Shown here: piece by piece, positions 1 to 49,843 of the stretch
How positions within the stretch are numbered: the stretch's first letter is position 1
Layout: each line of letters begins with the position of its first letter
DNA from: an uncultured Gammaproteobacteria bacterium
Lineage (GTDB): Bacteria; Pseudomonadota; Gammaproteobacteria; JAADHQ01
Reading direction: 5' to 3'
DNA: 49,843 bases
Assembly: GCA_947258655.1 (NCBI GenBank)
Contig: CAMYJD010000013.1
Span: forward strand, 1-49,843
Position numbers and translations under genes: made by a program
Notes under the pieces: generated by a model
Told to the model about the DNA's origin: nothing
Seen by the model: only the letters and a program-made list of their open reading frames with translations
Database searches by the model: none

Positions 1-2728
1 CGAAGCCGGTGACATCCGGCATCATCAGATCCAGAATAATCAGGTCCGGGATTTCACTGCTTGCGAGGTCTATGGCCTGCTGTCCGCCATAGGCACCTAT
101 TGCATCAAAACCTTCAGCCTCGAGTTGTGCTACGATGAACTGCACCGCGTTCTCGTCATCATCCACGACCAGAACCCGGGCGGTCCCGGATTCAGCAACG
201 TTTATGATCTGGCCAATGGTATTCAGCAGGTCCTGTTTGTGCACCGGTTTTTCAAGCACATTGACTGCGCCGAGCTCAATGCCTTTTTTGGGGTCGGCGA
301 CTATAGAGACAACCACAACCGGAATCGCTGACAAATGCGGATCCTGTTTCATGCGCCGCATCACTTCCCAACCATCGATATCCGGCAACATGATATCCAT
401 GATCACCAGATCAGGCCGGTGTGCCTCGGCCAGCCTGAGTCCGTCGGCGCCAGTCTTGGCATGATGAATATAATAGCCAGCATTCCTGAGTTGTACACTC
501 ATCAGTTCCGCCGCCTGCTCATTGTCTTCAACCAACAAGACCTCAGGCTGCACAAGCGCTTGTTCCGGTAATGTTGCTACTTTCGTCTCGACGATGGATG
601 GTTCGATGTGTTCGTCCGGGCTTACTGGCTCGATTGCCTCTACAATCTCGCTTTCCTTCCGGTATGGAACAACAAACTGGAAACAACTGCCAGCGCCTTC
701 CTGACTGTTGACACTAACCTGACCACCATGCAGTTCCACCAGTCGCTTGACCATGACCAGCCCCAGTCCGGTACCCTCAAACTGGCGCGACAACGAACCA
801 TCCAGTTGCTCGAATGGCCGAAACAGTAGCTTGATCTTGTCTTCCGGGATTCCGATCCCGGTATCGGTGATCTTGACAACCAGGTTGTTTTCGACACGTT
901 GCGCAGCAACGCTCACCTGTCCGCCATCCGGCGTGAATTTGACTGCATTGGACAACAGATTGAATACGATCTGTTTCAGTTTACGGCCATCGCCCAGCAT
1001 ATTACCGACATCATCGGCGACATCGAGCTTCAGCTCGATAGCGTGAGCATGAGCTGCCTCCTTGACGATCGACAATGCGTTGACAAACAACTCGGGCATG
1101 TTCACCGGTTGCAGATACAACTCCATTTTTCCGGCTTCGATCTTGGACAGATCGAGGATATCGTTAATCAGGGACAGCAGATGATTGGCACTGCCGTAGA
1201 TTTCACCCACATAATCCTTCTGCTCTGTATTCATCTCCCCGAGCAGGTCGTCCTTGAGGACCTCGGAAAAACCGATAATCGCATTCAACGGGGTACGTAA
1301 CTCGTGTGACATGTTGGCCAGGAACTCGGTCTTCAGACGGTTGGCCTGCTCTAGTTGGGTATTCTTTTGCGAGATCTCGCGGCCACGCTGCTTGAGCTGC
1401 TCGGACAGTGCCTTCATATCATGGTATTGATTGATATTATTCAACGACACACCGACCTGCTCGGTCAGGCGCTCGATAAATGCGAGCTCACTGTCTTCGA
1501 GGGATTTTATACTCGCCAGGACGATAACACCCAAGACCTTTTCACCATAGATGATCGGACTGGCCACCAGCGCTGTGGGCGTAATCGGGAACAGGCCGGT
1601 TTCGATCGTGAATGGCATGTCCCCGGGGGTGGTCAGCAGGATCTGTTTTGAATCGAGTGCGGCCTGTCCAATTATCCCTTCACCGGGTTTTAATGAGCTG
1701 CTGACGCCCGGGGGCAAACCATGATTCGCTACACAGTGCAGCACACCCTGCCATTCATCAAACAGATAGACCGCAGATACCGGGAAATTGTGCACCTCGG
1801 CCAGCATACCCAGTATCTGCTGGAAGACTGTGGATGTATCGAAATTTGTACTGAACAGGGCCATGACCTGAGACTGGGTACGTTCATAGGCCGCAGTTAT
1901 TTCGAGCACATGAGTTTGTTCAGCAAGCGCGGCCTCGGCTTCCTTACGCTCGCTGATATCACGCACTATACCGGTGAACATGCGTTCGCCGTTGACCTGC
2001 ATTTCACTGACCGCCAGTTCCATCGGGAACGTGCTGCCATCCTTGCGCTTGCCGGTCACTTCACGACCGATGCCGATGATCTTGCGCTCGCCGGTAGTCA
2101 GGTAATTATGCAGGTAACCATCATGCTCCTTAGCATAGGGCTGCGGCATCAGCATATTGACGTTCTTTCCCGCCACTTCATCACTGTGATAACCGAACAG
2201 TGTCTCCGCCGCCGGATTGAATGTCTCGATACGTCCCTTACCGTCGATAACGATAATGCCGTCGACAATAGTATCAATCAATGTTCGGATACGCTGCTCG
2301 CGAGACTTAATATCTGCTTCAACGCGCTTACGTTCACTGATATCACGTACAATACCGGTGAACATGCGCTCGCCATTGACCTCCATTTCACTGACGGCGA
2401 GCTCCATCGGGAAGGTCGAGCCATCCTTGCGCTTACCGGTCACCTCGCGGCCGATGCCAATAATCTTCTTGTTACCGGTGGACAGATAATTGTGCAGGTA
2501 GCCGTCATGCTCGCTTGCATAGGTCTCCGGCATCAACATCTTGACGTTATTTCCGGTCAATTCCTTGGCGTTATAGCCAAAAATTCGTTCCGTGGCCGGA
2601 TTGACCGTCTGTATAATTCCCTTATTATTTATAGTTATTATGCCGTCGACGACGGTCTCCAGCACTGCCCTTAGATGCGCTTCTGTTGCTGTAAATCCTT
2701 GTTCTTTTTGGTTATTTATTTTATTCAC
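1..2728 (-). CDS. Hybrid sensor histidine kinase with two FixL-like PAS domains (C-terminus beyond window)
   Basis: Membrane-free hybrid kinase; the reading frame runs off the left edge inside its second receiver. Domain order is two tandem PAS domains (coded about 2670-2320 and 2310-1950), a GAF-like domain (about 1880-1480), a coiled-coil linker, HisKA with H-box MSHELRTPLN (phospho-His codon 1304-1306), HATPase_c with N, G1 and G2 boxes, a first receiver (MDIMLPDIDGWEVM), and a second receiver cut at ILDLMMPDVTGF. Both PAS domains contain HDGYLHNYL followed 20 residues after the His by the Arg of IIGIGR, the spacing of the heme-ligand His200 and Arg220 in Bradyrhizobium FixL, so O2 or redox sensing is plausible. 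I chose the GTG at 2728 because an in-frame TAA lies two codons upstream and no earlier start exists. No partner regulator is visible. Transcribed away from the chemoreceptor's 3' end. Confidence 0.9.
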   Translation of the reverse strand, partial: MNKINNQKEQGFTATEAHLRAVLETVVDGIITINNKGIIQTVNPATERIFGYNAKELTGNNVKMLMPETYASEHDGYLHNYLSTGNKKIIGIGREVTGKRKDGSTFPMELAVSEMEVNGERMFTGIVRDISERKRVEADIKSREQRIRTLIDTIVDGIIVIDGKGRIETFNPAAETLFGYHSDEVAGKNVNMLMPQPYAKEHDGYLHNYLTTGERKIIGIGREVTGKRKDGSTFPMELAVSEMQVNGERMFTGIVRDISERKEAEAALAEQTHVLEITAAYERTQSQVMALFSTNFDTSTVFQQILGMLAEVHNFPVSAVYLFDEWQGVLHCVANHGLPPGVSSSLKPGEGIIGQAALDSKQILLTTPGDMPFTIETGLFPITPTALVASPIIYGEKVLGVIVLASIKSLEDSELAFIERLTEQVGVSLNNINQYHDMKALSEQLKQRGREISQKNTQLEQANRLKTEFLANMSHELRTPLNAIIGFSEVLKDDLLGEMNTEQKDYVGEIYGSANHLLSLINDILDLSKIEAGKMELYLQPVNMPELFVNALSIVKEAAHAHAIELKLDVADDVGNMLGDGRKLKQIVFNLLSNAVKFTPDGGQVSVAAQRVENNLVVKITDTGIGIPEDKIKLLFRPFEQLDGSLSRQFEGTGLGLVMVKRLVELHGGQVSVNSQEGAGSCFQFVVPYRKESEIVEAIEPVSPDEHIEPSIVETKVATLPEQALVQPEVLLVEDNEQAAELMSVQLRNAGYYIHHAKTGADGLRLAEAHRPDLVIMDIMLPDIDGWEVMRRMKQDPHLSAIPVVVVSIVADPKKGIELGAVNVLEKPVHKQDLLNTIGQIINVAESGTARVLVVDDDENAVQFIVAQLEAEGFDAIGAYGGQQAIDLASSEIPDLIILDLMMPDVTGF

Positions 2729-3232
2729 TCGTTATCCGCACACTTCCAAATAATATGAACAGCATACTCAGCAGATTTATAACTGACTATTTTTGTAAGT
2801 TTATATAGCAACATTAATGCCATTGTGCAAATTCCGTATTCTAATAAGGTAATAAGCAAATGGTTCGGTATAGCGCTCGCTGCATGCATCTTGCCCGGCA
2901 TGTCAACGTATCTTGACTGGTAACATTAATGCCACTGATGTCTCAATCGATCGGCTTTCTGCGCCTGGTCAGTCAACAGCCAGATCAATTAGCTTGCAAA
3001 CATCAAGGTAAGCGTGCGTTAGTTATTTCGCTCCATGCCACTGCATTCCCCGTACAGTGGATAGACCAATCTGTTGTCGTGCATTACGTCTGCGATGGCT
3101 GATCCCACCTTCCCTGTTGTGTTTTGATACCTGCCCTCCTAACCATAGAAATTATGTTCAATTTGTCAAGCAAGAACAGGATATACCTTGATAAAGACAG
3201 TTTAAAAGGCCATCCTCATTGCCAAATCCCAG
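2729..3232. other. Intergenic stretch between kinase and chemoreceptor terminator
   Basis: No gene seen. It holds a 16-bp direct repeat with one mismatch, AACATTAATGCCAYTG, at 2810-2825 and 2922-2937, upstream of the kinase gene. A weak sigma-54-like match on the minus strand at 2881-2896 has three mismatches and is not called. Confidence 0.4.
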
Positions 3233-3261
3233 AATAAAAAAGGGGGGCCTTGAAGCCCCCC
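3233..3261 (-). terminator. Rho-independent terminator of the chemoreceptor gene
   Basis: Seven-bp perfect GC stem (GGGGGGC 3242-3248 with GCCCCCC 3255-3261) around a 6-nt loop. On the minus strand it is followed by TTTTTATT. It lies 30 bp past the chemoreceptor stop codon. Confidence 0.9.
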
Positions 3262-3290
3262 TACGAACTGCTATCAGCTGGCGATCATCA

Positions 3291-4913
3291 TCAGACCTTG
3301 AAACTGCCAACAATCTTTTGCAGGCGTTCCGACAGTTGCTCGAGGTCGGCACTGGCAGTGGCGATCTGCTCTGCCCCGCCTGTTGCATGCATGGCCAGAT
3401 CGTTGATCGCGACAACATTACGATTGATGCTGTCAGCCACATCGGATTGTTCTTCGGCCGCGGTGGCGATCTGCGTATTCATATCGGCGATCTGCGAGAC
3501 CGCTGCGGTGATACCGGACAGTGAACTACCGGCCTGCCCGGCCTTTTCGACACTGGCCGAGGCCATTTTCTGTCCGCGCGCCATGGCTTTTACCGCATTC
3601 TTGGCGCCACTCTGCAGACGCTCGATCATCTCCTGGATCTCCTGCGTCGATTGCTGCGTGCGACTGGCCAGCATGCGCACTTCATCGGCGACGACGGCGA
3701 ATCCACGTCCCTGTTCGCCGGCACGGGCCGCCTCGATCGCCGCATTCAGGGCGAGCAAATTGGTCTGCTCGGCAATATTCTTGATTACATCCAGCACGGT
3801 ACCGATCTGCTCGGTATCACCATCGAGATGATGGATAGTATCCGAGGTACTCGCTACTTCATTGGCCAGCTCATTGATCGCGTGGATGACCTCCTGCACG
3901 ACCTGGTTGCCGGCGCTGGATTCGTCATCCGCGGCCTTGGCTGCTGCCGACGCATCGTCGGCATTACGCGCCACTTCCTGAACGGTCGCGGTCATTTCAT
4001 TCATGGCCGTGGCTACCTGCTCGATTTCGCCCTGCTGCCTGACAAAGCTATCCATGGTCGATCCACTCACTTCCGACATCTGGCCGGAGGCGCCGGCCAA
4101 TTGATTGATGGAATCGGATACCTGTGCGACCAGATCCTGGATCTTGGCAACAAAACGATTGAAGGCCCTGGCCACATGCCCCACCTCATCCTGCCTGCTT
4201 TCGTCGAGACGACGGGTCAGATCGCCCTCACCACTGGCGATATCATTCAATGATGTCACGACATGACAGAATGCCTTGCGGATACCTTGCACAATCAGGA
4301 AGGCGATAATAGCGCCAATCAACGTTGCAATAACGGCAATAATCAGACTATTGCGCAACGTCGCTTCCTTCGCAGATGACATCTCGGTGCGCATGCTCTC
4401 GGCGGTCTTGACCTCGTTATTATAAAGTTTCTGCGTCGCGACTCGGACCTTCTGCCAGTTGGGATGCTCCTGCTTGCCGAGGACCGTGATGGCCTCGTCG
4501 CGCTTGCCCGCTTTCATCAACTCCAGCACCCTGAACTTGGCCGCACGGGATCGTTGCCAATGCTGATCGATGTCGCTCAAGCTGGATTTGATAGCGGCAT
4601 CGTTTCCAGCCAGTGACATGGCATTTTTATAGGCCTTGTCAAAACGCCCAATCGCCGCGGGTGTGACCTTAAAGGGTTTTTTCAGGTGTGGCTTGAGGAC
4701 AAGATTGCGCAGCGCGACACTGGACAGCAAGCCATCGGCATACATTTGCTGATAAGCCGTCTGGCGTGCATAGGTTTGTTTAAAGAAGTGATCGAACCTG
4801 TCTCCGACATTCAGCATGCCGGACAAGGCAACACCGAGCGCGATAAACATCAGCACGAAAACTAAAATATAGGAACCCGTCACTCTGGCCCGCATAGTCA
4901 TAGAAAGTAACAT
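3291..4913 (-). CDS. Methyl-accepting chemotaxis protein
   Basis: Inner-membrane chemoreceptor of 540 residues that would signal to CheA/CheW. Visible parts are TM1 (about 11-33), a helical periplasmic ligand domain of the four-helix-bundle type (about 35-185), TM2 (about 190-212), a HAMP domain with [16 protein letters not shown], and a long signalling coiled coil with the conserved hairpin tip [20 protein letters not shown]. There is no C-terminal CheR-docking pentapeptide; the protein ends in the common IVGSFKV. The start at 4913 has AGGGGA five bases upstream, better than the internal ATGs a few codons later. Monocistronic, with its own terminator. Ligand unknown. No other chemotaxis gene is in the window. 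Confidence 0.95.
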
Positions 4914-5145
4914 TATTATCCCCTGATTATCGTTTATATTGTTCCTGATTTGCCCTGAGGCAGCTTATAAATCCTGAACGGCCTCGGCACGGTTAAATTT
5001 AGTCATAATCGAATAATCTTAAGCGCTTTATTTATAAGGGATTATCAATAACGATACAGACAGTGTAATCATGCGCCCCATCATCACGACGTAGCATGTA
5101 AATGGACTACGATCATCAACCTGGTGGATGAATTTGTTGCATGTG

Positions 5146-5162
5146 TGCACAATTCATGTGCA
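5146..5162. promoter_or_regulatory. Perfect NtrC-like dyad
   Basis: TGCACAATTCATGTGCA matches the enterobacterial NtrC palindrome pattern TGCAC-N7-GTGCA at all ten specified positions. Its centre is about 300 bp upstream of the predicted sigma-54 start for the ParA-like gene. That is rather far, but enhancer binding works at a distance. The binding protein is inferred. Confidence 0.6.
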
Positions 5163-5283
5163 CATCAGTGATAACGATACGAATCAAATCATTAACATGA
5201 CAATTGAATGCTGCTGCTGACAACAGAAATCAACATAGCATCCACGCAGCCACAAGAACCCATATTAAATCAGAATATTCAGT

Positions 5284-5311
5284 CATTGCGAGCACAGCGC
5301 GGCAATCTGTC
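5284..5311. repeat. Fragment resembling a dispersed bacterial intergenic repeat
   Basis: TCATTGCGAGC followed by CGCGGCAATCTGTCG resembles the CATTGCGAG...GGCAATC element scattered between genes in many proteobacteria. Only one copy is seen in this window, so family membership rests on memory of the consensus. Confidence 0.35.
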
Positions 5312-5425
5312 GAATAGAATCATGTAGTTACAGATTGAATCTAAACCAGGCTTCTCGCTGCGATAACAATGCATTATGTATTCGGAGGTTCCCTGAAGAC
5401 GCCCTGGGACTGGCTCCTATGCAGC

Positions 5426-5441
5426 TGGCACATGCCTTGCA
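5426..5441 (+). promoter_or_regulatory. Sigma-54 promoter of ParA-like ATPase, perfect consensus
   Basis: TGGCACATGCCTTGCA matches TGGCACR-N4-TTGCW at every position, with GG and GC ten bases apart. Transcription should begin near 5452, leaving a leader of about 25 nt to the ATG at 5477. This also rules out the earlier in-frame ATG at 5369. Confidence 0.8.
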
Positions 5442-5476
5442 ACTGTTTACCTTATAAATATATAAAGGAGTCAGGT

Positions 5477-6181
5477 ATGGAGATGCAAAGTCAGATTCAT
5501 TTCATTGGTGGCGAAAAAGGTGGCGTTGGTAAATCGGTTGTTGCACGCCTGATGGCACAATACTGGATTGATCATGACAAGCACTGGAGTGGCTATGACA
5601 CGGACCGCTCGCACGGTGCATTGCTGCGTTATTATGCAGAGTTTTCCCAGGCCCTGGATACCGGCCTGATCGAGGCCCTCGATGACATCATCGAAACCGC
5701 TGTCGAGACCGAAGCAAATGTACTGATAGATCTGGCAGCACAAACAGAGACCAGTCTGCATAACTGGATTGAAGACAGCGGGGTCATGGACATGGCCACC
5801 GAACTGGGAGTTGGACTTTATTTCTGGTATGTCGTCGATGATGGCAAGGACTCTGTCAACCTGTTGTCGAGATTATTCCAGCGTTACGGTAACAACGCAC
5901 GCTATGTCATTGTGCAGAATTACGGTCGCGGTGAAGATTTCACCCTGTTGAATGATTCCGCAGTCATGCAACAGATGCAGGATATCGATGTGCCCGTTAT
6001 CAAACTGAAAGGCCTGCATAAACCCTCCATGCGCAAGATTGACCAGTTCGACAAGAGTTTCTGGGCTGCGGTCAACAACACGGATCCCGGGCAGGGTGAA
6101 TGCCTGGGATTGATGGAACGTCAGCGCGTCAAGACCTGGCTCAAAAATGCATACAGTGAATTCGAACGCATCGGGATTTAG
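5477..6181 (+). CDS. MinD/ParA-type P-loop ATPase, orphan
   Basis: Soluble 234-residue SIMIBI-class ATPase. It starts with a beta strand and the deviant Walker A loop GGEKGGVGKS (about residues 11-20), whose extra lysine marks the MinD/ParA/Soj group. It continues with YDTDRSHGALL (switch I-like) and VLIDLAAQTE (Walker B-like). The start at 5477 has AAAGGAG at 5464-5470 and lies about 25 nt after a consensus sigma-54 promoter. No ParB, MinE, conjugation or pilus gene is adjacent, so plasmid partitioning is unlikely. No C-terminal amphipathic MinD-type helix is evident. It converges on ppdK. Cargo or partner is unknown. A role in nitrogen-responsive positioning or enzyme maturation is only suggested by the promoter. 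Confidence 0.85.
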   Translation: MEMQSQIHFIGGEKGGVGKSVVARLMAQYWIDHDKHWSGYDTDRSHGALLRYYAEFSQALDTGLIEALDDIIETAVETEANVLIDLAAQTETSLHNWIEDSGVMDMATELGVGLYFWYVVDDGKDSVNLLSRLFQRYGNNARYVIVQNYGRGEDFTLLNDSAVMQQMQDIDVPVIKLKGLHKPSMRKIDQFDKSFWAAVNNTDPGQGECLGLMERQRVKTWLKNAYSEFERIGI

Positions 6182-6248
6182 TCCGTATAAGCATGTGCAC
6201 GAAGATTGAAGCTATACGTCTTGGCAGTACAGGATCAAGCAGTCACTG

Positions 6249-9038
6249 TCACAATTCATAGTCAGCTTCGCGTAATTTTGCCTGCGCCGCCGCGAGTCGT
6301 GCGATCGGTACGCGTGGGGCGGAGCAGGATACATAATTCAGGCCGATATGGTGATAGAAACGGATTGAACCCGGATGCCCACCCTGTTCACCACAAATAC
6401 CCACATGCAGATCCGGGCGCGTCTTGCGCCCCCATTCAACGCTGATACGCATCAATTGACCGACACCCTTGATATCGAGCACTTCGAACGGATTGTCCTC
6501 TAATATGCCTTTTTCGGTATACATGGGCAGGAACTTGTTTTCTGCATCTTCCCTGGAAAAGGAAAAACAGGCCTGAGTCAGGTCATTGGTGCCGAACGAG
6601 AAGAATTCCGCCACCTCTGCCAGCTTGCCGGCGCGCATGCAGGCACGCACGACTTCAACCATGGTGCCGAATTTAAACTCCAGTTCAACGCCATATTCCG
6701 TTTCCACCTCGGCGCGGACTTCGTCGACAATCTCCTTGACCAGGATCAACTCCTGCGCGGTACATACCTGCGGAATCATGATCTCGGCAAGAATATCGAT
6801 CCCAGCCTTCTTGCATTCTGCAGCTGCCTCCAGCACCGCGCGGATCTGCATCGCATAGATTTCGGGATAGGTAATCCCGAGGCGCACACCACGATGGCCC
6901 AGCATCGGATTGACCTCAAACAATTCACGCACCTTCAGCAACATCAATTCTTTCTTGGCAATAGCAGCGTCCACCAGTTCACGTCCGCCTTCGGCAAAGG
7001 GCTTGGGTAACGGGTCGGTCTGGGTCTCGGTATGCAGCAATTGCAGACTCGACATCAGATCACCAACACCCTCGACGGTGCTGCGCAGCTGTTTCAGATG
7101 CTGTAGCTCCATTTCCAGTTGTTTCTCGCTGGGCAGAAATTCATGGATCGGTGGATCGAGCAAACGGATGGTCACTGGGTGAGGGGCCATGACCTCGAAC
7201 AGGGATTTGAAATCCGAGCGCTGAATCGGCAACAGACGATCAAGGGCCTGCTGGCGCTCATCCGTGGTATTGGCCAGGATCATATCGATAACAATCGGCA
7301 AGCGGTCCTGGGCATTGAACATACGTTCGGTACGGCATAGGCCGATGCCTCTGGCACCATACTCAGCGGCCTGCTGTGCTGCTGATGCAGTATCGGCATT
7401 GGCCATGACATCCAGGGTTGCAATCGCATCCGACCAGTCCAGCAGTGTATGCAGATCATCCGAAAACTCGGGTGGCACGGTCGGGATCTCGCCGATATAG
7501 ACGTTTCCATTACCACCATCAATGGTAATCACATCACCTTCATGCAGCACGATACCGCCTACACGCGCCTGCCTCTTGATCACGTCCACCTGGATACCTT
7601 CGGCACCGGCAACACAGGGCTTGCCCATACCACGCGCGACCACGGCGGCATGCGAGGTCTTGCCGCCACGACTAGTCAACACACCCACCGCGGCAAAGAA
7701 TCCATGAATGTCTTCGGGCTTGGTTTCCTCGCGCACCAGGATCACCTGCTCGCCGGTCTTGCCGAGTAATTCAGCCCGGTCCGCATCAAACACGACGGCA
7801 CCGGATGCGGCGCCCGGTGATGCCGGCAGTCCCTGGGCCACGGCCGTTGCAGTCGAAGCCGGGTCGAGGCGGGGATGTAACAGTTGCTCCAGTTCTTCCG
7901 GATCAATCCGCAACAGCGACTGCTCGCGTGTAACCAGGCCTTCATCGACCATTTCCACCGAGGTGCGCACCCTGGCTGCTGCATTCATCTTGCCATTACG
8001 TGTCTGCAGGCAATACAATACGCCTTTTTCGATCGTATATTCAAAATCCTGTACTTCCTTGTAATGGGCTTCGAGCCGGTTGCGCAAGTCGACCAGCTGG
8101 CTGAACATTTCCGGCATTTCCTGCTCGAGCTCCTGCACGGGCTTGGGTGTACGGATACCGGCGACCACGTCTTCACCCTGGGCATTGACCAGGTATTCGC
8201 CAAACATGATGTTTTCACCGGTGCCGGGGTTGCGTGTAAACCCGACCCCGGTTGCGCTATCCATACCCATGTTGCCGAAAACCATCGTCACGACGTTGAC
8301 CGCTGTGCCGTTGGCCATGGCCGGCGTGATATTGAATTCACGGCGATAATCGATGGCACGCTTGCCCATCCATGAGTTGAACACGGCCTTGATCGCAATC
8401 TCAAGTTGCTCGAACACATCCTCAGGAAACGGCCTGCCGGTGACCTGCTTAACCACGTCGAGGAAAATGCCACTGATCTCCTGCAGATGCTCTGCGGTAA
8501 GACCTACATCGGCCTTGACCCCTTCGCGACGTTTGACCTCGTCGAAGGGCTGATCAAACTCTTCATCAGCGATTCCCAGTGCCACCTTGCCAAACAACTG
8601 AATAAAGCGTCGATAGGCATCGTATGCAAAACGTTCATTGCCGGTCTGGCTGATCAGGCCCTGCAACGTCTCAGCATTCAGCCCCAGGTTCAGAATCGTA
8701 TCCATCATACCCGGCATCGACATCGCCGAACCCGAACGTACGGATACCAGCAATGGATTTTGCTGATCACCAAAACCTTTTCCGCTTGACTGTTCAAGCA
8801 AGGCAACCTGCTTGCGCACATCGTCCATCAAACCGGCAGGCAGGCTGTTGTCGCTGGTATCCAGGTAAGCCAGGCATGCCTCGGTACTGATCACAAATCC
8901 GGGCGGTACGTTAATGCCGATCTGGGTCATTTCGCATAAGTTGGCTCCCTTGCCACCGAGCAGGTGTTTGTTATGCCCATCCCCTTCCTTGAATGAAAAT
9001 ACATATTGCGTGGTTTCAGCATTTGCCAACATCGACAT
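6249..9038 (-). CDS. ppdK: Pyruvate, phosphate dikinase
   Basis: Cytosolic 929-residue enzyme interconverting pyruvate + ATP + Pi and PEP + AMP + PPi. The N-terminal ATP-grasp domain has LLGGKGANLCEM and SVRSGSAMSMPGMMDT. The swivelling phospho-His domain carries GGKTSHAAVVARGMGKPCVAG with His463. The C-terminal PEP/pyruvate barrel has GTMVEVVRA and the catalytic Cys loop GICGEQGGHPGSI. Length is slightly above the 874 residues of the Clostridium symbiosum enzyme. Strong ribosome site AGGAGA before the ATG at 9038. No regulatory PDRP-type gene is adjacent. Together with the probable PPi-dependent PEP carboxykinase at 26099-29575 it points to pyrophosphate-linked flux around PEP. Confidence 0.97.
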   Translation of the reverse strand: MSMLANAETTQYVFSFKEGDGHNKHLLGGKGANLCEMTQIGINVPPGFVISTEACLAYLDTSDNSLPAGLMDDVRKQVALLEQSSGKGFGDQQNPLLVSVRSGSAMSMPGMMDTILNLGLNAETLQGLISQTGNERFAYDAYRRFIQLFGKVALGIADEEFDQPFDEVKRREGVKADVGLTAEHLQEISGIFLDVVKQVTGRPFPEDVFEQLEIAIKAVFNSWMGKRAIDYRREFNITPAMANGTAVNVVTMVFGNMGMDSATGVGFTRNPGTGENIMFGEYLVNAQGEDVVAGIRTPKPVQELEQEMPEMFSQLVDLRNRLEAHYKEVQDFEYTIEKGVLYCLQTRNGKMNAAARVRTSVEMVDEGLVTREQSLLRIDPEELEQLLHPRLDPASTATAVAQGLPASPGAASGAVVFDADRAELLGKTGEQVILVREETKPEDIHGFFAAVGVLTSRGGKTSHAAVVARGMGKPCVAGAEGIQVDVIKRQARVGGIVLHEGDVITIDGGNGNVYIGEIPTVPPEFSDDLHTLLDWSDAIATLDVMANADTASAAQQAAEYGARGIGLCRTERMFNAQDRLPIVIDMILANTTDERQQALDRLLPIQRSDFKSLFEVMAPHPVTIRLLDPPIHEFLPSEKQLEMELQHLKQLRSTVEGVGDLMSSLQLLHTETQTDPLPKPFAEGGRELVDAAIAKKELMLLKVRELFEVNPMLGHRGVRLGITYPEIYAMQIRAVLEAAAECKKAGIDILAEIMIPQVCTAQELILVKEIVDEVRAEVETEYGVELEFKFGTMVEVVRACMRAGKLAEVAEFFSFGTNDLTQACFSFSREDAENKFLPMYTEKGILEDNPFEVLDIKGVGQLMRISVEWGRKTRPDLHVGICGEQGGHPGSIRFYHHIGLNYVSCSAPRVPIARLAAAQAKLREADYEL

Positions 9039-9195
9039 TCTTTTATCTCCTGTTTTTACAACACAAAGCAGCAGGCAACTGCATATAAATATCTTCTGGA
9101 TCCGAGTTTCTACCTACTATGGAACAATAGATCATACCTGAATAAGCGCCTACCCGCCTCGGATATGCATCAGCATTCTATCCTGCCGCCATACA

Positions 9196-10806
9196 TCAGG
9201 CAACGAAATCGAGATTTCTGGTATGCACAGGGAAACCCTTCTCCTTAATGAGCAGTGATTTTTCCATGAGATTATGCGGAATATCAATACCCATTAACTG
9301 CAACACAGTCGGGGCGACGTTTGCAAGCCCTCCCGAGCAGGATAACTGCCAGGATGATTTATCGATAATCATGCACGGCACCGGGTACATGGTATGCTGG
9401 GTTTGCGGCATGCCCGTGGTCGGATCCACCAGCTCTTCACAGTTGCCATGATCGGCTGTCAATACGATCGAGTAATCGTTCGAAACTGCGGTCTGGATCA
9501 GTTTGCCTACCTGTTCGTCCAGCACCTCTACGGCCTCAATCACGGCATCTTCCACAGCAGTATGTCCTACCATATCGCCATTGGCAAAATTAACGACAAT
9601 AAAGTCATAGCACTCGCTGTTGATCGCATTGATCACCGCTTCACTGATTTCCCTGGCACTCATCTCGGGTTTCTGATCGTATGTGGCGACCTGCGGCGAC
9701 GGAATCAATAACTGGGTTTCTCCGGAAAAAGGATTCGTCCGGCCGCCATTGAAAAAGTACGTGACATGCGGGTATTTCTCGGTCTCCGAACAATGGAACT
9801 GTTTGAGACCGGCATCACTGAGTATTTGTGCCAGGCATATTTTCGGCTTGTCAGGCTCAAACGCATACGGCATTTCCAGTTGTTTATCATACGGCATCAT
9901 ACAGGTGATATTCGGGTGTATCATCTGACCACGATCGAAGCCCTTGAACTCCTTACTGCCTAATGCAGCAACGATCTGCTGTGGTCTGTCCTTACGGAAA
10001 TTAAACATAATGACTTCATCATCTGCACGCATGACATCGAATTTTGGTAATAAAATGGGGCGGATGAATTCATCATTGTCGCCTGCTGCATAGGCACTGC
10101 ATATAGCGGTCTCTGCCGACTGCGCTTTTTGTCCCTTGCCGAGAATATAGGTCCTCCAGGCCAGTTCGGTCCTGTCCCAGCGATTGTCCCTGTCCATGGC
10201 ATAATAACGTCCGATGATACTGGCGATGGCACCACCGGCTTCATGCAGGCGTGTCTCGATTTCAGGCAGATATGTCAACGCCGATTTCGGTGCCGTATCG
10301 CGTCCATCGGTAATCATGTGTAGCAATGGTTTGGCGCCATTGCGCTTGCATAACTGGATCAGTGCCAACAGATGATCTATATGACTGTGAACACCGCCAT
10401 CAGATACCAGGCCGATTAGGTGAACCGGGCGATTATTTAATACGGATTGACTGACGGCCTTGTGCAACGCCGCATTGGCATAAAAACTGTCGTCATCGAT
10501 AGCATCATTGATCATGACAATATCCTGATTGATAATGTTGCCTGAACCAAGCGCCATATGGCCGACCTCCGAATTCCCCATTTGCCCGTCCGGCAGGCCA
10601 ACACTGGGGCCGGAGGCCTGTAACAGGGTATGCGGATAGCTGGCAAAATAGGCATCCAGATTGGGGGTATGCGCAGCCTCTACGGCATTGTGACGCTTAC
10701 CCGGATTCACACCAAATCCGTCCAGAATAATGAGCATTACCGGTCGACGGGGTGCTTTTATGAATGCATTCATACTGTCATTGGTCTGGCGGATTCGATC
10801 AGTCAT
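9196..10806 (-). CDS. gpmI: 2,3-bisphosphoglycerate-independent phosphoglycerate mutase
   Basis: Mn2+-dependent interconversion of 3- and 2-phosphoglycerate, one step from the PEP made or used by PpdK. Alkaline-phosphatase-superfamily signatures are visible: VMLIILDGFG (metal Asp), GQMGNSEVGHMALGSG (nucleophile Ser), ITDGRDTAPKSA, MFNFRKDRPQQ (phosphoglycerate-binding Arg), YPHVTYFFNGG and VLTADHGNCE with the metal-binding Asp/His. Start is uncertain: ATG 10845 gives 549 residues, ATG 10806 (weak AGAAG upstream) gives 536, and ATG 10773 gives 525, closest to the usual 510-515. The 157-bp gap to ppdK and the same orientation allow co-transcription. An NtrC-like dyad lies upstream at 10965. Confidence 0.95.
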   Translation of the reverse strand: MTDRIRQTNDSMNAFIKAPRRPVMLIILDGFGVNPGKRHNAVEAAHTPNLDAYFASYPHTLLQASGPSVGLPDGQMGNSEVGHMALGSGNIINQDIVMINDAIDDDSFYANAALHKAVSQSVLNNRPVHLIGLVSDGGVHSHIDHLLALIQLCKRNGAKPLLHMITDGRDTAPKSALTYLPEIETRLHEAGGAIASIIGRYYAMDRDNRWDRTELAWRTYILGKGQKAQSAETAICSAYAAGDNDEFIRPILLPKFDVMRADDEVIMFNFRKDRPQQIVAALGSKEFKGFDRGQMIHPNITCMMPYDKQLEMPYAFEPDKPKICLAQILSDAGLKQFHCSETEKYPHVTYFFNGGRTNPFSGETQLLIPSPQVATYDQKPEMSAREISEAVINAINSECYDFIVVNFANGDMVGHTAVEDAVIEAVEVLDEQVGKLIQTAVSNDYSIVLTADHGNCEELVDPTTGMPQTQHTMYPVPCMIIDKSSWQLSCSGGLANVAPTVLQLMGIDIPHNLMEKSLLIKEKGFPVHTRNLDFVA

Positions 10807-10964
10807 CACTTCTAAGGTTATGGATCTCGGCTTCACTACAATCATGCTGTAATTGAAGTATATTCAAGAATCATACCGCATAAAAAAACAAGGGATAGAC
10901 CATGTAATTGCTTGTTACATATAAGTTTTGCTTGAAAGTCATTACGTCGGTGCGATAGCGCTCA

Positions 10965-10981
10965 GGCACGCATATAGTGCA
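10965..10981. promoter_or_regulatory. NtrC-like dyad, 9 of 10 positions
   Basis: GGCACGCATATAGTGCA matches TGCAC-N7-GTGCA except for the first base. It lies between gpmI and the transporter gene. I found no sigma-54 promoter beside it, so its target is unclear. Confidence 0.4.
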
Positions 10982-10983
10982 TG

Positions 10984-11028
10984 ATCATGTCATCTTGCTC
11001 CCATAGTGTGAAACTTTAATGACATGAT
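10984..11028. repeat. Inverted repeat between transporter stop and gpmI
   Basis: Perfect 10-bp arms ATCATGTCAT (10984-10993) and ATGACATGAT (11019-11028) around a 25-nt spacer, just past the transporter stop. No U-run follows, so it is more likely a paired protein-binding site or a processing hairpin than an intrinsic terminator. Confidence 0.4.
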
Positions 11029-11058
11029 GACAGTAGTATAGCAGCCAGCAGTGGGAAA

Positions 11059-12399
11059 TCAGGACAGATAGCGCAGGTAAATATAGATACTACTGATCAG
11101 TATACTGAGCAGCATCAGCGGGAATGCACCCAGCATGAATCCGAGAAAACTGATCGGATGACCCGAGCGCTCGGCAAAACCGGCGACGATAACATTGGCA
11201 CTGGCGCCGATCAGCGAACCATTGCCGCCGAGACAGGAACCGAGTGCGAGCGACCACCACAGCGGCATTAATCCCTCCGGGCCACCGAACGTAGCTGCCA
11301 TCGACTTGATCAAGGGGATACTTGCTGCGACGAAGGGAATATTATCCACCAGCGCCGAGGCGATAGCCGAGCCCCACAGAATGGCCATCGCAGTAATCAA
11401 TGTATCGCCCCCTGTCCATTGCAGGATATGGTCGGCAAACATCGTCAGCAAACCGGTACTTTCAACGCCATGTACAATAATAAACAGGCCAAGAAAGAAA
11501 AAGATTGTCACCCATTCGACCTCGGCAAAGGTGGCATGCACGGAGCGACTCTGATCATCCGCCTTGCGCGGTAGATTATCCAGCAACAACAGCAAGGCGG
11601 CCCCGCTCATTGCAACGGAAGCCGGCATCAGACCATGATTGTGCCCGGCAATAAATCCGATCAATACCAGGGTCAACACAAAAAAAGACTGCCATAGCAA
11701 ACGCGGATCGGTAATCGCCTCACGTTCATTGTAGTTCAGTACCCGTTGGCGGTCCTCCGGATTTGCATTCAGTTTGCGTCCCCAGATCAGGTAAAACGGG
11801 ATCAGAATGACCAGCAGAATGATCAGGGCCGGTGGCCCGAGGTTAAACAGGAAATCATTAAAACTCAGGTCTACGGCCGAACCGATCATGATATTCGGAG
11901 GGTCTCCAATCAACGTTGCGGCACCACCTACATTGGATGCAAAGATCTCGGCAAACAGAAATGGATAGGGTGTTATCCTCAGCGCATCTGCAATCAGCAA
12001 CGTCACCGGCGCAATCAGTAACACCGTGGTCACATTATCGAGTATTGCTGACAGTATTGCCGTAACCAGGACCAGTGTCACCAGTATGCCCCAGGGATCG
12101 GCGTTCACTTTTTTCGCGGACCAGACTGCAAGAAACTGGAAAACACCCGTACGCCGGGTAATCGCAACTATGACCATCATACCCGTCAACAAACCGAGCG
12201 TATTAAAATCCACGCCCCGTAAAGCCGCCTCCTGGGTCAACACGCCCCCCACTATCATCAGGCTCGCTGACATCAAGGCCACAATGGCGCGATTGATCCG
12301 GTCGCTGAGGATAATCAGATACGTCAATATGAACAACACACCCGCAAACCAGATCGGGTCCCAGCCAAACACGGTCATTGTATTGGCGCTGTGATGCAT
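11059..12399 (-). CDS. ArsB/NhaD-type ion transporter (IT superfamily)
   Basis: Polytopic inner-membrane protein of 446 residues with about 11-12 hydrophobic segments. It carries family-typical stretches: SAILDNVTTVLLIAPVTLLI, ASNVGGAATLIGDPPNIMIG in the first half, and SALVDNIPFVAASIPLI with GNGSLIGASANVIVAG in the second. These repeated Asp-Asn and Gly/Asn-rich re-entrant loops are known from ArsB, NhaD and the P-protein group. Substrate cannot be fixed from sequence; Na+/H+ exchange would suit a cell using Na+-NQR, but anion transport is possible. The start codon abuts the stop of the CBS gene, so a CBS regulatory subunit for the transporter is plausible. Last gene of a four-gene operon. 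Confidence 0.85.
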   Translation of the reverse strand: MHHSANTMTVFGWDPIWFAGVLFILTYLIILSDRINRAIVALMSASLMIVGGVLTQEAALRGVDFNTLGLLTGMMVIVAITRRTGVFQFLAVWSAKKVNADPWGILVTLVLVTAILSAILDNVTTVLLIAPVTLLIADALRITPYPFLFAEIFASNVGGAATLIGDPPNIMIGSAVDLSFNDFLFNLGPPALIILLVILIPFYLIWGRKLNANPEDRQRVLNYNEREAITDPRLLWQSFFVLTLVLIGFIAGHNHGLMPASVAMSGAALLLLLDNLPRKADDQSRSVHATFAEVEWVTIFFFLGLFIIVHGVESTGLLTMFADHILQWTGGDTLITAMAILWGSAIASALVDNIPFVAASIPLIKSMAATFGGPEGLMPLWWSLALGSCLGGNGSLIGASANVIVAGFAERSGHPISFLGFMLGAFPLMLLSILISSIYIYLRYLS

Positions 12400-12864
12400 C
12401 TAGATCTGTTGCTCCAGTATTTTGCCATATACATCCCAGTAGGAAATCATGCCAACCAGGAGCCCGCTTTCAGGATCAACGACTGGAACGCTCGTACGTG
12501 TACGATAGAGGATAAGTAAGGTCTCGACCAATGGTGTGTCAGGCGCAACCACAGAAGCATCATAACTCATGCAATACGTAATCGGTTCGTCTTCTACGGC
12601 CTTAAGACGTACATATAAATCATGCAAGGTATCGGCTACAAACGGTACTGTGGTCAGCCCTCTCTCGACCAGAACGGCCTTGGGCAGTACCATGCGTAAC
12701 AGGCAGTTCACGCCAAACACTCCCTGATATCGACCGTTGTCATCGACAACGGGTATATTGCGATAGCGGTGATCCATCACAAGCTCCACGCCTTTATGGA
12801 CTTTCTCATCCATATGCAGGACCGAGGGGTGCGGGTCCATCACCATGCTAGCAGTCATATCCAC
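12400..12864 (-). CDS. Stand-alone tandem CBS-domain protein
   Basis: Two CBS motifs (about residues 5-60 and 95-152) forming one Bateman module, with VVDDNGRYQGVFGV and VVDPESGLLVGMIS. CBS pairs bind adenosine nucleotides or S-adenosylmethionine and usually gate an attached or partner protein. The stop codon is immediately followed by the transporter ATG, so the likely client is that transporter. Start is GTG at 12864 or ATG at 12858; GAGGTGG overlaps this point and does not settle it. Confidence 0.85.
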   Translation of the reverse strand: MDMTASMVMDPHPSVLHMDEKVHKGVELVMDHRYRNIPVVDDNGRYQGVFGVNCLLRMVLPKAVLVERGLTTVPFVADTLHDLYVRLKAVEDEPITYCMSYDASVVAPDTPLVETLLILYRTRTSVPVVDPESGLLVGMISYWDVYGKILEQQI

Positions 12865-12921
12865 CTCGTCGTATTATTATGTAAATAACATGCATTATTG
12901 TACATTGCGTGAGTCATACGG

Positions 12922-13773
12922 TTAATGCATCAACATCAGCATCAAGTACGCAACCAGAAATACAACACATGCGTAGATCAGTACCTGTCTTGGGCCTGCC
13001 TGCACCTTGTTTATTCTCCATCCGGCGATAAGCGCAGCACAGATAAACAGTATAGCCGCCGCTATCCCCTTGTCTGTGAGCCATTGTGCAGCGGCCAGTG
13101 AAAACAGGGAGAGCGCAAATAATGCAGCGGCTGCCAGATAGGTGCGCGCCGCACCATAACGAACAGCAAAGGAATTTTTACCGGCTGCACGGTCCGTATC
13201 GATCTGTGGCGGCTGGTGCGAAAACAGCAGTGACATCGATAACGCTGCAAAGGCCAGCATCCCGGCCACGGCGGTCAGATTGAGTGACTGACCTGTCACG
13301 AACCATAAACTACCAAAAACACCGGGACCGTAGCATATACCCGTCACCCATTCCCCAGCTGTTGAATAGGAAAGCGGACGCCGTCCAAAGTTATACAACA
13401 GCCCCAGCACAACAAACGGCAACGCATATACGAGCACCCACAGGCGATCGAATACAAACAATGTCAGCAGACCGAGAATACTACCGGCCGCCAGACTGAT
13501 GAAGGCGTGTTTATTGGTTATGTGTGGATTATTGTCATGCACACGCACCCAGGAATCCAGCTTTTCCTGATCAGCACCGAGTTGCCAGTCCTTGGCATCA
13601 TTGAACAGATTGATCGCATGCTGAAGCAGAACCACGCCAGCAGTAGATAAAATCAACGGAATGGTTTCATCTGCTGCTGTATCATGCAGCATCCACACTG
13701 CAACACCCGGGAGCACAGAGACAAGATAGATGGCAGGATTCAGGGCCTGCCACCATCTGATTATAACAGGCAT
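12922..13773 (-). CDS. UbiA-superfamily prenyltransferase (MenA-like)
   Basis: Integral membrane aromatic prenyltransferase of 283 residues with about 8-9 TM segments. First Mg-diphosphate motif is NDAKD (residues 58-62, in AINLFNDAKDW) and the second is DTDRAAGKNS (about 192-201), both on cytoplasmic loops as in the family. NLFND.KD..LG is closer to MenA (1,4-dihydroxy-2-naphthoate prenyltransferase) and its relatives than to UbiA, but no men genes are nearby, so the acceptor is unknown. It follows the rubrerythrin-like gene by 22 nt and is followed by the CBS gene 57 nt later, which supports one operon. Confidence 0.85.
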   Translation of the reverse strand: MPVIIRWWQALNPAIYLVSVLPGVAVWMLHDTAADETIPLILSTAGVVLLQHAINLFNDAKDWQLGADQEKLDSWVRVHDNNPHITNKHAFISLAAGSILGLLTLFVFDRLWVLVYALPFVVLGLLYNFGRRPLSYSTAGEWVTGICYGPGVFGSLWFVTGQSLNLTAVAGMLAFAALSMSLLFSHQPPQIDTDRAAGKNSFAVRYGAARTYLAAAALFALSLFSLAAAQWLTDKGIAAAILFICAALIAGWRINKVQAGPRQVLIYACVVFLVAYLMLMLMH

Positions 13774-13795
13774 GGACGTTTAAACGGCATCACGC

Positions 13796-14359
13796 CTATG
13801 CCATCTGCAAGTGCGTCTCCCGATAGCTGTCAAGGGCACCCTGGAACCATTCGGCATGTTGCTGTTCCGAATCAATAACACGCTGGTAAACCTGGGCCGT
13901 GGCCTCGTCATTATTTGCCAACGCCTGGTCGCGAAAACGCGGATAAATATCCAGATACTCACGTTCCTCTACACGAATCGCGACCATCAGGGCCTTTTCG
14001 ATCACGCTGTCCGGATTCATCGCTATCAGCTCATCACAGTTGGCGCGAATGGTTTCCAGTGCATCGATCGCGCGCTGGGTGTCCTCACCACGCTCCGGGG
14101 TGCCGATATCGCTATACAGTTCGCGCAACCACACGGCGTGTAATTTCTCTTCACCGGCCACCTTGCGGAACAGCTTCGCCAAGTCGGGATGACCGGCCTT
14201 GCTGGCCCAGCGGGCAAATTCCGGATACATGATCTCGTTCTCATATTCTTCTACATCCACGAAGGACGATGCGGTTTTACCCATGTCATCTGATTTGCGT
14301 GCCGCAGCAAAACACTCAAAAATCATATCTTCGGTAATCTCAGGCATACTCATGCGCAT
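13796..14359 (-). CDS. Rubrerythrin-like ferritin-fold diiron protein
   Basis: 187-residue four-helix diiron protein. Likely metal ligands are glutamates in VEEYENEIMYPEFARWA (helix A), EEKLH (E71/H74), RVEEREY (about 131) and SEQQH (E165/H168), giving the paired ExxH signature of rubrerythrins. There is no CxxC rubredoxin domain at the C-terminus, so it is the short (erythrin-like) form and would need an external electron donor if it reduces peroxide. AAGGAG lies upstream; ATG 14359 or ATG 14353 could start. First gene of the operon rubrerythrin-UbiA-CBS-transporter, preceded by a sigma-54-like promoter and a perfect NtrC-like dyad. Confidence 0.88.
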   Translation of the reverse strand: MRMSMPEITEDMIFECFAAARKSDDMGKTASSFVDVEEYENEIMYPEFARWASKAGHPDLAKLFRKVAGEEKLHAVWLRELYSDIGTPERGEDTQRAIDALETIRANCDELIAMNPDSVIEKALMVAIRVEEREYLDIYPRFRDQALANNDEATAQVYQRVIDSEQQHAEWFQGALDSYRETHLQMA

Positions 14360-14436
14360 TCTCTCCTTACATCAGTTGTTGATTCGCTATAGTCGTCAAA
14401 GCCGTGCTGATAATTTATATCATTACTATGGAACAT

Positions 14437-14452
14437 TGCTAATTTCATGCCA
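14437..14452 (-). promoter_or_regulatory. Sigma-54 promoter candidate, rubrerythrin operon
   Basis: Minus-strand TGGCATGAAATTAGCA has two mismatches to the consensus, with GG and GC correctly spaced. Predicted start is near 14427, about 70 nt before the gene. The perfect dyad at 14547-14563 sits about 128 bp upstream of that start. Confidence 0.6.
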
Positions 14453-14546
14453 GATACAACAACAAATGAAATTTACATCAAATCAATATGTTGCTGATTA
14501 ATCTAACATTCATCAATATAAAAACCCATCCATCATAATCATACAA

Positions 14547-14563
14547 TGCACGTTTATAGTGCA
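14547..14563. promoter_or_regulatory. Perfect NtrC-like dyad, rubrerythrin operon
   Basis: TGCACGTTTATAGTGCA matches TGCAC-N7-GTGCA at all ten positions and sits at a typical enhancer distance (about -128) from the sigma-54 candidate. Confidence 0.65.
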
Positions 14564-14601
14564 TATACTATATTCTGAATCATGCAAAAAGACTACTTTA
14601 T

Positions 14602-15057
14602 TTATTCAGCATCTGATGAAATCACATTGCGTTGATATACACGTGCACGTTGCTCGAACAGGGATACGATATTGCGACTGGATATAACAAACATGCGCTT
14701 CATCAGTCTCTGTACCAGCGCGGATGAAAATTCTACCTGCATCTTTAACTCGATGGCACATGAATTATTGTCAGCCCCGCTTAGCTTCCAGTCTATTTCC
14801 AGTGCTCTGAATGGACCATCTTGTGAGCGTATGGTTACCTGCTCTGGCCTGTTATAGCTGGCACTCGACGTGAAGCGCCAGCTCACTGGACCAATACCGA
14901 TCTGCTGATCGACAATCATCAGATTATTATCATCGGAACGTATATGAACATCACGCCATCCAGGCAGGAACTGCGGGTAGGATTCAACATCCACTATGAC
15001 CGCAAACATACGCGCAGGGGAGCAATGCACGATACGCTTTTCATGATGTACATTCAT
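14602..15057 (-). CDS. Coq10/RatA-like START-domain protein
   Basis: 151-residue single-domain SRPBCC/START-fold protein. Diagnostic pieces are the N-terminal RIVHCSPARMFAVIVDVESYPQFLPGW, the IGIGPVSWRFTS strand, and a C-terminal helix with LVQRLMKRMFV. Coq10-type members bind ubiquinone and assist its function in respiration; the bacterial relative RatA has also been reported to affect ribosome assembly. Here it lies 74 nt downstream of an SQR-like quinone reductase in the same direction, which favours the quinone role. The longer frame begins at a TTG at 15075; I chose the ATG at 15057 from alignment with family starts. Confidence 0.85.
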   Translation of the reverse strand: MNVHHEKRIVHCSPARMFAVIVDVESYPQFLPGWRDVHIRSDDNNLMIVDQQIGIGPVSWRFTSSASYNRPEQVTIRSQDGPFRALEIDWKLSGADNNSCAIELKMQVEFSSALVQRLMKRMFVISSRNIVSLFEQRARVYQRNVISSDAE

Positions 15058-15131
15058 GCATCGATTATCATACAAACCATGACTATTGGCGATATATTCA
15101 CAATGCGGTAATTTTTATGTCGGAACAGACC

Positions 15132-16838
15132 CTAACCTTTCATCAAAAACAATTTGGGTAAATCGGCGCGCGAAATAATGCCCTGCACCTGATCGTCATC
15201 ATCCGTAATAATAATACGTTTTATCTTGTTACGGTCCATGATCTCGATTGCACGCTGTAACGTGTCATCCGCCTTCAGCGTCATCGGCTTCCTGGTCATC
15301 AGGTCATCGACAATGCTGCCCATCGGTTTAGTAACGCGCCGGCGTCGAATGATACTGATAAACAGATTCTGGATTGTCGGGTGGGCATCAACATTCATTG
15401 CCGACAGAAAATCGGCCTCGGTCAGGACGCCTACCAGCTTCTTGTCTGGTCCGACAACGGGCAATCCGCTGACATTCTGCCTTGCCATCAGATCGGCAGC
15501 TTCTGATAGCGGGCGTCCCTGCTCAATGGTAACGACATTGGTCGACATCAGATCCTTGACATACATGGCTTTGGCCCGGCGTACCGGTGCCGTCTCGTCG
15601 ACATCCTTACCGATCAAATTCATATGCGCGGTCAACAAGGGCATATTGCCCAGGTAACCAGGCAACAACATATTCCAGTAGACCCATTCGAAGGTCATTT
15701 TCCCCATATGGTTAAGATAGCTCTCTTTCAGCAGGCTGAATGGGCCGATTCCCGGGGTAGGAAAGGCACCCGGAACCGGCTCGACATCATAATTGAAATC
15801 CAGCAGCATGGCCTTGTGATGACCGGTTTCGATAAAACAGTTGGCATGCCCATCAAATGACTGCAGTGCCTTTTCGCCGCGAATTTCCCGAAGCAGGTTA
15901 TTGACCACCGTTTCCGCCTCAAAGTGGGCAACCGAGCCAGCCTTGGACGTGGACACATTGGAGTTATCACCGAGCACAAATATATTGTCGGCCTTGCGTG
16001 ATTTTAACGTGCGTGGATCGGTCATAAAATAACCGGCGCCATCACCCAGGTCAGAGTCATCGGCCACCGCGGGCCCCAGGTTTGGTGGTATCGAGCATAA
16101 CAGATCATAATCAACGCTCCCGCCTTCAAATGACTTGATCACTTTCTGCTCGGCATTCACGCTTTCCAGTGAAAAGTTGGGTACAACGTTAATACGCTTT
16201 TCGCGTGCGACCTGGGTCAGAATCTTGTTGGCGACGGGTTTGGTGAATGCACCGCTGTAGGGTGTTACCAATGATATATCGATATTATCTCTGACACCTT
16301 TCAATGTGAAATAGTAGTCGGCGAGAAAGGCGAACTCGATCGGCGCAACCGGACACTTGATCGGCATATCGGCGATATCGATCAGCAAACGCCCTTCCTG
16401 CATGTCCTCCAGTGACTGCTGGAAAGCCATTGCACCATCAGGATTATAGAATGTAAACACATCATTACCCATGGCATCGGCCAGACCGTCCACTTCATTG
16501 GCATCGACATGACAACCCAGCGACGTAACCAGCCAGTCATAGGCGTAGTTCCCCGCGGATGTTTCTACCTGCTTGTTTTCATGATCAATCAGGTTGATTG
16601 CGGCCTTGATAAAGCGCACTTCGGCTGGCAGGGATTTCTGGCTCGGACGCATCAGCTTGTCGGCATCTGTATATCCATATAATTTAAACGGGATAAATAA
16701 CAGGCCCGGCTGATAACAATGCTGGTCCGATTTGTCAATGACCGTGATCTGCCACTCCTTCATATCAAGTTCACTGCGCAACATGTTGGCAACCAGGGTC
16801 CCCCCTGTACCTGCACCCAGTATCACAATATTTTTCAT
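15132..16838 (-). CDS. Sulfide:quinone oxidoreductase-like flavoprotein fused to two CBS domains
   Basis: 568 residues. The N-terminal two-thirds is a disulfide-reductase-fold flavoprotein with VILGAGTGGTLVANML (FAD Rossmann loop), HCYQPGLLFIPF (SQR signature), VTPYSGAFTKP and DNIFVLGDNSNV (second FAD loop). Cys162 (IKCPVAP) and Cys334 (ANCFIETG) correspond to the redox cysteine pair of SQR; Cys41, Cys109 and Cys248 are additional. It would oxidise sulfide at the membrane face and reduce quinone. The tail carries a CBS pair (about 427-482 and 511-565), an uncommon addition suggesting control by adenine nucleotides. The ATG at 16838 has GAGGAA upstream; six codons of a longer frame are discarded. 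The Coq10-like gene follows. Confidence 0.9.
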   Translation of the reverse strand: MKNIVILGAGTGGTLVANMLRSELDMKEWQITVIDKSDQHCYQPGLLFIPFKLYGYTDADKLMRPSQKSLPAEVRFIKAAINLIDHENKQVETSAGNYAYDWLVTSLGCHVDANEVDGLADAMGNDVFTFYNPDGAMAFQQSLEDMQEGRLLIDIADMPIKCPVAPIEFAFLADYYFTLKGVRDNIDISLVTPYSGAFTKPVANKILTQVAREKRINVVPNFSLESVNAEQKVIKSFEGGSVDYDLLCSIPPNLGPAVADDSDLGDGAGYFMTDPRTLKSRKADNIFVLGDNSNVSTSKAGSVAHFEAETVVNNLLREIRGEKALQSFDGHANCFIETGHHKAMLLDFNYDVEPVPGAFPTPGIGPFSLLKESYLNHMGKMTFEWVYWNMLLPGYLGNMPLLTAHMNLIGKDVDETAPVRRAKAMYVKDLMSTNVVTIEQGRPLSEAADLMARQNVSGLPVVGPDKKLVGVLTEADFLSAMNVDAHPTIQNLFISIIRRRRVTKPMGSIVDDLMTRKPMTLKADDTLQRAIEIMDRNKIKRIIITDDDDQVQGIISRADLPKLFLMKG

Positions 16839-16984
16839 AATCAAATTCCTCGGCAAAAGCCATCGCTACATCAGTCTGCCACTGCGACCGCTGGCAGGCA
16901 ATGAGTTATCCGGGTAATTACGTTTTACCTGCGATAGCACATCAATCAGCTGCACACACCTGGACTAGACAATATGGTTCTAAA

Positions 16985-17000
16985 TGCAATATATATGCCT
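16985..17000 (-). promoter_or_regulatory. Sigma-54 promoter candidate, SQR-CBS gene
   Basis: Minus-strand AGGCATATATATTGCA has two mismatches to the consensus, with GG/GC intact. Predicted leader is about 137 nt. I see no good NtrC-like dyad at a typical distance, so this is weaker than the other candidates. Confidence 0.4.
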
Positions 17001-17052
17001 CGTAATACGAATCGTGTCATACAACACCGATGCACTTCTTACGGTTATGGGT

Positions 17053-17068
17053 TGGCACAATCCTTGAT
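17053..17068 (+). promoter_or_regulatory. Sigma-54-like element upstream of nqrA (weak)
   Basis: TGGCACAATCCTTGAT matches the consensus except that the -12 C, an important base, is A. It is about 240 bp before nqrA. Confidence 0.2.
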
Positions 17069-17225
17069 TACCTAATATCAGGCAGATAAACAACGGCATA
17101 TATCCAGGTTGTGGTTATTCCCTTCCTGACAAAGGAAATCATTATCTTAGTGGCGACGGCATCAATGTTATACATATTTCTTTACGCTGTCTCGCACCAG
17201 CATAATACAATTTTACATCTGCAAC

Positions 17226-17276
17226 GCACTATATTAGTGTGACCGATAAACGCTAACGCAGTATTACAATGTAATA
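17226..17276. promoter_or_regulatory. Two palindromes just upstream of nqrA
   Basis: CACTATATTAGTG (17227-17239) and TATTACAATGTAATA (17262-17276) are both perfect dyads, 35-85 bp before the nqrA ATG, where a repressor or activator of the operon could bind. The first, extended by two bases on each side, also resembles a degenerate NtrC dyad (7 of 10). Confidence 0.4.
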
Positions 17277-17310
17277 TTTTTGAAGTATTCCGGGCAGTAT
17301 AGACATTTAT

Positions 17311-18672
17311 ATGACAAACACAGCAAAACATATTCATATAGGAAAAGGGCTGGACATACCCGTCATGGGTGCGCCCCAACAGCATATCGAAGATGCAAAA
17401 CCCGCTCACTCGGTTGCACTCCTTGGCAGTGATTACCCGGGTATTACGCCCAGGCTTGCGGTCAATGAAGGAGACAGGATTAAACTTGGCCAGACGCTTT
17501 TTGTTTCCAAGACACAGCCATCCATACGCTTCACGTCACCCGGTAGCGGTGTTGTTGCAAAAGTCGTACGCGGACCCAGACGCGTGTTACATGCCGTCGA
17601 AATACAGTTGCAGGATGATGATGAAGAAAACTTCGCTGCGTTCAAGGTGGATAACCCATCATCACTGGATAATGAATCCGTGCGTGCAGCCCTGCTCGCT
17701 TCGGGTTTATGGACGGCACTGCGTACACGTCCATACAACCGCATAGCGGATCCGCAACAAACTCCGTTTGCATTGTTTGTAACAGCCATCGACACCAATC
17801 CCTTATGCGCCAATCCCGGGAGTATCATAGACCAGGCTGGCGATGCATTTCATGACGGACTCATCGCTTTATCACGACTGACGGGCGGCAAAGTATACGT
17901 ATGCACCGCAGCCGGAGAAATCCTGCCTGTACCCGATAGCGAAAACATCATTGCGGCAGAGTTTGATGGCCCCCACCCGGCTGGTCTGGTCGGGACCCAT
18001 ATCCATTTTCTCGCACCCGTAAGTAGCCGGCGTACTGTCTGGCATATAGGCTACCAGGATGTCATAGCGATCGGCCGTTTATTCCAGAGCGGACACCTGG
18101 ATCCTGAACGCATCGTTTCATTGGCCGGGCCGGCGGTCATGAATCCACGCCTGCTGCGCACACGCCTGGGGGTTAACACCGGTGAACTGGTAGACAAGGA
18201 ACTGGACCCGATCGCCTGTCGGGTCATATCCGGCTCTATTCTGGGCGGACGTTTTGCCGCCGGCTGGGCTACATTTCTTGGCCGCTATCATAACCAGGTT
18301 TCGGTATTACCCGACACCCAGGAAAGGGAGTTCCTCGGCTGGCTGACTCCCGGGGCACGCAAATTCTCTGCAAGTAGAGTGCTGCTATCGAGTATCTTCA
18401 AGCGTCCTTCCTACTGGATCACGACCTCGCAGAATGGCAGCCCGCGCGCGATGGTACCCATCGGTGCCTATGAACGCGTTATGCCTCTGGACATACTGCC
18501 AACACAGTTATTGCGTGCGTTGCTGGTTGGTGATACGGACACCGCACAAGGCCTAGGTGCACTGGAACTTGACGAGGAAGACCTGGCCCTGTGCTCCTAT
18601 GTCTGTCCGAGTAAATATGATTATGGCCCCGTGTTACGTACAACCCTCAACCTGATCGAGAAGGAAGGCTGA
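17311..18672 (+). CDS. nqrA: Na+-translocating NADH:quinone reductase subunit A
   Basis: 453-residue cytoplasmic-face subunit of Na+-NQR. The start [16 protein letters not shown] and the segment [20 protein letters not shown] are typical of NqrA, and the length is close to the usual 446-450. It lacks the Fe-S motifs of the related RnfC, which separates Nqr from Rnf. The ATG at 17311 has no clear ribosome site, but alignment with family N-termini supports it. First gene of nqrABCDEF; its stop overlaps the nqrB start (TGATG). Confidence 0.96.
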
Positions 18673-19892
18673 TGCGATTTATCAGAAAAAGCCTGGACCG
18701 CCTGCAACCCTGGTTCGCCAAGGGCGGACGCCTGGAAAAATACAGCGCATTATATGAAATGGTCGATACCCTGCTGTACTCCCCGACAGACAAGACGCGC
18801 GGCGCTCCGCATGTACGTGATGCCATCGACCTGAAGCGTGTCATGATTTATGTCGTCCTCGCCAGTATGCCGGCTGTTTTGATCGGCGTTTATAATACCG
18901 GCCTGCAGAGCAATCTGGCCATGCAGGAACTCGGACTGACCACTGCCGAAGGCTGGCGTGGCATCATCCTGGATTTACTCGGTACCGGCTATGACCCGGA
19001 TAACATGCTGGCCTGCCTGATCCACGGTTTAGTGTACTTTCTGCCAATCTATATCATTACGTTGATTGCAGGAGGAATCTGGGAGGTCGTATTCGCACTG
19101 GTACGTAATCATGAGGTCAATGAGGGTTTCCTGGTGACGTCCTGGCTGTTTGCTGCCACGCTGCCGGCATCGATACCACTATGGCAGGTCGCGCTGGGCA
19201 TTTCCTTTGGTGTCGTTATCGGCAAAGAGGTGTTCGGCGGTACCGGTAAGAATTTTCTCAATCCCGCCCTGGTCGGGCGCGCCTTCCTGTTTTTCGCCTA
19301 TCCTGCGCAAATCTCGGGTGATGCCGTGTGGGTACCCGTCGATGCATACTCGGGGGCAACGCCACTGGCACTGGCGGCAGAAGGCGGGATCGAAGCTGTC
19401 ACTGCCGAGGGCATCACCTGGACACAGGCCTTCGTCGGCACTATCCAGGGATCCATCGGCGAAGTCTCGGCCCTTGCCTGTTTGCTTGGTGGCGCGTTTC
19501 TGATTTTCACCGGGATTGCATCGTGGCGCATCATAAGTGGCGTCATACTCGGCATGATAATCACAACCCTGATACTCAATGTCGTCGGACCCGAGTCACA
19601 GGCCGTTTATGCAGTACCCTGGTACTGGCATCTGGTCCTGGGTGGATTTGCCTTCGGCGCGATATTCATGGCGACCGATCCTGTGTCGGCATCGATGACG
19701 CGCACGGGCATGTGGATCTATGGTGGCCTGATCGGCTTTATTGCCATTCTCATTCGCGTCGTCAATCCCGCTTTTGCAGAAGGCGTGATGCTGGCAATAC
19801 TGTTTGGCAATGTATTTGCACCTGTTATCGATCACTTTGTTGTGCAATCACATATTCGCAGACGCAAGTTAAGGGACGGCTATGAACAATAA
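18672..19892 (+). CDS. nqrB: Na+-NQR subunit B
   Basis: 406-residue membrane subunit with about ten TM helices, carrying riboflavin and covalent FMN on the Na+ path. The FMN-attachment motif SGAT is present with Thr230 (DAYSGATPLA). FGGTGKNFLNPALVGRAFL is highly conserved in NqrB/RnfD. Overlaps nqrA by one base and nqrC by eleven, so translation is coupled. Confidence 0.97.
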   Translation: MRFIRKSLDRLQPWFAKGGRLEKYSALYEMVDTLLYSPTDKTRGAPHVRDAIDLKRVMIYVVLASMPAVLIGVYNTGLQSNLAMQELGLTTAEGWRGIILDLLGTGYDPDNMLACLIHGLVYFLPIYIITLIAGGIWEVVFALVRNHEVNEGFLVTSWLFAATLPASIPLWQVALGISFGVVIGKEVFGGTGKNFLNPALVGRAFLFFAYPAQISGDAVWVPVDAYSGATPLALAAEGGIEAVTAEGITWTQAFVGTIQGSIGEVSALACLLGGAFLIFTGIASWRIISGVILGMIITTLILNVVGPESQAVYAVPWYWHLVLGGFAFGAIFMATDPVSASMTRTGMWIYGGLIGFIAILIRVVNPAFAEGVMLAILFGNVFAPVIDHFVVQSHIRRRKLRDGYEQ

Positions 19893-20685
19893 GGTCAACG
19901 GCTCACTTTGGGCGCGTCTGCTCGCCACACCCAATAACAGCACCAGCAAAATTGTTGTAGTTGCGCTGGGCGTGTGCCTGGTTTCATCGATCCTGGTCTC
20001 CAGTGCCGCAGTATTACTCAAACCGATACAGAAACAGAACGAAGAACTGGGACGACAAAAGGAAATCCTCAAAGTGGCAGGATTGTATCGACCGGGCATT
20101 GATATTACCGACGGCTTCCAGTCCATACAAACACGCTATGTCGATTTACACAGCGGTCAGTACGTCGATGCTGCGCTGCTGGAAAACCAGGCAGCTGTAG
20201 CGATACCCAGGAAGGAAGACATTGCCGGCATTGGCAAAAAGATGCGTTACCAGACTCTATATCTCGTGGCATCCGACAGGGGCGTGGATACCATCATCCT
20301 GCCGTTGATCGGCAAGGGTCTATGGTCGACCGTGCATGGGTTTGTTGCCTTGTCTGCCGACGCTAATACGATCAGGGCGGTCTCCTTTTATGACCATGCC
20401 GAGACGCCGGGCCTTGGAGGTGAAATCAGCAATCCATCCTGGCAGGCCAAATGGCAGGGCAAAAACGTCTTTGGAATGCATGGTCACGCACAAATCCGGG
20501 TCATCAAGGGACGCGTCAATCCGTCTTCACATCATGCCCAATATGAAATCGACGGTCTCTCCGGCGCCACACTGACCGCAAATGGAATTACCAACATGGT
20601 CCGCTACTGGCTCGGTGAGCAAGGCTTCGGTCCCTACCTGGATAGAATACGGTTACCCGCAAAGGGAGGAATGATGCATGAATAA
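19882..20685 (+). CDS. nqrC: Na+-NQR subunit C
   Basis: 267 residues: one N-terminal TM helix (about 23-46) and a periplasmic flavin domain. Covalent FMN site is Thr230 in [20 protein letters not shown] is the conserved flavin-binding loop. AAGGGA precedes the ATG. FMN loading needs ApbE, whose gene is not in this window. Confidence 0.97.
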
Positions 20686-21340
20686 CGAAAACCGCAAGGT
20701 ATTACTTGAACCGGTCATCGACAATAATCCAATTACGCTGCAGATCCTGGGTATATGTTCGGCGCTCGCTGTCACGACACAACTGGCACCCGCCTTGATT
20801 ATGTGCCTGGCCCTGACCTTTGTACTGGTCAGCTCCAGCGTCATTATCAGCGCGATACGACATCATATACCGACGAATATACGCATTATTGTGTTCATGA
20901 CCATTATTGCATCACTGGTTATCGTCGTTGATCAGTTCCTGAGGGCCTTTGCCTATGACCTGAGCAAGCAACTGTCGGTTTTCGTCGGTCTGATTATCAC
21001 GAACTGCATTGTACTCGGCCGTGCCGAGGCCTATGCGACACAGAATGGTGTGTGGCCAAGTTTCCTCGATGCTGTGGGTCATGGCCTGGGCTATAGCGTC
21101 ATTCTGATTTTCGTCGCCGTGGTCAGGGAACTGCTCGGTTCTGGCAGTATCCTGGGCGTTAAAATCCTGCCCCTGATCAGTGAAGGCGGTTGGTATACCT
21201 CGAATGGATTGATGCTGCTGGCCCCCAGTGCATTTTTTATTATCGGACTGTTGATATGGGGCGTGCGCAGCTGGAAACCGCAACAACAGGAAAAACCGGA
21301 TTACCGCATCCAGGTCGTCCATCGCACTGAAATTGTGTAG
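20678..21340 (+). CDS. nqrD: Na+-NQR subunit D
   Basis: 220-residue membrane subunit with six TM helices. Cys27 (LGICSAL) and Cys110 ([15 protein letters not shown]) correspond to the NqrD cysteines that share an intramembrane iron centre with NqrE. GGAGG lies before the ATG, inside the end of nqrC. Confidence 0.97.
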
Positions 21341-21354
21341 GAACAGGATAAATA

Positions 21355-21963
21355 ATGGCTGCTTATTTACAATTATTCATACAGGCTGCTTTTGTCGAGA
21401 ACCTGGCCCTGTCCTTCTTCCTCGGCATGTGCACGTTCCTTGCTGTTTCCAAGCGCATTGATACCGCGCTGGGACTGGGTGCCGCGGTCATCGTCGTTCA
21501 GGGCATTACCGTTGCCGTCAATAACCTGATCTATCAATACCTGTTGCAGGAAGGTGCGCTGTCCTGGCTGGGTATGCCCGAAGTGGATTTGAGTTTCCTC
21601 GGTCTGGTCACCTACATCGGCGTTATCGCGGCACTGGTGCAGATCCTCGAGATGACCCTGGACCGTTATTTTCCTGCCTTGTACAACGCTCTGGGAATCT
21701 TCCTGCCACTGATTACCGTTAACTGCGCCATTCTGGGTGGTTCGTTATTCATGGTCGAACGCAATTATGATTTCGGCGAAAGCCTGGTTTATGGACTCGG
21801 CAGCGGATTCGGTTGGGCCCTGGCACTGGTTGCCCTCGCAGGCATCAGGGAAAAATTGAAATACAGTGATATACCCGATGGCCTCCAGGGCCTGGGCTCC
21901 ACATTTATCATTGTCGGCCTGATGTCCATGGCCTTTATGGGATTTTCAGGTATCCAGTTATGA
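21355..21963 (+). CDS. nqrE: Na+-NQR subunit E
   Basis: 202-residue membrane subunit with six TM helices, topologically inverted relative to NqrD. Cys26 ([11 protein letters not shown]) and Cys124 ([11 protein letters not shown]) complete the intramembrane iron site. The 14-nt gap after nqrD contains AGGA. Confidence 0.97.
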
Positions 21964-21972
21964 GGGTTTATC

Positions 21973-23193
21973 ATGCTTGAAATCACACTCGGCGTTGTTA
22001 TGTTCACCGCAATCGTACTGTTGCTGGTGTCCATTATCCTGTTCGCGCGCTCACGCCTTGTTCCGGCCGGACAGGTTGATATCGAGGTCAACGAGGAACG
22101 CACGATCAGTGCAGCCGTCGGCCTCAAGCTCGTAACCGCACTCGCTAATGCCGGATTATTCCTTCCCTCTGCCTGTGGCGGCGGTGGCACCTGCGGACAG
22201 TGTCGGGTCAAGGTGTTGGACGGTGGTGGCGCGATCCTACCAACAGAAACATCACTGATCAACAAGCGTGAAGCAGCGGAAGGCGCACGCCTTGCCTGTC
22301 AGGTCACCGTCAAACAGAACATGAAAGTGGAAGTGCCGAGAGAGGTGTTTGGCATACGTAAATGGCCTTGCAAGGTACGCTCCAATAAAAACGTTTCCAC
22401 CTATATCAAGGAGCTGGTACTGGAACTGCCAGAAGGCGAACAGGTGGATTTCAGGGCGGGCGGTTATATCCAGATTGAATGTCCACCACATCGGATCCAA
22501 TATCAGGACTTCAATATAGCGGACCAATACCGTGCCGAATGGGACAGGCATAATTTATGGCAGTATATCTCCGAAACCCGCGAAACGGTAACACGTGCCT
22601 ATTCGATGGCCAATTATCCGGGCGAAAAAGGCATCATCATGTTGAATGTGCGCATTGCCACTCCCCCGCCGGGTTCACCCGATGTACCCCCGGGCATCAT
22701 GTCATCCTATATTTTCAGCCTCAATACGGGTGACAATGTCACTATCTCGGGCCCGTATGGGGAATTCTTCGCTCATGACACGGATGCGGAAATGGTATTC
22801 GTCGGTGGCGGTGCAGGTATGGCGCCAATGCGTGCGCACATATTCGACCAGCTTAAGCGCCTGCAGACAAAACGCAAAATCAGTTTCTGGTATGGAGCAC
22901 GTAGTCTCAAGGAACTTTTTTATAAAGAAGAATTCGATCAGCTACAGGCGGCACATGATAATTTTGAATGGCATATCGCCCTGTCTGATCCACAGCCGGA
23001 AGACCACTGGCAAGGACATACTGGTTTCGTACATGATGTATTATACAAGCACTATCTGCAGTCACATCCAACCCCTGAAGACTGTGAATTTTATCTGTGC
23101 GGCCCACCAATGATGACCGCTGCAGTAATCAAGATGCTGGAAAACCTCGGCGTAGAAAGGGAGAATATTCTGATGGATGATTTCGGCGGGTAA
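21973..23193 (+). CDS. nqrF: Na+-NQR subunit F, NADH-oxidising
   Basis: 406 residues: an N-terminal TM helix (about 5-26), a plant-type 2Fe-2S domain with Cys68, Cys74, Cys77 and Cys109, an FAD domain with RAYSMANYP, and an NADH domain with [18 protein letters not shown] and FYLCGPPMM. Electron entry point of the complex; length matches the Vibrio protein closely. Sits 9 nt after nqrE. Confidence 0.97.
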
Positions 23194-23201
23194 TTATAAT
23201 C

Positions 23202-23420
23202 ATGGGCATATTTCTGCTGACATTTGCAGTGTTTATTATTATGGCTCTGGCATTGGCACTGGGTCTGCTATGCGGACGTAAGGGTATCCAGGGTAGTTGC
23301 GGTGGTCTGAACCGCATACCGGGGCTTGAAGACGCCTGTGGTGCATGCGCGAAAAAACACTGTCCGCGCAAGAAAGTTAACATCGATAATAATAATTCCG
23401 AATTGGATATGGAGGAGTAA
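23202..23420 (+). CDS. nqrM: Na+-NQR maturation factor NqrM
   Basis: 72-residue protein (former DUF539 family) with an N-terminal TM helix and a conserved cysteine pattern, CGRKG...SCGG, CGACAKKHCP, thought to deliver iron for the NqrD/E centre during assembly. Directly follows nqrF, as in Vibrio, and its stop codon overlaps the start of the next gene (TAATG). Confidence 0.93.
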   Translation: MGIFLLTFAVFIIMALALALGLLCGRKGIQGSCGGLNRIPGLEDACGACAKKHCPRKKVNIDNNNSELDMEE

Positions 23421-23815
23421 TGGTTACATCGATTACAGTGAAGGATTTCATGGCCACCAATCTCGTTATATTTAATCCTGACATGGACATCATGGAAGCC
23501 ATTCGCTTACTGACAGAAAAACGCATTTCCGGTGCACCGGTAGTTGACCAGCTTGGCAATCTTGTCGGCATGTTATCAGAGAAAGACTGCCTGAAGATTG
23601 CACTGGAAGCCGGTTATCATGGTGAATGGGGTGGGCGCGTCGATGAATATATGAGTCCTGAAATCGAGACCGTTGACGCAGACACCAGCATTCTTGATGT
23701 GGCCAACTATTTTATTAAAGGAAAATTCCGTCGCTACCCGGTCATGCAAGAAAATCGTCTGGTCGGACAGATCAGCCGCAGGGATGTGTTAAGAGCCCTG
23801 CAGACACTGATGTGA
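23420..23815 (+). CDS. Tandem CBS-domain protein downstream of nqrM
   Basis: 131-residue protein made only of two CBS motifs: VKDFMATNLVIFNPDMDIMEA...GAPVVDQLGNLVGMLSEKD, and YMSPEIETVDADTSILDV...RYPVMQENRLVGQISRRDVL. Translationally coupled to nqrM through TAATG and preceded by GGAGGAG. Its position suggests nucleotide-sensing control of Na+-NQR or its expression. No target is shown by sequence. Confidence 0.88.
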   Translation: MVTSITVKDFMATNLVIFNPDMDIMEAIRLLTEKRISGAPVVDQLGNLVGMLSEKDCLKIALEAGYHGEWGGRVDEYMSPEIETVDADTSILDVANYFIKGKFRRYPVMQENRLVGQISRRDVLRALQTLM

Positions 23816-23842
23816 TGGTAGACTATTACAGGAACACATACC

Positions 23843-24301
23843 ATGCGCTTTGAACAAACCCACGAAATACTCAACCACATCCGGGATTTCCATTCCACCC
23901 TTTCCGATTGCTACAAACACCTCGAAAATGAATCGGTACGCGAACGAACCAGACTTTTACTTGATTATCTTGTTATCCGTGAAAAAGAACTGGCCACGGC
24001 ACTACAGGATTTTACCACTGAGGCAGATCCCGAGCTACTGGACACATGGTTTCAGTTTGCCAGTGAAAGCAAGCTGCTGGAATTCTCCTGCCCGGTCATA
24101 AATACAGACACGCAAATTGACATGGAAAATATCATGCTGATTGCGCGCGAAGCGCATGACTACCTCATTTCGACATTCAGGGAAATCATTGACAATTGTG
24201 ATTCCGAGCGTGTGGTTGATGTGTTTGAGAAGCTCATGGAACAGGCCGAAAAACAATGGCATACGCTTGCCCATGATATCAATCTACTTTCTGACCTGTA
24301 A
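23843..24301 (+). CDS. Small all-helical protein at the end of the nqr operon
   Basis: 152 residues, acidic, predicted almost wholly helical. I do not recognise the family. HEILNHIRDFHSTL, REKELATAL, REAHDYL and EKQWHTLAHD give spaced Glu/His pairs reminiscent of ferritin-like or hemerythrin-like four-helix bundles, but no canonical ExxH pair set can be assigned. AGGAA before the ATG. It lies 27 nt after the CBS gene, so it is probably co-transcribed with nqr. Confidence 0.75.
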   Translation: MRFEQTHEILNHIRDFHSTLSDCYKHLENESVRERTRLLLDYLVIREKELATALQDFTTEADPELLDTWFQFASESKLLEFSCPVINTDTQIDMENIMLIAREAHDYLISTFREIIDNCDSERVVDVFEKLMEQAEKQWHTLAHDINLLSDL

Positions 24302-24378
24302 GCTACCGTCGGCAACGGCCCTAGCGATTGACACTGACGCACATATAAGTGGCGTATCAATCATTAAATAATGCCTGC

Positions 24379-24395
24379 TGCGCTTTAAAAGTGCA
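24379..24395. promoter_or_regulatory. NtrC-like dyad upstream of gltD
   Basis: TGCGCTTTAAAAGTGCA matches TGCAC-N7-GTGCA at nine of ten positions. Its centre is about 88 bp upstream of the predicted sigma-54 start. Confidence 0.5.
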
Positions 24396-24448
24396 TATTC
24401 AAAACCCGATTCATCCATAACTGACTGTTTATTATATATCTTATAGCC

Positions 24449-24464
24449 TGGCATAAAGCATGCT
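24449..24464 (+). promoter_or_regulatory. Sigma-54 promoter candidate of gltD
   Basis: TGGCATAAAGCATGCT has two mismatches to the consensus, with correctly spaced GG and GC. Predicted start is near 24475, giving a leader of about 180 nt. Confidence 0.5.
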
Positions 24465-24569
24465 TGGTTTACATGTATATGCCTATACACCCCGGCTTAA
24501 ATCATTGAATTGGATAGCCCGGTTTCACCATTGCATTTAACTGAGTCTGAGTAACAATATGACATATGA

Positions 24570-26075
<1,506 letters not shown>

Positions 26076-26098
26076 ACCAGGCTCTGCCCTTATCAGCG

Positions 26099-29000
26099 CT
26101 ATTGCTGGGCAAGGTCTATCCAGTCTGCCCCAATGCTCCCCTGCAAACTGTGCAGATATTCAATGCTGCGCAAATACTGCAATTGCTTTTCAATCTCACC
26201 CCGTTTGTTTTTCAACGCAGTCTGCTCGCTATCACTGACCCCGTGCTCACTGCTTAACGTTGCTTCGACATAAGCTGCATGCCTTTCCCATAACCTGATG
26301 TTACGCTGCTGCTCAATCAATAAACGCTGTTGATACCAGTCGCTGTTTAACAGATACTCCATCGTAAACATGTTACGGATATCGGGATCATCAATGCCCT
26401 TCCCTTCATAATGCCCCTGCGCCATGATATAAATAAGCGCCTTGAGCGGTGGACATGCATTATTGACCGAACCATCATTGATATACCCTTGTGCCACGCG
26501 CTGTTGCGCCTCGACGATATTGCACACACCATCGACAAAGGCCTCCAAATCCTGGGTTTCGGGTTTGAGCATGGCCTCATCGAAAACTATATCCGGATTA
26601 TCAAAAATCTTGCCCATATAGGCATGCACAAACTCAGATGTAATCCGGTAACCAAGACGACTTGCATGTATCTGCTCGCCTTCGTACTCAAAATCATCCA
26701 GTTTTTCCAGATAACCGTTGTCAATCATATACGCGGCGCTACGTTGTCCCACCGGGATCCGGCACCATATTTCCGGGATCAACAGACTGATATCATGCTC
26801 GACCTGACATTCTGGACCAACATAACCCGCCGCCGAACTGAAACCGTCATAAGCAGTTAAAATATACGATACCAGTGCATTGTTTAGGTCGGCCGTGAAG
26901 GGCAATGAATTGAAAGGCCCCTTGGTAAGCGCACCTTCGGATCCCGCACCTGTCGTGGAAGGCGATTTTCCGGTCAGACTGCTGATATAGTCCATAAACA
27001 GTTCTGGCAAATCCTGGTAGTGGATCGGATTATAAACTGCGAGGGGTCGGATTTTCTTTTGCGGATTTCCCGGATTATTGCGCCGTCCCGCCAATATGGC
27101 GTTGACCGGCATATGCACCGGCTTGCGCGGCGGGATACGCCGGTACAGGCGCACACCCATTTCAGCGATATATTTGTCCCGAGCATTGACCAGATCGGGG
27201 CGATTCTGTAAATAACGTACGTTTAGAGTGGGCCTGCCATCAACGATACGCGGGTGCGCTGAAGAAACAAAATATATTCCCGTCTCAGACTGCGCGGCAC
27301 GCCGAATCAGGCCTTGCATATTATCTGTGAACTTGCAGAAATCTATACTTCCCTCGATCAGCTCAATGGCAAAGTCTTGCTCAAGCGGTTCGAAATTACT
27401 GATAAAAGTATCATCGCCCGACAGGTCTTCCTCTGCCTGGGTATCGAGACCACGGTGAATGGCATCATCCGGTCTCTGAAATAGTTTCTGCTCGCAGTTA
27501 ATGGCAAGCTTGACACTATTTTGCGTGTAATCGGGATTCAGATTATTGAGATTGGTGCTGGCGATCGTTGTCGATACAGTAATGTCGTCCTCTGTCTGTA
27601 CCTTGTCGGCGCCTATATAATCCTGTCTTAGCTTGTATATACGCCAGGAACCCCGGGTATCCTTGCCGACCCGCAGATAGTTCATAACCAGCTTGCGATC
27701 ATCGTATTTCAATTCGTGACCAGGATGACCGTTGATAACGTCAACTGTGAAATGTTTACGCCAGTCACCTTCCCATTCCTGCCGATAAAATCGCTTGATA
27801 ATAAATGCCAGTGCACGTATATGCTGCGGTATAGTTGCCAGCCACGCGTTATATTCTTCGGTATATTCGACCCTGGATGGCATCAATAGCCTGATACTGG
27901 ACCCCAGGGAGCGATCATTGCTCAGGAATGAGCGGCTATCGGTGTTTAGTTCGCCGTCACGGAAACGATCACTGTAATCCTTCTTGAATATCTGTTCGAC
28001 ATGATCAAGATCTTCGTGAATATCCCCTACATATAAAGGACCCGAAATAATAGTCGGTGATATGGACTTGGAAATTTCCGACTTGCCACCGCCAGATACG
28101 GTACAGGGTTTATGACAGAAGGTACCTTCGGCCTCCGCGCCAATCAGGCGCCATGTCGGTGAACGCGGATGCTTCTCCATCCTGACCTTGTAGCCACAGG
28201 GATAGATATAGGTATGGTTCGCAAGCAGTTTGATTTGGTGGCAGATACCATCACGTTCCCAAGATACTGTTTGCTCAAGCAAATTGATGTGCGTATCTTC
28301 CGGAATATAGATAATGTCAGGATATTGCCTGTCAACACCATATCCTTCTTCCTTGACATGCATGTAATCGGAAAAGGTTTCAAGCAAGTCATGATAATTA
28401 TGCCCGTCCATACGAATCCGGGCATCCGGCTGAAAAATGTCGCCAAGGTTGTAGCAGGGATAGGCAAGCGCTCCGCCAGAATGCTCCTCTTCACAACCCC
28501 CCAGCAAATTGGCCGAATAACTGGTCTGCGACTTGACTTCCTTTTTACTGTAACCGTAATAATTATCCGCGATAATCGTTACAACCACACCGCGCATATC
28601 CCTGCATGTTATCTTGAAGGCCTGACCGTCATTATACAGGTCATCCTCGTTCCTCCAGAACATGCCGTCACGGCGCTGACGTTCGGTTGCCTGATCATAA
28701 TGAGGAAGACCCAGCTCTCTGGCACGGCATTTAAGCAGATGCGGGGCGAGAATGACACAACCGCTATGCCCGGTCCAGGCATGAATGTCCAGACCGGCAT
28801 CATTCTCGGGCAAGCAGGGATCGCCGCCATTTCCAAAAATACGCTCGACGAAATCCAGGTTTGAAACCAGGCTGCCGGGCGCAAAGAAACGTACTTCCAG
28901 ACTCTTTGCTGCAGAAACACCGGGAACCTCGGGAGAGACCGTCGGACGCAGCAGCAGTGAAACCCAAATTCTGGCCTGCTCATTCTGAGTGGAGGTAAAT

Positions 29001-29575
29001 GGCAGACGCATGACGTCATCCGGTGGATTCATGGCCCGTTCAAACAGCGCCAGGAATGCATTCACTGGTACTGCTTTTTTTCCTTCCGGCACAGGCAGGC
29101 CGCCTTCAACAATATGGAAGACCCCTTTGGTTGTACGCCGATCACTACCGGGATTATTGAGAATCCCCTGGATCAGACGATACGACTTGACATATTGCGA
29201 TGAGAAGTCATTTCCATTCGCTGGCAGGGACAATTCCCTGGCAAGGCCGGGTCTGTCCAGTACGAAACTGGTACCTGGCAGACTGACACTCTGCTCTATT
29301 CCGTTATCCCGTAAATACTGATTAAGAAAGTCCTGAATACGTTGATCCACTGGACAGCGATAATCGGCCAGAAGTCTTTTCTGCTGACGATAATTGCGGA
29401 TCAGATCCTCTGCAATACCCAGATAGTCATTATCACTCTGATCCTGGAATATTGGTTGTTCGAGCGCGGCAAGTTGCAGATTGATGTGCTTGACCTTCTG
29501 CAGACGCTCTTCTGTTACCAGGCCCGCAAGTCCCGATGTTTCATTCATATCATTCATGTCATTCATGTCATTCAT
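26099..29575 (-). CDS. Probable PPi-type phosphoenolpyruvate carboxykinase
   Basis: 1158-residue cytosolic protein. I infer the PPi-dependent PEP carboxykinase family (described from Entamoeba and Propionibacterium, about 1150 residues), which interconverts PEP + Pi + CO2 and oxaloacetate + PPi. Support is the length, a PEPCK-like P-loop SGGGKSEISKSI near the middle, and dense conserved-looking stretches such as DNYYGYSKKEVKSQ, EEEHSGGALAYPC and SSLTGKSPSTTGAGSEGAL. I recall these as features of that family but could not align them. Context agrees: PpdK (PPi-coupled) is in the window and glgP is 67 nt upstream in the same direction. The N-terminus is a four-fold MND repeat over the start codon, with no clear ribosome site. 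Converges on gltD. Confidence 0.6.
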   Translation of the reverse strand: MNDMNDMNDMNETSGLAGLVTEERLQKVKHINLQLAALEQPIFQDQSDNDYLGIAEDLIRNYRQQKRLLADYRCPVDQRIQDFLNQYLRDNGIEQSVSLPGTSFVLDRPGLARELSLPANGNDFSSQYVKSYRLIQGILNNPGSDRRTTKGVFHIVEGGLPVPEGKKAVPVNAFLALFERAMNPPDDVMRLPFTSTQNEQARIWVSLLLRPTVSPEVPGVSAAKSLEVRFFAPGSLVSNLDFVERIFGNGGDPCLPENDAGLDIHAWTGHSGCVILAPHLLKCRARELGLPHYDQATERQRRDGMFWRNEDDLYNDGQAFKITCRDMRGVVVTIIADNYYGYSKKEVKSQTSYSANLLGGCEEEHSGGALAYPCYNLGDIFQPDARIRMDGHNYHDLLETFSDYMHVKEEGYGVDRQYPDIIYIPEDTHINLLEQTVSWERDGICHQIKLLANHTYIYPCGYKVRMEKHPRSPTWRLIGAEAEGTFCHKPCTVSGGGKSEISKSISPTIISGPLYVGDIHEDLDHVEQIFKKDYSDRFRDGELNTDSRSFLSNDRSLGSSIRLLMPSRVEYTEEYNAWLATIPQHIRALAFIIKRFYRQEWEGDWRKHFTVDVINGHPGHELKYDDRKLVMNYLRVGKDTRGSWRIYKLRQDYIGADKVQTEDDITVSTTIASTNLNNLNPDYTQNSVKLAINCEQKLFQRPDDAIHRGLDTQAEEDLSGDDTFISNFEPLEQDFAIELIEGSIDFCKFTDNMQGLIRRAAQSETGIYFVSSAHPRIVDGRPTLNVRYLQNRPDLVNARDKYIAEMGVRLYRRIPPRKPVHMPVNAILAGRRNNPGNPQKKIRPLAVYNPIHYQDLPELFMDYISSLTGKSPSTTGAGSEGALTKGPFNSLPFTADLNNALVSYILTAYDGFSSAAGYVGPECQVEHDISLLIPEIWCRIPVGQRSAAYMIDNGYLEKLDDFEYEGEQIHASRLGYRITSEFVHAYMGKIFDNPDIVFDEAMLKPETQDLEAFVDGVCNIVEAQQRVAQGYINDGSVNNACPPLKALIYIMAQGHYEGKGIDDPDIRNMFTMEYLLNSDWYQQRLLIEQQRNIRLWERHAAYVEATLSSEHGVSDSEQTALKNKRGEIEKQLQYLRSIEYLHSLQGSIGADWIDLAQQ
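29540..29575 (-). repeat. 9-bp tandem repeat spanning the start codon
   Basis: Four copies of ATGAATGAY/A read in frame as MND-MND-MND-MNE. Every copy supplies an in-frame ATG, so copy-number slippage changes only the N-terminal length and the number of candidate starts. Confidence 0.85.
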
Positions 29576-29642
29576 ATAATTCGCAATCTATTAAACAGTT
29601 ATAACTTCGTCGCTACAATAAACCCGGCTCTGCTGAAATTTA

Positions 29643-32204
29643 TTACAGCCATATCATATAACCCAGCTCAAACCGGTGACTAAGCAGTTTATGATAGGGA
29701 TAAGCTCGTATCTTGTAATACTGTAGCCCCGCCAGTTTGGGTAACAGGTCGAGCCTGAACAGGATTTCGTCTTTATCGATGCTCTCCTGTGGTTTCAGTT
29801 GCAGGACTTCTTCCACTATAAGCTCGACCCTGCTGGATGAGCGGCCGACGAGGCATTCGACAACGATATCAGCGGCACTGAGTTCCCCGGGTTTGACAGC
29901 GATCAGAATGGGTATCGTATCACCGGTTTCGATTTCAGAGATCGGCTCATCAATCCTGCGAATGCTGACCTGTGACCAGCATTGATGAATTTTATTTTTC
30001 CAGGAGGCCAGTTCTATAGCAGGTTTACAATTATCCAGATTGATTTTCTTTCCTTGCTGTATTGCCGGTACGTAGTATTTATTTACGTAGTCCATCAGCA
30101 TTCTTTGTGAATTGTATTTTGGCAATATGGTCTTCATCGAGGCCTTGGATACTTTAACCCACTCTGCTGAATACCCCATCCCGTCCCTCTTGAAATAGGT
30201 CGGGATTATATTATGTTCAATGACATCCAGTATTGAACGGGCCTCGATGTCATCTCTTGCACTGGCATGCGCGGCTGGATGCGGATTGATTCCCCAGCCA
30301 TTGGTACCATCGTAGCCTTCACCCCACCAACCATCGAGAATGCTGAGGTTAACAGCGCCATTGATTCCGGCCTTCTGCCCCGAGGTGCCACTTGCTTCCA
30401 TCGGATACTCCGGTGTATTCAGCCACACATCAACCCCGGATACCAATCTGCGCGCCATCGCCAGGTTATAACCTTCGAGAAAAATAATCTTTCCCTGGAA
30501 CTCACTTTGCTGGGAAAGCATATAAATCTTGTTAATCAATTGCTGGCCAGGTATGTCGTTTGGGTGAGCCTTGCCTGCAAAGATAAAAATGACCGGTTGA
30601 TCCGGATTATTGACGATCCGGGCCAGGCGTGCAGTATCATGAAAAATGAGAGCTGCGCGCTTATAGGTGGCAAAGCGACGCGCAAAACCTATCACCAGGG
30701 TATTGGTATTGGCCGGATTCAAGTACTTGATTGTGCGTTCAAGGTCAACAGGACTACTGCCATTGCGTTCAAATTGTTCGGTGACAGATATCGCTGAATA
30801 TTTAAACAACTGGGCTTTTAGCGTCTGGCGGATACTCCAGTAACTGTAATCCGCAATAGCATCTATACATTCCCAGTATTTTTCCGATAACAGTTGATTT
30901 CTCCATTCATACCCGAACTCCATATCGAAGAGGCTTCTCCATTCCGGTGCGAGAAAGGTATGCAGGTGGACTCCGTTGGTCACATACCCGATCGGATTTT
31001 CAGCCCGACTGATCTGTGGCCAGATATAGGACTCCATTTCCGAGGCTACTTTACCATGTATCTTGCTTACGCCGTTATGATAACGTGAACCCCGTAATGC
31101 CAATGCCGTCATATTAAAGCCACCCTGGGCCGATGGGCTCGAACCGAGATTAATGAAATCCTCTACACCAAGCCCAAGCTCACTCGCCAGTTTGCCCAGA
31201 TGGGAAGTCACCAGTTCCAGGGAAAATATATCATGACCCGCCAGCACCGGTGTATGCGTCGTAAACACAGTTGCTGCAGCTACCGATTCCAGGGCTGAAC
31301 TGAATCTTAATTTCTCTTTTGTCAGCTCACGGCAACGTTCGATAATCTGAAAGGCACCGTGTCCTTCGTTGATATGCCAGACAGTCGGTTTAAATCCCAG
31401 TGCCTTGATTGCACGCACGCCGCCAACACCCAGCACGATCTCCTGTAATATCCTGGTGTTGGAATCGCCTCCATACAATTGATGGGTAATAGTACGATTG
31501 GCTTCACTATTCTCGGGCACATCACTATCGAGCAGGTATAATCTTATCCGACCTGCTTTTGCTTCCCATATGCGCAGATGGATCGAATCATCGACTTCGT
31601 CAATGCAGATCCTGACTTCGTTGCCATTCTCATCCATGACCAGAGAAATGGGTAAATGGGCAAAATCCGTATCGTTAAACAGGGTCTGTTGATATCCTGA
31701 TACATCAATGGTCTGCAGGAAATACCCCTGTCGATACAACAATCCTATTGCCACCAGCGGCAAGGCAACATCACTGGCAGCCTTGCAATGATCGGCGGCG
31801 AGAATACCCAGACCACCGGAATAAATAGGCACACTTTCGTGAAATCCAAATTCCATTGAGAAGTAGGCAACCAAATCAGTGTCCGGATCAACATGATCAC
31901 TTTTACCTATGCGCGCGGGTTCATTCAGGTAGTTATCATAATCGGCCAGCGCCATATGATAGCTCTTCAGAAATGTCAGATCATTTGCCGCCTTGTCGAG
32001 TCTGTGCTGCGCTATGCGCCGCAGGAATAGTTTCGGATTGTGACTGCATTCCACCCACAAGTCAGGATGCAGATAATAAAAGAGTGCGCGTACCTGCGTC
32101 GACCAACTGTAATAGAGATCATTGGCAAGTTCAGCGAGGCGCTCGAGACGTGCAGGCATCCTCGGATGCACTTCAATACTGAAACTTTTGCCACTCATTA
32201 CCAT
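29643..32204 (-). CDS. glgP: Glycogen/alpha-glucan phosphorylase
   Basis: 853-residue GT35 enzyme releasing glucose-1-phosphate from storage glucan. It is of the alpha-glucan phosphorylase subfamily with the compact N-terminus (AYFSMEFGFHESVPIYSGGLGILAADH), not the E. coli GlgP type. The PLP-lysine region is EASGTSGQKAGINGAVNLS (Lys about 611), followed by LDGWWGEGYDGTNGW. CGGAG precedes ATG 32204 (ATG 32198 is an alternative). No glgA/glgC lies here. It sits between gltB (148-nt gap) and the carboxykinase-like gene (67-nt gap), probably in one transcript, linking glucan breakdown to carbon skeletons for glutamate. Confidence 0.95.
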   Translation of the reverse strand: MVMSGKSFSIEVHPRMPARLERLAELANDLYYSWSTQVRALFYYLHPDLWVECSHNPKLFLRRIAQHRLDKAANDLTFLKSYHMALADYDNYLNEPARIGKSDHVDPDTDLVAYFSMEFGFHESVPIYSGGLGILAADHCKAASDVALPLVAIGLLYRQGYFLQTIDVSGYQQTLFNDTDFAHLPISLVMDENGNEVRICIDEVDDSIHLRIWEAKAGRIRLYLLDSDVPENSEANRTITHQLYGGDSNTRILQEIVLGVGGVRAIKALGFKPTVWHINEGHGAFQIIERCRELTKEKLRFSSALESVAAATVFTTHTPVLAGHDIFSLELVTSHLGKLASELGLGVEDFINLGSSPSAQGGFNMTALALRGSRYHNGVSKIHGKVASEMESYIWPQISRAENPIGYVTNGVHLHTFLAPEWRSLFDMEFGYEWRNQLLSEKYWECIDAIADYSYWSIRQTLKAQLFKYSAISVTEQFERNGSSPVDLERTIKYLNPANTNTLVIGFARRFATYKRAALIFHDTARLARIVNNPDQPVIFIFAGKAHPNDIPGQQLINKIYMLSQQSEFQGKIIFLEGYNLAMARRLVSGVDVWLNTPEYPMEASGTSGQKAGINGAVNLSILDGWWGEGYDGTNGWGINPHPAAHASARDDIEARSILDVIEHNIIPTYFKRDGMGYSAEWVKVSKASMKTILPKYNSQRMLMDYVNKYYVPAIQQGKKINLDNCKPAIELASWKNKIHQCWSQVSIRRIDEPISEIETGDTIPILIAVKPGELSAADIVVECLVGRSSSRVELIVEEVLQLKPQESIDKDEILFRLDLLPKLAGLQYYKIRAYPYHKLLSHRFELGYMIWL

Positions 32205-32352
32205 ATAACTCCGTATTGCAAACAGTGCCTACCAGATATACATGTAATCCGCTGATCCGGCAAGCCTGAGTGACGGGTAAGTCAAATCAATGCTCACCTT
32301 CATAAAAACCCAGAGAAATACTCAGGATTGCCAAATACACATAAACACGGGT

Positions 32353-35300
32353 CTAGGCTGCTTGTTCTGTAAATTCGATCAGGGAGCCCAGACTGGCAGC
32401 CCTGGGTTTAACCAACCAGAACCTGTTCATATAGGAGACAAAATCATCAAGAATCGTCTCCCCCCATGCACTGTGTGTTTCTGCGACGTAAGCCGCAATG
32501 CTTTTACGCAAATAATTACGATGAGCCTCGGTATCTTCAGTATTGATCCTGTGGATATCGACCAGCTCATGGTTATAGTGATCGACAAATGTATTGTTCA
32601 TATCCAGAACAAATGCGAATCCACCTGTCATACCGGCACCAAAATTAAAACCGGTCGGGCCCAGTACAATAACCACTCCGGCAGTCATATACTCGCAACA
32701 ATGATCACCGGCGCCCTCTACAATAGCGATTGCTCCGGAGTTGCGTACGGCCAGGCGTTCCCCTGCCTTTCCCGCCGCATACAGGATTCCACCTGTGGCG
32801 CCATACAGGCAGGTATTGCCAATTATGACATTGTCCTGACTGGGAAATACAGAACAGGAAGGCGGATAGATAACCAGTTTGCCCCCCGCCATTCCCTTGC
32901 CGACATAATCATTGGCATCACCCTCAAGGTACATATGCAGACCACCACAATTCCAGACGCCGAAACTCTGGCCAGCTGTGCCGCTAAAACGCATGATCAG
33001 CGGGCTGGACTCCATACCCCTGTTGCCATGGCGTCTGGCGATCTCGCCTGACAGGCGCGCTCCGATGGAACGGTTATTATTCTGCAATGAATAGGATAGT
33101 TCAGCCCCGGATCTGTCATCAATCGCATTGCGGGCATCATCGAGCATTTTTTCCGCAAGCTCGGCCTTGTCGAAAGGGATATTGCGCGGAAAATGACAAT
33201 ACCTTGGCTTTGTTCTGTCTTTCTCTGCTTCATATAGCAATGGGCGCAAATCCAGTTTTGATTGCCTGGCTGTCTCTCCGGGGAGTATCTCGAGCAGATC
33301 GAATCTGCCGATCAGGTCTTCCATAGCGTGAACTCCCAGTCGCGCCATCCATTCGCGCGTTTCCTGTGCAATAAAACGAAAAAGACTCATGACCCTCTGC
33401 ACATCACCCTTGAAGTGATGTTTACGTAAATGTTCGTCCTGCGTGGCCACCCCGGTTGCACAATTGTTCAGATGGCAGATACGCAGGTACTTGCAACCCA
33501 TTGCAAGCAGAGGTAGCGTGCCGAATCCAAAACTTTCCGCGCCAAGGATCGCTGCCTTAACCACATCCAGCCCTGTTTTCATACCGCCATCGATCTGTAT
33601 ACGCACCTTGTCGCGCAGGTCATTCGCACGCAATGCCTGATAGGTTTCACTCAAACCCAGTTCCCACGGGCTGCCGGCATATTTAACCGAGGTCAGTGGG
33701 CTGGCGCCTGTACCTCCATCATATCCGGAAATAGTAATCAGATCCGCATAGGCCTTGGTCACCCCGGCAGCAATGGTGCCGACACCGGGTTCGGATACCA
33801 GTTTTACCGAAACAAGTGCGTCCGGATTAACCTGTTTAAGGTCAAAGATTAACTGGGCCAGATCCTCGATAGAATAGATATCATGATGTGGTGGCGGGGA
33901 AATCAGCGGTGTACCAGGCACTGCGTAGCGCAGCCTGGCAATAAGATCATTCACTTTCTTGCCGGACAATTGTCCACCCTCACCCGGCTTGGCACCCTGT
34001 GCAATCTTGATCTGGATCACATCGGCACTGACAAGATATTGCGGTGTGACACCGAAACGCCCCGAAGCTACCTGCTTGATTTTCGAATTTCTATCTGAAC
34101 CTGCGCGCTCGAAGTCCTCACCCCCTTCACCAGAATTCGAACGTCCACCCAGCCTGTTCATCGCCATGGCCAGGGTTTCATGCGCTTCCGGCGACAAGGC
34201 GCCCAATGACATCGCACCACTCTCAAAGCGCGTACAAATACTATCAACGGACTCTACCGATTCGAGCGGGACAGGGTCACGCAAGGTCCTCAATGCAAAC
34301 AGGTCGCGTATAACGGTAACCGGTCTGTCGTTGACCAGTCTCGTATAGATCTGGTAATCATCATAGCTACCGGATTCAACCGCCCTGTGAAGTGCATGTA
34401 CGACGTCCGGATTAATTGCATGATATTCACCGCCATGCATATATTTCAACAAGCCTCCCTGTGCAGCTTGCTTGCGTGGCATCCATGCCTGCTGCGCACA
34501 CTGACGTTGATCATGATCCAGATCTTCAAACCCTGCCCCACCAATACGCGAGACCGTACCCGAGAAACACAGATCAATAACATCCCGTCCAAGACCAACG
34601 GCCTCAAATAATTGCGCCCCCCGATAACTGGTTATCGTTGCAATGCCCATCTTCGACAAAATCTTGTAAAGCCCCTTGTTAATGCCCTTGCGATAGGTCT
34701 GCACTGCCTGGGTCACCTGCATGTTAGGCTCCCCCCCGTTATCGCTCATATGACAGATGCAATCATAGGCCAGATAGGGATATACCGCGGAGGCACCATA
34801 TCCAATCAATGTCGCAAAATGATGCGGGTCCCTTGCCGTCGCAGTCTCGATGACTATATTGGTATCACAGCGCAGGCCTTCATTGATCAGGCGGTGATGT
34901 ACTGCGCCCGTCGCCAGTAATGCATGGACAGGAATCTTTCCCTTTTCAATATTTCTATCGCTAAGGATTACGATCTTGACGCCATCGCGTACGATTTTGA
35001 CAACCTCATCACAAAGCTGCATGATTGCTGCGTGCAAATCCATTGACTCGGGATAGTGCAGGTCAATCGTCCCGCATCTGAAGCGAGGGTCATTGACTGC
35101 CAGCAGTTGATTGAATTTACTCGCCGACAGTACCGGGCTGTTGACGACAATGCGCACAGCATGCTCGGCATTATGCACAAACAGGTTTTGTTCATTACCG
35201 AAGCAGGTTTCAAGCGACATGATTATACTTTCACGCAATGGATCAATGGGTGGATTGGTCACCTGTGCAAACTGTTGGCGAAAATAGTCATACACACTCC

Positions 35301-36804
35301 TGCTTTTTAGTGAAAATACCGGCAAAGGTGTATCGTCACCCATTGAACCGATGGCTTCCTGCCCACCTTCTGACAATACCCTTAAGACCTGCTCCAGTTC
35401 TTCTGAGCTGAGATGAAACATTTTCCGGCACTCTGCCAGGCGCTCGGGTTTCATTGCCACATTACACGCCTTCTCTTCCTGTAATGAAGATTCCAGGTAA
35501 GTGACATGGTCCTTGAGCCATTGCCTGTACGGGAACCTGCTTTTTAATTCATTGTCGATATGTTCCGGCAACAGTAACTCACCATTAAGAGTGTCGACCG
35601 CAAGCATATCACCCGGACGCAGGCGTCCCTTCTGCTGTACGTCAACAGCTTCGTAATCATAAACACCGACTTCAGATGCAAGGGTTATATGCCGGTCTTT
35701 GGTAATGACATAACGTGCGGGGCGCAAGCCGTTACGATCCATAACGCAGGCTGCATAGCGCCCATCAGTGAGGACAATCCCGGCTGGTCCATCCCATGGC
35801 TCCATATGCATGGAATAATATTCATGAAAGGCTCGCAAGTCAGGGTCCATCGAGTCAATATTCTGCCATGCCCTCGGTATCAACAGGCGCATGGCAAGAA
35901 AAATATCCATACCACCTGCAAGCATGGCTTCAAGCATATTATCCAGACTGTAGGAATCCGATCCGGACATGGATACCCATGGCCTGATATCTTCCATATT
36001 GGCAATCAGCTCCGAGTCAAACTTATAGCTTCTCGCCTGCGCCCAGTTACGGTTTCCCTGTATAGTATTGATTTCACCATTATGTGCCAGGTAGCGGAAG
36101 GGTTGTGCCAGACGCCATTCAGGCCAGGTATTGGTTGAAAAACGCTGATGAAAAATGCACAGTGAAGATGCCAGCCTGGTATCATTCAGATCCTGATAAA
36201 ACAGAGGCAGATTATGTGCCAGCACCAGGCCTTTATAACAAACTACACGTGCCGACAGTGTGACCACATGAAAGGCATCGTCCTTGGTTACGATCTGCTT
36301 TTTAGCACGTCGTCTGGCAATATACAGGTTGCGTTCAAACTGATCTTCCTTCAACTCAGCGGGCGCATTGACAAAGACCTGCTCGATTACGGGTAAGATA
36401 GAGAGTGCCTGTGGTCCGCATACCTCCGGATTGACTGGCACTGATCGCCAGCCAGCCACGTCCAGTCCCTCGGCCTTCAGTTCGGTTTCCAGGCGATGGC
36501 GTGCCCGCGCAGCCAACTCGTCGTCGGCATTCAGAAACACCATACCAACGGCGTACATATTAGCCAGCGCCAGGCCTTGTTCATCGCACACAGCACGAAA
36601 AAAGGCATCCGGCTTTTTCATCAGAATGCCACAACCGTCACCACTCTTGCCATCAGCAGCAACGGCACCCCTATGGGTCAGTCGTGTCAGGGATTTTATT
36701 GCCGTGTGTACCAGTGAATGACTGGCAATACCATCCATATGCGCAATCAACCCGAATCCGCAATTATCCCTGTCCAGATTTTTATCGTATAACGATGGCA
36801 TCAT
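32353..36804 (-). CDS. gltB: Glutamate synthase large subunit
   Basis: 1483 residues, normal family length. N-terminal Ntn amidotransferase: the catalytic Cys15 ([13 protein letters not shown]) is exposed after removal of a 14-residue propeptide. The central domain and the FMN barrel follow, with [20 protein letters not shown] and [15 protein letters not shown], and the 3Fe-4S loop [15 protein letters not shown]. The C-terminal beta-helix (GAxGG-type repeats, e.g. [10 protein letters not shown]) is complete. It makes glutamate from glutamine and 2-oxoglutarate with GltD. Lies 52 nt downstream of the alpha-E gene in the same direction, an unusual partner, and probably depends on the sigma-54 promoter at 39453-39468. 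Confidence 0.97.
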
Positions 36805-36856
36805 TCATTTCACGGTAAAACAATCACCGCTCCTTTGCTGGAGCCTGTCCGGAAAC

Positions 36857-37852
36857 CTAGGCAGCAAATTCACTCTTGTCTTCCTCGTCTGCAGATTTTT
36901 CCTCGGAGTCCTGCGTCAGTCTCTCGGCAACAAAATAGGTCGTCGACATCTGATCATGCACCTGCCCCAGCATGATTTGCAGATTATTCATATATTCAGA
37001 CATCCTCGCATTTTCCATGTCTTTAACATCGGCATCGAATACCTGCCGTTGTACACGCCCCAGTGTACGCAGACATGCTTCGTTATCCTGCAGGGTACGC
37101 AGACTGTGTTCCACCTCGTTGATGCAATGACCAACCGCATGCGGGAACTGCCTGTCCTGCAACAGATAACCCAGCACAGCCTCTCCCCTTACCCGCACAT
37201 GCACATGGCGCCGGTACATCTGATAGGCTGCCAGTGACTCGAGGATACTTTTCCACTGGATATCATCAAAGGGCTTCAGATCATCGGCCAGTTTGGGTAA
37301 CAGATTACTGGCACGCACCTCAAGTACACGCGTGGTCATGTCGGCGCGCTCCAGGTTTCTGCCCAGACGTATGAACTCATAGGTCTGATCATGACTCATC
37401 GTTCCGCTCATATTGCCGCTGATCAGCTGGCAGCTTCTGATAACATGCATCAGGTATTCATAGCGACCTTTGCGCGACATGCCCTTGGCCTTGTTTTTTT
37501 CGGTATACATATGCAGGTCATTCAGAATCTCCCATACACCGCGCGGCACTATGGCACGCGATGTCCTCAGGTTTCCCCTGGCATATTCGACTGTATTGAG
37601 TATCGATCCGGGATTGAATTTGTCCGATAACAGGAATTTTACGACATTGCGCTCATTCAGCTCAGTGTAATGCTCGTAAAACAGGTCGGAAGAACCGGTA
37701 ATCGCCAGTATTGGCTCCCAACCGGGTGAAATACCCTTAGGCAAATCGAGCAGGAGATTGGCGTTGACCATAACGATACGAGCGGTATTCTCCGCACGTT
37801 CTACATAGCGCGCCATCCAGTAAAGTGTTTCTGCTATCCTGGATAAAATCAT
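36857..37852 (-). CDS. Alpha-E domain protein (DUF403)
   Basis: 331-residue all-helical protein of the alpha-E family (COG2307), starting ILSRIAETLYWMARYVERAENTARIV, the family signature. Biochemical function is unknown; comparative genomics ties it to circularly permuted ATP-grasp ligases and transglutaminase-fold proteins in predicted peptide-forming or peptide-modifying systems. AAGGAGG overlaps the stop codon of the upstream ATP-grasp gene, so the pair is tightly coupled. It matches the C-terminal half of the fusion protein at 42213-44804, making this locus a split paralogue. gltB follows by 52 nt. Confidence 0.9.
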   Translation of the reverse strand: MILSRIAETLYWMARYVERAENTARIVMVNANLLLDLPKGISPGWEPILAITGSSDLFYEHYTELNERNVVKFLLSDKFNPGSILNTVEYARGNLRTSRAIVPRGVWEILNDLHMYTEKNKAKGMSRKGRYEYLMHVIRSCQLISGNMSGTMSHDQTYEFIRLGRNLERADMTTRVLEVRASNLLPKLADDLKPFDDIQWKSILESLAAYQMYRRHVHVRVRGEAVLGYLLQDRQFPHAVGHCINEVEHSLRTLQDNEACLRTLGRVQRQVFDADVKDMENARMSEYMNNLQIMLGQVHDQMSTTYFVAERLTQDSEEKSADEEDKSEFAA

Positions 37853-37866
37853 TTAAATGATCCTCC

Positions 37867-39306
37867 TTATTCAACAATCCACGTATCTTTACTACCACCA
37901 CCCTGGGATGAATTAACGACCAGCGACCCTTTTTTCAGTGCCACACGAGTCAAGCCACCCCGGGTTACATAACTGCTTTCACCCGATAATATAAATGGAC
38001 GCAGATCCAGGTGGCGGGGCTCGAGTTTGCCATCACAAAGCGTAGGTGCGGTCGACAGACTCAACGTGGGCTGGGCAATATAGTTTCTGGGTTTCTTTTT
38101 AATCAGCGCGGCGAACTGCTCCTGTTCCTTTTTTGTGGAATTGGGGCCAATTAACATACCATAGCCGCCGGATTCATTGGCCGGCTTGACCACAAGCTTG
38201 TCCAGGTTCTCCAGTACATACTGTCGGTCCTGCTCATCCATGCACAGATATGTCGGAACATTTGGCAGGATAACCTTTTCCCCCAGGTAGTAGTCAATCA
38301 TCTTTGGCACAAAGGCATACACAACCTTATCATCTGCAACGCCCGCCCCCGGGGCATTCGCGATGGCCACCGTGCCTTTGCTCCAGGCACGCATAATGCC
38401 GGGGACACCGAGCGCTGATTCCGGCTCGAATACCTCGGGATCCAGGAACAGGTCATCGACGCGTCGATAAATCACATCCACCTGCTTCAGGCCCTCGATG
38501 GTGCGCATATATACGCAATCATCTTCAGACACTACCAGGTCAGAGCCTTCGACCAGTTCAACACCCATTTGCTGGGCCAGATAGGAATGTTCGAAATAGG
38601 CCGAGTTATAGATACCCGGCGTCAGAACAACAATGGTCGGATAATCAGCAGGACGTGGTGACATCGAGGCAAGCATGTCAAACAACTGGCTGGGATAATC
38701 GTCTACCGGCTGAATATTGTAGTCTTCGAACAACTCCGGAAATATCCGTTTGATGACCATCCTGTTTTCCATCATGTAGGAAACACCCGACGGCACACGC
38801 AAGTTGTCTTCGAGTACATACATGGTACCGTCACTGTCGCGTACCAAATCACTGCCACATATATGCGCCCATACACCCAGGGGCGGATCGATACCGACAC
38901 ACTGCTTGCGAAAATTGGCCGAGTCGGCGAGAACTTCCTTTGGAAAAATATTGTCCTTGATGATGTTCTGGTCATGATAGATATCATCGATAAAACAGTT
39001 TAGTGCCTTGACGCGTTGCTTCAATCCGGCCTCGATACGTTTCCATTCATGGGCCGAGATCACACGCGGGATAATATCGAAAGGCCAGGTCCTGTCGATA
39101 CCAGTACCTTCCGAATAGACCGTAAAGGTAATCCCCATGACATGCATGGCCAGCTCGGCAGCATTGTTTCTGTCCTGCAATTCATTTTCACGCAGGGATG
39201 ACAGGTACTTGCATATCAAATGCGCAGCCTTACGCGGCCTACCCGTTGAACCGATCAGTTCATCGTAAAATTCGTTCGCCTTGTACTCTTTCCATTTGAT
39301 CCGCAT
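37867..39306 (-). CDS. Circularly permuted ATP-grasp protein (COG2308)
   Basis: 479-residue predicted ATP-dependent carboxylate-amine ligase. Hallmarks are VLEDNLRVPSGVSYMMENR, VVLTPGIYNSAYFEHSYLAQ, DVIYRRVDDLFLDPE, GTVAIANAPGAGVADDK and a glycine-rich ATP loop LVVKPANESGGYGMLIGP. A free-standing enzyme of this type would join an amino group to a carboxylate, possibly on a peptide; the substrate is unknown. ATG 39306 has AGGA upstream and is preferred to the 39330 start. Followed directly by its alpha-E partner, then gltB. Preceded by a near-perfect sigma-54 promoter and an NtrC-like dyad. Confidence 0.9.
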   Translation of the reverse strand: MRIKWKEYKANEFYDELIGSTGRPRKAAHLICKYLSSLRENELQDRNNAAELAMHVMGITFTVYSEGTGIDRTWPFDIIPRVISAHEWKRIEAGLKQRVKALNCFIDDIYHDQNIIKDNIFPKEVLADSANFRKQCVGIDPPLGVWAHICGSDLVRDSDGTMYVLEDNLRVPSGVSYMMENRMVIKRIFPELFEDYNIQPVDDYPSQLFDMLASMSPRPADYPTIVVLTPGIYNSAYFEHSYLAQQMGVELVEGSDLVVSEDDCVYMRTIEGLKQVDVIYRRVDDLFLDPEVFEPESALGVPGIMRAWSKGTVAIANAPGAGVADDKVVYAFVPKMIDYYLGEKVILPNVPTYLCMDEQDRQYVLENLDKLVVKPANESGGYGMLIGPNSTKKEQEQFAALIKKKPRNYIAQPTLSLSTAPTLCDGKLEPRHLDLRPFILSGESSYVTRGGLTRVALKKGSLVVNSSQGGGSKDTWIVE

Positions 39307-39452
39307 TGATATTGATCCTGACCACACCATGCTTGCCGGCTATAAGCCAACAAATCCGGGTATAAATTTGTCTTTGGGCAGTGAAGACTGACAGTATCAG
39401 TTACACAGTAAACACTGGCATTTTATGTAAACCTTGCTCTGTTACAGATAAA

Positions 39453-39468
39453 TGCAATGACTATGCCA
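39453..39468 (-). promoter_or_regulatory. Sigma-54 promoter of ATP-grasp/alpha-E/gltB operon
   Basis: Minus-strand TGGCATAGTCATTGCA has a single mismatch to the consensus. Predicted start near 39443 gives a leader of about 137 nt. Confidence 0.72.
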
Positions 39469-39531
39469 CGCTATTATTATCACCAGGTTTTGTCTCTATG
39501 AAATATGGCCAATACTCCCTATGTTTTCACG

Positions 39532-39548
39532 CGCACGCATACGGTGCA
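39532..39548. promoter_or_regulatory. NtrC-like dyad for the ATP-grasp operon
   Basis: CGCACGCATACGGTGCA matches TGCAC-N7-GTGCA at nine of ten positions. Its centre is about 97 bp upstream of the predicted start. Confidence 0.55.
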
Positions 39549-39763
39549 TCAGGCTGCGCCTGCTTGCTGCGCGGTATACGCTCGAAAATACCTGGAAAAA
39601 TAAGAATAATTACAGTATTTCAGTGAGTTAAAAAAATCACTGCTACTAAATCTGGCAACCGCTTGTTATACACCGATGCAGTATCAATCTGTTTACGCTA
39701 GCAACGACTGCTACAGGTATGTCGGGCAAAATTGACGCGCATGTCATATCAATTTAAAAAGAA

Positions 39764-39811
39764 TGTCATTCCATAGTGCATTAAAGAAGACTTATGTATC
39801 CAATATAGTGC
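39764..39811 (+). promoter_or_regulatory. Tandem NtrC-like half-sites upstream of HPPD-like gene
   Basis: ATAGTGCA (39773-39780) and ATAGTGCG (39805-39812) are 32 bp apart, three helical turns. The first belongs to a 7-of-10 dyad, TGTCA-N7-GTGCA. They lie about 160 and 125 bp upstream of the predicted start. Confidence 0.35.
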
Positions 39812-39907
39812 GTTGGAATGTTTTCGACCAGTCTCTGCCACGGCAATCTGAACAAAATAAAGCATATTCCCATACATTTATGCATTAATATCCAGAAACA
39901 AGCAGTA

Positions 39908-39923
39908 TGGCCTGAATCTTGCT
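39908..39923 (+). promoter_or_regulatory. Sigma-54 promoter candidate of HPPD-like gene
   Basis: TGGCCTGAATCTTGCT has two mismatches in the -24 half, with GG/GC spacing correct and a perfect TTGCT. Predicted start near 39934, about 30 nt before the ATG. Confidence 0.5.
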
Positions 39924-39964
39924 GCAAGATAGCTATAAAAAAGTGTTAGGAGTGAATGTTCTAG

Positions 39965-41215
39965 ATGACAAATTCATTGAATTTTGCACGTCACGGGGAT
40001 AAGCAAAACTCCCCGTTCTTTGAAGAATACCTGCAGCGTCTGCTCGAGGAACGTGACCGTATCGGCCTGACCGACATGATCTATGAAATCGACGCCATTA
40101 TGCTGACTGTCGATCCTGGTCATTCCATTGAATATATTGGTGAATTATGTTTGATGACGCCGTATCACTACCTGGTGACACTGGAAAGTGAATCACACTG
40201 GACGCATGTTCTGCGCATTGATCCGCTGTTCCCGGACCTGCTGGTGCGCGAAGTCAAGGACCCGAAGATCCAGGGCATCTTCCGCAGTCTGAACGAAGTC
40301 TATCCTATCGGTGCACGCAAACCCAACAGTCGTTATATGGGCGAGATCCTGCGGGTAAGTGACCTGCATGGTGTGGTCGAACTGCAGAAGGAACGCGAGT
40401 TCCGTTTTTTTAGCCAGGACCAGATCCGTAAAATGGAACTGCCCGGTAACCTGGCCGTCGGCAAGCCATCCCCCTACACGCATAATGTTGTCTCGTATAT
40501 GGAGCGTCACCCTGAACAACTGCGCGTCTACGCACTCGGTATCAGCGCTATTCGCAACGATGTCCAGGATGTCTACCTGGCCGCAAAGGAAGAACAGAAG
40601 GCGCGTCAGATCGATGACCTGATATACCCGATTGACCATCTGGCCACGCGTATATACAGTCAGAACCGCGAAGTCGCCATCCTCGAATGGTTGTCACTAT
40701 CCAGTTACTACTATTGGGGCTCCTACGATATCAAGAACCAGAATTCATCGACGAATGTGACCAAGAATGTCCATTTCAGTGAGGAGGTGCGTAGTCCGGT
40801 CAAGGTTTTCACGGCCAACAACACACCCTATTTTGTTAACCACCTGGAAAAATTGCCATCACCGACGGAAACATTCGTGCGCAATTACGGCCCGCGTCTG
40901 CATCATGTTGCCCTGGCCGTGAAAGACGGGGAACGCAATAACATGGAAAACATCGAATACGTTGTCGACCAGATCAAACAGGCAGGCAAGGACTTTCTTC
41001 TCGACGTCATCGGTTCGAAGGAAGAGGGCCTGAAACAGATATTCTCCAATGCGTCAGATCATTCTTCGCTGATTATCGAATACGTTCAGCGCTTTGGCGA
41101 GTTTGACGGCTTTTTTACCAAACAGAATGTTGCTGAATTGACCCACGCTGCCGGTGTTGCCGATGAATTACTGGAGTTACAGGCAGAATCCATGGAGAGC
41201 GATGCGAGCGAGTGA
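39965..41215 (+). CDS. VOC-superfamily protein with HPPD-like C-terminal domain
   Basis: 416 residues. From about residue 218 it follows the 4-hydroxyphenylpyruvate dioxygenase metal domain: IDHLATRI (His225), then SPTETFVRNYGPRLHHVALAV (His314), then LKQIF...SLIIEYVQRFGEFDGFF (Glu372), a complete 2-His-1-Glu iron site in the right order and spacing. The first about 215 residues do not look like the N-terminal VOC half of HPPD; I do not recognise them. The C-terminus is acidic and lacks the HPPD gating helix I would expect. AGGAG lies 12 nt before the ATG. It is flanked by the two ATP-grasp/alpha-E loci and carries a sigma-54-like promoter, so it may act on the same unknown product. Tyrosine catabolism is less likely: no hmg or fah genes are near. 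Confidence 0.8.
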   Translation: MTNSLNFARHGDKQNSPFFEEYLQRLLEERDRIGLTDMIYEIDAIMLTVDPGHSIEYIGELCLMTPYHYLVTLESESHWTHVLRIDPLFPDLLVREVKDPKIQGIFRSLNEVYPIGARKPNSRYMGEILRVSDLHGVVELQKEREFRFFSQDQIRKMELPGNLAVGKPSPYTHNVVSYMERHPEQLRVYALGISAIRNDVQDVYLAAKEEQKARQIDDLIYPIDHLATRIYSQNREVAILEWLSLSSYYYWGSYDIKNQNSSTNVTKNVHFSEEVRSPVKVFTANNTPYFVNHLEKLPSPTETFVRNYGPRLHHVALAVKDGERNNMENIEYVVDQIKQAGKDFLLDVIGSKEEGLKQIFSNASDHSSLIIEYVQRFGEFDGFFTKQNVAELTHAAGVADELLELQAESMESDASE

Positions 41216-41322
41216 TTCGAATACCCGGATCGTGGTGAAATCGATATAACAGCCCCTCATGCGATAACCAGCGCATGGGCAGGCTGCTGTGTTCATGTCG
41301 CTGTGTTAAGGATTATTGCTGC

Positions 41323-42216
41323 CTACAAACCATCAGACTCCAGCGCCTCGACATCAACAGATACACACAGCTTGTGTGTCTTGCCACCACCAAAGATCAC
41401 GCCTTTAAGCGGCGTCACATCGCCATAATCCCTGCCCCAGGCTGTAGTAATATGGCGTTCCATCGGGATCTGATTATTGGTCGGGTCGAAATCGACCCAG
41501 CCAAAATCGGGTACATACACAGAAAACCAGGCATGCGATGCATCTGCACCTTCGAGGCGTTTCTGCCCCGGCGGTGGAATGGTTTCCAGGTAACCACTGA
41601 TGTAGCGGGCCGGAATACCATGTGAAATCAGACAGGATATGGCCAGATGGGCAAAATCCTGACATACACCCTTGCGCTTTTTGAACACCTCCCTGAGAGG
41701 TGTTGCTATGGTCGTCGTATGCGGATCATAGTCAAAGTCGTTATGAATGCGATCCATCAGATCATGCACGGCCTCAAGCACCGGACGGCCGGGTGTGAAT
41801 GAAGCCTGGGCATATTTGTGCAGATTCTCATCGAGACTGATAAAGGGCGATTCCAGCAAATATTGCCTGGCATCGAGGTCCTCGCTGCGTGTACTGTTGC
41901 GCAAGATGTCATTGACTTCATCCCACGGAACCGGAAAGGCCATATCCAGCAAATTACCCAGCGGCTTGATTTCTATCTCACTCACTGCCGTTACAGTCAG
42001 CATCTGATGGGGCGTATGCACAGAAAAAAAGCACGCCCTGTTGCCGAAGAAATCATCCCTTTCGACAATCCTGGTCGCATAGGGATCCACATCAATCGTG
42101 GAACTAAAACAAACCTGGCGATGACTACTGCGTGGGAACAGATGCGCAAGATTGTAACAGGACGAGACTGATTTACTGTAGGTATAATGCGTAACATGGG
42201 TGACCCGGTATTTCAT
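41323..42216 (-). CDS. Transglutaminase-like cysteine protein
   Basis: 297 residues: an N-terminal beta-rich transglutaminase-associated domain (YRVTHVTHYTYSKSV) and a transglutaminase-core papain-like fold with catalytic Cys185 (KGVCQDFAH), His228 (DASHAWFSVYVP) and Asp244 (VDFDPTNN). Bacterial members are predicted peptidases or amide-exchange enzymes. The start overlaps the stop of the fused ATP-grasp/alpha-E gene by four bases (ATGA), with AGGGGGT upstream. Last gene of the three-gene operon; converges with the HPPD-like gene. Confidence 0.93.
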   Translation of the reverse strand: MKYRVTHVTHYTYSKSVSSCYNLAHLFPRSSHRQVCFSSTIDVDPYATRIVERDDFFGNRACFFSVHTPHQMLTVTAVSEIEIKPLGNLLDMAFPVPWDEVNDILRNSTRSEDLDARQYLLESPFISLDENLHKYAQASFTPGRPVLEAVHDLMDRIHNDFDYDPHTTTIATPLREVFKKRKGVCQDFAHLAISCLISHGIPARYISGYLETIPPPGQKRLEGADASHAWFSVYVPDFGWVDFDPTNNQIPMERHITTAWGRDYGDVTPLKGVIFGGGKTHKLCVSVDVEALESDGL

Positions 42217-44804
42217 TCCATACCCCCTGGTCGTGTAGGCACCAACTGCTGTATCTGCTCATCCTTGCGGAAGTAAGTCGTTGTCATGACATTGCTCAAT
42301 TCAAGCAACTGTTGCTGAATATGGTCCATGACACGGTCCATTTTAACGCGGATGGAGGCATCCGTGCCGATTTCAGCAAGATCAGATGCATCCGCTAAGC
42401 GCAATTGTGTCAGCAACTCGAGGACCAGCCTCTCCTCTGCAGACAATTGCTGACGACTGCGATCCACCGGCAAATAGCCAGCATGTGTCTGAATACGCGC
42501 CAGCTGATAACCGACTGAACGTGGATTGGTCTCATTCAGCAGAACCACATCAAGGAATTCAGGGATCTCGAAACCGAGGAGGAAATTGCGTTTATAGGTC
42601 ATAAGGCTGTCGAGAATGCTCAGCATCGACTCCAGCAGTACACTTTCGTCGTCCGGCTGTGCAGGATAAACGAGGGCAGAGCGTATCAGTGTTGTAGTAT
42701 GTACCGCCCTTTCAATCCTTCTGCCGATTTCCAGAAAGCGCCAACCCTGTTCATGAGTCATATTCTCGTTAATCAGGCCACTCAGGCTCATCAATGCTGT
42801 GATCAGGTTGTCGAGTTCATCATCGGCATCATTCAAGTGCTGTAAATTGCCCTGCTGGAGACCACTCAGTTCCATATCGATATCATTTATGACGCGCAAG
42901 GTATCCGTCGACAGACGGTCACGGACGCTGCGTGCAGCTACGAGCAAGGCAATCAGTGTTTGCGACAGGCTCCCCTGGCGGTTGTGATCCACGATCACTG
43001 ACAACAATTCCTCCTCGGGAGATGCGAGACGAAGCTCGGCATCTTCACCTACAAAACCTGGATACAGTTTCGTCGTATGGGTCACTACGCGCAATAACTG
43101 GTTGAGAACGAAATTGGACTGTCTACCCGATGCCAGAACCTGGGAGCTGTCTGCGAGGTATAGCTGCACAACACGTAACAGACGCACGAGCCCCTCGGCG
43201 CGTTCTGCATAACGACCCAGCCAGAACAAATTGTCGGCAACACGGCTGGGCACATCCCCACCAAGGGGTCTTTTGTGCATAACATGGGGAGACGACACGA
43301 TCAGCGTGTCCTGTTTTTCCGGTTCTGACGCCAGCACCCAGGTGTCCTTGCTGGCACCGCCCTGCTGACTGGACACCATAAAATTTTCACGTTTGTCGGA
43401 CACACGAGTCAGCGCCCCCGGCATGACAACATAGCTTTGATCACGCGAGACCAGGTAGCTGCGCACGACAACATGACGTGAATCCAGTTCGGCATTGCGT
43501 GCCAGCACCGGCGCTGCAGACAAGATCACCTGTGACTGCGCGACAAACATATGCGGCCTGGTTTCGATTTGTCTGATCAGGGCCTTGCGCTCGGTGTCAG
43601 CAAGCTTTGACGCAAACACCGTACGCTGCTTGTTTACTGGAACAAACGGCTTGATGACGAGCTTGTCCAGATTCGCCAACACATAGCGCCTGTGCTCTGC
43701 ATTGCCGCACCACCAGGTCCCGGCATTGGGAATACGTAAATCCTCACCGAGGAAATACTGCGCCAGCTGTGGCATGAACGCCATCAATCCAGGGTTCTGC
43801 AGAACACCGCTACCGAGGGGATTGGCAATGGCGACATTACCATCCCTGACCACCTGCAACAGCCCGGGTACGCCCAGATAGGAATCCTCGCGCAGTTCAA
43901 GCGGATCGCAGTACTCATCATCCACGCGCCGTAATATGACATCCACTTGCTGCAACTTGTCCAGGGTCTTGAGCCAGACGCGGCCGTCACGTACGGTCAG
44001 GTCATCGCCCTGGACCAGGGTATAACCGAGATAATTGGCCAGATAGGCATGTTCGAAGTAACTCTCATTGCCCACACCCGGTGACAACAGCACAATTCTC
44101 GGCTCGGCGTCTGGGTATGCGGCAAGTGAATTCAGGCTGGAGCGCATGGCGCGGAAAAAAGGTGCCAGGCGATGTACATGAGAGTCACGGAACAGGCTCG
44201 GCATTACGCGCGACATGACAATACGGTTTTCCAGTGCATATCCGGCACCCGATGGCGCCTGGGTACGGTCGGCAAGCACCTGGAATCTACCATCAGGACC
44301 ACGGGCAAGGTCGGCGGCATACAGATGCAAATAACGACCATCGCTGTTTTCGATACCGGCACAGGGACGCAGATAGGACGGAAAGGAATATACCAGTTCC
44401 GGCGGCAGTATCCCTTTCTCGATCAGCCTGCGTGGGCCGTACAGATCAGCCAGCACCAGATTCAGCAACTCTGCGCGCTGAATCAGTCCCGCCTCGATAA
44501 CACTCCATTCCTCACTTCCAATCAGCAGCGGGATCATGTCCAGATCCCATGGACGCCCTATCCCTTGTGGATCATTGTAGATGTTATAGGTGACATCGTT
44601 ATCACGAATCAGGCGCCTGGCTTCACGATAACGGCGTACCAGTTCGTCCTTGCCCATCGCATCCAGAGAACGCCCGAAATACTCCCAATGCGGACGCAAT
44701 TGCCCCGGTCCGGTGCACATTTCATTGTGAATATCATCAACAAAAGCGCAACTTCCGCATAATGTGTTGCCGTCCATGCTGGCCGTTGCATTCGGATCTG
44801 ACAT
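42213..44804 (-). CDS. Fused circularly permuted ATP-grasp and alpha-E protein
   Basis: 863 residues. N-terminal half (about 1-500) is COG2308 ATP-grasp: YALENRIVMSRVMPSLF, VLLSPGVGNESYFEHAYLAN, DVILRRVDDEYCDPLE, GNVAIANPLGSGVLQNP. C-terminal half (about 525-850) is alpha-E: PSRVADNLFWLGRYAERAEG. It corresponds to the separate genes at 37867 and 36857. The glycine-rich SGGYG loop of the split paralogue is replaced here by PFVPVNKQRTVFAS after the ATP-binding lysine (LVIKPF), so nucleotide use may differ or be lost. No strong ribosome site. Lies 48 nt after the DUF2126 gene and overlaps the following transglutaminase gene by 4 nt. Confidence 0.92.
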   Translation of the reverse strand: MSDPNATASMDGNTLCGSCAFVDDIHNEMCTGPGQLRPHWEYFGRSLDAMGKDELVRRYREARRLIRDNDVTYNIYNDPQGIGRPWDLDMIPLLIGSEEWSVIEAGLIQRAELLNLVLADLYGPRRLIEKGILPPELVYSFPSYLRPCAGIENSDGRYLHLYAADLARGPDGRFQVLADRTQAPSGAGYALENRIVMSRVMPSLFRDSHVHRLAPFFRAMRSSLNSLAAYPDAEPRIVLLSPGVGNESYFEHAYLANYLGYTLVQGDDLTVRDGRVWLKTLDKLQQVDVILRRVDDEYCDPLELREDSYLGVPGLLQVVRDGNVAIANPLGSGVLQNPGLMAFMPQLAQYFLGEDLRIPNAGTWWCGNAEHRRYVLANLDKLVIKPFVPVNKQRTVFASKLADTERKALIRQIETRPHMFVAQSQVILSAAPVLARNAELDSRHVVVRSYLVSRDQSYVVMPGALTRVSDKRENFMVSSQQGGASKDTWVLASEPEKQDTLIVSSPHVMHKRPLGGDVPSRVADNLFWLGRYAERAEGLVRLLRVVQLYLADSSQVLASGRQSNFVLNQLLRVVTHTTKLYPGFVGEDAELRLASPEEELLSVIVDHNRQGSLSQTLIALLVAARSVRDRLSTDTLRVINDIDMELSGLQQGNLQHLNDADDELDNLITALMSLSGLINENMTHEQGWRFLEIGRRIERAVHTTTLIRSALVYPAQPDDESVLLESMLSILDSLMTYKRNFLLGFEIPEFLDVVLLNETNPRSVGYQLARIQTHAGYLPVDRSRQQLSAEERLVLELLTQLRLADASDLAEIGTDASIRVKMDRVMDHIQQQLLELSNVMTTTYFRKDEQIQQLVPTRPGGME

Positions 44805-44852
44805 AGAATTACCGATCAGGCTCTAAAACCATATATTTTAAGTGTATAAATT

Positions 44853-47800
44853 CTATTTACACGTAGGATAATAGCGTAAATCCAGGGTATAAGGATAGTC
44901 TGGATTGCGCTCTTCATCGACTGGGGTCAGATCTCCAGGGCTATGCCCGTAAGGCCAGAAGCGTGCAATACGCCGCGATTCGGCTACATCGGCATTGACA
45001 GGGAATGTCTCATAATGGCGGCCGCCGGCATGTGAGACATGATAGGTACAGCCACCAATGGAACGTTGATTCCATGTATCCACCAGATCAAATACCAGTG
45101 GTGCCTGCACCGGAATGGAAGGATGCAGGCCTGATGGCGGTGACCAGGCCTTGTAACGTACACCCGCAACGAATTCACCGCGGGTACCGGTTGGATGCAG
45201 CGGGACCTTGCGACCATTGCAGGTCACCATGTGCCTGCTGTCCGTCATCCCGCGGACCTTGACCTGGAGCCTCTCCACCGAGGAATCCACATAACGCGCC
45301 GTTCCCTGCGATGTCACTTCCTCGCCCAATACATGCCAGGGTTCGATGGCCCAGCGCAATTCCAGCTCGATGCCCTGATTGTCGATCCTGCCATAATGCG
45401 GGAAACGGAATTCAAGGAAAGGGGCAAACCATTCCTGTTTTAACGCGAAGCCAGCCCGTTGCATATCACATATTACATCCTTGAAATCTTCCCAGACATA
45501 ATGAGGGAGCATGAAGCGATCATGCAGTTCGGTGTTCCAGCGCACCGGCTTGCGTGTATAGGGTTGTTCCCAGAAACGCGCGATCAATGCCCTCAGTAAT
45601 AACATCTGCACCGAACTCATGCGCGCATGCGGTGGCATCTCAAAGGCGCGGAATTCGACCAGCCCCAGGCGACCGGTACTGGATTCGGGGGAATACAGTT
45701 TATCGATACAAAACTCGGAGCGGTGTGTATTACCGGTGACATCGATCAGCAGGTTGCGCAACAAACGGTCTACCAGCCATGGTGATGGTACTTCGCCTTC
45801 GGGCATTTGCTGAAAGGCAATTTCCAGTTCATACAGACTGTCATCGCGGGCCTCATCTACGCGTGGTGCCTGACTGGTTGGACCGAGAAACAACCCGGAA
45901 AACAGATAGGAAAGACTGGGATGATTCTGCCAGTAGGTAATCAGGCTACGCAACAGATCGGGGCGCCTGAGAATCGGACTATCTGCCGGCGTAGCCCCGC
46001 CAATGGTTACATGGTTACCCCCACCGGTACCGGAATGGCGGCCATCGAGCATGAATTTTTCTGTACCCAGACGTTCAAAATGCGCCTCTTCATAAAGTGC
46101 CGCCGTTGTCTGCACGATCTCGTCCCATGAATGCGCCGGATGAATATTCACTTCAATGACACCCGGGTCCGGGGTAACCGCCAGCCGCAACAGACGCGGA
46201 TCCTTTGGAGGCTCGTAACCTTCGAGTAATACCGGCATGTTCAATTCAGCGGCCGTCGCCTCAATAGAGGTCACCAGGTCCAGGTAATGCTCGAGGTGCG
46301 AGACGGGCGGCATAAACACATAGAGCTTGCCATCACGGGATTCAATACACAGCGCGGTATGGATAGCTTCGCCACTCCAGTCAGGCTCATCCACAGCGCC
46401 GGGCTGTTCGACGTCTGGTGTTGGCGCGGGTGGTATCAACTGGTCGTAACGTCGCGCCACTTCGCCCATGATATCGCCAAGCGGTGAACGCGGTTCGAAG
46501 GTGCAACGCTGCAATAGCCGATCGCGATGTTCTTCCGCGACCCAGGGCAATGAGCGCAAGGGCAGGCGATAACCCATCGGCGAATCGCCCGGAATCAGAA
46601 ACATATGCTCGCGCCGGAACTGCCACAGATTACTCTGCCACTTTCCGCCGGCCGACAGATCATTCCATTTAATCGGCAAGGTATAACCGACAATCTCGTC
46701 TATACCCTGCTCGAACAGCCGCAGCAGGCGCTTGCGTTCCAGCGGGTCTTTGAGTTTACTGTCCAACGGATCCACGTTATCCGGTAAAGTCCCTTCCTTC
46801 CATAAATAGTACACGACATCTTCGTACCCCGGGACTATCGTGCTCGTATCCAGACCGAGGTAACGTGTCAGAGTGGTAATAAAACGTCTAGCATCGTCGC
46901 GATCATATCCGTAATCTTTCTTTTCATCGGCAACGAGGTCCTCATGTTGCCATACCGGCAAACCATCGGCACGCCAGTAACAATTCAGGCACCAGCGCGG
47001 CAGCGGTTCACCCGGATACCACTTGCCCTGCGCATAGTGCAAAAAGCCTCCTGTCGCAAAACGATAACGCAGACGCTTGACGAGATCCCCGGCCATGTTA
47101 CGTTTGTCCGGACCCATGGCGGTGATATTCCACTCAGCACCATCCATGTCATCCACGGAGACAAAGGTCGGCTCGCCACCCATGGTCAGACGCACATCAT
47201 TATCCTGCAGTGACCTGTCTACCACATGACCCAGTTGCATGATTTCCTGCCATTGATCCTCACTGTAGGGTTTGGTTACACGAGGGTCTTCATGGATGCG
47301 TTGGATCTCATTATGAAAATAAAATTTGACCTCAGCCTTGTCTGAGCCGCCGGTAATAGGGGCAGCACTGACAGGATCCGGTGTACAGGCGAGAGGGATA
47401 TGACCTTCGCCCGCAAACAGACCCGAAGTCGGGTCCAGCCCTACCCAACCGGCACCGGGTATATAGACCTCCGTCCAGGCATGCAGATCGGTAAAATCCT
47501 TTTCCGTACCGGATGGCCCATCCAGTGCCTTGACATCGGGCTTTAACTGCACCAGATAGCCGGACACAAAACGCGCCGCCAGCCCCATATGGCGCAGAAT
47601 CTGCACCAGTAGCCAGCCGCTGTCACGACATGAACCGGTCGCTTTCTGCAGCGTCTCCTCACAGCTCTGAATTCCCGTCTCCATACGAATGTTGTAACCA
47701 ATATCCTTCTGCAATTGTTGATTCAGGTCGACCAGATAATAGACAATGTGTTCCTTGTCTGTGTTGAAATCCTTGAGCCATTGCTTCAATAATGGACCAT

Positions 47801-48167
47801 CCTCCTTGATCTCCCGATAGGGAATCAACTCCTTTCTCAGCTGCTCATCATATTCAAACGGGTAGTTTTCAGCATAATTCTCGACAAAGAAGTCAAACGG
47901 ATTAATCACCGTCATCTCGGCGACCAGGTCCACCTCCACCTTGAATGTACGCGTCTTTTCCAGAAACACCAGTCGAGCCAGATAGTTTCCGAAAGGATCC
48001 TGCTGCCAGTTGATAAAATGCTTGCCGGGATCCACCTTCAATGAATAGGAATGAATCGGCGTGCGGCAATGCGGCGCCGGGCGAAGACGCAGGATATGCG
48101 GTGACAAGCTGACCAGGCGATCATAGCTGTATTCGGTCTTATGATTGATTGCAACTCGTATGGCCAT
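44853..48167 (-). CDS. Transglutaminase/DUF2126 large protein
   Basis: 1104 residues. The N-terminal transglutaminase-like part (1-280) has the intact triad Cys180 (GSCRDSGW), His229 (DLHAWTEVY) and Asp245 (VGLDPTSG). The rest is the DUF2126 region (COG4196), with MGGEPTFVSVDDMDG, HTGG-like GGNHVTIGG, EVNIHPAHSW and TEKFMLDGRHSGTGGGNH, features resembling a glutamine-synthetase/ATP-grasp type amidoligase core. Predicted partner of the ATP-grasp/alpha-E protein in making or trimming an unknown peptide or amide. AAAGGA precedes the ATG. First gene of the operon, with a sigma-54-like promoter and an NtrC-like site upstream. Confidence 0.9.
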   Translation of the reverse strand: MAIRVAINHKTEYSYDRLVSLSPHILRLRPAPHCRTPIHSYSLKVDPGKHFINWQQDPFGNYLARLVFLEKTRTFKVEVDLVAEMTVINPFDFFVENYAENYPFEYDEQLRKELIPYREIKEDGPLLKQWLKDFNTDKEHIVYYLVDLNQQLQKDIGYNIRMETGIQSCEETLQKATGSCRDSGWLLVQILRHMGLAARFVSGYLVQLKPDVKALDGPSGTEKDFTDLHAWTEVYIPGAGWVGLDPTSGLFAGEGHIPLACTPDPVSAAPITGGSDKAEVKFYFHNEIQRIHEDPRVTKPYSEDQWQEIMQLGHVVDRSLQDNDVRLTMGGEPTFVSVDDMDGAEWNITAMGPDKRNMAGDLVKRLRYRFATGGFLHYAQGKWYPGEPLPRWCLNCYWRADGLPVWQHEDLVADEKKDYGYDRDDARRFITTLTRYLGLDTSTIVPGYEDVVYYLWKEGTLPDNVDPLDSKLKDPLERKRLLRLFEQGIDEIVGYTLPIKWNDLSAGGKWQSNLWQFRREHMFLIPGDSPMGYRLPLRSLPWVAEEHRDRLLQRCTFEPRSPLGDIMGEVARRYDQLIPPAPTPDVEQPGAVDEPDWSGEAIHTALCIESRDGKLYVFMPPVSHLEHYLDLVTSIEATAAELNMPVLLEGYEPPKDPRLLRLAVTPDPGVIEVNIHPAHSWDEIVQTTAALYEEAHFERLGTEKFMLDGRHSGTGGGNHVTIGGATPADSPILRRPDLLRSLITYWQNHPSLSYLFSGLFLGPTSQAPRVDEARDDSLYELEIAFQQMPEGEVPSPWLVDRLLRNLLIDVTGNTHRSEFCIDKLYSPESSTGRLGLVEFRAFEMPPHARMSSVQMLLLRALIARFWEQPYTRKPVRWNTELHDRFMLPHYVWEDFKDVICDMQRAGFALKQEWFAPFLEFRFPHYGRIDNQGIELELRWAIEPWHVLGEEVTSQGTARYVDSSVERLQVKVRGMTDSRHMVTCNGRKVPLHPTGTRGEFVAGVRYKAWSPPSGLHPSIPVQAPLVFDLVDTWNQRSIGGCTYHVSHAGGRHYETFPVNADVAESRRIARFWPYGHSPGDLTPVDEERNPDYPYTLDLRYYPTCK

Positions 48168-48337
48168 ACTATTCCTTTAATAACAAGAAACTGGACTATG
48201 TGACTGATTGCGGCTATCCCCGGTTACGCATACCATGGATTGACTCCTGCGGACAATCAGAAAAATGCCTATTCTTTCATCTCTTTATTATGAGCTTACA
48301 TCAATAGGCAAATGCTCGGCTAATATATCCTATATCT

Positions 48338-48353
48338 TGCATAAAATATGCCA
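48338..48353 (-). promoter_or_regulatory. Sigma-54 promoter candidate of DUF2126 operon
   Basis: Minus-strand TGGCATATTTTATGCA has two mismatches to the consensus, with GG/GC spacing correct. Predicted start near 48328, leader about 160 nt. Confidence 0.55.
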
Positions 48354-48446
48354 CAATGATATTACGATATGAACAAGGACTTGCAGTCGCCATTTAGCTA
48401 GATTAATCGAGAATATGCCCTCGGACAGAGCGGCAAGCATATGACA

Positions 48447-48463
48447 AGTACCAATAAGGTGCA
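48447..48463. promoter_or_regulatory. NtrC-like dyad for DUF2126 operon
   Basis: AGTACCAATAAGGTGCA matches 8 of 10 dyad positions and, from memory, is close overall to the strong E. coli glnA site. Centre about 127 bp upstream of the predicted minus-strand start; it could also serve the P-II promoter about 300 bp away. Confidence 0.45.
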
Positions 48464-48557
48464 ATGAATCACCCGTAGTGCATTAAAATAACAATGTTCA
48501 CTGAAATCCATACGCATCATGGTCAGTATCACGAACACTAACATACCTCATGTTGCC

Positions 48558-48661
48558 AATCACAATCAACGCGAATATTTACGTTGACATACACTGCATT
48601 ATCATCCTGTTGAACATGCATCCTTACTGAACCCGAAAGTATGTAAAATCACAATCAACGC
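48558..48661 (+). repeat. 15-bp direct repeat upstream of P-II promoter
   Basis: AATCACAATCAACGC occurs exactly at 48558-48572 and 48647-48661, 89 bp apart, the second 66 bp before the -24 element. Candidate activator or repressor site; not an NtrC dyad. Confidence 0.6.
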
Positions 48662-48727
48662 ACAATTTTATTTCATCACAATTTCCACTGCATGACTAAA
48701 CTATTGTTTTTTGCAGTATCAGGCATA

Positions 48728-48743
48728 TGGCATGTTAGTTGCA
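48728..48743 (+). promoter_or_regulatory. Sigma-54 promoter of the P-II gene
   Basis: TGGCATGTTAGTTGCA has one mismatch to the consensus. Predicted start near 48754, leader about 130 nt. Sigma-54 control is usual for glnK-type genes. Confidence 0.75.
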
Positions 48744-48884
48744 CATTTCACCAGGTATAAGTCAAAGGGATGCGTACCATGATACGGTTCACAATGTGGA
48801 CATAACAAGCCGCATAAGGGAACAATAAATTCGCTCTGGTCCATTACAACGACATTTACACAATGTTATTTCTGGAGGAACTTA

Positions 48885-49223
48885 ATGAAGATCATATCGG
48901 CTATCATCAAGCCTGAAAAACTTGGTGACGTAACCAACGCCATAAGAGAGATCGGCACAGCGGGCATCACGTTAACCGAGGTCAAGGGATATGGCAGACA
49001 GAAAGGTCATACCGAACTATACCGCGGCGCAGAATACGACATCCACTATATCCCAAAAATTAAAATCGATGTTGCTGTGATTGACGACATGGTGACACAG
49101 ATTACCGAGGCAATCCTTGCCAGTGCCAAAAGTGGCAAGATTGGCGACGGCAAGATCTTTGTCAGCGATCTGGAGGAAATAGTGAGAATCCGCACAGGGG
49201 ATTATGGTGCTATGGCATTATAG
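48885..49223 (+). CDS. glnK: Nitrogen regulatory protein P-II (GlnB/GlnK family)
   Basis: 112-residue trimeric sensor of ATP/ADP and 2-oxoglutarate. T-loop LYRGAEYDIHYIPKIK retains Tyr51, the uridylylation site, and Tyr46. The B-loop ASAKSGKIGDGKIFV and C-loop RIRTGDYGAMAL are intact. GlnK is chosen over GlnB because of the sigma-54 promoter, but no amtB follows, so the symbol is tentative. GGAGGAA precedes the ATG. The DYGAMAL end differs from the usual TDEDAL/E.GEDAL, which may mark a lineage-specific paralogue. Divergent from the DUF2126 operon. Confidence 0.93.
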   Translation: MKIISAIIKPEKLGDVTNAIREIGTAGITLTEVKGYGRQKGHTELYRGAEYDIHYIPKIKIDVAVIDDMVTQITEAILASAKSGKIGDGKIFVSDLEEIVRIRTGDYGAMAL

Positions 49224-49574
49224 CGGGTGCTTTATAAGAGGATGCGCATATTTACAAAAATAGACCCGGGTATGAGGTATGTTAGCCATTCCTTATAAAG
49301 TCCCTGGCTCTATATATCACAGACTTATCGTAATAATAGCGTAATATCTGCCCTCTACTATAGCAATCCATTTCAAGCCGGTCCTTGAATACTGACTATA
49401 TGAGACGGCTGAAAGCGAACGTACGCGACACGTACAAAACGAGTCAAGCTAACATCAATTTAATGAAATTTTGCCATATAGATCACAGTTCATGGTCAAT
49501 TTCTGTACCATAGTGTCGATACAGGTATCTCAAACTTAACATGGAATCTGTAATAAGGTATTCGGGAAGCTGCA
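49224..49574 (+). other. Intergenic stretch after the P-II gene
   Basis: No gene and no clear terminator. The only structure noticed is a small perfect palindrome GTACG-N5-CGTAC at 49421-49435. Confidence 0.4.
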
Positions 49575-49748
49575 ATGAAAAGAAAACAACTGATATCACT
49601 GGCTCGCAAACTTGGGGTAAGCGAACAATACTACACATCCCCAACCAAAAGATTGATATGGGCCATCCAGGAAGCAGAAGGATCAGAAGCGTGTAGCAGT
49701 GATGACGAGCGCAATTCACAAGGCAACAAATGGAACTATAAAAAGTAA
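49575..49748 (+). CDS. Small SAP/Rho-N-like protein
   Basis: 57-residue ORF, MKRKQLISLARKLGVSEQYY.. KRLIWAIQEAEGSEACSS. It resembles the small SAP-motif proteins with the pattern LIxxAKxLGI...KxELIRAIQxAEG, which bind nucleic acid in other proteins, but the usual Cys-rich tail is reduced to a single Cys, the C-terminus being hydrophilic (NSQGNKWNYKK). GGGAAG lies 8 nt upstream of the ATG. No known partner in the window. The opposite-strand frame over it is a shadow. Confidence 0.6.
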   Translation: MKRKQLISLARKLGVSEQYYTSPTKRLIWAIQEAEGSEACSSDDERNSQGNKWNYKK

Positions 49749-49843
49749 GATTTAGTTTCTATACCATCATCTTGATCAATATATACCCGTTCACCGTAGT
49801 ATGCACAGATCCCATCGAAGCGGCCCCAACAACAAGCTTTCCT

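Follow-up and report, generated by a model that had tools for sequence, protein, structure and literature searches.

A predicted amidoligase locus, likely under nitrogen control, with a candidate HPPD-fold dioxygenase in an uncultured gammaproteobacterium

The window, a stretch of 49,843 nucleotides from an uncultured gammaproteobacterium, carries a six-gene set that we consider to be, probably, a nitrogen-starvation (NtrC/sigma54) locus of a known amidoligase system, joined by an unnamed HPPD-fold enzyme as a true component in the lineages that have it. This reading is built on the genes present, their paralogy and lost motifs, the folds of the models, and on co-occurrence, linkage and promoter motifs. 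The enzyme set is the known predicted amidoligase system, often carrying Anbu, which supports the identity as an amidoligase/peptide system given in a preliminary description of this DNA. A system of CP ATP-grasp, Alpha-E, transglutaminase and CP GS-like proteins was reportedly predicted by Iyer et al. in 2009. All six genes were found where the preliminary description had placed them, and Pfam confirmed its domain calls for five of the six. The features of the locus are as follows.

36857..37852, minus strand: Alpha-E protein of 331 aa, partner of the split ATP-grasp (PF04168, E 3.1e-85)
37867..39306, minus strand: split CP ATP-grasp ligase with intact EDN, ADDK and SGGYG motifs (PF14403, E 8e-171)
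39454..39468, minus strand: perfect sigma54 -24/-12 site TGGCATAGTCATTGC, upstream of the ATP-grasp gene (motif scan)
39532..39548, no strand given: NtrC-like dyad, 2 mismatches (pattern scan)
39797..39811, minus strand: NtrC-like site GCACTATATTGGATA, 3 mismatches, one good half (pattern scan)
39908..39922, plus strand: sigma54-like site, 1 mismatch, beginning 57 nt 5' of the dioxygenase-like gene (motif scan)
39965..41215, plus strand: HPPD-fold protein of 416 aa, candidate Fe(II) dioxygenase (structure matches, alignment)
41323..42216, minus strand: transglutaminase-fold protein with triad C185/H228/D244 (PF08379, PF01841)
42213..44804, minus strand: fusion of a degenerate CP ATP-grasp (probable pseudo-ligase) and Alpha-E (PF14403, PF04168)
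44853..48167, minus strand: transglutaminase domain (C180/H229/D245) plus DUF2126, residues 276-1098 (Pfam, E 0)
48339..48353, minus strand: sigma54-like site, 1 mismatch, upstream of the DUF2126 operon (motif scan)
48447..48463, no strand given: NtrC-like dyad, 2 mismatches (pattern scan)
32353..36804, minus strand: gltB, context gene (NF008730, 2513.7 bits)
48728..48742, plus strand: perfect sigma54 site upstream of the P-II gene, context (motif scan)
48885..49223, plus strand: P-II nitrogen regulator gene, context (PF00543)

The split ATP-grasp frame is open to 39330, and its nearest relative aligns from residue 9, corresponding to 39306, in agreement with the start chosen earlier. Pfam also bore out the fusion operon with its two transglutaminase-fold proteins, one of them carrying DUF2126; the fusion itself scores E 3e-154 for CP_ATPgrasp and E 2e-71 for Alpha-E, and its gene overlaps that of the small transglutaminase by 4 bp. 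A 1158-aa neighbour at 26099-29575 was rejected as an unrecognised part of the system, being a PPi-dependent PEPCK, and a defence system was dismissed as PADLOC gave no match for any of the six proteins.

At E 0.001, neither Pfam nor NCBIfam matches the 416-aa protein, Pfam giving only a spurious match at E 0.14. The protein fails to reach the cut-off of TIGR01263 (HPPD), with no match at 1e-3, and a search of its own genome for TIGR01263 found no match either. Across a 38-row alignment of the family, for which 37 of 80 named loci were used (two were dropped for stops and 41 further loci were left out), the best sub-threshold matches were Glyoxalase_4 (E 0.017, 16 of 38 rows) and 4HPPD (E 0.031, two of 38). 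In structural comparison of the predicted model, the best Foldseek match has E 3.6e-9, VIA gives Z 16.8 over 301 aligned residues with an rmsd of 4.1, and all matches listed, 50 from each program, are HPPD, hydroxymandelate synthase or HPPD-domain fusions. The model thus points to a two-domain VOC/HPPD fold, its quality being middling (pLDDT 68.4) and its pLDDT falling below 50 at residues 106-123, 285-313 and 342-416, the last stretch including Q358 and E372. H225, H314, Q358 and E372 are invariant in the 38 rows, and H225, H314 and E372 align with the HPPD iron ligands in a weak local hhalign match (E 0.0019, probability 14.5%) from which one row in a wrong reading frame was left out; the local run including that row gave E 0.014, and global mode gave no result. 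A His-His-Glu iron site is accordingly predicted by alignment, and at the level of the model this agrees with the earlier call of a VOC protein that has an iron site of HPPD type. Relatives are encoded by 313 stretches in one genome collection; a literature search found no biochemistry on this protein.

Comparative analysis revealed that the HPPD-like gene keeps company with the system. It occurs in 22 of 274 genomes of the class sample, Alpha-E being present in 22 of 22 as against 78 of 274 overall (hypergeometric P 9e-14, P values here being too small because genomes and loci are related), and DUF2126 in 18 of the 22 as against 49 of 274 overall. Among the 22, one copy is a 40-residue fragment only, two are broken and one is cut by contig ends. 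In the phylum sample, which overlaps with the class and named-genome samples, it was found in seven of 398 genomes, all seven with Alpha-E (212 of 398 overall). Of the 80 named loci, 58 have system genes within the flanks that were fetched, and so do 41 of the 54 loci flanked by 5 kb or more on each side; by cluster, linkage holds in 14 of 19 (85% identity, 75 of 80 loci taken in). When 20 class-sample loci were extended, only 8 had the split pair nearby, some of the contigs being short. The lack of a conserved neighbourhood, which would have spoken against the preliminary description, was not observed.

The protein could in principle be a free-standing enzyme of autotrophs and methylotrophs, with no more in common with the system than a nitrogen-stress regulon and certain neighbours, as 13 of the 54 well-flanked loci are unlinked and many carriers are, judged by record titles, methylotrophs or sulfur or iron oxidisers. 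We regard this as improbable, since the gene was never found without Alpha-E among the genomes checked (in named genomes with an unlinked copy, Alpha-E lies elsewhere in 13 of 13) and since linkage recurs in many gene orders, with 34 distinct strings among the 58 linked loci, some distinct only because contigs end. Presence, place and shared sigma54 promoters together uphold the claim that the enzyme belongs with the system, of which it looks like an unrecognised component. Conversely, 56 of the 78 class-sample genomes with Alpha-E lack the HPPD-like gene, and the dioxygenase is therefore not needed for the core system.

The earlier proposal of nitrogen control was likewise followed up. Within the window, sigma54-like sites with up to 2 mismatches number 138 against 117.6 expected, a count reached by 3 of 100 shuffles, and NtrC-like sites number 8 against 1.4 by one pattern and 13 against 8.8 by another. 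As the sigma54-like counts are near chance, we rejected window counts as sole evidence; the sites carry weight because of a comparative test across relatives, in which upstream regions shorter than 140 bp were excluded from the sigma54, per-cluster and NtrC dyad counts. A sigma54 match of at least 9/10 is found upstream of the ATP-grasp gene in 26 of 34 relatives, of the HPPD-like gene in 25 of 61 and of the DUF2126 gene in 14 of 29, compared with 19 of 538 for other genes in the same loci. With one locus per cluster, the counts are 8/12, 7/18 and 2/9, respectively, against 3/160 for others. The -24/-12 promoter is thus conserved in relatives. No sigma54 enrichment appeared upstream of the operon-internal genes (fusion 0/11, small transglutaminase 0/10, Alpha-E 0/8) or of Anbu (2/21). 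HPPD-like sigma54 sites occur in 11 of 16 loci divergent from ATP-grasp, 9 of 39 linked otherwise and 5 of 17 unlinked, being rarer where no intergenic region is shared with ATP-grasp. NtrC-like dyads with up to 2 mismatches precede 25 of 56 HPPD-like and 16 of 33 ATP-grasp genes, as against 35 of 457 others; DUF2126 promoters lack such dyads (3/28). Excerpts of PMC5491218, PMC7801951 and PMC8050072 report NtrC or nitrogen control of the system in two other species. Motif enrichment together with these published regulons makes nitrogen control of the present locus, via NtrC, likely.

The preliminary description held that two loci encode the same pair, once as separate ATP-grasp and Alpha-E genes and once fused. 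Both forms are present, Alpha-E adjoining ATP-grasp as a separate gene in one and within the fusion in the other, but they are not the same pair. We compared motifs in 38 split and 28 fused proteins, the window's own included (two ATP-grasp and two fusion frames outside the length limits were left out). The split gene encodes a CP ATP-grasp protein with intact motifs: E174, N176, K335 and the SGGYG loop are invariant in 38 of 38. In the fusions, E174, N176 and K335 are missing in 28 of 28 and no Gly-rich loop is intact, so that the ExN, Lys and Gly-rich loop features of a catalytic ATP-grasp are absent. Moreover, the two families fall on opposite sides of one branch with support of 100/100. 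The split pair and the fused pair come from two separate families, old paralogues of each other; the tree separation and the lost ATP site led us to reject them as alternative forms of one pair. Because these Mg/ATP motifs are lost in 28 of 28, the fusion is probably a pseudo-ligase. It nevertheless retains R289, R290, D292, D293, R444 and a C-terminal KDTW, and has been maintained over long times according to the tree, as a ligase that works through an unusual ATP site might be, in which case two pairs would make two different products; set against the complete loss of residues invariant in the split proteins, we judge this unlikely. The probable pseudo-ligase status of the fusion tells which copy to assay for activity.

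A Cys-His-Asp triad was found in both transglutaminase domains. The model of DUF2126, a domain for which 29 of 35 named examples were aligned, matched only glutamine synthetases or their homologues among the 50 VIA matches listed (Z up to 14.5, 265 aligned, rmsd 3.9). Foldseek found it weakly GS-like (best GS match E 0.064), and its top match was dismissed as spurious with a TM-score under 0.1. DUF2126 is thus predicted from its model to be a glutamine-synthetase-like ligase, and the protein carrying it would add a second ligase, of GS type, missing from the preliminary description.

The split pair indeed runs into gltB in the window, the Alpha-E gene ending 52 bp before it on the same strand, but this is not general: gltB flanks one of 80 named loci, in a sister genome, and P-II none of the 80. 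Among the loci examined, gltB adjacency is confined to the window's genus and P-II adjacency to the window. We therefore rejected both as system members, and the suggested glutamate-derived product found no support in this analysis.

Anbu accompanies 21 of 80 HPPD-like loci, and the one such protein checked matches solved Anbu structures. The published hypothesis for the Anbu operon (PMC6376114, in the part available; PMC5666114, likewise in part, discusses peptide synthesis and protein turnover) would make the locus a protein tagging/untagging pathway for turnover in nitrogen starvation, with the HPPD-like enzyme making or modifying the tag. We find this possible but doubtful. The window has no Anbu match better than E 0.06 and hence no Anbu operon in the narrow sense; Anbu showed no peptidase or amidase activity and its operon proteins no specific interaction, according to the part of PMC6376114 (2017) available; and a dioxygenase of alpha-keto acids would be a more natural part of a small-molecule pathway than of protein tagging. 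In the genome, PF00227 found one gene, HslV by eye, beside HslU; we rejected this family as an Anbu detector because Pfam also missed an Anbu control.

The preferred reading, a nitrogen-starvation amidoligase locus with an HPPD-fold component, enables us to propose a putative pathway, for which we infer the regulation in this organism, catalysis, partners and order of steps. Most likely, it joins and cleaves amide bonds under nitrogen starvation, with one oxidation step that depends on iron. Two ligases, the split ATP-grasp and the GS-like DUF2126 domain, would each use ATP to activate a carboxylate and couple it to an amine. Cleavage or transfer of such bonds may fall to the transglutaminase-fold domains and, in loci that have it, to Anbu. 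The fusion, its fold kept and its ATP chemistry lost, might serve as a scaffold or regulator, and the HPPD-like enzyme would act on an alpha-keto acid building block with the help of Fe(II) and O2. Only tentatively do we suggest that systems with an HPPD-fold Fe(II) dioxygenase form a branch of their own, in which this enzyme would be obligate and whose product under nitrogen starvation, in methylotrophs and chemolithotrophs, would be a metabolite (an oxidised amide or short peptide) and not a protein tag, with the dead fusion controlling the live ligases.

In summary, this study adds to a widespread yet unexplained enzyme set, whose mark, Alpha-E, is in over half of the phylum genomes sampled, an extra member of a well-understood chemical class, tied to it by presence, place and promoter. 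It suggests that the chemistry involves an alpha-keto acid or an oxidised product thereof, and offers a new way into the question of what the set makes, open to direct assay of O2 and CO2. New here are the apparent HPPD-fold component, the split and fused pairs as old paralogues with motif loss in the fusion, and DUF2126 modelled as GS-like. Among the matches listed in open-licence literature (titles and abstract starts), none linked a dioxygenase or VOC protein to Anbu or Alpha-E.

Compared with HPPD and hydroxymandelate synthase, the 416-aa protein differs in its identity of about 12% over the structural alignment, its lack of a TIGR01263 match and its gene context, whereas the fold, the two His and one Glu iron ligands and the QIF-motif Gln are alike by alignment. 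Sequence comparison turned up a single solved relative of the split ATP-grasp, 3n6x (E 4e-164), which shares its CP ATP-grasp family and whose name, putative glutathionylspermidine synthase, is the depositor's label. In Burkholderia cenocepacia, the excerpted text of PMC5491218 describes I35_5080-5083 as NtrC-controlled and 6- to 9.4-fold down in an ntrC mutant; compared by description only, this locus goes without mention of an HPPD-like gene in that text, but has the same DUF404/407, DUF403, transglutaminase and large transglutaminase-like proteins. Relative to the CP ATP-grasp/Alpha-E amidoligase system as a whole, the Anbu operon included, as far as the partial sources describe it, the window lacks Anbu, adjoins gltB and P-II and adds the HPPD-fold protein, whereas ATP-grasp, Alpha-E, transglutaminase, DUF2126 and nitrogen-starvation control are common to both.

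The genome containing the window (3.48 Mb) encodes, within this stretch, five proteins of a predicted amidoligase system, built from circularly permuted ATP-grasp, Alpha-E, transglutaminase and DUF2126 domains, together with an HPPD-like protein, a candidate Fe(II) dioxygenase. The preliminary description had placed these six genes correctly: Pfam supports each named domain, and the 416-residue protein has no Pfam match.

44853-48167, minus strand, transglutaminase + DUF2126 (Pfam)
42213-44804, minus strand, ATP-grasp-Alpha-E fusion (Pfam)
41323-42216, minus strand, transglutaminase (Pfam), overlapping the fusion gene by 4 bp
39965-41215, plus strand, HPPD-like protein, 416 aa (no Pfam or NCBIfam match)
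37867-39306, minus strand, split ATP-grasp (Pfam)
36857-37852, minus strand, split Alpha-E (Pfam)

The DUF2126-transglutaminase, fusion and transglutaminase genes likely form one operon. A second likely operon on the minus strand consists of the split ATP-grasp and Alpha-E genes, followed after 52 bp by gltB. The HPPD-like gene lies between both operons; it is transcribed away from the ATP-grasp gene and toward the transglutaminase gene. Only two Alpha-E matches exist in the whole genome, namely the split Alpha-E and the fusion. Elsewhere in the window, the 1158-residue product of 26099-29575 (minus strand) has no match in Pfam or NCBIfam, but its PDB matches (8e1u, 6k31) identify it as PPi-dependent PEP carboxykinase. 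Such a gene also adjoins system or HPPD-like genes in the loci L060, L066, L107 and L038, and is present in 7/22 genomes with the HPPD-like gene versus 24/274 overall.

Searches of Pfam and NCBIfam with the 416-residue protein returned no family match. Its 17 relatives from 16 other genomes share 65-89% identity, with a mean column identity of 79%. An AlphaFold2 model built from 38 sequences (pLDDT 68.4, pTM 0.73; pLDDT <50 at residues 106-123, 285-313 and 342-416) was compared with the PDB by Foldseek, and each of the 50 matches listed was either an HPPD or a hydroxymandelate synthase, the best at E 3.6e-9. VIA aligned the model to human HPPD with a Z of 16.8 (301 residues, rmsd 4.1, 12% identity). 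When its profile is aligned to one of ten HPPD proteins, the match is weak (E 0.0019, probability 14.5%, 146 columns at 29% identity), with H225, H314 and E372 falling on the His, His and Glu iron ligands of HPPD and Q358 on the Gln of the QIF motif. The fold comparisons and the aligned predicted ligands are consistent with the HPPD-type fold and iron site originally proposed for this protein.

Among 274 genomes of the class, 22 carry the HPPD-like gene and 78 carry Alpha-E, and all 22 carriers possess Alpha-E (P 9e-14, valid only if the genomes were independent); DUF2126 is present in 18 of the 22. The split pair is close to the HPPD-like gene in 8/20 loci extended from class genomes. A scan of named genomes yielded 313 stretches encoding an HPPD-like relative, the best 80 of which were analyzed; their hosts include Methylophilaceae, Methylococcaceae, Ectothiorhodospiraceae, Zetaproteobacteria and others. 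The methylotrophs Methylophilus methylotrophus and Methylobacter tundripaludum are among the carriers. Amidoligase-system genes were found in the fetched flanks of 58 of these best 80 loci, in widely varying gene order, and Anbu in 21/80, one Anbu being verified by PDB match. Linkage holds for 41/54 loci with at least 5 kb on each side, and for 14/19 clusters at 85% identity. All 13 unlinked well-flanked loci have Alpha-E elsewhere in the genome, and all seven carriers in a phylum sample (398 genomes, 212 with Alpha-E) possess Alpha-E; the three samples partly overlap in genomes. The expected conserved neighborhood and co-occurrence were found, and the HPPD-like protein looks like a component of the ligase system. 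Two HPPD-like genes occur in the sister genome G043 (L028, contig C16): one is arranged as in the window, and the other adjoins ATP-grasp, Alpha-E and Anbu genes. Stops or frameshifts break the HPPD-like genes in L124, L106, G156 and G206, perhaps by recent loss or assembly errors.

The split and fused loci had been regarded as versions of the same pair, which is contradicted by two lines of evidence. When the ATP-grasp domains of 38 split and 28 fused proteins are placed on one tree, a single fully supported branch separates the two forms. Moreover, EDN, ADDK and SGGYG are present in 38/38 split proteins, versus motif loss in 28/28 fusions: the Glu and Asn of ExN, a Mg ligand in ATP-grasp enzymes, the Lys and an intact Gly-rich loop each occur in 0/28. 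By tree and motifs, the split and fused forms are two families, and the fusion is probably a pseudo-ligase. It retains conserved R289, R290, D292, D293, R444 and KDTW; selection therefore seems to maintain it for something different from standard ATP chemistry.

The Cys-His-Asp triad of the small transglutaminase is largely conserved across 44 proteins (Cys 42/44, His 43/44, Asp 44/44), and all three residues are present in 36/36 large, DUF2126-linked transglutaminases. For the DUF2126 model (pLDDT 68.7), all 50 matches listed by VIA were glutamine synthetases or homologs (Z up to 14.5, 265 aligned, rmsd 3.9). The best glutamine synthetase match in Foldseek was weak (E 0.064), which would suit a permuted fold. 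Pfam annotates DUF2126 as a putative amidoligase, in agreement with the model, and Iyer et al. in 2009 reportedly agree with this reading. In the window's own genome (contig C2, L158:5431-8548), a 289-residue transglutaminase-fold gene is divergent from a short 708-residue DUF2126, a form also seen in four other genomes; L159 (G163, contig C104) encodes three tandem DUF2126 proteins of 709, 1118 and 1168 residues.

A sigma54 -24/-12 match of at least 9/10 lies upstream of 26/34 split ATP-grasp, 25/61 HPPD-like and 14/29 DUF2126 genes, against 19/538 for the remaining genes in these loci. When each cluster is represented by a single locus, the counts are 8/12, 7/18 and 2/9, against 3/160. No enrichment was seen for the fusion (0/11), small transglutaminase (0/10), Alpha-E (0/8) or Anbu (2/21). 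Before the HPPD-like gene, the match occurs in 11/16 cases divergent from ATP-grasp, 9/39 otherwise linked and 5/17 unlinked. NtrC-like dyads with at most 2 mismatches precede 25/56 HPPD-like and 16/33 ATP-grasp genes versus 35/457 others, and are not enriched upstream of DUF2126 (3/28). In the window, an NtrC-like box with 2 mismatches (17226-17240) directly precedes the Na+-translocating NQR operon (17311-23193, plus strand), and comparable boxes lie at 10966 and 14548. Published work places the core amidoligase system under NtrC or nitrogen control in Burkholderia cenocepacia (PMC5491218) and Pseudomonas putida (PMC7801951, PMC8050072); in PMC7801951, 3/4 system genes are clearly up in every column listed, and PP_2685 in one. 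Motif enrichment in relatives, along with this regulation in other species, makes the suggested nitrogen control likely.

These results enable us to propose a putative model. In it, NtrC and sigma54 would induce the genes when nitrogen runs short. The products would be two ligases that differ in fold, two cysteine enzymes acting as hydrolases or transferases, the helical partner Alpha-E, a pseudo-ligase and an iron-dependent dioxygenase. The combination of two carboxylate-activating enzymes with an alpha-keto-acid oxygenase suggests a pathway that assembles a small amide or peptide containing an oxidized unit; protein tagging is a possible alternative role of the amidoligase system. In the open-licence papers searched, neither an HPPD-like member of the system nor the pseudo-ligase nature of the fusion was found. 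The HPPD-like protein is not classed as HPPD, since it has no match to TIGR01263, which also has none in the window's own genome; the amidoligase system itself is already known.

Follow-up and report, generated by a model that had tools for sequence, protein, structure and literature searches.

A divergent HPPD-fold protein with an invariant predicted iron triad is linked to circularly permuted ATP-grasp, Alpha-E and transglutaminase genes

The stretch of DNA analysed here (hereafter the window; 49,843 nucleotides from an uncultured Gammaproteobacteria bacterium) carries an open reading frame with a plausible AGGAG ribosome site 5' of its ATG, present as a single copy in its own genome (3.48 Mb, 92 contigs). 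The reading frame and its length, as given in a preliminary description of the sequence, were borne out, and the frame is real and strongly conserved. The same description had called the neighbouring genes amidoligase-type, and Pfam assigns them to the circularly permuted ATP-grasp, Alpha-E, transglutaminase and DUF2126 families, in agreement with it. These genes and the other features of the locus are collected in Table 1.

Table 1. Genes, putative regulatory elements and predicted iron ligands at the focal locus (positions in the window)
Feature	Position	Strand	Basis or detail
Alpha-E protein	36857..37852	-	Pfam PF04168
Circularly permuted ATP-grasp type 2, divergent neighbour	37867..39330	-	Pfam PF14403/PF04174
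Sigma-54-like element upstream of divergent ATP-grasp gene	39453..39469	-	GTGGCATAGTCATTGCA
NtrC-like palindrome in shared intergenic region, between both sigma-54-like sites	39533..39547	.	GCAC-N7-GTGC
Sigma-54 -24/-12-like element upstream of focal gene	39907..39923	+	ATGGCCTGAATCTTGCT
HPPD-fold protein, focal gene	39965..41215	+	416 aa; open reading frame; 92-member alignment; AF2 model; fold matches
Layout of focal protein			Four VOC modules, residues about 39-97, 125-195, 220-285 and 311-376, then C-terminal helix
His225, predicted iron ligand 1	40637..40639	+	Invariant in 92; aligns with HPPD DHL histidine
His314, predicted iron ligand 2	40904..40906	+	Invariant in 92; aligns with HPPD QH histidine
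Glu372, predicted iron ligand 3	41078..41080	+	Invariant in 92; aligns with HPPD E(F/I)IQR glutamate
Bacterial transglutaminase-like protein	41323..42216	-	Pfam PF08379/PF01841
Circularly permuted ATP-grasp fused to Alpha-E	42213..44804	-	Pfam PF14403 + PF04168
Transglutaminase fused to DUF2126 putative amidoligase	44853..48167	-	Pfam PF08379/PF01841 + PF09899

Relatives of the focal protein were sought by scanning 84,980 GTDB genomes with patterns that are biased towards its close relatives, which yielded at least 119 relatives, and the best 80 of the 119 loci were kept. Ninety-one homologues with 64-90% identity to the query were combined with it in an alignment of 92 sequences. Named hosts include Methylobacillus, Methylovorus, Methylobacter, Methylocaldum, Thiobacillus, Acidithiobacillus, Sideroxydans, Thioalkalivibrio and Halothiobacillus, and these are mainly methylotrophs and chemolithotrophs. 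Whole-genome profile searches added members in further groups, with 23 of the 31 genomes of one order positive, and a plasmid search with the focal protein gave no match. Searches of the protein against Pfam, NCBIfam, PHROGs and the PDB (phmmer; 34-sequence profile) returned nothing significant; weak matches to Glyco_transf_88 and methylmalonyl-CoA epimerase were dismissed as chance or partial VOC signal.

The fold of the protein was predicted with AlphaFold from the 92-sequence alignment, giving a model with a pLDDT of 84.5 and a pTM of 0.86; an earlier structure prediction with five close sequences as input had given a pLDDT of 32.5. The top PDB matches of the model in Foldseek are all HPPD or hydroxymandelate synthase (HMS) over their full length (E down to 9e-16), with TM-scores of 0.5-0.68 among the fold matches, and VIA-align places 320 residues on human HPPD (3isq) at 3.5 A with a Z of 24.7, so that model residues 31-407 align with residues 9-380 of the human chain. 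As in the HPPD/HMS superfamily, four VOC modules in two halves span the whole chain of the predicted model, and those of the N-terminal half are beta-alpha-beta-beta-beta modules at residues 39-97 and about 125-195. The preliminary description had proposed an iron domain attached to an unrecognised N-terminal domain, residues 1-215 not being the usual first VOC half. No sequence match was found for this region, but the predicted modules and the alignment of residues 31-407 with HPPD contradict that proposal, and the full-length HPPD/HMS homology that the description itself had named as evidence against its view is found at the level of the fold. The model and the full-length structural match thus rule out an unrelated N-terminal domain, and the N-terminal half is, in the predicted structure, a VOC half whose sequence has diverged beyond recognition. 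Sequence searches of Pfam, NCBIfam and the PDB do not recognise the focal protein, which has the full-length HPPD fold in divergent form.

Consistent with the fold, the C-terminal half carries the 2-His-1-Glu ligands that characterise the superfamily. His225, His314 and Glu372 had been put forward from the sequence as an HPPD-type triad; all three lie where they were placed, align with the HPPD ligands and are invariant, and loss of the triad in orthologues, which would have spoken against the assignment, did not occur in the 92 sequences. Profile-profile alignment against 16 HPPDs matches the triad exactly, with modest scores (E 0.0032, hhalign probability 9.9), and a MAFFT alignment of the C-terminal halves with 16 HPPDs agrees on the correspondence. 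Furthermore, the family profile matches a 167-aa single VOC protein (L103, E 3.8e-7) that in turn matches the HPPD model TIGR01263 (E 3.5e-22). HPPD-like single-VOC proteins of this type are the nearest sequence-level bridge to the focal C-terminal half; they differ from the focal protein in being half its length and in a gene context with an aminotransferase. A second weak match of the profile, L104 (E 6e-5), is to a distinct short protein encoded next to a ribonucleotide-reductase-like ORF.

To compare the substrate pocket with that of HPPD, we used the residues defined in the plant enzyme, where catalysis depends on a Ser267-Asn282-Gln307-Gln293 network and the Q293A change costs about 3,700-fold in efficiency; Asn423 binds the hydroxyl of the substrate there, and in the empty enzyme Gln379 forms hydrogen bonds with Asn423 and with the ligand Glu394 (PMC6750108). 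The counterparts of HPPD Gln379, Phe381 and Asn423 in the focal protein are Gln358, Phe360 and Asn388, all invariant in the 92 sequences. The network Ser267-Asn282-Gln293-Gln307 corresponds, by alignment and not by superposed structure, to Val265, Asn292, Pro300 and His313, of which Val265, Pro300 and His313 are invariant among the homologues. The replacement of three of the four network residues by invariant others makes HPPD activity unlikely, and the retention of the ligands, Asn388 and Gln358 beside an altered network suggests that the metal chemistry has probably been kept while substrate recognition differs.

The focal protein therefore shares with HPPD, as defined by TIGR01263, the full-length four-module VOC fold, the His-His-Glu positions, the QIF, E-x-x-QR and GF..N motifs and the C-terminal helix. 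In contrast to HPPD, it falls short of the TIGR01263 equivalog cut-off and has no NCBIfam match, lacks the long YY-containing insertion before the last strands, and is encoded among amide-ligase genes. The preliminary description had remarked that no tyrosine-catabolism gene is near; there is none, and HPPD is also absent from the genome itself, in which TIGR01263 has no match above E 0.001. The fold is equally that of 4-hydroxymandelate synthase (Z 24.5 with 2r5v), from which the focal protein differs in its 13-18% identity, its pocket, which is not conserved, and the lack of a peptide synthetase partner. Hydroxymandelate synthase provides a hydroxy acid that is built into a non-ribosomal peptide and, by analogy, would be the nearest precedent for the role proposed below, as an HPPD-fold enzyme making a peptide hydroxy acid.

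A survey of gene neighbourhoods upheld the proposed link to amidoligase-type genes through conserved linkage, co-occurrence and shared sigma-54-like promoters. Of the 50 loci flanked by at least 5 kb on either side, 39 carry one or more genes of the system within 5 kb and 15 have Anbu, and a co-directional system gene lies within about 320 bp in 46 of the best 80 of the 119 loci; since the loci are phylogenetically related, these linkage counts, like the promoter counts below, are not independent and are inflated by host kinship. The arrangements follow clade: the focal gene lies behind Alpha-E in Thiobacillus-type hosts, behind the transglutaminase in Methylophilaceae, behind Anbu in several gammaproteobacteria and ahead of DUF2126 in Methylobacter. 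One genome has two copies (L007 and L020): one lies divergently to ATP-grasp, in the arrangement of the window, and the other follows Anbu and closes an ATP-grasp/Alpha-E/Anbu run. Where the gene is unlinked (11 of the 50 full-flank loci), Alpha-E is encoded elsewhere in the genome in 11 of 11 cases. Among relatives, Alpha-E is present in 4/4 gene-positive versus 7/33 gene-negative genomes (Fisher p 0.005), and it is found in 22 of the 23 gene-positive genomes of the order of G029, the one remaining genome being the only exception to the occurrence of the focal gene solely where the system is present. The focal gene is missing from many Alpha-E genomes (7 of 11 among the relatives) and is therefore an accessory, not a core part. 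Taken together, these data identify it as an optional partner of the ATP-grasp/Alpha-E/transglutaminase (Anbu) system.

These neighbours are the families of the Anbu operon, which the focal locus also resembles in its predicted nitrogen-limitation regulation and, in many loci, in the co-directional position of the focal gene after Anbu, Alpha-E or the transglutaminase. It differs in that the window is without Anbu and that two published accounts of the operon describe no oxygenase there (PMC5666114, PMC6376114); the roles proposed for that operon are without experimental confirmation (PMC6376114).

Regulation by nitrogen was assessed with a 17-base sigma-54 score (threshold 8 or more; shuffled and antisense controls), which detects -24/-12-type sites upstream of 29 of the 91 homologues, compared with 0.55 in shuffles and 0 in antisense, mostly about 40-105 bases before the start. 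With mechanically called starts, a score of at least 8 was reached upstream of 16 of 73 focal genes versus 26 of 620 other locus genes (p 9e-7); ATP-grasp/Alpha-E genes are likewise enriched (20/104), and such sites also occur at the unlinked loci L011, L021 and L048. NtrC boxes are weakly enriched among sigma-54-positive homologues (6/35 versus 1.35 expected), and the source genome encodes NtrC. The sigma-54-type sites are in keeping with a sigma-54/NtrC nitrogen regulon, as are reports that growth on nitrate instead of ammonium raises the expression of the proteasome-like and ATP-grasp genes of P. putida about 16- to 22-fold (log2 4.0-4.4; PMC8050072) and that the Alpha-E/transglutaminase cluster of B. 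cenocepacia is NtrC and sigma-54 dependent (PMC5491218). In the window, genes for the glutamate synthase small subunit (24657-26075) and large subunit (32353-36804, assigned by its sequence only) and for P-II (48885-49223) lie on either side of the ATP-grasp set, as would fit a neighbourhood of nitrogen metabolism.

With the fold, the invariant triad, the altered pocket, the linkage, the co-occurrence and the promoter enrichment established computationally, the reading that we favour, with moderate confidence, is that the focal protein is an Fe(II)/O2-dependent 2-oxo-acid oxygenase of the HPPD/HMS fold serving an amide-bond system of nitrogen limitation. Its iron binding, O2 chemistry, substrate class and place in the pathway we infer as follows. 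The C-terminal half would carry mononuclear Fe(II) on His225, His314 and Glu372, and a 2-oxo acid other than 4-hydroxyphenylpyruvate would be held bidentate on the iron. Reaction of the bound acid with O2 would yield CO2 and an iron-oxo species, which would then hydroxylate either the shortened acid or a group tethered to that acid. The enzyme could act upstream of the ligases, making an acid that is coupled by amide bonds, or downstream, oxidising the ligase product; its partners would be the circularly permuted ATP-grasp/Alpha-E/transglutaminase/DUF2126 set, often with Anbu, expressed under nitrogen limitation through sigma-54/NtrC. The preliminary description had suggested, among other options, an oxygenase acting on an aromatic 2-oxoacid; the 2-oxo-acid oxygenase remains the best guess, but with most of the ring-positioning network of HPPD gone, an aromatic substrate finds no support.

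Extradiol dioxygenases also use His-His-Glu sites, and the protein may instead be a VOC metalloenzyme of other chemistry, such as an extradiol-type dioxygenase, an isomerase or a lyase, with the same site and no 2-oxo-acid co-substrate. The loss of most of the HPPD network leaves room for a different chemistry and the weak family matches of the protein are to generic glyoxalase models, but the fold search favours HPPD/HMS over extradiol enzymes and the QIF, E-(F/Y)-(I/V)-QR and GF..N signatures and the module order are those of HPPD/HMS, and we consider this unlikely. We would give about as little weight to an Fe(II) oxygenase that serves nitrogen scavenging and shares only regulation and location with the ATP-grasp/Alpha-E/transglutaminase genes, standing outside their pathway. 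The linkage could stem from shared regulation alone, and both the unlinked loci and the Alpha-E genomes without the gene fit such an enzyme, but the same partners return in several distinct operon arrangements and Alpha-E is kept in every unlinked genome.

2-Oxoglutarate is a classic nitrogen signal, and a non-catalytic binding or regulatory protein reusing the fold, for instance a sensor of 2-oxo acids or nitrogen status for the ATP-grasp system, would suit both the P-II gene of the window and the loss of three of the four catalytic-network residues. The invariance of the metal ligands and of Gln358, Phe360 and Asn388 would be unusual for a retired active site, and we regard such a role as rather improbable. 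An enzyme of the true HPPD, hydroxymandelate synthase or HPDL type that uses 4-hydroxyphenylpyruvate, for example towards quinone or pigment precursors, would have the same fold and iron ligands, and the genome lacks a standard HPPD, but this reading is very improbable given an invariant proline for the key Gln293, an invariant histidine for Gln307, an invariant valine for Ser267, the lack of TIGR01263 matches and the absence of tyrosine pathway genes nearby.

If the favoured 2-oxo-acid oxygenase is correct, HPPD-fold enzymes reach past aromatic 2-oxo acids. More speculatively, and only as a tentative proposal, the product that the gene set makes in chemolithotrophs and methylotrophs starved of nitrogen may be an oxygenated amide or peptide; the focal enzyme would then provide the step that needs O2, through a new reaction of the HPPD fold whose substrate is a 2-oxo acid that is non-aromatic or linked to a peptide. 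Genes of the ATP-grasp/Alpha-E/transglutaminase/Anbu set occur widely, and a putative oxygenase that is conserved, is linked to and co-regulated with them and has an intact iron site offers a chemically specific handle on Anbu-type systems that can be assayed through O2 uptake, CO2 release and iron-dependent turnover.

Several further genes were observed at these loci. In Methylobacter-type loci (L047, L049, L052, L054, L055 and L057), a citrate-synthase-like gene, recognised by eye (cluster c11), lies downstream of the focal gene within the ATP-grasp/DUF2126 run, and this neighbour might point to a substrate of the tricarboxylic or 2-oxo-acid kind. The window also encodes a TraL-like ParA-family ATPase (5369-6181, + strand; weak NCBIfam match), with relatives (c6) close to the focal gene in about nine loci. 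Finally, a 1158-aa protein without a Pfam or NCBIfam match (26099-29575, - strand) is a close match to the PPi-dependent PEP carboxykinases of solved structure 8e1u and 6k31, a resemblance that marks it as a known enzyme type missing from those libraries.
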